IMG/VR virus record: IMGVR_UViG_3300008114_000137
Span: 1 to 30,284 of that record
Direction: 5' to 3' (one strand)
DNA: 30,284 nucleotides
Origin: a virus
Below the pieces are notes generated by a model. The model was not told the DNA's origin, made no database searches, and was given only the letters and a program-made list of their open reading frames with translations. Shown here one piece after another: positions 1 to 30,284 of the stretch; the first letter of the stretch is position 1, and every line of letters begins with the position of its first letter. Both the position numbers and the translations under genes were made by a program.

Positions 1-419
1 ACAGGTTCATTTGTGTCACCGTGGAGTAGACCAAATTTAGGACTATATTTAAATCCTCTAGCACGAGCAATACTACTTAACACGATAGCTCTGTGTTCAC
101 CGCGATAAATTCCACTACCACCACGCATAGAACCCTGTTGGAATTTAGGGTTTACGGTTAGCATGAAATCAGTTTGTCCAAACCCGTTAGTTTGATCGCC
201 TAGTATAGGTGTTCTAAAATGTACATTGTCGCCAGCATCTTTAATCCAACCGTCGTTTTTCTTTGTGCCTTGATTAAAGATATCCTTTTCGTCTACGCCA
301 TTTGTTCTACACCAATCTACTAGTTTTGCTATTAGTTCTTCTTTGCTGATTTCTCTTGCGTCAACACTTAGATCGAGGTCGCCTGAACTGTTTAATTCAA
401 ATGTACCGTCTGATCTTCT
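1..419 (-). CDS. Nucleotidyltransferase-like protein, C-terminal part (frameshifted, runs off window)
   Basis: Reading the minus strand from about 419 gives an open frame to the window edge with no start codon of its own. It begins with SGDLDLSVD and later has GFGQTDFMLTV and RGGSGIYRGEHRAIVLSS. A D-x-D pair followed by a third Asp in a beta strand is the active-site layout of the polymerase-beta nucleotidyltransferase superfamily. The preceding segment KWLGTTGRK, which would supply the G-S/T loop, lies in the other frame (392-622), so the two pieces look like one gene broken by a 1-base deletion (or 2-base insertion) near 411-425. Function beyond the fold is unknown; the 3' end is outside the window. 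Confidence 0.6.
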
Positions 420-622
420 TTGCGTCCTGTAGTGCCTAACCATTTTACAGGTTTTTTATCATCCGGATCTATTTCTTTAGTAAAGTCTAGTCCTGTGACT
501 TTTTCTAGAAAGTCAACAGTGCCTGCTACATCCTTAGTAGCTATTCGTTGAGTTATGGGTGTTTTATCGGCTGTTTTAAATACATTGCCGCCTTCAAATA
601 AATCAATCATCTGTGCTCTCAT
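392..622 (-). CDS. Nucleotidyltransferase-like protein, N-terminal part (frameshifted)
   Basis: Seventy-six residues from ATG at 622, overlapping the end of the upstream gene by about 20 bases. It ends KWLGTTGRK followed by an out-of-frame tail. WLGTTGRK fits the glycine-rich loop just before the D-x-D motif of polymerase-beta-like nucleotidyltransferases, and the matching D-x-D is found directly downstream in the -1 frame. I read this as the first half of the same gene as 1-419. No clear slippery heptamer sits at the junction, so an indel is more likely than programmed frameshifting. Confidence 0.6.
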   Translation of the reverse strand: MRAQMIDLFEGGNVFKTADKTPITQRIATKDVAGTVDFLEKVTGLDFTKEIDPDDKKPVKWLGTTGRKEDQTVHLN

Positions 623-887
623 TCAATTTTCTTTTAGATTTTCGTGATTCGGCAATTTTACGTATGCCTCTGGTAAATTTAGCAGGGTCCTGTCCGCGGA
701 TAGCGTTGAGTAATCTACGCTCTAGCTCGTCTGCTACTTCAGGATCATACTGCTTTTTCATAGACTCTATTAGATTGATAGCAGAATTTATGATATTTGT
801 AGCTCTGCTTTCAATAACAGCGTCAGCGTTCCTAACAGAAGCAACTTGATTAAGTTCTTGGAGGATCGACCGTGTGCTTAATTTCAT
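603..887 (-). CDS. Small hypothetical protein with LxE-type N-terminus
   Basis: A 94-residue, largely helical, charged protein without a recognised domain. Its start MKLSTRSILQEL matches the pattern of a short basic/hydrophobic peptide ending in [I/L]-x-E shared by several late genes here, so it may be an internal or core-associated virion protein; this is inference. A TTAAATA late-type promoter lies at 909-915 on this strand and an AGGA element precedes the ATG. Its 3' end overlaps the start of the nucleotidyltransferase gene, implying co-expression. Confidence 0.7.
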   Translation of the reverse strand: MKLSTRSILQELNQVASVRNADAVIESRATNIINSAINLIESMKKQYDPEVADELERRLLNAIRGQDPAKFTRGIRKIAESRKSKRKLNESTDD

Positions 888-908
888 AATATTAATTATC
901 CTATGATA

Positions 909-916
909 TATTTAAC
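909..916 (-). promoter_or_regulatory. Late-type promoter (GTTAAATA) for 603-887
   Basis: The minus strand reads GTTAAATA, close to the T4 late promoter TATAAATA. The predicted start about 6 bases downstream leaves a roughly 16-base leader before ATG 887. Confidence 0.45.
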
Positions 917-969
917 CTATTATATAATCTATTTCTAATTTCGTAAATGTGCGATCGCACAACGATTAG

Positions 970-977
970 TATAAATA
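970..977 (+). promoter_or_regulatory. Late promoter TATAAATA for 1024-1322
   Basis: An exact T4-type late promoter box, 46 bases before ATG 1024. It is the only exact TATAAATA in this intergenic region and reads into the small plus-strand genes. Confidence 0.65.
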
Positions 978-1023
978 TCTCAGTAGAAACACTGATTCTA
1001 CACACACTTACAGAGGACAAAAA

Positions 1024-1206
1024 ATGAAATCAATAAGCATCAAAATGTTAGGAATATTAGAACGCCTTGCTGAAATGTTCCCTAAACAAAGCTACCAAAG
1101 CGATTTAGACCGCTACATATCATCCCGACACCCACAAAACGCCGTAGATGTAGAACACTTTACCAAAGAGTTCGAACAAAAAACCATACAAGGAAAAATA
1201 CTATGA
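1024..1206 (+). CDS. Small hypothetical protein
   Basis: Sixty residues, ATG preceded by GAGGAC. Helical and charged, with an SDLDRYISSRHPQNAVDVEHF segment split between basic and acidic stretches. No domain recognised. It overlaps the next small gene by ATGA (1203-1206), so the pair is probably translationally coupled and transcribed from the late promoter at 970. It resembles short bacterial proteins found beside phasin-like genes, but I cannot assign a family. Confidence 0.7.
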   Translation: MKSISIKMLGILERLAEMFPKQSYQSDLDRYISSRHPQNAVDVEHFTKEFEQKTIQGKIL

Positions 1207-1322
1207 AATCGTTTATCAACTATATCTGGTCTGTAATGGACTCATTTGGCAGAGCTCGTGCTGCGAGTCACTTTGCTCGCATGGGTAATCACGAAGCAGC
1301 CAGACGCATAATGGCAGAATAA
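1203..1322 (+). CDS. 39-residue hypothetical protein
   Basis: The ATG overlaps the upstream stop as ATGA. The peptide has a hydrophobic, aromatic first half (MKSFINYIWSVMDSFG) and a basic Ala-rich second half ending in AARRIMAE. Length and composition fit a small membrane-proximal or amphipathic helical peptide. No family recognised; the call rests on the coupling to the upstream gene and on the clean frame. Confidence 0.6.
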   Translation: MKSFINYIWSVMDSFGRARAASHFARMGNHEAARRIMAE

Positions 1323-1335
1323 ATCGTGTTTACTC

Positions 1336-1364
1336 TTGATTTATATCCCTTAGGCATATATAAT
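1336..1364 (+). promoter_or_regulatory. Sigma70 promoter for 1395-1649
   Basis: TTGATT at 1336-1341, 17-base spacer, TATAAT at 1359-1364. It lies directly after the 39-residue gene and 31 bases before ATG 1395; the start region ACACA resembles the early promoters further right. Confidence 0.6.
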
Positions 1365-1394
1365 AATACATACACAAACACACAAGGAGGAGTT

Positions 1395-1649
1395 ATGTTT
1401 TCACCAGTTTTTTATATCGAATCTTTTCAAAATACAAAAAAGATCATCACTGATCAAATTTTCAAAGATCCTGCTTTAAACAAAGCAGCACATGCATATA
1501 TCGATTCACAAACACAATTTGCCAAGATGGCTGTAAATAACACCATTGACATGGCTAAGTATTCTGTGGAATCAGTTAGTAAATATCTGTTTCCAAAGAC
1601 GGAGCAGGCTTCACAGGCTCCCTACAAAGTAGAAAAAGAAGCCAAATAA
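1395..1649 (+). CDS. Small phasin-like hypothetical protein
   Basis: Eighty-four residues from ATG 1395, chosen because AAGGAGG sits directly upstream at 1384-1390; a longer frame from 1326 would start inside the promoter. The central segment AYIDSQTQFAKMAVNNTIDMAKYSVESV is an amphipathic helix of the type seen in phasins, granule-coating proteins, but the similarity is weak and the protein is shorter than typical phasins. Role unknown. It is followed 26 bases later by another small gene with its own strong ribosome-binding site. Confidence 0.7.
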   Translation: MFSPVFYIESFQNTKKIITDQIFKDPALNKAAHAYIDSQTQFAKMAVNNTIDMAKYSVESVSKYLFPKTEQASQAPYKVEKEAK

Positions 1650-1675
1650 GACATACACACACAAAGGAGAAAAAT

Positions 1676-1951
1676 ATGTCACAATTCGAAACACCAAAAC
1701 TACCAGAAGTTAAATTCAACAAAAACGGCTACGAAATCCGTACAGACATCTTGGACATGGCCAAGGGCATGTTAAGCGATGAGTTCCACTCAAAGTTCCA
1801 AGGTTGGGAAATGACTGCCAAACGTGATGAGAAGACTGGTCAGATCGTCACTACAGTTGGTATGCCTGAGTTTCCAGGTCTAGACAAAGTTCTAGAAACA
1901 GCAGAAAAGATGTACGGTTTTGTTAATCAAGCCAGTGGTGTTAAAAAATAA
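1676..1951 (+). CDS. Conserved phage protein of unknown function
   Basis: Ninety-one residues, ATG preceded by AAAGGAG. It carries LPEVKFNKNGYEIRTDIL near the N-terminus and KRDEKTGQIVTTVGMPEFPG in the middle, a combination I associate with small proteins of T4-like aquatic phages. No catalytic motif or membrane segment. Last gene of the short plus-strand group before the convergent terminator at 2010-2031. Confidence 0.75.
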   Translation: MSQFETPKLPEVKFNKNGYEIRTDILDMAKGMLSDEFHSKFQGWEMTAKRDEKTGQIVTTVGMPEFPGLDKVLETAEKMYGFVNQASGVKK

Positions 1952-2009
1952 TTATTAAAAGTTGAATATATTACCGCATAGCGGATTATTAGATTATAGT
2001 AAGTAAAGA

Positions 2010-2031
2010 GAAAGGACCTTAGGGTCCTTTC
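2010..2031. terminator. Convergent hairpin terminator
   Basis: Perfect 9-bp stem GAAAGGACC / GGTCCTTTC with a 4-base loop, between the plus gene ending 1951 and the minus gene ending 2019. T- and A-rich flanks on both sides make it usable in either direction. The stem overlaps the last codons of the minus gene. Confidence 0.75.
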
Positions 2032-2648
2032 TTATTGACCATAGCTGCTATAGATCGTTGTCTAGGTGTAGATCTAGCAAAATCTTTAAAGGTCATTCCG
2101 GAGTTTAACCAAGAAGATATACGCTGATATTGGTATACTTCTGATTTATCATAGTTATGGAAGATGTTAGCTACTTCTTTACCTCTGATTGTTAATTGAC
2201 GCTTGTCAGGCCAGAGTCCTGATATTTGATTTAGTGTTTGATAGTTAACTTGGGAAATAATTAAGAATTGATACCTAGGAACTTTTAAATGATTCATAAT
2301 ATACCATCTATCTCTTCCTGGGTGTATTCTATACCTTTCGCCTTCATTTACAGCTACTAACGGTGTTAACCATTTATTAGTCCTATGCCAATGCTCGTAA
2401 AGCATTAGTATTTTTTCTAGTCTATAGAGGAATTCATTTTTAGGAACTACGGATTTTTCTTTATTCCATAGGTCGGCTATTAGGATTTTGTTTTGATCAA
2501 ATACGGTAACATCGCCGCAATTTTCATAAGCACAGAGAAGTTTAGCATAGATAGGATCCATGCGTTCTGTATAATCTCGTTCTTTATCAATACTAGACCA
2601 AACGTAAGTTTGGGATAATTCTAACTCCTTGATAGTAACAGGAGTCAT
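2019..2648 (-). CDS. Hypothetical protein, possible ParB-like fold
   Basis: A 209-residue soluble protein. Residues 95-115 read PLVAV...RYRIHPGRDRW, which resembles the PL-V...HPG-x-x-R core of ParB/sulfiredoxin-like domains, but catalytic identity is unclear. ATG 2648 lies 3 bases after the stop of the upstream 387-residue gene, so the two are in one operon. Aromatic-rich throughout, no signal peptide. Function not assigned. Confidence 0.7.
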   Translation of the reverse strand: MTPVTIKELELSQTYVWSSIDKERDYTERMDPIYAKLLCAYENCGDVTVFDQNKILIADLWNKEKSVVPKNEFLYRLEKILMLYEHWHRTNKWLTPLVAVNEGERYRIHPGRDRWYIMNHLKVPRYQFLIISQVNYQTLNQISGLWPDKRQLTIRGKEVANIFHNYDKSEVYQYQRISSWLNSGMTFKDFARSTPRQRSIAAMVNKKGP

Positions 2649-2651
2649 AAA

Positions 2652-3815
2652 TTATGCCTGTGGTTCAGCTTCTTTTTCGATTGTAAAATCATCGAGGTTG
2701 ATATTAGCATGTCTTGCCTGTAATTGAGCAATAGCATCTTCTCTACTTTCGGCTGGAATACGAGCAGATCTTCCTGACGGGGTATGTGTTACCAAATATG
2801 TACCTGGGCCGTTATCACTGCCTGCTTCAGGTTCTGCTTCCTTTTCCTCCGAAGCGTATGAATAAGGTAAACGATCTTTGATGTCAGCAATGGCTTTAGC
2901 AACATCATATCCATCGCGGACAATGTCTGTTGAATTCTTTTTAATTTCTTCAGCTTTGCTTTGTATAGCTTTGATAATCTTTTTCATTAAGCCAGGATAT
3001 AATTCGGCAAATTTTTGATCGCCTCTGCTATACGACATACTTTGATTACCGTTATTCATCTGACCAGTTGGGGCATGCATCTGCCACTTACCGTTTTCGT
3101 CTTCTTGATTCTGTTTATCAAAAATTGAAATAATTGGGCCTTCTGGAGCATATCGTTCAAACCAACGCTGTCCAGAACTAGAGCCTGTACAGAAACTGGC
3201 ATTAAATCCCACAGCATTATTAAAGTTATAACAGGCACCATAGTTATAAGGCAATGTTATTAAAAAACGATCGTCATCAATTAAGGTTGTCTCTTTCTTT
3301 TCACGCTTATGTTTTTCAATAACTTCAGCATCTTTGATACGTCGAAGTTCTTCTCTATAGTCACGACTTTGAACAATTTGTTGTATCTGGCGTAGATTTT
3401 TAAAACGATTAAAGTCTTGATGTGGTTCTTTGAGTTTACCTCGTATGCTTAGAGCTTTCCACGCACCTAGAGCATCACCGCCCTCGCCGTTGATATCTTC
3501 ATAGTCTACTACACCATTGGCATACAGTCGTGTAAGCCAGTCATCGAACTTACCGTCTGCTGAAAGATCACCGTAGTCCGTTGATCGTAGGCTGTCGTCT
3601 AATAGGTCGCTCCAGAGCTTAACAATTTTTTGAGTATTATCAGCTTGTTTGGCAGGATCCTTTTCGCCACCGAACGCAGCAGAACCTAGAGCAGCTACTT
3701 TATTTTTAGGCAAAGAGCTATCATGCCGCATGGCAATTTCCAGCATCTTTATCATCTTAGGATCTTTGAGTTTGGCTGCTATATTTGCTTCTGTTATGAT
3801 TTGATCTAATTTCAT
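2652..3815 (-). CDS. Conserved phage protein with CTG...WFERY...KWQMH motif; candidate internal virion protein
   Basis: A 387-residue protein whose central part (about 185-260) has C209-T210-G, W218-F-E-R-Y, GPIISI and K243-W-Q-M-H247. This pattern recurs in phage proteins of unknown function that carry a Cys-Thr followed by an aromatic-rich strand and a K-x-Q-x-H segment. Residues 320-387 form an acidic linker plus a small C-terminal domain. The N-terminus MKLDQIITEA closely resembles the T4 internal-protein targeting peptide with its I-x-E/A cleavage site. The ATG overlaps the upstream stop by 4 bases. Confidence 0.75.
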   Translation of the reverse strand: MKLDQIITEANIAAKLKDPKMIKMLEIAMRHDSSLPKNKVAALGSAAFGGEKDPAKQADNTQKIVKLWSDLLDDSLRSTDYGDLSADGKFDDWLTRLYANGVVDYEDINGEGGDALGAWKALSIRGKLKEPHQDFNRFKNLRQIQQIVQSRDYREELRRIKDAEVIEKHKREKKETTLIDDDRFLITLPYNYGACYNFNNAVGFNASFCTGSSSGQRWFERYAPEGPIISIFDKQNQEDENGKWQMHAPTGQMNNGNQSMSYSRGDQKFAELYPGLMKKIIKAIQSKAEEIKKNSTDIVRDGYDVAKAIADIKDRLPYSYASEEKEAEPEAGSDNGPGTYLVTHTPSGRSARIPAESREDAIAQLQARHANINLDDFTIEKEAEPQA

Positions 3816-4405
3816 CCTGATATCAAAGTCCTTTTAAAGAATCCAAGAACTGTGCCTAGTTTCTTTTGGTCACCTGCGGCAATGTCTTTTAATAGTTGTG
3901 CTGGTCCTTCCGAACGCTCTGCTTGGAAGCCACGATTGTATCCTCTAGTAATGTTGCCTGTTTGTTCTGGATAGTGATGACTAGCAGCCATCAATACCGC
4001 TGTGTTAATTGCTGTAGATACTGCTGGCGGTACATCGCCTGTGCTACCACCTTCAAGGTTTTCTATAGCGTTCTGTAGATTTTTAACTTGGCTTAATTTT
4101 TTTTCTGCTTTATCAAACGCATCATTTTTAATTTGGTTAGAAATATGTCCTTTGATATCTGCGATAGCTGCTGTGATGGCACGTACCCATAAAGGCTTAA
4201 ACTTCCTAGTCAGTGAGTCTACAGTGACTTCGGAACTGGTACCTTTTTGGTTGTCTGCTCTTTTTCTTTGTTTGTCTGATACTGCTGTGGTATTTTGTCC
4301 TACATAAAATTTCTGTAGTTTACCAATTTCACCTTTAAGGAAATCTAAAATGTTGCCGCCACGACTGTGTACCTTTGTCTCCCTGGATAATAACCCACGC
4401 ACCAC
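3812..4405 (-). CDS. Conserved phage protein, C-terminal part (frame broken)
   Basis: A 197-codon frame opening at a GTG without a ribosome-binding site. From SRGGNILDFLKGEIGKLQKF onward it reads as a coherent domain, with SSEVTVDSL, FKPLWVRAITAAIADIKGHI and TAVLMAASHHYPEQTG. These look like the continuation of the protein encoded by 4335-4607, which shifts out of frame after WVIIQGDKG. I therefore regard it as the second half of a single gene carrying a deletion or +1 change near 4380-4395. Function unknown. Confidence 0.6.
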   Translation of the reverse strand: MVRGLLSRETKVHSRGGNILDFLKGEIGKLQKFYVGQNTTAVSDKQRKRADNQKGTSSEVTVDSLTRKFKPLWVRAITAAIADIKGHISNQIKNDAFDKAEKKLSQVKNLQNAIENLEGGSTGDVPPAVSTAINTAVLMAASHHYPEQTGNITRGYNRGFQAERSEGPAQLLKDIAAGDQKKLGTVLGFFKRTLISG

Positions 4406-4607
4406 GATAGCTATCCTTGAGCTCGCTCCAAGAAATTTTTTCTACTTTTCGATAATCTTGATCGTGTGCTAGTTTCATGCCTTGGTGAAGTTTTTGTATT
4501 ACTTCTTTACCACCGGGTTGACCAGAAATAAGACTAATTGAAGTACTGGCTTCGTCTACGTAGCCTTCTAGTAATTGAGCAAATAATTGACAGCTTTCTA
4601 AACGCAT
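4335..4607 (-). CDS. Conserved phage protein, N-terminal part (frame broken)
   Basis: Start chosen at ATG 4607 (MRLESCQLFAQLLEG), one base after the nuclease stop; the longer frame from 4661 would lie inside the nuclease gene. The N-terminus fits the [I/L]-x-E type peptide (LLE-G). Coherent sequence runs to RGAWVIIQGDKG and then degenerates into a short tail ending at 4335, while the other frame continues with ETKVHSRGGNIL. The GGGAGACAAAGGTAC stretch at the junction codes plausibly in both frames, suggesting a deletion between two short repeats. Confidence 0.6.
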   Translation of the reverse strand: MRLESCQLFAQLLEGYVDEASTSISLISGQPGGKEVIQKLHQGMKLAHDQDYRKVEKISWSELKDSYRGAWVIIQGDKGTQSWRQHFRFP

Positions 4608-4608
4608 T

Positions 4609-5043
4609 TTAATTACACCATGATTGTTTTGCTTCGCCAAAGTATTCTCTAGCAAAGCCATTAGCGATCAGTCCCTGACGGACACTCTGTCCATTAACAA
4701 ATACATCGCCTAAAACTCTACCCCCAAACTTATCCCAACCATACAGGACAACTTGAAATTGTTGTCCCTTTGACACGAGATTTTTGGTAAAGGCAGATGC
4801 TGCTTCTCCTCTTTGAGCTTCAGAAGGGCACTGGGCTCTGTGTCCTTTTTCGGGAGTATCGACACCGTAGATTCTAACGGCAAGCTCAGGTTTAAGCGGC
4901 TGTGGTAAAAAGGGAGCGGCGATAACAATAGTATCGCCGTCGCTCACTCGTAAAATTTGTGCGTCATAGGTAACGCCTTTGGGTGCTTTCTGTGCAAATG
5001 CTAGCATAGGCACAGCCAGTAATAATAGTAGTAGTTTTTTCAT
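4609..5043 (-). CDS. Secreted SNase-type (thermonuclease) nuclease
   Basis: A 144-residue staphylococcal-nuclease-like OB-fold enzyme that would hydrolyse DNA or RNA with calcium. A signal peptide covers residues 1-17 (MKK, Leu run, AFA-Q cleavage), so it should be exported. Catalytic positions are visible: D37 in DGDT, R57 and E65 in RIYGVDTPE, and R109 in DKFGGRVLGDV, equivalent to D21, R35, E43 and R87 of the S. aureus enzyme. It heads a late operon from the TATAAATA box at 5067-5074. A periplasmic nuclease could degrade incoming competitor DNA or recycle nucleotides; that role is inferred. Confidence 0.92.
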   Translation of the reverse strand: MKKLLLLLLAVPMLAFAQKAPKGVTYDAQILRVSDGDTIVIAAPFLPQPLKPELAVRIYGVDTPEKGHRAQCPSEAQRGEAASAFTKNLVSKGQQFQVVLYGWDKFGGRVLGDVFVNGQSVRQGLIANGFAREYFGEAKQSWCN

Positions 5044-5066
5044 TTACAGGACCTTTTTAATATGAG

Positions 5067-5074
5067 TATTTATA
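5067..5074 (-). promoter_or_regulatory. Late promoter TATAAATA for the nuclease operon
   Basis: Exact T4-type late box on the minus strand, 23 bases before ATG 5043 and overlapping the last codon of the upstream gene. Confidence 0.65.
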
Positions 5075-5693
5075 CTGTCTTTTCAGTATACTCAGCTTTT
5101 GTCCACCCTAATAAAAACTTGGCTTTCCAGTCATTCTGTTCGAATCCGGTTAAATTTTGCCATTGATCTTTGTTGTCCCAAACTTTACGAGCAGCATCTT
5201 GCCAATCTTTATGACGCACTACCCATTCAAAATCTATCATTCGATTTTTAAAATGTTCATAATCGTGATGATCGTACTCAACATGTAGGACTTCGTAGAC
5301 TGTGCCATCAGTGGCAACAGCATCTAAGGCAAAATCAAATCCCCATTTTCTTTTAGTTTTGATTAACAACTCTGCAGTGGGTATTTTTATTTGTAATTCT
5401 TTTAATTGTTCCAAGGCATCTTTTTCATAACTACAGCGACAAAGGAACATACTGTGATCTAATATTAATCCTAGATTACTCTGTTCTAATTCAAACCAAG
5501 GTTCTTGCCAGCAATTATGATTTAAGATCTTGTGTGTTATAGGGTAGTCCATAACAGCGTAAAACTTCTGCTCTGCTAGATTAAGTTCAAATCCATCTTT
5601 GTCATAGTATCTAAAATCTGTAGATTCTAATATTTCTACCCTCTTGTTACAAACAGGATTTGACATCAACGTAACTTGATGTCTACGAAACAC
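5070..5693 (-). CDS. Hypothetical protein
   Basis: A 207-residue soluble protein rich in Trp, Tyr and acidic residues. The stretch KWGFDFALDAVATDGTVYEVLHVEYDHHDYEHF (residues about 115-147) is the best conserved-looking core but matches no family I can name. The GTG start at 5693 is chosen because it overlaps the TAG stop of the upstream Cys-rich gene by one base, typical of translational coupling; an in-frame ATG nine codons later lacks a Shine-Dalgarno sequence. Confidence 0.7.
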   Translation of the reverse strand: MFRRHQVTLMSNPVCNKRVEILESTDFRYYDKDGFELNLAEQKFYAVMDYPITHKILNHNCWQEPWFELEQSNLGLILDHSMFLCRCSYEKDALEQLKELQIKIPTAELLIKTKRKWGFDFALDAVATDGTVYEVLHVEYDHHDYEHFKNRMIDFEWVVRHKDWQDAARKVWDNKDQWQNLTGFEQNDWKAKFLLGWTKAEYTEKTV

Positions 5694-5839
5694 TACTCTT
5701 CTCTAGCAGATTCTGCTTGACAATGTACACAGGCACATTCTGAGCAGTGGTCACAACTTTCGTCTAGACAACTGTGTCCGCAGTGTGCGGTATGTCTACA
5801 GTGATTACATATAAATTCATTCTGTTCTGTTGGTGTCAT
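5693..5839 (-). CDS. 48-residue Cys/His-rich, zinc-ribbon-like protein
   Basis: A small gene with nine Cys and six His in 48 residues: C11-x2-C14, C20, C24, C29-x2-C32-x2-C35-x-C37-x2-C40, with His interleaved. Such spacing can bind two or more zinc ions or an Fe-S centre. It starts at ATG 5839, inside the last 23 bases of the upstream Cys-rich gene, and its stop overlaps the next GTG by one base. The position between two late genes and the clean frame support it being real. Confidence 0.7.
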   Translation of the reverse strand: MTPTEQNEFICNHCRHTAHCGHSCLDESCDHCSECACVHCQAESAREE

Positions 5840-6242
5840 CTATCGCTCCTCCTGTGACCCATGCTGTACAACTACGTGTGCCAGCACATTTAAAATGTAA
5901 AAAATTACAATATCCTAAGTCTGCTTTGTGTATTGTGGCCATGGCATCAGTTTCTTTGCTGTCGCCTTTGATACCATCTTCAATACAGGACCACATTTTG
6001 TCACTGACATCAAAGGCCGCACAGTTACCGCACTTCATGGTCCTAGCAGTCTTTTCTGTGATGTTCCAACGCTTGGCAGCATCCTTCCAATATGATTCTG
6101 GTTCATCAGGATTAGCAGGCCCGTAGTGATATTCGTCTATAGCCTTCTGACGATTCTTTAGGTTAACATCAATGTCGTATGTGGCTATGGGACAGCCTTT
6201 GTTGGCTGCTTCTACTATGTTGATATATTTTCTGTACATCAT
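5817..6242 (-). CDS. Cys-rich phage protein, possible metal or Fe-S binding
   Basis: A 141-residue protein with C74-x2-C in MKCGNCAAFDV, a further Cys in MWSCI, and GYCNFLHFKCAGTRSCTAWVTGG near the C-terminus. The conserved-looking Cys positions resemble a small cluster-binding or zinc module seen in aquatic phage structural regions; no enzyme assigned. The N-terminus YRKYINIVEAA fits the I-x-E/A targeting pattern. The ATG at 6242 overlaps the upstream TGA (ATGA), so it is coupled to the structural gene. Confidence 0.7.
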   Translation of the reverse strand: MMYRKYINIVEAANKGCPIATYDIDVNLKNRQKAIDEYHYGPANPDEPESYWKDAAKRWNITEKTARTMKCGNCAAFDVSDKMWSCIEDGIKGDSKETDAMATIHKADLGYCNFLHFKCAGTRSCTAWVTGGAIDDTNRTE

Positions 6243-7609
6243 CTCTGTTCAATCCAAGTCATTGTGGCCACAGCATTCTTGTTGGCATTTTTGGCAGCAA
6301 TGGCTAAAGTTAAGGTGTCGCTGACTGTGCCTAAACTACTTCGCCCAAGTTGATAAACTGTGTCAGTGTCCACTCTAATCTGTCCAGCACCCGCACCTGA
6401 GGTAATAATACCTGCTGACAGTTCAACACCGTCTGTGATAGCACCTGTTGAAGTATAGTTGTACTGTGTGAAGGCATTGGGATCTGGATGGTTCACCCAC
6501 GTGCCATTCACTGTGGCATTGCGAATCAGTTTAAAGTAAATGTCAGTGTTGTCTAATGTGCCTGCTTGGAAGTAGGTAGGCAACACAATGCCCGTCAATG
6601 CTGTGCTTTTTATTCTAATACTGACTATGGGATAGAATGTGTTGGAATCGGGCATGTTGATGCCATTCAACGGTGTTAGTATGCTTTCAGCGATGCCTAG
6701 TTTTTCAACACTACCTTCTGCTAGAATACTGTTGGATCCTTGCCATAGATAGTGTGTGCCTGCGGCTCCAGTGAGATTTTCTATCTCCAGTCTGATGGGC
6801 AAGAATGGAGTTTTTGCCCAAGGCATCTGTAGTCTGTTACCATGGTTAAAAGTGTGTATAACTCTGGGCAAGCCGTTCATCACAAACATAAAGGATACCT
6901 GTCCAGCACCGTACCATTCGTAGTCCATCATGACCAACTGCTGTGCTAGAGGATTTGCTGTGAGACCACTGGGACCATTACCATCAAGTTTATCGCCGTT
7001 CCAGTCTTTGCGATATATTCTTTCCACTGTGGGTGTGGCACCATCACTGTTGATAATCACACAGGCATACTGTGGCTCGCCCGTGTCAGGATCAACAGTT
7101 CCACAGTCTTCAAAGAAAAATCCGTCATTGCCATCAAACATACCAAACCTACGACGAATGCCAGTTGTTGGTGTGGCTAATCTAACAGCGAATGCCACAC
7201 TCTGTGTACGACCTGGAGTATAACGTTGAACGTTGCAAGTCTGTCGTATGACCTTGGATCCCGTTTGATTTGTCACCTGCATACGCACTTGACTGAATGA
7301 AGTGTCAAATACTGCGGAGGCTCCGTTGACTACGCTCTCATCCCATACATCAGTTTCTTTACCATACTGGAATGTGTTGAAAAATAGAGTTTGCTGTGTC
7401 TGAACTTTGAGACGACCCTTGCTGTCTATGCTGGAACTAACTCCAGAACCTTCGCCTGAACCTACCAAGTTAACGTTGGCACGAAGCACAGGTTGCCCAA
7501 TGGCATTGTACTCCATCGAACTATGGAGATCGTTTAAATTAGGATCTCTAGGATGATCGTAATTGGTAGTGTTTAAAGGACGGTAGGGGTTGTTTGGATC
7601 ATTGGCCAT
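6239..7609 (-). CDS. Virion structural protein
   Basis: A 456-residue beta-rich protein without a signal peptide. Landmarks are VVNGASAVFDTSFSQVRMQV, SKVIRQTCNVQRYTPGR and TGIRRRFGMFDGNDGFFFED in the first half, and Thr/Asn/Gly-rich repeats in the last third. These match my memory of a structural protein family in T4-like aquatic phages, probably tail or baseplate associated. It starts three bases after the GLEYA-protein stop, so the two are co-translated. Exact location in the particle cannot be told from sequence. Confidence 0.8.
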   Translation of the reverse strand: MANDPNNPYRPLNTTNYDHPRDPNLNDLHSSMEYNAIGQPVLRANVNLVGSGEGSGVSSSIDSKGRLKVQTQQTLFFNTFQYGKETDVWDESVVNGASAVFDTSFSQVRMQVTNQTGSKVIRQTCNVQRYTPGRTQSVAFAVRLATPTTGIRRRFGMFDGNDGFFFEDCGTVDPDTGEPQYACVIINSDGATPTVERIYRKDWNGDKLDGNGPSGLTANPLAQQLVMMDYEWYGAGQVSFMFVMNGLPRVIHTFNHGNRLQMPWAKTPFLPIRLEIENLTGAAGTHYLWQGSNSILAEGSVEKLGIAESILTPLNGINMPDSNTFYPIVSIRIKSTALTGIVLPTYFQAGTLDNTDIYFKLIRNATVNGTWVNHPDPNAFTQYNYTSTGAITDGVELSAGIITSGAGAGQIRVDTDTVYQLGRSSLGTVSDTLTLAIAAKNANKNAVATMTWIEQR

Positions 7610-7612
7610 TGA

Positions 7613-8371
7613 TTAATGTCCGTTAGTAGCCGAGTTATGAAATATTCTACCCGTCCATGTTGATGTTTTAGTAATAGTAGGTGTAGAATAACTCACAACC
7701 ATTGTGCCAGGTCCAGTGTTATTACCGAACATGATCCTAATTGGATAATAGATATTTTGTGTCAGGCTGATGGTACCGCTTCGTTCAGTAGTACCATGTA
7801 GACCACCGTTTTGTACAACTGCGTTGGTATGAGTGTATCCTGAGATAGCATCTGGACCTATCCACATATAACTAGCATCGTCTGTATTGGTGAAAAAAGT
7901 ATATGTTTCTGTTGTTGGGGCAAGGAAATATCCTAGCAACATAATAGAATTGTATTGAGGCTGCGAAGTGATATTCAATGATACTATAGTGCCTTGTGTT
8001 TCAGTCACAGGAGCAACTACAGGATTGTCGAAGAATGTTAGATCATCGTTAGTGGGGGTAAAGTCAAGCCCAAAATAACCGTTAGCATTATTAGTGCCAA
8101 CTCTGTTATAAAAGTAAATGTCTGGAGTAAATGTAATACCTGCAACGTTAATCCAGGGACGTCCCTGGATTAATCCTCCAACGTTAGGATTGTCAACTAT
8201 TGAATTGCCTGAATACTTTGTGGGAAGATTGTCTATATCGTAGGTATTATTTTCTCTGTAGTAGTTTGCTGAAGTGTCACCGCCTGCCTGTCTTCTAGTC
8301 TGTGCTAAATTTAGTTTGGCTTTCTGTCTAAGTTCTTTAGTTGCTAGTTCTGAAATTCCGTTTGCTGACAT
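7613..8371 (-). CDS. Virion protein with GLEYA/PA14-type domain
   Basis: A 252-residue protein with a helical N-terminus (1-30), a central segment GGLIQGRPWI (65-74) and a C-terminal beta domain at about 142-232. This contains GYFLAPTTETYTFFTNTDDASYMWIG and YYPIRIMFGNNTGPGTMVVSY. That layout (strand, T-x-D-D-x-S/A, W-I-G, YYPIRI) is characteristic of PA14/GLEYA carbohydrate-binding domains in adhesins. It probably decorates the tail or capsid and binds host-surface sugars. A 26-bp perfect palindrome lies within the gene at 8148-8173. Confidence 0.8.
   Translation of the reverse strand: MSANGISELATKELRQKAKLNLAQTRRQAGGDTSANYYRENNTYDIDNLPTKYSGNSIVDNPNVGGLIQGRPWINVAGITFTPDIYFYNRVGTNNANGYFGLDFTPTNDDLTFFDNPVVAPVTETQGTIVSLNITSQPQYNSIMLLGYFLAPTTETYTFFTNTDDASYMWIGPDAISGYTHTNAVVQNGGLHGTTERSGTISLTQNIYYPIRIMFGNNTGPGTMVVSYSTPTITKTSTWTGRIFHNSATNGH
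8148..8173. repeat. 26-bp perfect palindrome
   Basis: TTAATCCAGGGAC is followed directly by its exact reverse complement, with AACGTT on both sides. It lies inside the GLEYA-protein gene (codons for GLIQGRPWIN). It may act as a protein-binding site or cruciform, or be a codon-level coincidence. Confidence 0.8.
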
Positions 8372-8671
8372 TTAAAACTCCTGTTGATTAGGATACATGC
8401 TTGGATCTTTTACTCTTAGATCTGCAGGATGTTTAGGACCGTTAACTCCTCCACCAGCGTCTACTGTCACAGCATCAACATCTGTAATTTTTTCATTAGG
8501 AGAGTTTGTCCATCCGTCTGTGTCATTTTGTGTAAGATCTACAATATGTTTAAATCGTCGGATTTCGTCAGCATTGCCTTGTATTTCTACGCTGGCTTCA
8601 ATTGGTTTACTAACAGCATCGATACCATCAATGATGTCTAGAATGTTTCTAATTATTTCAGTTGCTCTCAT
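8372..8671 (-). CDS. Conserved late phage protein (MRATEII... type)
   Basis: Ninety-nine residues from ATG 8671; longer upstream starts would overlap the promoter. It opens MRATEIIRNILDIID, and its C-terminal SPNEKITDVDAVTVDAGGGVNGPKHPADLRV is a pattern I recognise from many T4-like aquatic phages. Function is unknown; it heads the structural operon behind the late box at 8716-8723. The N-terminal helix may be a capsid-targeting peptide, though a clean L-x-E site is not obvious. Confidence 0.75.
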   Translation of the reverse strand: MRATEIIRNILDIIDGIDAVSKPIEASVEIQGNADEIRRFKHIVDLTQNDTDGWTNSPNEKITDVDAVTVDAGGGVNGPKHPADLRVKDPSMYPNQQEF

Positions 8672-8715
8672 AATGTTGGTATTCCGTGTAGTGTCATGAT
8701 ATTTCCTAGTATTGA

Positions 8716-8723
8716 TATTTATC
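8716..8723 (-). promoter_or_regulatory. Late promoter GATAAATA for the structural operon
   Basis: One mismatch from TATAAATA on the minus strand, 45 bases before ATG 8671, directly abutting the opposing GTTAAATA of the ALAS gene. Confidence 0.6.
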
Positions 8724-8731
8724 GTTAAATA
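8724..8731 (+). promoter_or_regulatory. Late-type promoter GTTAAATA at the ALAS start
   Basis: The box ends six bases before ATG 8737. With T4-like geometry transcription would start on the A of the ATG, giving a leaderless mRNA; no Shine-Dalgarno sequence is present. Confidence 0.5.
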
Positions 8732-8736
8732 CAAAC

Positions 8737-9930
8737 ATGATAAACAAAACTCCTTTTGAACTAAAGATACAGGATCTAAAAGATTCTGGCAAATATCGTG
8801 TATTCAACGATATTTTGCGAGAGCGCGGCAAGTTTCCCAAAGCAATTTGGTATGGAAAGTACAGCATAAAAGAAATTGTAAACTGGTGCTCAAACGATTA
8901 CTTAGGTATGGGGCAGCATAAAATAGTTATTGATGCTATGCATACTGCTCTAGATCAAACAGGCGCTGGCAGTGGAGGTACACGCAACATAGGCGGTACC
9001 AGTCACTATCACGTTGCCCTAGAACTTGAGCTCGCTAGCCTACACAAAAAGGAACGAGCTCTACTATATACGTCCGCCTATGTTGCAAATGAATGGACGT
9101 TGGTTGCTCTTAAACAGATCATTCCTGACATTGTGTTTCTAAGTGATAGTAAGAACCACGCAAGCCTCATACAAGGAATTAGACACAGTGGTGCTGACAA
9201 GGTGGTTTGGCAGCACAATGATTTGAGCGACTTGGAGCAGAAGCTAAAGAACGTGAAAGGCACGCCCTGCGTGGTTTTTGAGTCCGTGTATAGCATGGAT
9301 GGTGACGTTTCGCCTATGCTTGACATTTGCAACCTTTGTGATCGTTACGGTGCAATGACATATATCGATGAAGTACATGCAGTAGGACTCTACGGAGAAC
9401 ATGGCGGTGGCAAGCTAGAACAACTGGGCTTGCAAGATAGAGTAGACATAGTCAACGGTACTCTAGGCAAAGCGTTTGGAGTCCAAGGTGGCTATATTGC
9501 TGCCGATAGTGTAGTCATTGATGCTGTAAGATCTGTAGCCAGCGGATTTATCTTTACAACAAGTATGAGCCCTGTTACCTGTGCTGGAGCACTAGCCAGT
9601 GTCAAGTATCTAAAAGACCATCACGAACTTAGAGAACAACATCAAAGTGTTAAGTCCCAATTGATGTATTTGCTGAACAAAGCTAATATACCTATTCACC
9701 ATGATGCATGTAGTCACATAGTACCTGTAATGGTACGCGATGCTAAAAAATGTAAAGCTATGAGTGATAGATTGTTAAACGAGTATGGTATCTACATACA
9801 ACCTATTAACTATCCAACAGTTGATGTAGGTCAGGAACGACTACGTATTGCCCCTACACCATTGCATACAGATGCAATGCTGTATGATTTAGTAAAAGCT
9901 CTTAAAGAGGTATTTGATGAACATTCGTAA
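8737..9930 (+). CDS. hemA: 5-aminolevulinate synthase (C4/Shemin pathway), phage-borne
   Basis: A 397-residue PLP enzyme of the alpha-oxoamine synthase family that condenses glycine and succinyl-CoA to 5-aminolevulinate, the first tetrapyrrole precursor. ALAS-specific features are YRVFNDI with R21, [32 protein letters not shown] with H141, [22 protein letters not shown] with D211, GTLGKAFG with the PLP lysine K245, GFIFTTS, and [11 protein letters not shown]...ERLRIAPTP. These favour ALAS over AONS or KBL. Length matches alphaproteobacterial HemA, and all catalytic residues are present. It is followed by a YbaN-like gene with 14-base overlap. Probably an auxiliary metabolic gene expressed late. 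Confidence 0.95.
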
Positions 9931-10333
9931 ACTATTCTGGAACATACTAGGCTTTATTAGTCTAGGACTTGCATACGTAGGAGTTGTTACTCCAGGCATG
10001 CCCTATTCAATCTTTGTAGTGTTTGCCGCATATTGCTTTAGCAAGGGCAGTGAACGTATGCATCGTTGGATCTACAATCACAAACTGTTTGGACCGTTCC
10101 TAACCAATTGGGGGCAGAAGCGTGTGTTCCCAACTAAGATGAAATTCTTTATGTTAGCTATGATGAGTTCTAGTTTAGTCATCATGTACTTCACTGGAGT
10201 GAAGCCTATAGGTATCTTAAGTACCGCATGCTTTATGGCACTGGTTGCTGTATGGGCTTGGAGGTTTCCAGGTAGTGTTGAAGAACACCAGCGCCGTGTA
10301 GACACTGGTGCTCGTATAGGCTGGTTTAAGTAG
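9917..10333 (+). CDS. YbaN/DUF454-family inner membrane protein
   Basis: A 138-residue integral membrane protein with about four hydrophobic helices (near 8-26, 28-42, 75-92 and 97-115). The signature [32 protein letters not shown]...GPFLTNW matches DUF454 (E. coli YbaN). ATG 9917 is preceded by AAAGAGG at 9904-9910 and lies inside the last codons of ALAS, so the pair is co-translated. The molecular role of DUF454 is not established. The coupling suggests it serves the same pathway, for example at the membrane, but that is inference. Confidence 0.88.
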
Positions 10334-10856
10334 CAGACATTTCCAAATCAAGCCACTGGTACCAGCTAGGGTGCTTGACATCAAATCCCATCTGTTTGCG
10401 CTTACGCACAAGTTCATAGTATCCAGGCTTGTAAGGCTTGTACTCAGGACGCATGCTCATGCTGTTACCTTTCCTTGCATTACAAGGACCGCATGCTGTT
10501 ACAATGTTTTCCCAATTGGTCTTACCACCCTTACTGATTGGTAATACATGATCCATTGTACCTGTGTTAGATGTAACACTGTCTTTGCAATAGAGGCAAT
10601 GATACTGATCTCGTAAGAATAGATTTCCTTTTGAAAACCGTGGCTCTCTTGTGCGTCTTAGATAATCTTTAAGCATGATAACCGCAGGCACACGAGTCTC
10701 CCATGAAGCACTATGCACCACCCAGTCATCGTACCATTCAAGCACATTGCACTTGTCTAGGTACATATAGGTGATTGCTTCTTTCCATTGGACAGCACTC
10801 AGGGGCAGATAGCTCACTGGCTGTCCGTCTGCGTTGATTACTAGTGTGTCGCTCAC
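10326..10856 (-). CDS. HNH endonuclease
   Basis: A 176-residue protein with a clear HNH module: C87-x2-C90, M-D102-H103-V, N117 in TNWENIV, and C122-x2-C125-N126-A-R-K. The two CxxC pairs form the structural zinc site and H103/N117/N126 the beta-beta-alpha-metal centre. It probably cleaves DNA; free-standing HNH genes of this kind are common in T4-like phages as homing or genome-processing enzymes. GTG start at 10856, preceded by AAGGAAG. It converges on the YbaN gene with an 8-base overlap. Confidence 0.9.
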   Translation of the reverse strand: MSDTLVINADGQPVSYLPLSAVQWKEAITYMYLDKCNVLEWYDDWVVHSASWETRVPAVIMLKDYLRRTREPRFSKGNLFLRDQYHCLYCKDSVTSNTGTMDHVLPISKGGKTNWENIVTACGPCNARKGNSMSMRPEYKPYKPGYYELVRKRKQMGFDVKHPSWYQWLDLEMSAT

Positions 10857-10882
10857 TTTGTACTTCCTTCGTTTGATTTGGA

Positions 10883-11434
10883 TTAGATGTATCGATTAAA
10901 CATTTGTTTGCTGGAGAGGTCAACGGCTCTTTCCCATTGTCTTTCTCCATCATATGTGAATATTATATCTTCATTTGACTTGCATGTCAACCAGCTATTT
11001 TCAGGAAGGTAGGGCGCTTGCCCTTTCAATTCCATTTCTAGTTGTCCAGGTTGCCAAGCACATATGCCTCCCATCATGCGCCAATACGTGGGCTGATGTC
11101 CGTGTGATAACTTTTCTAGCATAAACTCGTCGCTAGAAATACGCAAGCCTTTACAGATATCTACAGTATTTGACGAAGACCAATCATCAGTGTGCAACAT
11201 TAGTAGTGCCTTTTCATTAACTGGGCCACCTGCTCTAATGTAATCTTTGGTTAATGGATATCCAATTCCTCTTGTTTCTGCTAGGTCACTCATAGTGAAT
11301 CTAGTCGGCTTATTGATCATGAGACCAGTAACCCCTTGCGGCGAGTCAGAGTATATGAATATTACGCTTTTATGAAAAATACTGCTCACTGGCAGTTTTG
11401 GGTGTGCTATGAGCAGTTTCCCTACCCGGCTCAT
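10883..11434 (-). CDS. yqgE: YqgE/AlgH family protein (DUF179)
   Basis: A 183-residue protein matching the length and layout of bacterial YqgE/AlgH: GKLLIAHPKLP near the start, FHKSVIFIYSDSPQGVTGLMINKPT, RAGGPV, and a C-terminal NSWLTC...IIFTYDGERQWERAV. Start taken at ATG 11434, one base after the hydrolase stop; the TTG at 11452 lies inside the hydrolase gene. The bacterial family is linked to transcriptional control, but its biochemistry is unsettled. A phage copy may modulate host gene expression. Confidence 0.9.
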   Translation of the reverse strand: MSRVGKLLIAHPKLPVSSIFHKSVIFIYSDSPQGVTGLMINKPTRFTMSDLAETRGIGYPLTKDYIRAGGPVNEKALLMLHTDDWSSSNTVDICKGLRISSDEFMLEKLSHGHQPTYWRMMGGICAWQPGQLEMELKGQAPYLPENSWLTCKSNEDIIFTYDGERQWERAVDLSSKQMFNRYI

Positions 11435-11435
11435 G

Positions 11436-12857
11436 TTAGGTAACGGTTCCAAAAACGGTTCCGCCGATGACTTTGCCTCCCTGGGCTAGCATCTTATCTC
11501 TAAAGCCAATGTTGGTTCCAACACCGTACGCTGCTGAACTTGCGGCAGTAAAGTTTAGCCATTGTTTGTTAGCAGATGGCAGATGATCAGTAAGTGCTTT
11601 TGAAATTCTAGCTAACTCGTTTGGTGCCAGTCCGCCTCTAGCAAAACTGCCTTCGGGTCCAGTCCATTTTCCATTTATTTTCTTACCTGTAACTGGCTGG
11701 AACTGTCCTTTCTGATGCACCACAGCATAAACATCATCTGGGAATTGCGGAGATCTAACTCTGTTTAGTATCACTGCTGCCACCTGCGCAATTTCCTGCG
11801 GATTAGAAGTTGATTCAGCAAGCGTTACCCTAGCCAATAGCACAAACTCATCAGGGGTTAGGGCTCTGCCTAAGAAATTACTTGCAATCTTCATTGTTTC
11901 TTTTATGCCTTCTTCACTGGTTAACTTTGCAACTTCTTCTGGGTCCATACCTGACGTGCGAGGTTGATTCTCAGTTGGTGTAGGAGTTTTTACTTTTGCA
12001 ATCTTTGTACCAACACCTGCTAAAGTTTCTAGTTCTTTGGTTGATACAGACAAGGCTGAGCTACTAATCTCATAATCTTTCTTGAATGCTGCAACTGCTC
12101 TAGTAGTTCTAGGACCGTACTTACCGTCAATGCCTGTATCACCTACAGAGTAACCTATCTTCTCAAGTTTTCTTTGTAGGTCTCTCACAGCGTTCATGTA
12201 GGTTTCTTCACGTGGATAAGGCGGACCAGCTTTAAGTCCGTCTACTACTTCAGCAGTTTGCCCAGTACTGTCTGCGTCAGCACTACCAGTCTTACTAGAT
12301 GCTCCAGCACTACCTGCTTGATACAGTTTTTTATATCCGCCAAACGGATGTAGGCCATCACCATTACCGCTGTGCATGTTTGGATCAAATTGTTCTAGGG
12401 GTCCTAAAAATTTAGCACCATTTGCCCTTGCAGCTTGCTCTAACTGATCATTTAATCCTGTTGGATCAACTCTATACCTAACTTTTTTAGTCCATGAAGT
12501 TCCTGGGAACCACGTAGACTTTTTAGATGGTGCACCAACAACAGCTACTTTAGCACCAGCTGCAACTAATGCTCTAACTTGTTGTGCTGGATAGGTTCCT
12601 AATCTGCTTGGAATTTCTCCACCGTCCTCTAATTCAAATCTTGCGCTATTTCCTGCGCCAGTACTTAATATAACTGTAGCGCCTTTGGCTTTTCCTGTTT
12701 GTATAAAACTGTTTACTCTATTAAGAACTTCTTGCGCACTAATTCCACCTTGTGCATACGGACCAGCACCGCCTATACCAACAGCAATACTATCCCCAAT
12801 AACAACTACGTTACCCTGTTCCGTTTCTATTAGTTTTTTAATTTCATAAAATCTCAT
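11436..12857 (-). CDS. Three-domain cell-wall hydrolase: SGNH esterase, PG-binding, SleB-type
   Basis: A 473-residue multidomain protein. Residues 1-14 (MRFYEIKKLIETEQ) resemble a capsid-targeting peptide. Residues 16-183 form an SGNH/GDSL hydrolase with S23 in IGDSIAVG, N70 in STGAGN, and D167/H170 in GDGLH. Residues 222-262 form a PG_binding_1 domain (LQRKLEKIGYSVGDTGIDGKYGPRTTRAV). Residues 335-473 form a SleB-like hydrolase with catalytic E348 in LAES and GQFQPV. It should deacylate and cut peptidoglycan. No signal peptide, so virion delivery is likely. ATG follows GGAG at a one-base distance from the 82-residue gene. Confidence 0.9.
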   Translation of the reverse strand: MRFYEIKKLIETEQGNVVVIGDSIAVGIGGAGPYAQGGISAQEVLNRVNSFIQTGKAKGATVILSTGAGNSARFELEDGGEIPSRLGTYPAQQVRALVAAGAKVAVVGAPSKKSTWFPGTSWTKKVRYRVDPTGLNDQLEQAARANGAKFLGPLEQFDPNMHSGNGDGLHPFGGYKKLYQAGSAGASSKTGSADADSTGQTAEVVDGLKAGPPYPREETYMNAVRDLQRKLEKIGYSVGDTGIDGKYGPRTTRAVAAFKKDYEISSSALSVSTKELETLAGVGTKIAKVKTPTPTENQPRTSGMDPEEVAKLTSEEGIKETMKIASNFLGRALTPDEFVLLARVTLAESTSNPQEIAQVAAVILNRVRSPQFPDDVYAVVHQKGQFQPVTGKKINGKWTGPEGSFARGGLAPNELARISKALTDHLPSANKQWLNFTAASSAAYGVGTNIGFRDKMLAQGGKVIGGTVFGTVT

Positions 12858-12858
12858 C

Positions 12859-13107
12859 TTAACTCCAATCAGGCAATTTGCCGCCGTATTTTTGACCTTT
12901 TAATTTTTTCCCGCCTACTTTAACTCGTGACTTAGGTGACTTACCTAGCTTATGACTCTTGTTGCCTTCTCGGCGTCTAAGACCTTGACTCTTGCAACTT
13001 GCAAGCGCACTTGCTCCTAGTTTTGAATTAGGAGTTGAGCTTTTGCAGAGCTTGGCTGTGGCCTTTGCTTCTGCTAATAATTGTGGGTCTAGGTCTTCAA
13101 TGCGCAT
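12859..13107 (-). CDS. Small basic late protein
   Basis: Eighty-two residues. The N-terminus MRIEDLDPQLLAEA has an L-x-E/A site like T4 internal-protein leaders; the rest is strongly basic (SQGLRRREGNKSHKLGKSPKSRVKVGGKKLKGQKYGG) and ends in LPDW. A short basic protein behind a cleavable targeting peptide would suit a DNA-condensing internal head protein; this is inference. No Shine-Dalgarno sequence is seen, and CTAAATA lies five bases upstream of the ATG. Confidence 0.75.
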   Translation of the reverse strand: MRIEDLDPQLLAEAKATAKLCKSSTPNSKLGASALASCKSQGLRRREGNKSHKLGKSPKSRVKVGGKKLKGQKYGGKLPDWS

Positions 13108-13111
13108 GTAG

Positions 13112-13118
13112 TATTTAG
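13112..13118 (-). promoter_or_regulatory. Late-type box CTAAATA abutting the start of 12859-13107
   Basis: Ends five bases before ATG 13107; the predicted transcription start falls on the start codon. No ribosome-binding site lies between. Confidence 0.4.
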
Positions 13119-13119
13119 C

Positions 13120-13335
13120 TTACCTATATTTGTCTGCTGGGTTTTCATAGTACTGTTCAGATTGCTCGCACAGTTTAAATGTTAGTACTTTCCTGGGTCC
13201 ACGAGTGGTGTTTATTTCTAATTCTCCAGTCTTTTCATGAAACTCGATCTTAGTTATCTTTGCACGATCATTGTTTGGGCCAACTAGGATCTCTTGCCCT
13301 AATTCTAGATTAAGGTTAACGTGTTTCAGTGTCAT
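13120..13335 (-). CDS. Small conserved phage protein
   Basis: Seventy-one residues. LELGQEILVGPNNDRAKITKIEFHEKTGELEINTT suggests a small beta-barrel of SH3/KOW type, and GPRKVLTFKL follows. ATG 13335 has AAGGAG seven bases upstream and the AATAAATA late box 39 bases upstream. Function unknown. Confidence 0.75.
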   Translation of the reverse strand: MTLKHVNLNLELGQEILVGPNNDRAKITKIEFHEKTGELEINTTRGPRKVLTFKLCEQSEQYYENPADKYR

Positions 13336-13373
13336 GGAATTCTCCTTTGCGAACAGCAGACTTGCTGTAGTGA

Positions 13374-13381
13374 TATTTATT
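13374..13381 (-). promoter_or_regulatory. Late promoter AATAAATA for 13120-13335
   Basis: Close match to TATAAATA on the minus strand; predicted start near 13368, leaving a leader with AAGGAG before ATG 13335. Confidence 0.5.
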
Positions 13382-13388
13382 ATACACA

Positions 13389-13434
13389 GGCCCCGCTGTG
13401 TGGTCTAGCGATAACGAGCATAGGCCCCGCTGTG
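13389..13434. repeat. Pair of GGCCCCGCTGTG repeats in a divergent intergenic region
   Basis: Two identical 12-base copies at 13389-13400 and 13423-13434, 34 bases apart start to start. They lie between the minus gene starting 13335 and the plus gene starting 13461. A second pair with the same 11-base core is at 25231-25292, also between divergent genes. Probably operator-like. Confidence 0.75.
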
Positions 13435-13449
13435 CAGTCTGTACTAGGC

Positions 13450-13456
13450 TTAAATA
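13450..13456 (+). promoter_or_regulatory. Late-type box TTAAATA abutting the start of 13461-13640
   Basis: Ends five bases before ATG 13461; a T4-like start would fall within the start codon. Confidence 0.4.
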
Positions 13457-13460
13457 CAAG

Positions 13461-13640
13461 ATGAGATACCAAATTCATCCCTGCGACGACGGAAGATTCT
13501 TCGTGCTAGACACTTGCACGGACTCAGTAATGTGTTATGTAGGATGTGAGCTGGTTGCCCAAAAGACCGCTAGGTTGTTGAACGCATCTTGTGAGGATTT
13601 GGACAGTTACTCGGGCCTCAATTCTACCAAACTTCATTGA
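13461..13640 (+). CDS. Small hypothetical protein
   Basis: Fifty-nine residues from ATG 13461; a GTG 63 bases earlier would start within the repeat region and is disfavoured. It opens MRYQIHPCDDGRFFVLD and has five Cys; no family recognised. There is no Shine-Dalgarno sequence; instead CTTAAATAC lies four bases before the ATG. The same arrangement precedes 25333-25545 and the ALAS gene. Confidence 0.6.
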   Translation: MRYQIHPCDDGRFFVLDTCTDSVMCYVGCELVAQKTARLLNASCEDLDSYSGLNSTKLH

Positions 13641-13665
13641 CACCTTACTCAAATCACAGTATACT
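13637..13665 (+). promoter_or_regulatory. Sigma70 promoter for the lipoprotein pair
   Basis: TTGACA 13637-13642, 17-base spacer, TATACT 13660-13665. It overlaps the stop of the upstream gene and lies 33 bases before ATG 13698. Confidence 0.8.
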
Positions 13666-13697
13666 ACAAACTCCTAAGGCAACTTTGAAAGGCACAT

Positions 13698-13820
13698 ATG
13701 AAACTCGTAATAACAATTCTTACAGCATTTGCACTTACAGCTTGTGGCACCTTTGGTGGAGCAGTAAGCGGAGCTGGACAAGACCTGTCCAAAGCCGGTG
13801 AGTGGATCAGAAACCGATGA
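13698..13820 (+). CDS. Entericidin-like small lipoprotein
   Basis: Forty residues: a short lipoprotein signal (MKLVITILTAFALTAC, lipobox A-L-T-A-C with C16) followed by GTFGGAVSGAGQDLSKAGEWIRNR. A tiny lipoprotein with Gly-rich and amphipathic C-terminal helix and terminal basic residues is the hallmark of the entericidin A/B family, which modulates envelope integrity and lysis in enterobacteria. The stop overlaps the next ATG (ATGA). In a phage it could act in lysis or in superinfection exclusion; this is inference. Confidence 0.75.
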   Translation: MKLVITILTAFALTACGTFGGAVSGAGQDLSKAGEWIRNR

Positions 13821-14101
13821 ACAAGCTCGCTATCATTGGTGCTCTAATGCTGTTATCTGGCTGTGCTTCTGCACCCCCAGAGTGGCTCAAGACAGACTCT
13901 TGTCGTTCTATTGGCTGTGGTAAGGACCTTACCTTCTATCCTAATGAGCGTGGTGGAGCCTCTAGACAAGCTCGTGATTGGCATGGATTTGAATGGGGTA
14001 AAACTTCTAGCGCCTGTCGCCAAAACGATCCAAAATGTCAAGCCCTGCGTGAAAAAGAAATTGAGCAAAAGCAAACTCCGTGGCATTGGAACAACAGATA
14101 A
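13817..14101 (+). CDS. Small lipoprotein
   Basis: Ninety-four residues with signal and lipobox MNKLAIIGALMLLSGC (C16), then a polar, Cys- and Trp-containing mature part ending HWNNR. The start is the ATG in the ATGA overlap with the entericidin-like gene, so the two envelope proteins are made together. No known family. Expected at the inner face of the outer membrane. Confidence 0.8.
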   Translation: MNKLAIIGALMLLSGCASAPPEWLKTDSCRSIGCGKDLTFYPNERGGASRQARDWHGFEWGKTSSACRQNDPKCQALREKEIEQKQTPWHWNNR

Positions 14102-14182
14102 GTCTTTTCAACAATCCAAAATTATAGCACCTTTCAAACCTAAAAGCAACCAAAATTTGGTAAACCTTTGGTAAGAAAGAGG

Positions 14183-14211
14183 TTGACTGCAACCCCTGTT
14201 GAGCATATAAT
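14183..14211 (+). promoter_or_regulatory. Sigma70 (early) promoter for 14244-14477
   Basis: TTGACT, 17-base spacer, TATAAT at 14206-14211; preceded by GGTAAGAAAGAG. Confidence 0.85.
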
Positions 14212-14243
14212 AATAATATGTTCAACGCAAGAGGGTTTCAAAA

Positions 14244-14477
14244 ATGCTTAAATTTTATGAATACAAGGGCAAGCGTTTCGCACAAGAACACGGTAATCCC
14301 TTTGACAGAGGTTCCGCTGACAGTTGGTATCACAGAGAGCGTGATCCACATTGCTGGCCTGATGGCACTTATAATGGCACTAAGGTTGGAGCACAAGACA
14401 TGACTGCGGATCAGCTTGAAGCATATCACGCAGGCTATGATTATAACGAAGAATTTGGTGGCAAGAAAGAATGGTAA
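14244..14477 (+). CDS. Small hypothetical protein
   Basis: Seventy-seven residues from ATG 14244, with AGAGGG upstream. Polar and aromatic, with HWP- and Tyr-rich segments such as SWYHRERDPHCWPDGTYNG, which repeats short W/H motifs. No domain or membrane segment recognised. Single-gene unit between two sigma70 promoters. Confidence 0.75.
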   Translation: MLKFYEYKGKRFAQEHGNPFDRGSADSWYHRERDPHCWPDGTYNGTKVGAQDMTADQLEAYHAGYDYNEEFGGKKEW

Positions 14478-14485
14478 AATAGAGG

Positions 14486-14514
14486 TTGACTGTGAAGGCA
14501 GTTGACACTATAAT
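14486..14514 (+). promoter_or_regulatory. Sigma70 (early) promoter for 14545-15720
   Basis: TTGACT, 17-base spacer, TATAAT at 14509-14514; preceded by TGGTAAAATAGAGG. It drives a run of five closely spaced genes. Confidence 0.85.
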
Positions 14515-14544
14515 ATACTTACACTGACACACAAGGAGAGCGAT

Positions 14545-14808
14545 ATGTTTACTGTTGAAATCTACAAATTGGACAAGCGAACCAAAAAAGGCGAGCGTTT
14601 GGTATCTAAGACAGACTACGATACAGACAACCTCTCCATGCTGGAGCATACTGTCAAGCATACATGGCGAGCAAGCCAAGGCTTCCGTTACAAAATTCAC
14701 GAGACTTATGTAACTCGCACCAACCTAATGGGCGGTAAGGAGTTCAAAGAACGCTATGACACTCCTTACTATTGCTCTCCTTCATCTGAATCTTACTGGA
14801 GTATGTAA
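14545..14808 (+). CDS. Small hypothetical protein
   Basis: Eighty-seven residues from ATG 14545 with AAGGAG upstream. Predicted alternating strands in the first half (MFTVEIYKLDKRTKKGERLVSK) and a helix near 32-45. No known family. First gene of the operon 14545-15720. Confidence 0.75.
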   Translation: MFTVEIYKLDKRTKKGERLVSKTDYDTDNLSMLEHTVKHTWRASQGFRYKIHETYVTRTNLMGGKEFKERYDTPYYCSPSSESYWSM

Positions 14809-14809
14809 A

Positions 14810-15040
14810 ATGGCTAAAACAATTTTTGAAACATTCCCTGGCATTATGGTTCTTGACACTGAGCCTGTAATAATTCGTAATCCATTTTCTGGCGAAGAGT
14901 GTATGCTAGAGCCAGAGGCTGTGGCGGTTTATGATTACCTAAAAGGTTGCGAACTGATGGGCGACTATGCTACACTTCGCAAGTGCTTGGATTGGTTCAT
15001 GACGAATCACCCAGACGAATATATGACGCTGTTGGACTAA
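14810..15040 (+). CDS. Small hypothetical protein
   Basis: Seventy-six residues from ATG 14810, one base after the previous stop, indicating coupled translation; a longer frame from 14756 is rejected because it lies inside the upstream gene. Contains NPFSGEECMLEPEAVAVYDYLKG and a C-terminal MTNHPDEYMTLLD. Acidic, soluble, unknown function. Confidence 0.75.
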   Translation: MAKTIFETFPGIMVLDTEPVIIRNPFSGEECMLEPEAVAVYDYLKGCELMGDYATLRKCLDWFMTNHPDEYMTLLD

Positions 15041-15059
15041 ATGTTGAAAGGAAAACAAA

Positions 15060-15251
15060 GTGGTTTTTGAGCTCTACGAAGTGTGGGCAGAAGATGACAC
15101 GGGGCATCAAGAATTGATTGATACGACTAAAAGTCGTTCCCATGCAATGCAGTTGGCAGAACAAACGCTGGCGAGCGGATTATGGGTAATAGCCACCGTC
15201 TATCAGGAAACTGAAGACGGTGATTTAGAACTTGTGAAGGAATTTGTATAA
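15060..15251 (+). CDS. Small hypothetical protein (GTG start)
   Basis: Sixty-three residues beginning at GTG 15060, which follows GAAAGGAAAAC. The pattern of strand, helix (SRSHAMQLAEQTLAS) and two strands (WVIATVYQET, DLELVKEFV) suggests a compact alpha/beta fold. The stop shares one base with the next ATG (TAATG). Confidence 0.7.
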   Translation: MVFELYEVWAEDDTGHQELIDTTKSRSHAMQLAEQTLASGLWVIATVYQETEDGDLELVKEFV

Positions 15252-15523
15252 TGGCAAAGATCGTTAAAGTAATGCACTCGGACCCAGGCCATGCGTGGCT
15301 GGCTGTGAAATTGAGCGAGATTGAAATGTTGGGCATCCAAACAGAAATCAGCACCTACTCCTATGTCAAAGGCAAGACTGCCTACTTGGAGGAAGACTGT
15401 GATGCACCTAAGTTCATTCAAGCCATGCGAGCCAAGGGTATTGAGGTCGAAGTCAAAGACGGTGCTTGCCGCCCTCGTTCTCCAATTCGTTATTTCAAAA
15501 TGTATTCTCCGGAAATTGTATGA
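15251..15523 (+). CDS. Small hypothetical protein
   Basis: Ninety residues. HSDPGHAWLAVKLSEIEMLGI and YLEEDCDAPKFIQAMRAKGIEVEV suggest an alpha/beta fold ending in a basic tail. The sequence type recurs in aquatic phages, function unknown. Joined upstream by TAATG and downstream by ATGA to its neighbours. Confidence 0.8.
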   Translation: MAKIVKVMHSDPGHAWLAVKLSEIEMLGIQTEISTYSYVKGKTAYLEEDCDAPKFIQAMRAKGIEVEVKDGACRPRSPIRYFKMYSPEIV

Positions 15524-15720
15524 GCGATACAATTAAACTTGTAGGTCTAGTTGGCCTATTGATCCTGCTCATTGTATTCAGTCCGCTGATCACCCTCTGG
15601 GCATTGAATACTCTGTTCAACTTGGGTATCGCCTACACCATTTGGACCTGGCTTGCAACTGCATGGTTGAGTCTGGTTACCTTTGGGTCAGTGACATCAG
15701 CAATTAGCAAAAAGAATTGA
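15520..15720 (+). CDS. Small two-helix membrane protein
   Basis: Sixty-six residues from ATG 15520 (ATGA overlap with the previous gene); a longer frame from 15466 is out of context. Two hydrophobic helices at about 7-31 and 35-58 (LNTLFNLGIAYTIWTWLATAW) with a short basic tail. Short membrane proteins of this type are frequent in T4-like phages. Role unknown. Confidence 0.8.
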   Translation: MSDTIKLVGLVGLLILLIVFSPLITLWALNTLFNLGIAYTIWTWLATAWLSLVTFGSVTSAISKKN

Positions 15721-15731
15721 GTAGATTAAGG

Positions 15732-15759
15732 TTGACAGAAATGCTGTGTGCTGTATAAT
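15732..15759 (+). promoter_or_regulatory. Sigma70 promoter for the RNA ligase operon
   Basis: TTGACA, 16-base spacer, TATAAT at 15754-15759, 33 bases before ATG 15793. Confidence 0.85.
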
Positions 15760-15792
15760 ACAGGCATAGAACAACTGTTTTAAGGAATAAAA

Positions 15793-16821
15793 ATGCGTAA
15801 GATGGCAACTTTGCGTCGAATTGACGCTGTCAATCCTATCCCAGATGCTGACGCTATTGAAGTGGCGTCTGTAGGCGGCTGGCGTGTGGTTACTAAAAAG
15901 GGCGAGTTCGCTCCTGGTGACTTGGCCATCTACTGCGAAATTGACTCTTGGATTCCTCACGAGTTGGCTCCATTCCTATCTAAGGGCACTGAGCCTCGTG
16001 AATACGGCGGAGTTAAAGGCGAGCGTCTACGAACTGTTAAACTGCGTGGTCAAGTATCGCAAGGTTTACTGTTGCCGCTGGGCATTGGTGTGTATGACGT
16101 TAATGCTGATCTAGGTGAAGGCTCAGATGTTTCTGAACGCCTAAACATTCAGAAATGGGAAGCTCCTATTCCGGCTCAGTTGGCAGGTGAAGTGCGTGGC
16201 GTGTTTCCAGGCTTTATCCCCAAGACGGATCAAGAGCGTATCCAGAACCTTACTGCTGAATTTGCTGACTGGACTGAGCGTAAGCTACACTGGGAAGTGA
16301 CTGAGAAGTTGGACGGTTCGTCAATGACTGTTTATGTGTTTGACGAAGACGAAGGTGTTTGCTCACGCAACCTAAACCTGCGTGAAACACCAGGCAACTC
16401 ACTGTGGACTGTGGCACGGCGCAATGACTTGATTGGCAAGATCCGTTCTACTGGACAGAACCTTGCGTTTCAAGGCGAGCTGATTGGTGAAGGCATCCAA
16501 GGTAACCCTTACAAGATCAAGGGCCAAGAGTTCTACCTCTTTGACATCTATGACATTGGTGCAGGCCGTTACTTGCTTCCGCTTGAAAGGCAGGCCCTTG
16601 CGGCTCGTCTGCGAGTGCTGTGTGTTCCAACGGTCGCGGCTCATGCTAACCCCTACGATACTTTGGGCATTGCAGACATTGCTCAAATGTTAAAGTTTGC
16701 AGAAGGCAAGTCGACACTGATGAACACTACTGAACGCGAAGGATTGGTGTTCAAGGGTCACGAAGAGGCTGTATCGTTCAAAGCTATTTCAAACAAGTTT
16801 CTACTCAAAGGTGGCAACTAA
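15793..16821 (+). CDS. RNA ligase, Rnl5/DRB0094 type
   Basis: A 342-residue ATP-dependent RNA ligase. The N-terminal OB domain (1-120) has the signature VNPIPDADAIEVASVGGWRVV...GEFAPGDLAIYCEIDSWIP. The nucleotidyltransferase domain follows: motif I E171-K172-L-D-G-S, where K172 would carry AMP; motif III-like LAFQGELIGEGIQGN; motif IV EGLVFKG; motif V VSFKAISNKFLL. The order OB domain then ligase domain distinguishes the Deinococcus DRB0094 group from T4 Rnl1/Rnl2. It probably repairs nicked RNA, for instance tRNAs cut by host defence nucleases. ATG preceded by AAGGA. Confidence 0.93.
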   Translation: MRKMATLRRIDAVNPIPDADAIEVASVGGWRVVTKKGEFAPGDLAIYCEIDSWIPHELAPFLSKGTEPREYGGVKGERLRTVKLRGQVSQGLLLPLGIGVYDVNADLGEGSDVSERLNIQKWEAPIPAQLAGEVRGVFPGFIPKTDQERIQNLTAEFADWTERKLHWEVTEKLDGSSMTVYVFDEDEGVCSRNLNLRETPGNSLWTVARRNDLIGKIRSTGQNLAFQGELIGEGIQGNPYKIKGQEFYLFDIYDIGAGRYLLPLERQALAARLRVLCVPTVAAHANPYDTLGIADIAQMLKFAEGKSTLMNTTEREGLVFKGHEEAVSFKAISNKFLLKGGN

Positions 16822-17027
16822 TGGCAATGAAGTATATCAAGCCTAGTAAAATGAACTACCCACTTGAGTTAAGTGAGTCTGATATCAAACGCATCAATGC
16901 GGTGATACAAGGCAAGCTGGCTCAAAAGTGGGTTAGTTTTGAAGAGATTGAGGCATATCATGACTTGCTTTATGATGAGATTGCCGCTAAAATACAAACA
17001 CACGAGGGCAGTCTTGCCCTACAATAA
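16821..17027 (+). CDS. Small hypothetical protein
   Basis: Sixty-eight residues; the ATG overlaps the ligase stop (TAATG), so it is translated with it. Helical: LSESDIKRINAVIQGKLAQ and FEEIEAYHDLLYDEIAAKI suggest a helical hairpin. A second ATG two codons later is an alternative start. Unknown function. Confidence 0.75.
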   Translation: MAMKYIKPSKMNYPLELSESDIKRINAVIQGKLAQKWVSFEEIEAYHDLLYDEIAAKIQTHEGSLALQ

Positions 17028-17034
17028 GGACACA

Positions 17035-17196
17035 ATGAAAAATTCTCGTTTTAGACATTGGCTCAATGAGAAATGGTTTGAGCACAAAGACGAAGTCTTA
17101 TTGTATGGCGGCGAACCTTTTGCAGATTCAGGTGCATATTTTAGAAAATACAAATGGTGGCTCAAATCCATTTATCGACGAGAACATAAAAGATGA
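17035..17196 (+). CDS. Small basic hypothetical protein
   Basis: Fifty-three residues from ATG 17035 with AAGGA upstream; a longer frame from 16939 lies inside the preceding gene. Basic and Trp/Tyr-rich, ending KWWLKSIYRREHKR. No family recognised. The stop overlaps the next gene's start. Confidence 0.7.
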   Translation: MKNSRFRHWLNEKWFEHKDEVLLYGGEPFADSGAYFRKYKWWLKSIYRREHKR

Positions 17197-17390
17197 TGGA
17201 TGACACAACACTTTGGTTTTTTGGTTCGTATGTGGTAGGCAGTGTAGTAGGGTTGATATTTGGCTATGCGGCCGGTGCCCGCAACGCTATCAGCACGACC
17301 ATTGATCAATTAGTAAAAAACGGTTTTCTCCGACACCGTAAAAACAAAGACGGTGATATTGAAATTCTTAAACTTAACCAAGAGGACTGA
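17193..17390 (+). CDS. Small membrane protein with glycine zipper
   Basis: Sixty-five residues. One transmembrane helix at about 7-28 with G16-x3-G20-x3-G24-x3-G28, a helix-packing glycine zipper, followed by a cytoplasmic tail (TIDQLVKNGFLRHRKNKDGDIEILKL). This architecture recurs in T4-like phages. Start at the ATG overlapping the previous stop; the next ATG (17196) is equally possible. Confidence 0.8.
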   Translation: MMDDTTLWFFGSYVVGSVVGLIFGYAAGARNAISTTIDQLVKNGFLRHRKNKDGDIEILKLNQED

Positions 17391-17392
17391 CC

Positions 17393-17812
17393 ATGTTTGA
17401 CGAAGTAAAAAGCACAGAAGACAAGATCGAATTTTATAAACGAGATATCGATAATCCACACTCAGTGAACGGATTCCGAGGCACTTGGAACTTTTCAGAT
17501 CATACTCTGATTCCAAATACCCTATACGGATTTATTACTCGATATTTTGGCCAAGCCAAACTGCGTCGAATTCCGTTGGATCGTATCAACCAGATTATGA
17601 ACGAAGTCTGGGAAGGCCCAGGTTCTTTGGAAAAACTATTCCGTATGGAATTGGAGATGCGCCAGTCTGGCAAGCTGATCAAATTTGATTCGAACGATTT
17701 CAAAGACAAGAAGAAAGCGGACGAAGAAGAAGAACTTGACATTCCTTTGAGTATGTTTGGCAACGAAGATTTGGAAGTGGGCAATTTTGAAAAAGAAATT
17801 GACGACAACTAA
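17393..17812 (+). CDS. Hypothetical protein with acidic tail
   Basis: A 139-residue protein two bases after the previous stop. The core (residues 20-95) includes NTLYGFITRYFGQAKLRRIPLDRINQIMNEVW; the last 45 residues are highly acidic (ADEEEELDIPLSMFGNEDLEV). Acidic tails can mimic nucleic acid or mask a basic partner, but nothing specific can be said. Last gene of the ligase operon. Confidence 0.75.
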   Translation: MFDEVKSTEDKIEFYKRDIDNPHSVNGFRGTWNFSDHTLIPNTLYGFITRYFGQAKLRRIPLDRINQIMNEVWEGPGSLEKLFRMELEMRQSGKLIKFDSNDFKDKKKADEEEELDIPLSMFGNEDLEVGNFEKEIDDN

Positions 17813-17828
17813 TTTGGTAAAATAGTGG

Positions 17829-17857
17829 TTGACATCCTTGGTGATTGAGACTATAAT
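17829..17857 (+). promoter_or_regulatory. Sigma70 (early) promoter for 17894-18731
   Basis: TTGACA, 17-base spacer, TATAAT at 17852-17857; preceded by TTTGGTAAAATAGTGG. Confidence 0.85.
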
Positions 17858-17893
17858 TATACTATGTTCAACAGTAAAAGAGAAGGGCATTTT

Positions 17894-18184
17894 ATGAGCA
17901 ATTTAGTTACCCGTGCAGTCGAACTTATCTACCAAATGGATAATGCACAGATCAACGAAGTTATCGAGGCAGTCAAACTCAAACGTCAGCATCTAGCTCG
18001 TCAGGCGACTCGTGCAGTCATCCTAGGCGACATGGTTGAATTTGATGCTCGAGGACGCACGGTTGTGGGCAAGGTGACCAAGGTCAACCAAAAAACTCTC
18101 CAGGTCCGCGAAGACCGCGGTGGACTTGTTTCTACCAATTGGAAAGTTACTGCAAGTCTTGTTCGTAAGGTAGAGCTGGTTTGA
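17894..18184 (+). CDS. Small protein with KOW/SH3-like segment
   Basis: Ninety-six residues from ATG 17894, chosen because AGAAGGG precedes it and an earlier ATG at 17864 coincides with the predicted transcription start. Residues 1-35 form a helix; residues 45-85 (GDMVEFDARGRTVVGKVTKVNQKTLQVRED) look like an SH3/KOW barrel, a fold that often binds RNA or ribosomal/transcription partners. Function unknown. Confidence 0.75.
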   Translation: MSNLVTRAVELIYQMDNAQINEVIEAVKLKRQHLARQATRAVILGDMVEFDARGRTVVGKVTKVNQKTLQVREDRGGLVSTNWKVTASLVRKVELV

Positions 18185-18186
18185 GC

Positions 18187-18390
18187 ATGGGTCCATATTC
18201 AGAACTCCGGCAGGCAGAACGCAGACATAGAATTCTGCAGATACTTGCCAATCCTTCGTTAAAAGAGGATGCTCGGCGTATCTGGACCCTGCATCTTGCA
18301 AGGCTTGCGACTTCAGAAGAGCAATACAATGCTCGGGTCCAGGCCACTTATTCAAAAATGATACTTGATAAAGACTTTGGAGATGAATAA
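18187..18390 (+). CDS. Small helical hypothetical protein
   Basis: Sixty-seven residues from ATG 18187, three bases after the previous stop. Helical and charged (LRQAERRHRILQILANPSLK, RRIWTLHLARLATSEEQYN). Shares one base with the next start (TAATG). A TTG at 18181 is an alternative start. Unknown function. Confidence 0.7.
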   Translation: MGPYSELRQAERRHRILQILANPSLKEDARRIWTLHLARLATSEEQYNARVQATYSKMILDKDFGDE

Positions 18391-18731
18391 TGGAGGCTGT
18401 GCGTGAAGTCACTGTTTGGAAAGTGGAATACAAGACCCCCAACCACGACTACCTACTCGACGGGGATCGAGTGGTTGCCTACAGGCCTTGGGGCACAGGC
18501 GACATCATCCCCTGCTCGGGCAAGCTCAAAATTAATCGCAGAGGCCGAAAGTTCATCAAGTTGGTTCCCAGCCCGTTCGAAGAATTTGATAAAAAAGAAA
18601 AACAGCCAATGGTGGTAGAAGTCAAAGGTAGCAAGGGTAATTCTTACTTCGTTAATCTAGAGGAAAAGACCTGCACCTGCCCTGGCTATACTTTCCGTGG
18701 CGCTTGTAAACACATTCAGGAGGTAGCATGA
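18390..18731 (+). CDS. SWIM zinc-finger protein
   Basis: A 113-residue protein with a basic N-terminal beta domain (1-60) and a C-terminal SWIM motif at 76-113: VEVKGSKGNSYFVNLEEKTC then C95-x-C97...C106-x-H108, in exactly the CxCx(n)CxH order. SWIM fingers bind DNA or proteins in MuDR transposases, SNF2 helicases and MEKK-type proteins. A stand-alone phage copy is probably a DNA- or partner-binding accessory. The stop overlaps the next ATG (ATGA). Confidence 0.85.
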   Translation: MEAVREVTVWKVEYKTPNHDYLLDGDRVVAYRPWGTGDIIPCSGKLKINRRGRKFIKLVPSPFEEFDKKEKQPMVVEVKGSKGNSYFVNLEEKTCTCPGYTFRGACKHIQEVA

Positions 18732-18943
18732 GCGGATGGCACAGTAAAAAGGCAATGTCTAACCTTAGATTCAGCTGGACTCAGCCCTACTCGATTCAGC
18801 CTATTCAATATAGCCCTGTAAGCAAAGAAATGGCTGTTATCGAAGCTATTGATTGTTTGGTAGAATCGGGGTTGACACATCCACTCGCAGACTCTATAAT
18901 TAAACGCATCACTAACAACTCTAGGAGTAATCCAAATGTTTAA
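18728..18943 (+). CDS. Small hypothetical protein
   Basis: Seventy-one residues, start in an ATGA overlap with the SWIM gene. Contains LRFSWTQPYSIQPIQYSPVSKEMAVIEAIDCLVESG with a helix in the second half. The 3' end carries a full sigma70 promoter (18872-18900) for the next genes, so the coding sequence is constrained by two functions there. Confidence 0.7.
   Translation: MSGWHSKKAMSNLRFSWTQPYSIQPIQYSPVSKEMAVIEAIDCLVESGLTHPLADSIIKRITNNSRSNPNV
18872..18900 (+). promoter_or_regulatory. Sigma70 promoter inside the 3' end of 18728-18943
   Basis: TTGACA, 17-base spacer, TATAAT at 18895-18900, followed by AGGAG and ATG 18936. Confidence 0.85.
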
Positions 18944-19067
18944 ATTCATTGCTGGTATTGTTGTCACCCTTGCTGTGCTGTATCCTGTGGTAACCAAAGA
19001 GGTATTTGGTACTGCTGTAGATGTAACCAATTCTACTGTAATCAGTGTAATGGAGAAGGCTAAATGA
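18936..19067 (+). CDS. 43-residue membrane peptide
   Basis: From ATG 18936 with TAGGAG upstream. One hydrophobic helix at about 4-20 (FIAGIVVTLAVLYPVV) then a polar amphipathic tail. The stop overlaps the next ATG (ATGA). Typical tiny phage membrane protein; function unknown. Confidence 0.75.
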   Translation: MFKFIAGIVVTLAVLYPVVTKEVFGTAVDVTNSTVISVMEKAK

Positions 19068-19336
19068 TTAAGAGTTCTACTGTATTCAAAAGAATGGTCT
19101 CTAAGAATTGGCGGCCTTTTGCAGGAGCGGCTCTGTTCGTTGCTGCCTTAACTGTTGCAAGTCGTCTTGCAGAACATATGTTTGGGTATGATGCGTTCAC
19201 CGTTTATTGGTCTTTGGCATTTGTCTGCTTTGTTGGATTCGCACTCAAGTGGAGTTACGATTGGAACAAGCTAGAGATTCAACATGAGCAAGATCGAATA
19301 CTGCGAGACCTAGGAAAACAAAATGATAAAAATTGA
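19064..19336 (+). CDS. Two-helix membrane protein
   Basis: Ninety residues with hydrophobic helices at about 18-36 and 46-66 and a charged C-terminal helix (LEIQHEQDRILRDLGK). Coupled by ATGA to the 43-residue membrane peptide, so the two may form a complex. No family recognised. Confidence 0.75.
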   Translation: MIKSSTVFKRMVSKNWRPFAGAALFVAALTVASRLAEHMFGYDAFTVYWSLAFVCFVGFALKWSYDWNKLEIQHEQDRILRDLGKQNDKN

Positions 19337-19547
19337 AGATGTTGTTGCAGGCAAGAGTTATGCCTGCAAATTTAGAATTCCTGGTCCAGGTGCCTATGAG
19401 GGCATTGGTGTGATCGTACAAAGAGATCTAACAAATAAAATGGTTCGGTTGGTCGACAAAGATACCCTTATGGGTTTCGCTGTTTCTTTTGATGATATAT
19501 GGGATGTTGATGATGTCGTCTGGACCAATACTCCGCAAGAGCCCTGA
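19323..19547 (+). CDS. Small conserved phage protein
   Basis: Seventy-four residues overlapping the previous gene by 14 bases. MIKIEDVVAGKSYACKFRI...GIGVIVQRDLTNKMVRLVDKDT...FDDIWDVDDVVW is a small beta-barrel pattern that I associate with short phage proteins of unknown function. No catalytic residues evident. Confidence 0.75.
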   Translation: MIKIEDVVAGKSYACKFRIPGPGAYEGIGVIVQRDLTNKMVRLVDKDTLMGFAVSFDDIWDVDDVVWTNTPQEP

Positions 19548-20028
19548 TCGCTACACCTTTCAAATTGAGGCTTACAAAGAACGCAAGGCTCAAGAAGGCA
19601 AGACTGCTGACAACGACGATAACACTCGTGCCATGACAGAGTTTTATGCTTCCTTTGCGAAGCGTGACGAAGATAATGAAGCTGACCCCAAATGGCGCAA
19701 GAACAACCTTGAGTGGGATCTTCGCACCTCGGATAAACTCTGTGCCAAAGTCCTAGACGATGTGTATGCTGGCAAGCTCTACTCTGCTCTGTGCAACACT
19801 GATTGGATTCCTATTGAGGTAATCCCTTTACTGCGACAAGACCCTGACAAAGATATGTGGTCCTGCTCTTGGCGCTATGCCGGAGGCATCGTTGCTCATA
19901 TGCGTGAGAAAGGTGATTACATGGATTGGTACTGTCACGGCATGGAGGGTTTCATTGACCCTGAGATCGCGGCAGATTTAAAAGAACTAGGTTGGCAAGG
20001 TGTCGACAGTGAAGGAGTATGGGCATAA
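19513..20028 (+). CDS. Conserved phage protein (MTEFYASF...DWYCHGMEG)
   Basis: Up to 171 residues; the start is uncertain. From MTEFYASFAKRD (ATG 19633) onward the protein matches a pattern recurrent in phages: DPKWRKNNLEWDLRTSDKLCAKV, YAGKLYSALCNTDW, MWSCSWRYAGGIVAHMREKGDYMDWYCHG. Upstream ATGs at 19489-19513 lie inside the previous gene and lack a Shine-Dalgarno sequence, so the protein may begin at 19633 (131 residues). Function unknown. The stop shares a base with the next ATG. Confidence 0.75.
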   Translation: MSSGPILRKSPDRYTFQIEAYKERKAQEGKTADNDDNTRAMTEFYASFAKRDEDNEADPKWRKNNLEWDLRTSDKLCAKVLDDVYAGKLYSALCNTDWIPIEVIPLLRQDPDKDMWSCSWRYAGGIVAHMREKGDYMDWYCHGMEGFIDPEIAADLKELGWQGVDSEGVWA

Positions 20029-20423
20029 TGGATATTGGACCTTACAGTAGAAAACAGGTAATGACCACTTTTGTTCAGTGGGATGTGCCCAAAGAATATG
20101 CAGACCCGTTTTACAATTATCTTGTCTATGGGTATTCACCCGGTGGCTTTTTCACTTCTGTGCTAGCCAACGATTGGAGTGGGGCAGTCATGCGTTCGCA
20201 TCCGTCCAACACTATTGAAGCTCTCAAAGCGATCACAGGTTGGATTAGAGATTATATTCCTAGCCAGGCTCGAGGCAGCTATCCAGCTGTGGAGCATTGG
20301 TGTCGACTAGACTCGGACACACGGACAAAGATACTGTTAGAACATAATCTTATCCTGCCCTCTAAGACAGAAGTGTTCAAAGCACTCAAAGGCGAATCAG
20401 CCAATGATCCGTTTTTATATTAA
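20028..20423 (+). CDS. Conserved phage protein of unknown function
   Basis: A 131-residue protein from the ATG in a TAATG junction; an ATG three codons earlier sits only one base from GAAGGAG. It carries FYNYLVYGYSPGGFFTSVLANDW, SHPSNTIEALKAITGWIRDYIP and WGS/RGSYPAVEHW, a widely distributed phage pattern that has no assigned role as far as I know. Probably cytoplasmic and early expressed. Confidence 0.8.
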   Translation: MDIGPYSRKQVMTTFVQWDVPKEYADPFYNYLVYGYSPGGFFTSVLANDWSGAVMRSHPSNTIEALKAITGWIRDYIPSQARGSYPAVEHWCRLDSDTRTKILLEHNLILPSKTEVFKALKGESANDPFLY

Positions 20424-20544
20424 AATGAACAAACAAATAGAGTAATGTGTTCAATTAGTATTGCATTATATTTCTAGTTATAGTATAATAGATTGTAATG
20501 CGATAGGTTTCGCAGACAATTCTAACTTGAAAGAGGCTAATAAA
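20424..20544 (+). promoter_or_regulatory. Leader of the HTH gene with promoter and possible operator
   Basis: TATAAT at 20484-20489 with a poor -35 (TTGCAT 20461-20466, 17-base spacer). An inverted repeat, GCATTA at 20463-20468 and TAATGC at 20496-20501, brackets the promoter. A weak -35 within an inverted repeat suits repression by the downstream HTH protein; AAGAGG precedes ATG 20545. Confidence 0.5.
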
Positions 20545-20826
20545 ATGAAAAGATTTAATCCAGAAACTAAAACCTACAAGGTTTTCAACGCACTTTACAA
20601 TGGCGAAGCTCTTACTGCCGCTCAGGCTCGTAAGCGTTTTGGTGTTGGCAACTTGAGTGCTGAAGTATCACGCATCCGTCACAACGGTTATGCTGTATAT
20701 GGCAATCAGCGTGTCGCAGGCAACGGCGTTACCGTTACTGAATACGAGATGGGTCGTCCTTCACGCGAGATCGTTGCTCTTGGCTACAAGGCCAAAGCCG
20801 CTGGTCTTACACTAGACACTATCTAA
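20545..20826 (+). CDS. Helix-turn-helix protein
   Basis: Ninety-three residues from ATG 20545 with AAGAGG upstream; the longer frame from 20461 would start in the promoter. Residues 12-55 (YKVFNALYNGEALTAAQARKRFGVGNLSAEVSRIRHNGYAVYG) form a winged-helix pattern, with the recognition helix near GNLSAEVSRIRHNG and the wing after NGYAVYG. Probably a DNA-binding regulator of early phage genes, possibly autoregulated. A strong terminator follows. Confidence 0.8.
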   Translation: MKRFNPETKTYKVFNALYNGEALTAAQARKRFGVGNLSAEVSRIRHNGYAVYGNQRVAGNGVTVTEYEMGRPSREIVALGYKAKAAGLTLDTI

Positions 20827-20846
20827 ACCCTAAAAAGGTTATGACA

Positions 20847-20881
20847 GGGTGTGTTGTATTCGTGCAACACACCTTTTCTTT
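20847..20881 (+). terminator. Rho-independent terminator
   Basis: Stem GGTGTGTTG / CAACACACC (20848-20856 and 20865-20873), extended to a TTCG loop, followed by TTTTCTTTT. It ends the HTH transcript. Confidence 0.9.
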
Positions 20882-20895
20882 TGGCTAAAAAATGG

Positions 20896-20923
20896 TTGAC
20901 ATATAGCCTAGTGATGCTATAAT
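20896..20923 (+). promoter_or_regulatory. Sigma70 promoter for 20949-21327
   Basis: TTGACA, 16-base spacer, TATAAT at 20918-20923, directly after the terminator. Confidence 0.85.
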
Positions 20924-20948
20924 AGTTCTATATTGAGGAGCAAGGACT

Positions 20949-21098
20949 ATGAAGATCACAATTAAATTGAAGCAACCAAAACAACGCAATCTTATTGCTC
21001 GTGCCGTTTTGGACCCAAACAGCGTGTTTCGTCCAAAGAGCGAACGAGATCGTACCAAATACAATCGCAAAGCCAAACACCCCAACAAGGAGCAATGA
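20949..21098 (+). CDS. Small basic protein, DUF7230-like
   Basis: Forty-nine residues from ATG 20949 with AGGAG upstream. Strongly basic: KQPKQRNLIARAVLDPNSVFRPK...DRTKYNRKAKH. The RN-x-x-ARA...F...K-Y-x-RK order resembles short bacterial and phage proteins grouped as DUF7230, function unknown. The charge suggests nucleic-acid or ribosome binding; this is weakly supported. Confidence 0.7.
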   Translation: MKITIKLKQPKQRNLIARAVLDPNSVFRPKSERDRTKYNRKAKHPNKEQ

Positions 21099-21099
21099 A

Positions 21100-21327
21100 A
21101 TGGGCTATACCGTGCTACCCGAATTTGATCGCAAAGTCTACACTGACCTCAGCAAAGAGGGCCTGGAGGGTCCGTTCGTGTTCCAAACTGGAGCCGTGTT
21201 CTACTATGACCCTCGCGAAGGCAAATACTACGATCGTAGGACTGATATGTTCATCTCCAACAAAGACATGATGATCCACTACGGTTTGGTAGACGCTGAT
21301 CACTACAATCCTTTCAAAGAAGTTTGA
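21100..21327 (+). CDS. Small hypothetical protein
   Basis: Seventy-five residues from ATG 21100, two bases after the previous stop, with AAGGAG inside the preceding gene's end. Aromatic and acidic: FVFQTGAVFYYDPREGKYYDRRTDMFISNKDMMIHYGL looks like a small beta sheet. No family known. Confidence 0.75.
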   Translation: MGYTVLPEFDRKVYTDLSKEGLEGPFVFQTGAVFYYDPREGKYYDRRTDMFISNKDMMIHYGLVDADHYNPFKEV

Positions 21328-21338
21328 ACAAATAGAGG

Positions 21339-21367
21339 TTGACCTAGAGTTCAATCTTTGCTATAAT
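21339..21367 (+). promoter_or_regulatory. Sigma70 (early) promoter for 21398-21841
   Basis: TTGACC, 17-base spacer, TATAAT at 21362-21367; preceded by CAAATAGAGG and followed by TAACACATG. Confidence 0.85.
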
Positions 21368-21397
21368 TAACACATGAAACAACAAATAGGAGTAGCT

Positions 21398-21841
21398 ATG
21401 GAAAACACTTATTGGAATGGTCAGGGCAAGTTTCAAGCAGGATACAATGAGCTGATCAAGCTGATGCCTCCATCGGGCCGGGCAGACACAGTGGCTGGTG
21501 AAATGATTCGAGCAGTGAGCCGCTTGGGCTATGACTTCTACAACAACGGTATGGGCAACAACACCTCTGGTGCTGTGAACTTCCTGCGTGACAAGAGTGC
21601 CATTGACCCTGAGACCTATGCTACAATCTACGAATACACCCGAGGCCAACTGTATCGTGGACGCTACAACGGCGACAGCCTGCAACAGGCTATTGAACGG
21701 GCCACGGACATGACAGTGGAGATGATCACTCGAAATCCTGTGTTGATCACCCTCGCCAACACCCAAGATATGTTCGACTTCGAAGATGCTGAAGAGCATT
21801 ACGAATACGACGAAGACTACGACGAAGAAGAATTTCGGTAA
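21398..21841 (+). CDS. Conserved phage protein with acidic tail
   Basis: A 147-residue protein from ATG 21398, preceded by AGGAG; the ATG at 21374 sits at the predicted transcription start. MENTYWNGQGKFQAGYNELIKLMPPSGRADTVAGEMIRAVSRLGYDFYNNG is a recurrent phage pattern. The last 20 residues are nearly all Glu/Asp/Tyr. Helical, cytoplasmic, function unknown. Confidence 0.8.
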   Translation: MENTYWNGQGKFQAGYNELIKLMPPSGRADTVAGEMIRAVSRLGYDFYNNGMGNNTSGAVNFLRDKSAIDPETYATIYEYTRGQLYRGRYNGDSLQQAIERATDMTVEMITRNPVLITLANTQDMFDFEDAEEHYEYDEDYDEEEFR

Positions 21842-21849
21842 AATACAGG

Positions 21850-21878
21850 TTGACAGAGCCTGTGCTTTGTCATATAAT
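21850..21878 (+). promoter_or_regulatory. Sigma70 (early) promoter for 21906-23101
   Basis: TTGACA, 17-base spacer, TATAAT at 21873-21878; preceded by CGGTAAAATACAGG. Confidence 0.85.
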
Positions 21879-21905
21879 ATACACAACGCAACTAAGGAGT
21901 ATCTC

Positions 21906-22397
21906 ATGAACTGTTCACCCACACTTACCGCAGAAGAGTTTAAGACTGTCCACAACGCCCTTTGGGAATTGGATTGTGTGACCCAACAACTTGAAGATGT
22001 TCTCAAGCCTGAACTGTATGTTAAACTGGCCCATGCTGCCAGCACTATCCGACAGGGCCTCACAGGCGCTTACGAGCAGGACAATAGTGCTTTCGATCGC
22101 AAGAATGATCACTTCACTGCCGTGCAGAGCCAAGAACAGTTTAGGTCTATTTGGAGCCTCTATGAGATTGATGATCTTGACGCAGAGCATCCTTACCCTG
22201 CAGACAGTGTGGTAATGTATAGTCAGCATTGGGGTGAAAAGGGTCCTGTGCATTGTGCAGTATATGGTAAGACCTGGCGTGATCTATATCGTGCCGCTGA
22301 CAACTGTATCAAACTCAGCGGAGACCAGCATCATGTGTTTATTGAGTCGTTCACTCTAAAAAACGGCAACGAACTTAACCTTTCAACTGGGAGCTAA
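21906..22397 (+). CDS. Conserved phage protein of unknown function
   Basis: A 163-residue protein from ATG 21906 with AAGGAG upstream; a longer frame crosses the promoter and is rejected. The helical N-terminal half (LTAEEFKTVHNALWELDCV, LYVKLAHAASTIRQGLTGAYEQD) is followed by a beta-rich half with WSLYEIDDLDAEHPYPADSVVMY and YGKTWRDLYRAADNCI. The order is familiar from aquatic phages, but no function is known. Confidence 0.8.
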   Translation: MNCSPTLTAEEFKTVHNALWELDCVTQQLEDVLKPELYVKLAHAASTIRQGLTGAYEQDNSAFDRKNDHFTAVQSQEQFRSIWSLYEIDDLDAEHPYPADSVVMYSQHWGEKGPVHCAVYGKTWRDLYRAADNCIKLSGDQHHVFIESFTLKNGNELNLSTGS

Positions 22398-22399
22398 TT

Positions 22400-22615
22400 A
22401 TGGGTATGGAAAAACGAGTATTGAACGAGCTGGACGAAGAATTGAATGTGCAGGATGTGTATTTTGCCTATGGCAATCTTCATGTGCTGAACGGATACGA
22501 TCTTAAAAGTGTGGTGGGCTATATGCTGGTCAACTACCCTGACGTCAAGGTTATTCTTGACGAAGAAGACTATCAAATTGAAGCGTTCAATCCATACGAT
22601 ACGGTGAACAGCTAA
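22400..22615 (+). CDS. Small acidic hypothetical protein
   Basis: Seventy-one residues starting two bases after the previous stop. MGMEKRVLNELDEELNVQDVYFAYGNLHVLNGYDL...VKVILDEEDYQIEAF is acidic with alternating strands. No family known. It leads into a lipoprotein gene one base downstream. Confidence 0.75.
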   Translation: MGMEKRVLNELDEELNVQDVYFAYGNLHVLNGYDLKSVVGYMLVNYPDVKVILDEEDYQIEAFNPYDTVNS

Positions 22616-22616
22616 C

Positions 22617-22826
22617 ATGAAACTCACAGGTCTAGCAGTGATCCTAGTGGCCCTATGCCTACTACCAGGGTGTGGCACCACTGGCAAGAACTCTATCCAA
22701 ACAGTTAATCTGATACGGGGCCTTGACTCAGGCAGCTACAGTGGCCCGGGTCTCAATGAGCGTGTGATCAACTGCTTTGTGGCCACTGTGGACACCAACA
22801 ATCGCGGGGGCCCATGCAGTCGTTAA
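22617..22826 (+). CDS. Small lipoprotein
   Basis: Sixty-nine residues with signal peptide and lipobox MKLTGLAVILVALCLLPGC (C19), then a polar mature chain with one more Cys pair (INCFVATVD...GGPCSR). It overlaps the next membrane-protein gene by 13 bases, so an envelope pair is made together, as with the lipoproteins at 13698-14101. Confidence 0.8.
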   Translation: MKLTGLAVILVALCLLPGCGTTGKNSIQTVNLIRGLDSGSYSGPGLNERVINCFVATVDTNNRGGPCSR

Positions 22827-23101
22827 GGGCTACCCTAGAGTGGATTCGAGCAGACTATCGCACCAACCCCCTACGCTTCTGCATAGAGGCCTGGGCTTGG
22901 GCATTCAGTATTGGTGCGGCTGTGCTGTTCGCCGCAACTGTGCCCAATTTACCCTATGTGCCCTACTTGATCATCACTGTGACAAACTGTGCTCTTTATG
23001 CTTGGGCTAGTTGGAGCAGGGGATCATTTGGGCTCTTGGCCAATTATCTGCTTCTAACCACAATTGATACCATTGCGTTGATTCGAGCAGTCCTAGCCTA
23101 A
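22814..23101 (+). CDS. Three-helix membrane protein
   Basis: Ninety-five residues: an N-terminal amphipathic stretch with WIRADYRTNPLRF, then hydrophobic helices at about 23-42, 48-67 and 73-92 (SFGLLANYLLLTTIDTIALIR). Similar small membrane proteins occur in other aquatic phages; the function is unknown. A short hairpin, CTAGCC/GGCTAG (23094-23110), overlaps the stop. Confidence 0.8.
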   Translation: MQSLRATLEWIRADYRTNPLRFCIEAWAWAFSIGAAVLFAATVPNLPYVPYLIITVTNCALYAWASWSRGSFGLLANYLLLTTIDTIALIRAVLA

Positions 23102-23117
23102 ATTGGCTAGATCAAGG

Positions 23118-23146
23118 TTGACACTCCCTGGGTGGGATGTTATACT
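23118..23146 (+). promoter_or_regulatory. Sigma70 promoter for 23212-24034
   Basis: TTGACA, 17-base spacer, TATACT at 23141-23146; a 66-base leader contains the repeat GGAACAAGGGGGCTTGTTCC (23160-23179), which can form a hairpin. Confidence 0.85.
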
Positions 23147-23159
23147 GTATACACAGTAA

Positions 23160-23179
23160 GGAACAAGGGGGCTTGTTCC
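23160..23179 (+). other. 5' leader hairpin
   Basis: GGAACAAG and CTTGTTCC pair perfectly (8 bp) around a 4-base G-rich loop, 32 bases before ATG 23212. It may stabilise or regulate the mRNA. Confidence 0.6.
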
Positions 23180-23211
23180 ACTGCAACTAAACAAGGAAAG
23201 AGGGTAACACT

Positions 23212-23835
23212 ATGCCAAATTGGTGCAACAACAACGTCACAATCAGTCACACAGACCCAACCAAAATAGAGGCTCTTGCAGCCGCTGTGCGTGAGGGCAA
23301 GTTCTGCAATTTCGTAAAGCCAGTGCCAGCGAGCCTGCACATCGTAGCAGGACGAGTTGGGGATGACAACGATCCTGAGCAGATCAAACTGCATGAACAA
23401 ACCATGAACAATCTTAGCGTCTACGGCTATGCTACATGGTATGACTTCTGTGTGAACGAATGGGGCACCAAGTGGGATGTAGACTCTTACGAGGGCGAGA
23501 ATACCCAGGTAGAGAACGGTGTGCTAGAGTTTGGCTTTGACTCAGCTTGGAGTCCTCCTGTGTTCGTGTATGAAGCATTGGTAGATCAGGGCTATGCTGT
23601 GATCGCATACTACAACGAACCCGGTATGGGCTTTGTGGGCAAGTGGGACAATGGTGTAGATGATTGCGTTGAATACCACGGCCAAACCAGTGACACTGTG
23701 CGTGATTACATTGGTGAAGAACTGGACGATATGTATGCCATCTCAGAGACCATGGCAGAATACGAAGACTTTGAAAATCAAGAGATTGACCTCGATGGGG
23801 GAGCAAGTGCAACCAATGAACAAGTCAAGGATTAA
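23212..23835 (+). CDS. YubB/DUF1281-type ferredoxin-like-fold protein
   Basis: A 207-residue protein opening MPNWCNNNVTI, with WYDFCVNEWGTKWDVDSYE, FGFDSAWSPPVFVYEALVDQGY and NEPGMGFVGKWDNG. This order (MPNWC-N, WYxW/FC-N-WGTKWD, F-T/S-x-WSPP, E-x-G-x-x-F-x-G) defines the YubB/DUF1281 (Api92-like) family found on plasmids and phages. Biochemical role is unknown. AGGAAAGAGGG upstream of the ATG. Acidic C-terminus. Confidence 0.85.
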   Translation: MPNWCNNNVTISHTDPTKIEALAAAVREGKFCNFVKPVPASLHIVAGRVGDDNDPEQIKLHEQTMNNLSVYGYATWYDFCVNEWGTKWDVDSYEGENTQVENGVLEFGFDSAWSPPVFVYEALVDQGYAVIAYYNEPGMGFVGKWDNGVDDCVEYHGQTSDTVRDYIGEELDDMYAISETMAEYEDFENQEIDLDGGASATNEQVKD

Positions 23836-23839
23836 GCTG

Positions 23840-24034
23840 ATGCCCGGAACATTCGAACTCGCAGCCATTCTGCGTGTGCAGGGCTTTCTCTCAGCATACG
23901 ACACAGATCAACCCGCAGAAATCCTAGCTGACATCATGCACTACTGCAACTCTGCAGGCATCAACTTCCTAGGACAGGTTCACCTAGCAGAAAGCTATGT
24001 AGTAGAAGAGCTCAGTGCAGACTCAGAGGCCTAG
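23840..24034 (+). CDS. Small conserved phage protein
   Basis: Sixty-four residues from ATG 23840, preceded by AAGGA nine bases upstream; ATG 23816 inside the previous gene is an alternative. FELAAILRVQGFLSAYDTDQPAEILADIMHYCNSAGINF is helical and resembles short phage proteins of unknown role. Confidence 0.7.
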   Translation: MPGTFELAAILRVQGFLSAYDTDQPAEILADIMHYCNSAGINFLGQVHLAESYVVEELSADSEA

Positions 24035-24040
24035 TCAAAA

Positions 24041-24077
24041 GTGTAAATACTGGGAAGGCAGAAATTAAGCCTTCCCA
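24041..24077 (+). promoter_or_regulatory. TGTAAATA box followed by a hairpin
   Basis: GTGTAAATAC at 24041-24050 resembles the late box; a 9-bp stem, TGGGAAGGC / GCCTTCCCA, at 24051-24059 and 24069-24077 follows directly. If the box is used, the mRNA for 24094-24874 would start with this hairpin. It has no T-tract, so a terminator is less likely. Confidence 0.4.
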
Positions 24078-24093
24078 ACTCAAAGGTATTAGC

Positions 24094-24411
24094 ATGGATG
24101 ACCAGGACGATGACGAATTTGAAGGCACAGATGATGTTGTGCCTGTATACACAGTTGATGAAGAAACCAGAAGTATCATAGAAGCGGCACTGAACTGCAT
24201 GGTCAGCCTTTCCGAAGCACAGATCTCAGAAGAAGCGGCACAGAGTGTCCTAGCCCTCGCAGACGATCTAGCCATTAGATTCAATATAAATCGCATTGAA
24301 GTAGAGCAAGAAGTGCATACAGAGGACGGTGTTGATGAAGTGATCTACCGTCCCAAGAACAGCATTTTCAAGAGCAAGCTACTGGACGATGACGACCCCG
24401 AAGCCCAGTAG
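24094..24411 (+). CDS. Acidic hypothetical protein
   Basis: A 105-residue, strongly acidic protein: an N-terminal run of Asp/Glu, a helical middle (TRSIIEAALNCMVSLSEAQISEEAAQSVLALADDLAIRF) and a charged tail. AAAGG lies upstream. It overlaps the next gene by 23 bases. No family known. Confidence 0.75.
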   Translation: MDDQDDDEFEGTDDVVPVYTVDEETRSIIEAALNCMVSLSEAQISEEAAQSVLALADDLAIRFNINRIEVEQEVHTEDGVDEVIYRPKNSIFKSKLLDDDDPEAQ

Positions 24412-24874
24412 TCTTTGGAAAGGACAGCTACGAGTCGCCAGCACCGCTGTGCAGGATTATGCACATCTTGTAGCGAATTCAATACCTCCTGAAGACTCAG
24501 AGCGTTTTGCTCGCAAAATGATCTACTGGCTGACCCACGAGCCCCTGCATCCCATTATACTCACAGCAGAACCCGAAGGGATACTCACTATAGCACGAGG
24601 ACAGAGCAGATTCCTAGCCGCTGTGATTCTGGGCAAAAGTTGGCCCTGTAGAGTGTTTGCTTATCACAAGCCCAACTCAGATCCCAGCAGTTGGTTAGAG
24701 CAGATACTGACCAAAACCAAGCAGTGTACGGTCAGAGCTAAACTGCCCGAAGACCCACAGGATCCTATACTGGGATTCAAACTTGCACTGAATCAAATAG
24801 CTCTGCCCTCACGGTTGCCCACTAACTACGCAGAGTGGTGCGAATTTCTGGACAGAGCAAGGTTAGCCCTCTAA
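24389..24874 (+). CDS. ParB-like-fold hypothetical protein
   Basis: A 161-residue protein. The middle part EPLHPIILTAEPEGILTIARGQSRFLAAVILGKSWPCRVFAY follows the ParB/sulfiredoxin-like order (P-x-x-V/I-x-x, G-x-x-R/S-R, A-A-x-x-L-G-x-x-x-P). In ParB-related proteins this domain binds CTP or acts as a nuclease; the key residues here are only partly matched. Starts inside the preceding gene. Confidence 0.65.
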   Translation: MTTPKPSSLWKGQLRVASTAVQDYAHLVANSIPPEDSERFARKMIYWLTHEPLHPIILTAEPEGILTIARGQSRFLAAVILGKSWPCRVFAYHKPNSDPSSWLEQILTKTKQCTVRAKLPEDPQDPILGFKLALNQIALPSRLPTNYAEWCEFLDRARLAL

Positions 24875-24917
24875 TCCGCAGAGCGGTGCAAAAAAAATTT
24901 AACACCCAGTTAGGATT

Positions 24918-25166
24918 CTAAGCGGCATTGAGCAGATAGTAGGGTTTACCAATCGCACTAACCCACGAACTAAACTGTAGCAAGAACAAGCTACGCACAG
25001 GTGTATCCTCTAGCTCTATGACCCATCCTGTGTTACTGAGACTGATACGAGTTCTATACATGGGCACACTACGACCCTCAAACTGACACCACAGCCACAT
25101 ACGATTGATATGATCGTAGTTGGTGGTTTGAACTAGATAGTATTCAACTGCCCTGATATTAGCCAT
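24918..25166 (-). CDS. Small hypothetical protein, lone minus-strand gene
   Basis: Eighty-two residues from ATG 25166. Sequence is protein-like (VEYYLVQTTNYDHINRMWLWCQFEGRSVPMYRTRISLSNTGWVIELEDTPVRSLF) with alternating strands, and the plus strand here has no competing gene. It converges on 24389-24874 and diverges from 25333-25545 across the GGCCCCGCTGT repeats. No family known. Confidence 0.65.
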   Translation of the reverse strand: MANIRAVEYYLVQTTNYDHINRMWLWCQFEGRSVPMYRTRISLSNTGWVIELEDTPVRSLFLLQFSSWVSAIGKPYYLLNAA

Positions 25167-25206
25167 TTGCCCATTTGCCCTTGTGCAATAGTATATATCG
25201 AATCTA

Positions 25207-25222
25207 TGCTATAAAGCATACG
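25207..25222. repeat. Short inverted repeat in divergent region
   Basis: TATGCT and AGCATA pair around a 4-base centre (ATAA), between the minus gene starting 25166 and the first GGCCCC repeat. Possible operator. Confidence 0.45.
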
Positions 25223-25230
25223 CACCTACT

Positions 25231-25292
25231 GGCCCCGCTGTAAGCATATTGGACACACGCACTAGAACACTTATAGTATAGGCCCCGCTGTA
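25231..25292. repeat. Pair of GGCCCCGCTGTA repeats in a divergent intergenic region
   Basis: Copies at 25231-25242 and 25281-25292, exactly 50 bases apart start to start, between divergent genes 25166 (minus) and 25333 (plus). The 11-base core is identical to the pair at 13389-13434. The downstream copy in each pair is preceded by ATA. Confidence 0.75.
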
Positions 25293-25320
25293 GGGTTCTA
25301 GGCATTCTAGGTGCAGAGTC

Positions 25321-25327
25321 TTAAATA
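25321..25327 (+). promoter_or_regulatory. Late-type box TTAAATA abutting the start of 25333-25545
   Basis: Ends six bases before ATG 25333; T4-like spacing puts transcription start on the A of the ATG. No Shine-Dalgarno sequence present. Confidence 0.45.
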
Positions 25328-25332
25328 AGTGT

Positions 25333-25545
25333 ATGAGCAAGCAAGAACACAACAAGGCGAGTATTGAACTGGTGACTGCACTACTGCGTCTAGCGCCTAG
25401 TAGATACACCACTGAAAAGGGTCGTTGGGTATGGGTGGCAGGCAGGTTAGCTTCAATGATTATACGCTGGAGCAGACTGGACATGACTGTGCGTCAAGAA
25501 GTTGAGGGACTACTTAGAGATAGTAGGAGACGGGGCAGTGAGTAA
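25333..25545 (+). CDS. Small basic helical protein
   Basis: Seventy residues, basic and helical (KASIELVTALLRLAPSRYTTEKGRWVWVAGRLASMIIRWSRLDMTVRQEVEGLLRDSRRR). It could bind nucleic acid, but no family is recognised. It shares with 13461-13640 and ALAS the start context TTAAATA plus ATG without a ribosome-binding site. Confidence 0.65.
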   Translation: MSKQEHNKASIELVTALLRLAPSRYTTEKGRWVWVAGRLASMIIRWSRLDMTVRQEVEGLLRDSRRRGSE

Positions 25546-25549
25546 CGGA

Positions 25550-25639
25550 ATGGTAGATGAAATGGTAAATGAAATGGTAAAAGTATTTGAACTATGCCTC
25601 TCGTCACCTCGACCTTGCCAATCTTTTCCACGCTTGTAG
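25550..25639 (+). CDS. Possible 29-residue peptide with MVxE repeats
   Basis: From ATG 25550, five bases after the previous stop. The first half repeats MVDEMVNEMV, reflecting a direct repeat ATGGTARATGAA in the DNA. No Shine-Dalgarno sequence. It may be noise. Confidence 0.25.
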   Translation: MVDEMVNEMVKVFELCLSSPRPCQSFPRL

Positions 25640-25818
25640 AGGCCGATTTGCGTCCTTGATCAGACGGTTCTAATACACCACCTCACCATAGGACCACCAT
25701 TGTAGACGGTTTTTAACGCCCTGCAACCGGCCTTAAATGGTGGTTCTACTCTGACTCTACTGTGAAGTCTACTATAGACTAAGCTGTGATCACACTGTGT
25801 GACTCTACTATACTGTAT

Positions 25819-25866
25819 AGACCTAGACCACTATTAACCCTAGTGTCAACCAGGTCTTTCTTTTTT
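25819..25866 (+). terminator. Probable terminator
   Basis: AGACCT (25819-25824) pairs with AGGTCT (25852-25857); an inner stem CACTA/TAGTG (25829-25833 and 25841-25845) sits inside; a TTTCTTTTTT tract follows. Confidence 0.55.
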
Positions 25867-25892
25867 GTGGCTTTTATGCAACGGATTTGCCC

Positions 25893-25986
25893 TGTGGATA
25901 AGCTGTGGATAAGCTGTGGATAACTTTGGCCCGTGCTTGTGGATAAGCTGTGGATAACTTTGACATTGTGGATAACCTGTGGATAA
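25893..25986. other. Cluster of seven perfect DnaA boxes (candidate origin or DnaA trap)
   Basis: TGTGGATAA, the complement of the consensus DnaA box TTATCCACA, occurs at 25893, 25904, 25915, 25938, 25949, 25967 and 25978, all in the same orientation. Neighbours within groups are exactly 11 bases apart (one helical turn). The cluster follows a palindrome-rich stretch and a terminator, and no gene overlaps it. In bacteria such arrays are replication origins or DnaA-titrating sites. Confidence 0.85.
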
Positions 25987-26112
25987 CCTGGGGTCTCGCG
26001 CCTGCCCCTGTTCGTTCGGATTCGGTCCTAAACCGCCGCCCACCCTCCACGTCCACCCCGGAATTGTAGTCCTTCGACGCTATGCAGGGGTCTTCTTGTT
26101 GTGCCTTGCCCT

Positions 26113-26128
26113 TACTGTTCTTACAGTA
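26113..26128. repeat. Inverted repeat TACTGT...ACAGTA
   Basis: Six-base arms around a 4-base centre, 70 bases upstream of the promoter at 26199. Possible operator. Confidence 0.4.
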
Positions 26129-26180
26129 TAACGCCTTTTGGCTTTTGAGTCAACCGTTTTTTGGTGTCCAGGTCCAGTGT

Positions 26181-26204
26181 AGGGTCTTTATATTTTGGTT
26201 GACA
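26181..26204 (+). repeat. 24-bp direct repeat, copy 1
   Basis: Identical to 26535-26558; includes GGTCTTTATATTTTGG and the -35 hexamer. The copies flank one AT-rich gene. Confidence 0.8.
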
Positions 26205-26227
26205 TGAGGGGCACTTTGCGCTATAAT
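26199..26227 (+). promoter_or_regulatory. Sigma70 (early) promoter for 26254-26514
   Basis: TTGACA, 17-base spacer, TATAAT at 26222-26227, then TAACAC. Confidence 0.85.
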
Positions 26228-26253
26228 TAACACTTCGGAACAAAGGAAACACA

Positions 26254-26514
26254 ATGCAAGCACTACGCAAAAGCCCAATCAAATTTACATTTAATAATGT
26301 ACAGTATAAGGTCCCTGTTAATAACTTTGTCCCCGCAAAAGGTTATGTTAATGTGTTAGCTATTAGTCCTAGTATAGTAGACGAAAATACAGATAACCCT
26401 GCTATTAGAATATTTGTACAATGTAATAAAAACAGCCAACAAAATGGTCGTCAATATGCTTTGTTTTATAATATTAATAAACGTCAATTTGACGGACATT
26501 TTACAGTAAACTAA
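26254..26514 (+). CDS. AT-rich hypothetical protein
   Basis: Eighty-six residues with AAAGGAAA upstream. Asn- and Lys-rich, beta-like (FTFNNVQYKVPVNNF, YVNVLAIS, AIRIFVQCN, YALFYNINKRQF). Codons are markedly more A/T-ended than in neighbouring genes, and the gene with its terminator is flanked by 24-bp direct repeats, suggesting recent acquisition. No family known. Confidence 0.75.
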   Translation: MQALRKSPIKFTFNNVQYKVPVNNFVPAKGYVNVLAISPSIVDENTDNPAIRIFVQCNKNSQQNGRQYALFYNINKRQFDGHFTVN

Positions 26515-26521
26515 ACAATAG

Positions 26522-26550
26522 CCCTTCGCAACGGAGGGTCTTTATATTTT
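26522..26550 (+). terminator. Rho-independent terminator
   Basis: Stem CCCTTCG / CGGAGGG (7 bp, one G-T pair) with a CAA loop, followed by TCTTTATATTTT. The T-tract doubles as the upstream element of the next promoter. Confidence 0.75.
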
Positions 26551-26558
26551 GGTTGACA
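26535..26558 (+). repeat. 24-bp direct repeat, copy 2
   Basis: Second copy of 26181-26204, 354 bases downstream. Confidence 0.8.
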
Positions 26559-26581
26559 GTTTGGGCTAGAGGTAGTATACT
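26553..26581 (+). promoter_or_regulatory. Sigma70 (early) promoter for 26605-26865
   Basis: TTGACA, 17-base spacer, TATACT at 26576-26581. Confidence 0.85.
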
Positions 26582-26604
26582 GTAAACACTAAGGAGAGCA
26601 AGCT

Positions 26605-26865
26605 ATGACGCAGAAGACATTCAGATTTGTAGGGGTCAGTACACTGAACGGTGTGACTGCTGTGCGCTATGCTAACGAGAAGGGCCGTGCTCGTGTACTA
26701 GAGCGCAACGGACACTTGGATGTGGTGCTAGTAGACGCAGAGGAAGCACTACACCAGATGGACTTGGTGGACCTGCTGTTGACCCGTGCAGAGGCGGGGG
26801 AGTTTGATACACCTGCGGTTGAGGCTATAGGTGCAGAAGCGCGGCGCTTGGGCTTTGTAGTATAA
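26605..26865 (+). CDS. Small phage protein, paralogue of 29245-29586
   Basis: Eighty-six residues with AAGGAG upstream. FVGVSTLNGVTAVRYANEKGRARVLERNGHLDVVLVD aligns without gaps in the first part with AGVSTHKGVTKVRFANDF of 29245-29586, and both continue with a helix and an EAIGAEA/QGAIAEY segment. This copy lacks the basic tail. The family recurs in phages; the role is unknown. Confidence 0.8.
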   Translation: MTQKTFRFVGVSTLNGVTAVRYANEKGRARVLERNGHLDVVLVDAEEALHQMDLVDLLLTRAEAGEFDTPAVEAIGAEARRLGFVV

Positions 26866-26889
26866 CCTTACAGGGCACAGGGCTTTTGG

Positions 26890-26918
26890 TTGACAGTTTG
26901 GATTTGTCGTGCTATAAT
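26890..26918 (+). promoter_or_regulatory. Sigma70 (early) promoter for 26949-27146
   Basis: TTGACA, 17-base spacer, TATAAT at 26913-26918. Confidence 0.85.
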
Positions 26919-26948
26919 ATAGGTACAGTAAATAACAAGGAGTTAAAA

Positions 26949-27146
26949 ATGACTACATTAAAAGATAAGTTAGGCCGTACTGTAACAGTGGGTGACCGGA
27001 TAGCGTATGCTTCCTTTCACAACCTAGGAATGACGATTGGTACTATCACTAAGCTAGGCCGTCTCCGCGCCGAAGTAATTGCAGAAGATACTAGTTTTAG
27101 CGATCGGTCAGAATCTTTACTCACCACTGAATTGATCAAGATTTAA
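26949..27146 (+). CDS. Small SH3/KOW-like protein
   Basis: Sixty-five residues from ATG 26949 with AAGGAG upstream; a longer frame from 26886 begins in the promoter. LGRTVTVGDRIAYASFHNLGMTIGTITKLGRLRAEVIAED is a typical small SH3-like barrel: G-D/x-x-V, strand, GTI-x-K-x-G-R, strand. Possible RNA or protein binding; unknown function. Confidence 0.8.
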   Translation: MTTLKDKLGRTVTVGDRIAYASFHNLGMTIGTITKLGRLRAEVIAEDTSFSDRSESLLTTELIKI

Positions 27147-27151
27147 AACGG

Positions 27152-27180
27152 TTGACAGCATCTGAGAACGGTGCTATACT
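27152..27180 (+). promoter_or_regulatory. Sigma70 (early) promoter for 27213-27875
   Basis: TTGACA, 17-base spacer, TATACT at 27175-27180, then TTAACAC. Confidence 0.85.
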
Positions 27181-27212
27181 ATTAACACTGAAACATTAAG
27201 AGGGCAATCAAA

Positions 27213-27551
27213 ATGCGTGAATTCAACAGTATGCAGGACTTGGCAGACGAAGTGCAGGATCTCGTAGAACGCCAGGTGCAGGGGATGCGCTGGGTTAGTG
27301 CTAGCGAGTTAGGCCTGGACAATCGTTGTGGTCGTGCTTATGTAGACGAGAACATGGACTGTATCGTTGTTGACTCAGACCGTGCTCGCAGTTATAACTA
27401 TTACGGTGGCTTCGAATACATCGACGCTGAGGATATCCGTACACTGGGAGACTATGTGATCTACTTGGACACCTCGGATCGTGTGCGGGACGCACTAGAG
27501 GCTCTTATGGAGCGGGATGGTGTTTGCGAATCGGAGAAAGAAGATGCTTAA
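27213..27551 (+). CDS. Conserved phage protein of unknown function
   Basis: A 112-residue acidic protein with AGAGGG upstream. WVSASELGLDNRCGRAYVDENMDCIVVDSDRARSYNYYGGFEYIDAEDIRTLGDYVIYLD is a recurrent phage pattern, possibly a small alpha/beta domain. It overlaps the next 28-residue gene by 8 bases. Confidence 0.8.
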   Translation: MREFNSMQDLADEVQDLVERQVQGMRWVSASELGLDNRCGRAYVDENMDCIVVDSDRARSYNYYGGFEYIDAEDIRTLGDYVIYLDTSDRVRDALEALMERDGVCESEKEDA

Positions 27552-27630
27552 GGATACACTTAGGATGCTGGTGCAGGCCGTTGTGATCTATGCTGTCTTG
27601 CTGGGAGCCTATTGGGGATTCATAGCATGA
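27544..27630 (+). CDS. 28-residue membrane peptide
   Basis: From ATG 27544 to TGA 27630: MLKDTLRMLVQAVVIYAVLL plus GAYWGFIA, a single hydrophobic helix after a short basic start. It overlaps both neighbours (8 bases upstream, ATGA downstream), which supports it as a real coupled gene. Function unknown. Confidence 0.7.
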   Translation: MLKDTLRMLVQAVVIYAVLLGAYWGFIA

Positions 27631-27875
27631 ACTCAGTCCTGAACACCAGGGTGCGGCCCACAGTGGTATTCAATGTGCGCAACTCAGAGCACCGTCGCTA
27701 TGCTTGGCAGTTTATGAAGGTGCGCACCTGGCGCGACTGCCCTGTGATCTTTGCTCTGCCCAACGGCGAACCCTCTGTGTCCACGCTGATAGCCCGAGAG
27801 CTGTCGGAGTACTATGCAGACCTGGAGTTCAGCTCTGTGGCTACACCGCAGAAGCGCATCCGAGCTGTGTTGTAA
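27627..27875 (+). CDS. Small basic hypothetical protein
   Basis: Eighty-two residues from the ATG in ATGA with the membrane peptide. Contains RPTVVFNVRNSEHRRYAWQFMKVRTWRDCPVIFALPNGEPSVSTLIARELSEYY, a compact alpha/beta arrangement. No family known. A weak hairpin, GTTGT/ACAAC, then follows. Confidence 0.75.
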   Translation: MNSVLNTRVRPTVVFNVRNSEHRRYAWQFMKVRTWRDCPVIFALPNGEPSVSTLIARELSEYYADLEFSSVATPQKRIRAVL

Positions 27876-27905
27876 AAAAACAACAACTTCTTGGTAAAAA
27901 AGAGG

Positions 27906-27934
27906 TTGACAATTTGGTAGTTCGGTAGTATACT
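27906..27934 (+). promoter_or_regulatory. Sigma70 (early) promoter giving a leaderless mRNA for 27941-28162
   Basis: TTGACA, 17-base spacer, TATACT at 27929-27934; the ATG at 27941 lies seven bases after the -10. Preceded by TTGGTAAAAAAGAGG. Confidence 0.85.
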
Positions 27935-27940
27935 ATACAC

Positions 27941-28162
27941 ATGAACTTAGAAAACACAGCAAAGAATTTGGGCTTGGTCGCTACCCTAAGCGGTGCGATC
28001 GCTACTAGCCTAGCAATGGATCCCCTGAACATATGGCTTCTGAACGCAGGCGCTGTGCTGTACTTGTTCTGGAGTCTACGTGTTCGGGACTGGAATTTGG
28101 TGGCAGTGAACGCAGGGTTGTTGACAATCTATGCGATTGGTGCTATAATTAGGCTTGTTTAA
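27941..28162 (+). CDS. Three-helix membrane protein
   Basis: Seventy-three residues with hydrophobic helices at about 9-25, 28-46 and 51-70 (LGLVATLSGAIATSL, DPLNIWLLNAGAVLYLFWSL, WNLVAVNAGLLTIYAIGAII). ATG 27941 coincides with the predicted transcription start and has no ribosome-binding site, so translation is probably leaderless; the next in-frame ATG would remove helix 1. The 3' end contains another sigma70 promoter. Confidence 0.8.
   Translation: MNLENTAKNLGLVATLSGAIATSLAMDPLNIWLLNAGAVLYLFWSLRVRDWNLVAVNAGLLTIYAIGAIIRLV
28121..28149 (+). promoter_or_regulatory. Sigma70 promoter inside the 3' end of 27941-28162
   Basis: TTGACA, 17-base spacer, TATAAT at 28144-28149; serves 28174-28428. 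Confidence 0.85.
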
Positions 28163-28173
28163 GAGAGGGCACA

Positions 28174-28428
28174 ATGGCTAAATCCGCACAGCAGAAGTTC
28201 AACGAATACATGGACGAATGTCGCGAGACAGGGGACTCCGTGAATCAATTGGTAGACCGTAGCTTTGATGCGAATGGTTCTTATGCGTATGCCGCAGGCT
28301 TCCTGGGGTCTATTCTAAAAGAAGTGATCGCAGAGCTGCCCAAACAGCGCCGGGCGGACTACCGCAACAGGCTCTACAGGCAAGCGCAAGAGTTTAAAAA
28401 CAAAATGGTTGACAAAGTCACAGTTTGA
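28174..28428 (+). CDS. Small helical hypothetical protein
   Basis: Eighty-four residues with AGAGAGGG upstream. Almost wholly helical: QQKFNEYMDECRETGDSVNQLVDRSF, AYAAGFLGSILKEVIAELPK, YRNRLYRQAQEFKNKMV. Perhaps a helical bundle; no family known. A promoter overlaps its last codons. Confidence 0.75.
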   Translation: MAKSAQQKFNEYMDECRETGDSVNQLVDRSFDANGSYAYAAGFLGSILKEVIAELPKQRRADYRNRLYRQAQEFKNKMVDKVTV

Positions 28429-28437
28429 TCGTATAAT
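28409..28437 (+). promoter_or_regulatory. Sigma70 (early) promoter for 28465-28605
   Basis: TTGACA, 17-base spacer, TATAAT at 28432-28437, overlapping the upstream stop; followed by TAACACATG. Confidence 0.85.
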
Positions 28438-28464
28438 TAACACATGTTCAAAAAAGGAGCTATC

Positions 28465-28605
28465 ATGCAAAAGTCCATTCCGTCCTCCACTGGCGGCACT
28501 ATTACTTTCACCAAAACTGGCTTGATCCACAAGAGCGGCAATGCCTACTCGGGCAAGATCGCAGCCGTTGAAGCTAAACAGAAACCCGTAGCCCCTAAGG
28601 GTTAA
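28465..28605 (+). CDS. 46-residue hypothetical protein
   Basis: From ATG 28465 with AAAGGAG upstream to TAA 28605. MQKSIPSSTGGTITFTKTGL, IHKSGNAYSGKIAAVEAK and QKPVAPKG: polar, Thr/Gly/Lys-rich with a basic tail. No family known. The promoter, the strong ribosome-binding site and the next promoter directly after its stop support it. Confidence 0.7.
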   Translation: MQKSIPSSTGGTITFTKTGLIHKSGNAYSGKIAAVEAKQKPVAPKG

Positions 28606-28608
28606 TGG

Positions 28609-28637
28609 TTGACAGGGCATCCAAACCCTGTTATAAT
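28609..28637 (+). promoter_or_regulatory. Sigma70 (early) promoter for 28670-29125
   Basis: TTGACA, 17-base spacer, TATAAT at 28632-28637, then AAACACT. Confidence 0.85.
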
Positions 28638-28669
28638 AAACACTTAAACACATTAAGAGGGCAATCTAA

Positions 28670-29125
28670 ATGGCAACACGAAGCACAATCGCATTGGAAT
28701 TCGCAGACGGCACAGTCCAGCAGGTCTACTGCCACTGGGACGGCTACTTGGATCACAACGGTAAGATCCTGCAGGAGCACTATGCAGACCCGTTCAAACT
28801 GCGTGACTTGATCGACTTGGGCGACATTAGTTCACTCAAGCCTACTGTGGGCACCAAGCACGCCTTTAGTCAGTTTGAAGTTCCAATGGACGGCGAAGCC
28901 TACGACAAGCTCTACGGCAACATGACTACCTTCTACGGACGCGATCGCGGCGAAACAGGCGTGGGTCCTAAGAGCTTCAAAGACTATGCGGACTATGTAG
29001 AGAACTTCCAGCACGAGGAATATGCTTACATTCTGCGTACGGACGGTGTTTGGTATGTCAAGTGCCACTCAGCGGACTTTGTGACATTGGCGGAAGCCTT
29101 TGAAGCAGAGAAGGAAACGGCATAA
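28670..29125 (+). CDS. Conserved phage protein of unknown function
   Basis: A 151-residue protein with AGAGGG upstream. MATRSTIALEFADGTVQQVYCHWDGYLDHNGKIL, YADPFKLRDLIDLGDISSLKP, FYGRDRGETGVG and EEYAYILRTDGVWYVK form a pattern found in many phages and some plasmids. It looks like a compact alpha/beta domain. No biochemical role is known to me. Confidence 0.85.
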   Translation: MATRSTIALEFADGTVQQVYCHWDGYLDHNGKILQEHYADPFKLRDLIDLGDISSLKPTVGTKHAFSQFEVPMDGEAYDKLYGNMTTFYGRDRGETGVGPKSFKDYADYVENFQHEEYAYILRTDGVWYVKCHSADFVTLAEAFEAEKETA

Positions 29126-29155
29126 CATTTTGGACAGACTGTCTTCAGAAAAAGG

Positions 29156-29184
29156 TTGACAGTCAATCCAAATGAGTGCATAAT
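29156..29184 (+). promoter_or_regulatory. Sigma70 (early) promoter for 29245-29586
   Basis: TTGACA, 17-base spacer, CATAAT at 29179-29184, then ATACACAG. Confidence 0.8.
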
Positions 29185-29244
29185 ATACACAGTGCTTGAG
29201 AAATAGCACTTTAAATCAAACTTAACTTTTAAAGGCAAACTAAA

Positions 29245-29586
29245 ATGGCAACTTCAAAAACTTATAGCGTAGCAGGCGTTTCAACCCACAAAGGCGTGAC
29301 CAAGGTCCGTTTTGCAAATGACTTCGTGAATCGTATCAAGATTCTGCAGAAGAACGATCACACTGCGATCGAGTTGATCGAGTTGGACACTGAGCTGACT
29401 AAAGAAGACATCTGCAAGATGTTGATGGATCACCCCAAGTTCCAAAACGAAGCCGCTCAAGGCGCGATTGCTGAGTATGTTACTCGCAATGTCAAGGTCG
29501 AAGCTCCTAAGGCTAAGACTCCTAAAGCCAAGGCTCCTAAGGCTACAGCAGTTCAAGTAGAGAACGCAGAACCTGCGTTGATGTAA
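29245..29586 (+). CDS. Small phage protein with histone H1-like tail, paralogue of 26605-26865
   Basis: A 113-residue protein. Residues 1-85 match 26605-26865 (VAGVSTHKGVTKVRFANDFVNRIKILQKNDHTAIELIE then a helix). Residues 88-105 add a Lys/Ala/Pro repeat tail, with KAKTPKAKAPKA visible, resembling the disordered C-terminus of histone H1-like proteins. The tail suggests DNA or RNA contact. AAAGG lies well upstream of the ATG. Confidence 0.8.
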   Translation: MATSKTYSVAGVSTHKGVTKVRFANDFVNRIKILQKNDHTAIELIELDTELTKEDICKMLMDHPKFQNEAAQGAIAEYVTRNVKVEAPKAKTPKAKAPKATAVQVENAEPALM

Positions 29587-29601
29587 TTGGACTTCTCGGG
29601 C

Positions 29602-29631
29602 GGAGAGCTTCACGGCTCTCCCTGCTCAGGG
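29602..29631 (+). terminator. Hairpins after 29586, possible terminator
   Basis: GGAGAGC / GCTCTCC (29602-29608 and 29615-29621) followed by the overlapping palindrome CCCTGCTCAGGG (29620-29631). There is no T-tract, so it may be a weak terminator or a processing signal before the tRNAs. Confidence 0.4.
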
Positions 29632-29655
29632 TAGCGGTGGGGACCCTAGGCAATC

Positions 29656-29663
29656 TATAAATA
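29656..29663 (+). promoter_or_regulatory. Late promoter TATAAATA upstream of the tRNA cluster
   Basis: Exact box 29 bases before the first tRNA. It suggests the tRNAs are transcribed, at least partly, in the late phase. Confidence 0.6.
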
Positions 29664-29691
29664 CTTCCTCGATGCTCTTTTAAATTCAAAT

Positions 29692-29768
<77 letters not shown>

Positions 29769-29772
29769 TATC

Positions 29773-29857
29773 GCGACTGTGGTGAAATAGGTAGACACAA
29801 GAGACTTAAAATCTCTCGCTTTCGGGCGTGCCGGTTCGATTCCGGCCAGTCGCACCA
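29773..29857 (+). tRNA. tRNA-Leu (UAA)
   Basis: An 85-base tRNA with acceptor GCGACTG / CAGTCGC, anticodon TAA at 29807-29809 (CTTAAAA loop), the long variable arm expected for Leu, T-loop TTCGATT and encoded CCA. It reads UUA/UUG. Confidence 0.97.
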
Positions 29858-29863
29858 TCCAAT

Positions 29864-29939
29864 CTGCCCGTAGCTCAGTGGATAGAGCAACAGCCTTCTA
29901 AGCTGTGGGTCGGAGGTTCGATCCCTCCCGGGCAGGCCA
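29864..29939 (+). tRNA. tRNA-Arg (UCU)
   Basis: A 76-base tRNA with acceptor CTGCCCG / CGGGCAG, D-arm AGCTCAGTGGATAGAGC, anticodon TCT at 29897-29899 in CTTCTAA, T-arm GGAGG / CCTCC and encoded CCA. It reads AGA/AGG. Confidence 0.97.
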
Positions 29940-29940
29940 T

Positions 29941-29965
29941 TGTTGTAAAAATACAACACTCTTTT
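29941..29965 (+). terminator. Terminator after the tRNA cluster
   Basis: Perfect 7-bp stem TGTTGTA / TACAACA with an AAAA loop (29941-29958), followed by CTCTTTT. It separates the tRNAs from the next promoter. Confidence 0.7.
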
Positions 29966-29967
29966 GG

Positions 29968-29996
29968 TTGACAGGGTCTTTGTTTGGTGCTATACT
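29968..29996 (+). promoter_or_regulatory. Sigma70 (early) promoter for 30027-30284
   Basis: TTGACA, 17-base spacer, TATACT at 29991-29996. Confidence 0.85.
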
Positions 29997-30026
29997 AGAG
30001 GCATAGTAAGAAACAAGGAGCAGAAA

Positions 30027-30284
30027 GTGAACTACGAAAACATGATGAACACCGCACAAGGACTAGAGCTGATGAAGGGTTTGACTTTCGTCAAGGTCGA
30101 AGGCGCTGTGGGCTCAGACGAGATGCTGTTCGAAACCGCAGAGGGTGCTCGATTTGTGTTTGGTCACTATCAGAACTGCTGTGAGAGAGTAGACATCAAC
30201 GACATCACAGGGGACCTTGAAGACCTCGTAGGTGAGCCGCTCCTGATCGCAGAAGAAGTATCCGGTGAGACTCCTGTAGACTTC
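30027..30284 (+). CDS. DUF7448-like phage protein, partial
   Basis: Eighty-six codons from GTG 30027, with AAGGAG eight bases upstream, open to the window end. The order GLTFVKVEG, SDEMLFETAEGARFVFGHYQNCCERVDINDITGDLEDLVGEPLLIAEE matches the small phage family DUF7448, recognised by its CCE-x-V-x-I-x-D-I-x-G-D-L core. Role unknown. The 3' end lies outside the window. Confidence 0.8.
   Translation, partial: MNYENMMNTAQGLELMKGLTFVKVEGAVGSDEMLFETAEGARFVFGHYQNCCERVDINDITGDLEDLVGEPLLIAEEVSGETPVDF

Follow-up and report, generated by a model that had tools for sequence, protein, structure and literature searches.

What is a tight row of perfect DnaA boxes doing in a phage genome: does the host initiator work there for the phage, or is it drawn away from the host? 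We addressed this question for the window, that is, the whole stretch of viral DNA analyzed here, whose source record is a fragment of 30,284 bases. An exact-word scan located seven copies of TGTGGATAA at 25893-25986 on the + strand, all in a single orientation and starting at 25893, 25904, 25915, 25938, 25949, 25967, and 25978, and the window held no further perfect copy on either strand. Simulated windows (Markov orders 1, 3, and 5; 200 each) contained 0.3 to 0.8 chance copies of the word per window, and across all 600 the maximum was one perfect box per 94 bp, against seven in the real sequence. Among all 9-mers of the window, TGTGGATAA ranked first for repetition within 100 bp. When one mismatch was allowed, the excess became weaker, with 18 sites against a shuffle mean of 8.3 and 1 of 100 shuffles reaching 18. 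The simulations and shuffles rule out a chance origin of the array and confirm the core of the original prediction, namely, seven same-orientation perfect boxes in 94 bp. The word fits the DnaA-box consensus TTWTNCACA as given in an excerpt of PMC5835720, and the segment is most likely, as predicted from its sequence, a binding array for host DnaA.

The boxes follow each other at 11, 11, 23, 11, 18, and 11 bp. The helical phasing claimed for them holds in part: four of the six spacings are 11 bp and the 23-bp one is close to two turns, but the 18-bp spacing is out of phase (mean resultant at 10.5 bp, 0.75). Among the seven copies, the nine core columns are invariant and linker columns -1, +10, and +11 all vary, a pattern expected once in 220 if any 3 of 12 columns were free to vary, with the core picked post hoc. 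An invariant core between variable linkers argues against a neutral tandem duplication without function, which we regard as the least probable of the readings considered here. In its favor, a 25-bp unit is present twice inside the array as a perfect duplicate, and since this unit occurs twice unchanged, the array probably grew by duplication. The base 5' of the box is C in five of the seven copies, so the unit might exceed a DnaA box in length, in keeping with the idea that TGTGGATAA is the operator of another phage or host protein and equals the DnaA box by coincidence. We judge this very improbable, and the fit of the unit to the DnaA-box consensus speaks against it. A hairpin-type element was discarded, as the array folded no better than shuffles (z = 0.43).

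Three other IMG/VR contigs (those behind L128, L129, and L130) carry the identical array. Their long aligned parts are 99.66 to 99.96% identical to the window, one 632-bp piece being 95.7% identical. The presence of the array in four contigs rules out a misassembled host origin, a source of error that the original prediction had named, and the near-identity of these contigs makes them uninformative about selection on the array. All three other contigs also hold a second cluster 6.7 to 6.8 kb to the right of the array, made of two inverted boxes and one direct box. At L129:16097-16131, which lies outside the window, this cluster gave a strong hairpin (z = -5.65) and ends 19 bp ahead of a consensus sigma-70 promoter (-35 at L129 16151). 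Such a placement in the same phage favors a regulatory or structural DnaA site, at which bound DnaA would steer early transcription or pause DNA entry, along the lines suggested for the injection-stop region of T5. For the array this role seems quite unlikely to us, since about 210 bp separate its end from the closest rightward consensus -35 (26199) and about 140 bp separate it from the promoter that points leftward. To our knowledge, stepwise DNA entry has not been described for T4-like phages, which also counts against it. At the other end of the window, the left structural part (1-7600) did not align to the near-identical contig G002, whose match to the window starts at 7601 even though the contig continues for 8.8 kb further left; positions 1-7600 are thus a variable region.

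Three further genes of the window deserve mention. A phage-borne 5-aminolevulinate synthase is encoded at 8737-9930 on the + strand (TIGR01821, 564 bits against a cut-off of 338.55) and is followed at 9914-10333 (+) by a DUF454-like protein that scores below its cut-off; the top-listed phage-record match is only 34% identical. The synthase hints at a host among the Alphaproteobacteria. At 10883-11452 on the - strand lies the gene of a YqgE/AlgH-like protein, below the curated cut-offs and, as far as we know, unusual in phages.

The left part of the window consists mostly of - strand genes, including those of a virion protein and an endolysin, and the right part of small rightward ORFs and three tRNAs. 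Ten perfect 12-of-12 TTGACA/TATAAT sigma-70-type promoters lie between 13400 and 30284, all of them on the + strand. The right part, including the spacer with the array, is a probable early region. This spacer spans 708 bp (25546-26253) between rightward small ORFs at 25333-25545 and 26254-26514 (+), the latter, which is the first ORF right of the array, encoding 86 amino acids with no Pfam family. The stretch had been described as gene-poor, and indeed no ATG-started ORF of at least 50 amino acids overlaps the array; three GTG-started ORFs nevertheless do, those of 60 and 65 amino acids on the - strand running through it and one of 50 amino acids on the + strand beginning inside the last box. 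Palindromes and a terminator had been reported as well. Inverted repeats exist, the best being an imperfect one left of the array (25689-25748; 24-nucleotide arms, 75% complementary), but terminator-like sites were no commoner than in shuffles (17 in 13400-30284 against a shuffle mean of 15.2).

Two sigma-70-type promoters, both identified by consensus match only, lie right of the array. One (TTGACA-17-TATAAT, 26199-26227, +) is placed ahead of the next gene, and the other (TTGACT-17-TATACT, 26125-26153, -) is directed at the array and at a conserved motif. A leftward promoter facing the boxes would suit a DnaA-dependent or DnaA-assisted phage origin, at which DnaA on the array would help to open the duplex and bring in a helicase for the initial rounds of phage replication, with the leftward transcript perhaps serving as primer. 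We hold such an origin to be unlikely. It lacks an AT-rich stretch within 200 bp, where the best 40-bp stretch is 65% AT (percentile 0.07 to 0.08 of the window), and no DnaA-trio-like run of three triplets was found within 60 bp on either side, on either strand. A search for IHF-like sites over the same 200 bp gave one-mismatch matches solely at places that overlap the boxes, and a two-mismatch match at 26148; no datA-like IHF site between boxes was found within 200 bp of the array.

The motif faced by the leftward promoter, TCGA ... GGG(A/G)TGGACG..GAGGG (26026-26085, -), emerged from an alignment of 16 copies, sometimes two per locus, and is found beside some arrays and also in array-free relatives. 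It lies 3' of a leftward sigma-70-type promoter in the window, at L130:17030-17078, in L342, L343, L345, L346, L350, L351, L354, L355, and L358, and in others. We ruled out that array and motif form a joint unit, since the motif occurs without a cluster in L351, L354, L355, and L358 and clusters occur without the motif in G027, L368, L391, and L395. A structured RNA was likewise rejected (no consensus fold; single-sequence z of -0.36, 0.07, and 1.86), as was an encoded peptide, whose frames stop after differing short lengths. Rfam gave no match at gathering score at the motif and one chance-level match in the region (E = 0.2). The motif is possibly a small RNA or a protein site.

Whether relatives carry such boxes was assessed on loci picked by protein, not by boxes. 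The AAA ATPase and a 239-amino-acid protein encoded right of the window, used as queries, gave closer relatives than the RNA ligase; for one of these two, the best 80 of 180 relatives were used. At least three perfect boxes per 200 bp, in the gene region that corresponds to that of the array, occurred in 8 of 96 loci, a set without six loci that come from the window's own species and without L363, which lies on the L339 contig, and in which other near-duplicates remain; the reversed word and the scrambled word each scored 0 of 96. The clusters comprise five perfect boxes in L339 (contig G027), four in L342, three in L345, six in L346, three each in L368, L369, and L391, and six in L395, L368 and L369 being near-identical, with 61% of words in common. 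Every cluster lies 0.6 to 7.7 kb 5' of the query gene, and 28 of the 33 boxes are on that gene's strand. In a de novo count of repeated 9-mers, TGTGGATAA came first in L339, L342, L346, and L395 and tied for the top rank in L368 and L369; in L345 a shifted copy of the word itself outranked it, and L391 was topped by an unrelated repeat. A lack of boxes in related phages, which the original prediction had named as refuting it, is borne out only in part: eight loci have clusters, most do not, and box number and orientation vary, the last point also weakening the case for a regulatory site. The 88 cluster-free loci, many of them short, would be in line with neutral duplication, against which stands the recurrence of boxes in relatives as opposed to none for either control word. 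In L345, TGTGGATAA boxes are mixed with TGTGGACAA variants, which we take to be a DnaA-box variant of other bacteria; this mixture is difficult to reconcile with an operator for an unrelated protein.

Comparison of individual loci pointed to gain or loss of the boxes. The cluster-bearing L342 and the cluster-free L351 and L354 have in common a left word, GTCAACC(A/T)GGT, and a longer right block, and L358 shares only the right block with L342. Because L342 has the same flanks as L351 and L354 and differs from them in boxes, the cluster was presumably gained or lost at one site, and the empty site in L351 and L354 argues against an origin. In favor of an origin, some clusters of relatives do have AT-rich flanks (percentiles of 0.93 in L368, 0.82 in L339, and 0.81 in L346).

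Two long contigs, G009 (178 kb) and G004 (159 kb), came to light through the RNA-ligase relatives. The RNA ligase and AAA ATPase of G009 are 61 and 59% identical to those of the window phage, and G009 encodes a tail sheath, a DNA polymerase, a DnaB-like helicase, and a ribonucleotide reductase; G004 has several genes in common with the window phage. Neither contig contains a box cluster, even at one mismatch, a further point against an origin, and among the RNA-ligase relatives L133-L175, some of whose loci may stop short of the early region, 0 of 43 had three boxes per 200 bp. The 358-kb contig G027 has an ATPase 79% identical and encodes a RIIA homologue, a ribonucleotide reductase, a DnaB-like helicase, and a DNA polymerase of the same family as that of G009. 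Judging from these relatives, the window phage appears to be T4-like, as had been supposed. Its own polymerase and helicase make the array-bearing G027 an awkward case for a DnaA-dependent origin. The genes that G027 shares with the window phage lie nearly all right of the G027 array (one is to the left), and on both sides of the array in the window phage. In G027, 16 of 17 + strand perfect sigma-70-type promoters fall within the first 40 kb. Its GC skew rises locally at about 10 to 25 kb, with the array at 11.4 kb, but largely tracks the coding strand and is thus not decisive as evidence of an origin. No polymerase of that family was found in G039, which has three boxes, or in G033 and G035, contigs that may be fragments.

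Beyond these relatives, three-box clusters with gaps of 1 to 15 bp were found in at least 120 viral contigs, compared to 7 for the reversed and 17 for the scrambled word, both of these being full counts. The original prediction had implied that the array was unique, a claim that fails because such arrays are widespread in viral contigs. Among the matches listed, 111 of 128 viral clusters have a single orientation and 115 of 128 are clear of ATG ORFs of at least 100 amino acids; same-orientation spacings peak at 11, 12, 21, and 22 bp, the pattern admitting 10 to 24 bp only. One viral contig holds 23 perfect DnaA boxes in 486 bp (L116:12862-13347). Clusters in bacterial contigs (at least 119 stretches) show spacing peaks at 11, 12, and 20-22/23 bp, resembling the viral ones. 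This resemblance lends weight to a DnaA-binding array, be it a sink or an origin, and the occurrence of arrays with the same spacing peaks in bacteria argues against an operator for another protein. Among the matches listed, bacterial clusters were less often of single orientation (82 of 141) than viral ones (111 of 128). By the AT-rich flank measure, phage and bacterial arrays are alike as groups (medians of 0.80 and 0.82, respectively, among the matches listed), and 18 of 134 bacterial clusters listed had a percentile below 0.5.

Of 14 annotated phage records, an unfair sample because they were selected through BLAST searches with box arrays, eight had three or more perfect boxes per 200 bp (DC31, phiEap-1, A7, BD5, S16a, Kp7, NJ2, and VCPH), and phiL47, Kenrey, VF16, Big4, Salva, and AAS21 had no three perfect boxes per 200 bp. 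The underlying list of 347 records (E up to 10) includes chance hits and is not a count of arrays. The T7-like and SP6-like arrays, of three to five perfect boxes at or by genome ends, are situated at about 71-174 of NC_028772.1, 22-135 of NC_048180.1, 63-222 of ON148527.1, and 15.8 kb of OR822025.1; those of phiEap-1, A7, and Kp7 lie at most about 225 bp from the record end, and that of NJ2 between the terminase and a kinase gene. VCPH has three boxes of mixed orientation adjoining the A2-A3 gene, and the presence of DnaA boxes near pre-early genes in two T5-like phages, VF16 and VCPH, lends support to a regulatory or DNA-entry site. So does a 2026 paper, the available part of which states that the proposed T5 injection stop signal contains DnaA boxes (PMC13250531). 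A figure of PMC11512268 depicts, according to its legend, a predicted origin with DnaA boxes for another phage, a precedent for an origin. Among the matches listed in openly licensed papers, none dealt with genome-end arrays of T7-like or SP6-like phages, and none treated phage DnaA-box arrays as sinks or surveyed them; the parts available of PMC6293099 and PMC3556154 are silent on such boxes in phages. That phage DNA can contain DnaA boxes is thus already known; what appears to be new is a compact row of perfect tandem boxes within what is probably the early region of a T4-like group, some of whose members also have clusters.

Taken together, these data lead us to lean toward a sink for host DnaA first, an origin second, and a regulatory or DNA-entry site third, the sink being a tentative preference that we stop short of calling probable. 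To judge from the sequence and spacing of the boxes, DnaA molecules would be able to bind next to one another on consensus 9-mers that mostly follow at one helical turn, and incoming, then multiplying, phage genomes would capture host DnaA away from oriC. This capture may derepress DnaA-controlled promoters; host initiation would halt, and the phage would copy itself with its own replisome. The early region, DnaA binding, titration, and phage benefit are the steps that we infer. We prefer a sink over an origin because there is no AT-rich stretch within 200 bp, because the array-bearing G027 has its own polymerase and helicase, and because the presence of the array is variable. Replication of T7-like and SP6-like phages is known to need no DnaA, and the arrays of the DnaA-independent T7-like phages likewise incline us to a sink and away from an origin. 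G009 encodes a polymerase and a DnaB-like helicase yet has no array. Of the two options offered by the original prediction, origin and decoy, the lack of a nearby AT-rich stretch and the pattern of presence and absence tentatively favor the decoy.

Several observations count against a sink. Some clusters of relatives have AT-rich flanks, phage and bacterial arrays are alike as groups in this measure, a datA-type IHF site was not found, and no polymerase of that family was found in G039, G033, and G035, which may be fragments. T4-like phages have other ways of shutting down host replication. The DnaA pool of E. coli is about a thousand. The sink is weakest in its number of sites, as seven boxes per genome (ten with the second cluster) face 307 chromosomal consensus boxes in E. 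coli (excerpt of PMC5835720); with so few boxes for such a pool, a sink would work only after multiplication of the phage DNA, in a host low in DnaA, or catalytically. In E. coli, plasmids bearing DnaA boxes do raise the initiation mass, according to the same excerpt (PMC5835720). More broadly, arrays of consensus boxes might have arisen by convergence in unrelated virulent phages (the T4-like group, T7-like and SP6-like phages, and perhaps T5-like ones), each time in the non-coding DNA that enters or is expressed earliest, so that the host initiator would be captured as infection starts without the help of a protein; we find this generalization rather doubtful. If the arrays are sinks, plain DNA without a gene product switches off host replication; if they are origins, replication in some T4-like phages relies on host DnaA, a dependence of which we know no case in this group and which would be new there. 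Either way, DnaA arrays could mark early regions and host-takeover sites in phage genomes.

Among known systems, the array resembles E. coli datA, the DnaA titration (DDAH) locus, in being a cluster of DnaA boxes and a proposed DnaA sink. It differs in having seven perfect head-to-tail boxes and no IHF site found between boxes, whereas datA, as described in the excerpt of PMC5835720, has two consensus boxes, four with one misfit, and an essential IHF site. With bacterial oriC-type arrays it shares the clustered box and the spacing peaks at 11/12 and 20 to 23 bp; in contrast to them, it has no adjoining AT-rich unwinding element and no DnaA-trio repeats, its presence varies among relatives, and bacterial arrays are less often of one orientation. 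DARS needs boxes in a set mixed orientation, unlike the seven boxes here, which all point one way. The pre-early or injection-stop region of T5-like phages (available part of PMC13250531) is similar in that DnaA boxes lie in non-coding DNA near early genes of a virulent phage, but the boxes are sparse or mixed in the three T5-like records compared, not tandem and perfect as in the array. The arrays at the ends of phiEap-1, A7, and Kp7 and by the terminase of NJ2 most often have spacings of at least 20 bp and belong to unrelated phages; they too comprise three to five perfect boxes in one orientation with no annotated gene across them. Limnohabitans phage DC31, with a 76-kb genome and two boxes inverted relative to the other three, is like the window phage a freshwater phage, has an RNA ligase 53% identical, and carries its five perfect boxes in a spacer of about 930 bp among small ORFs.
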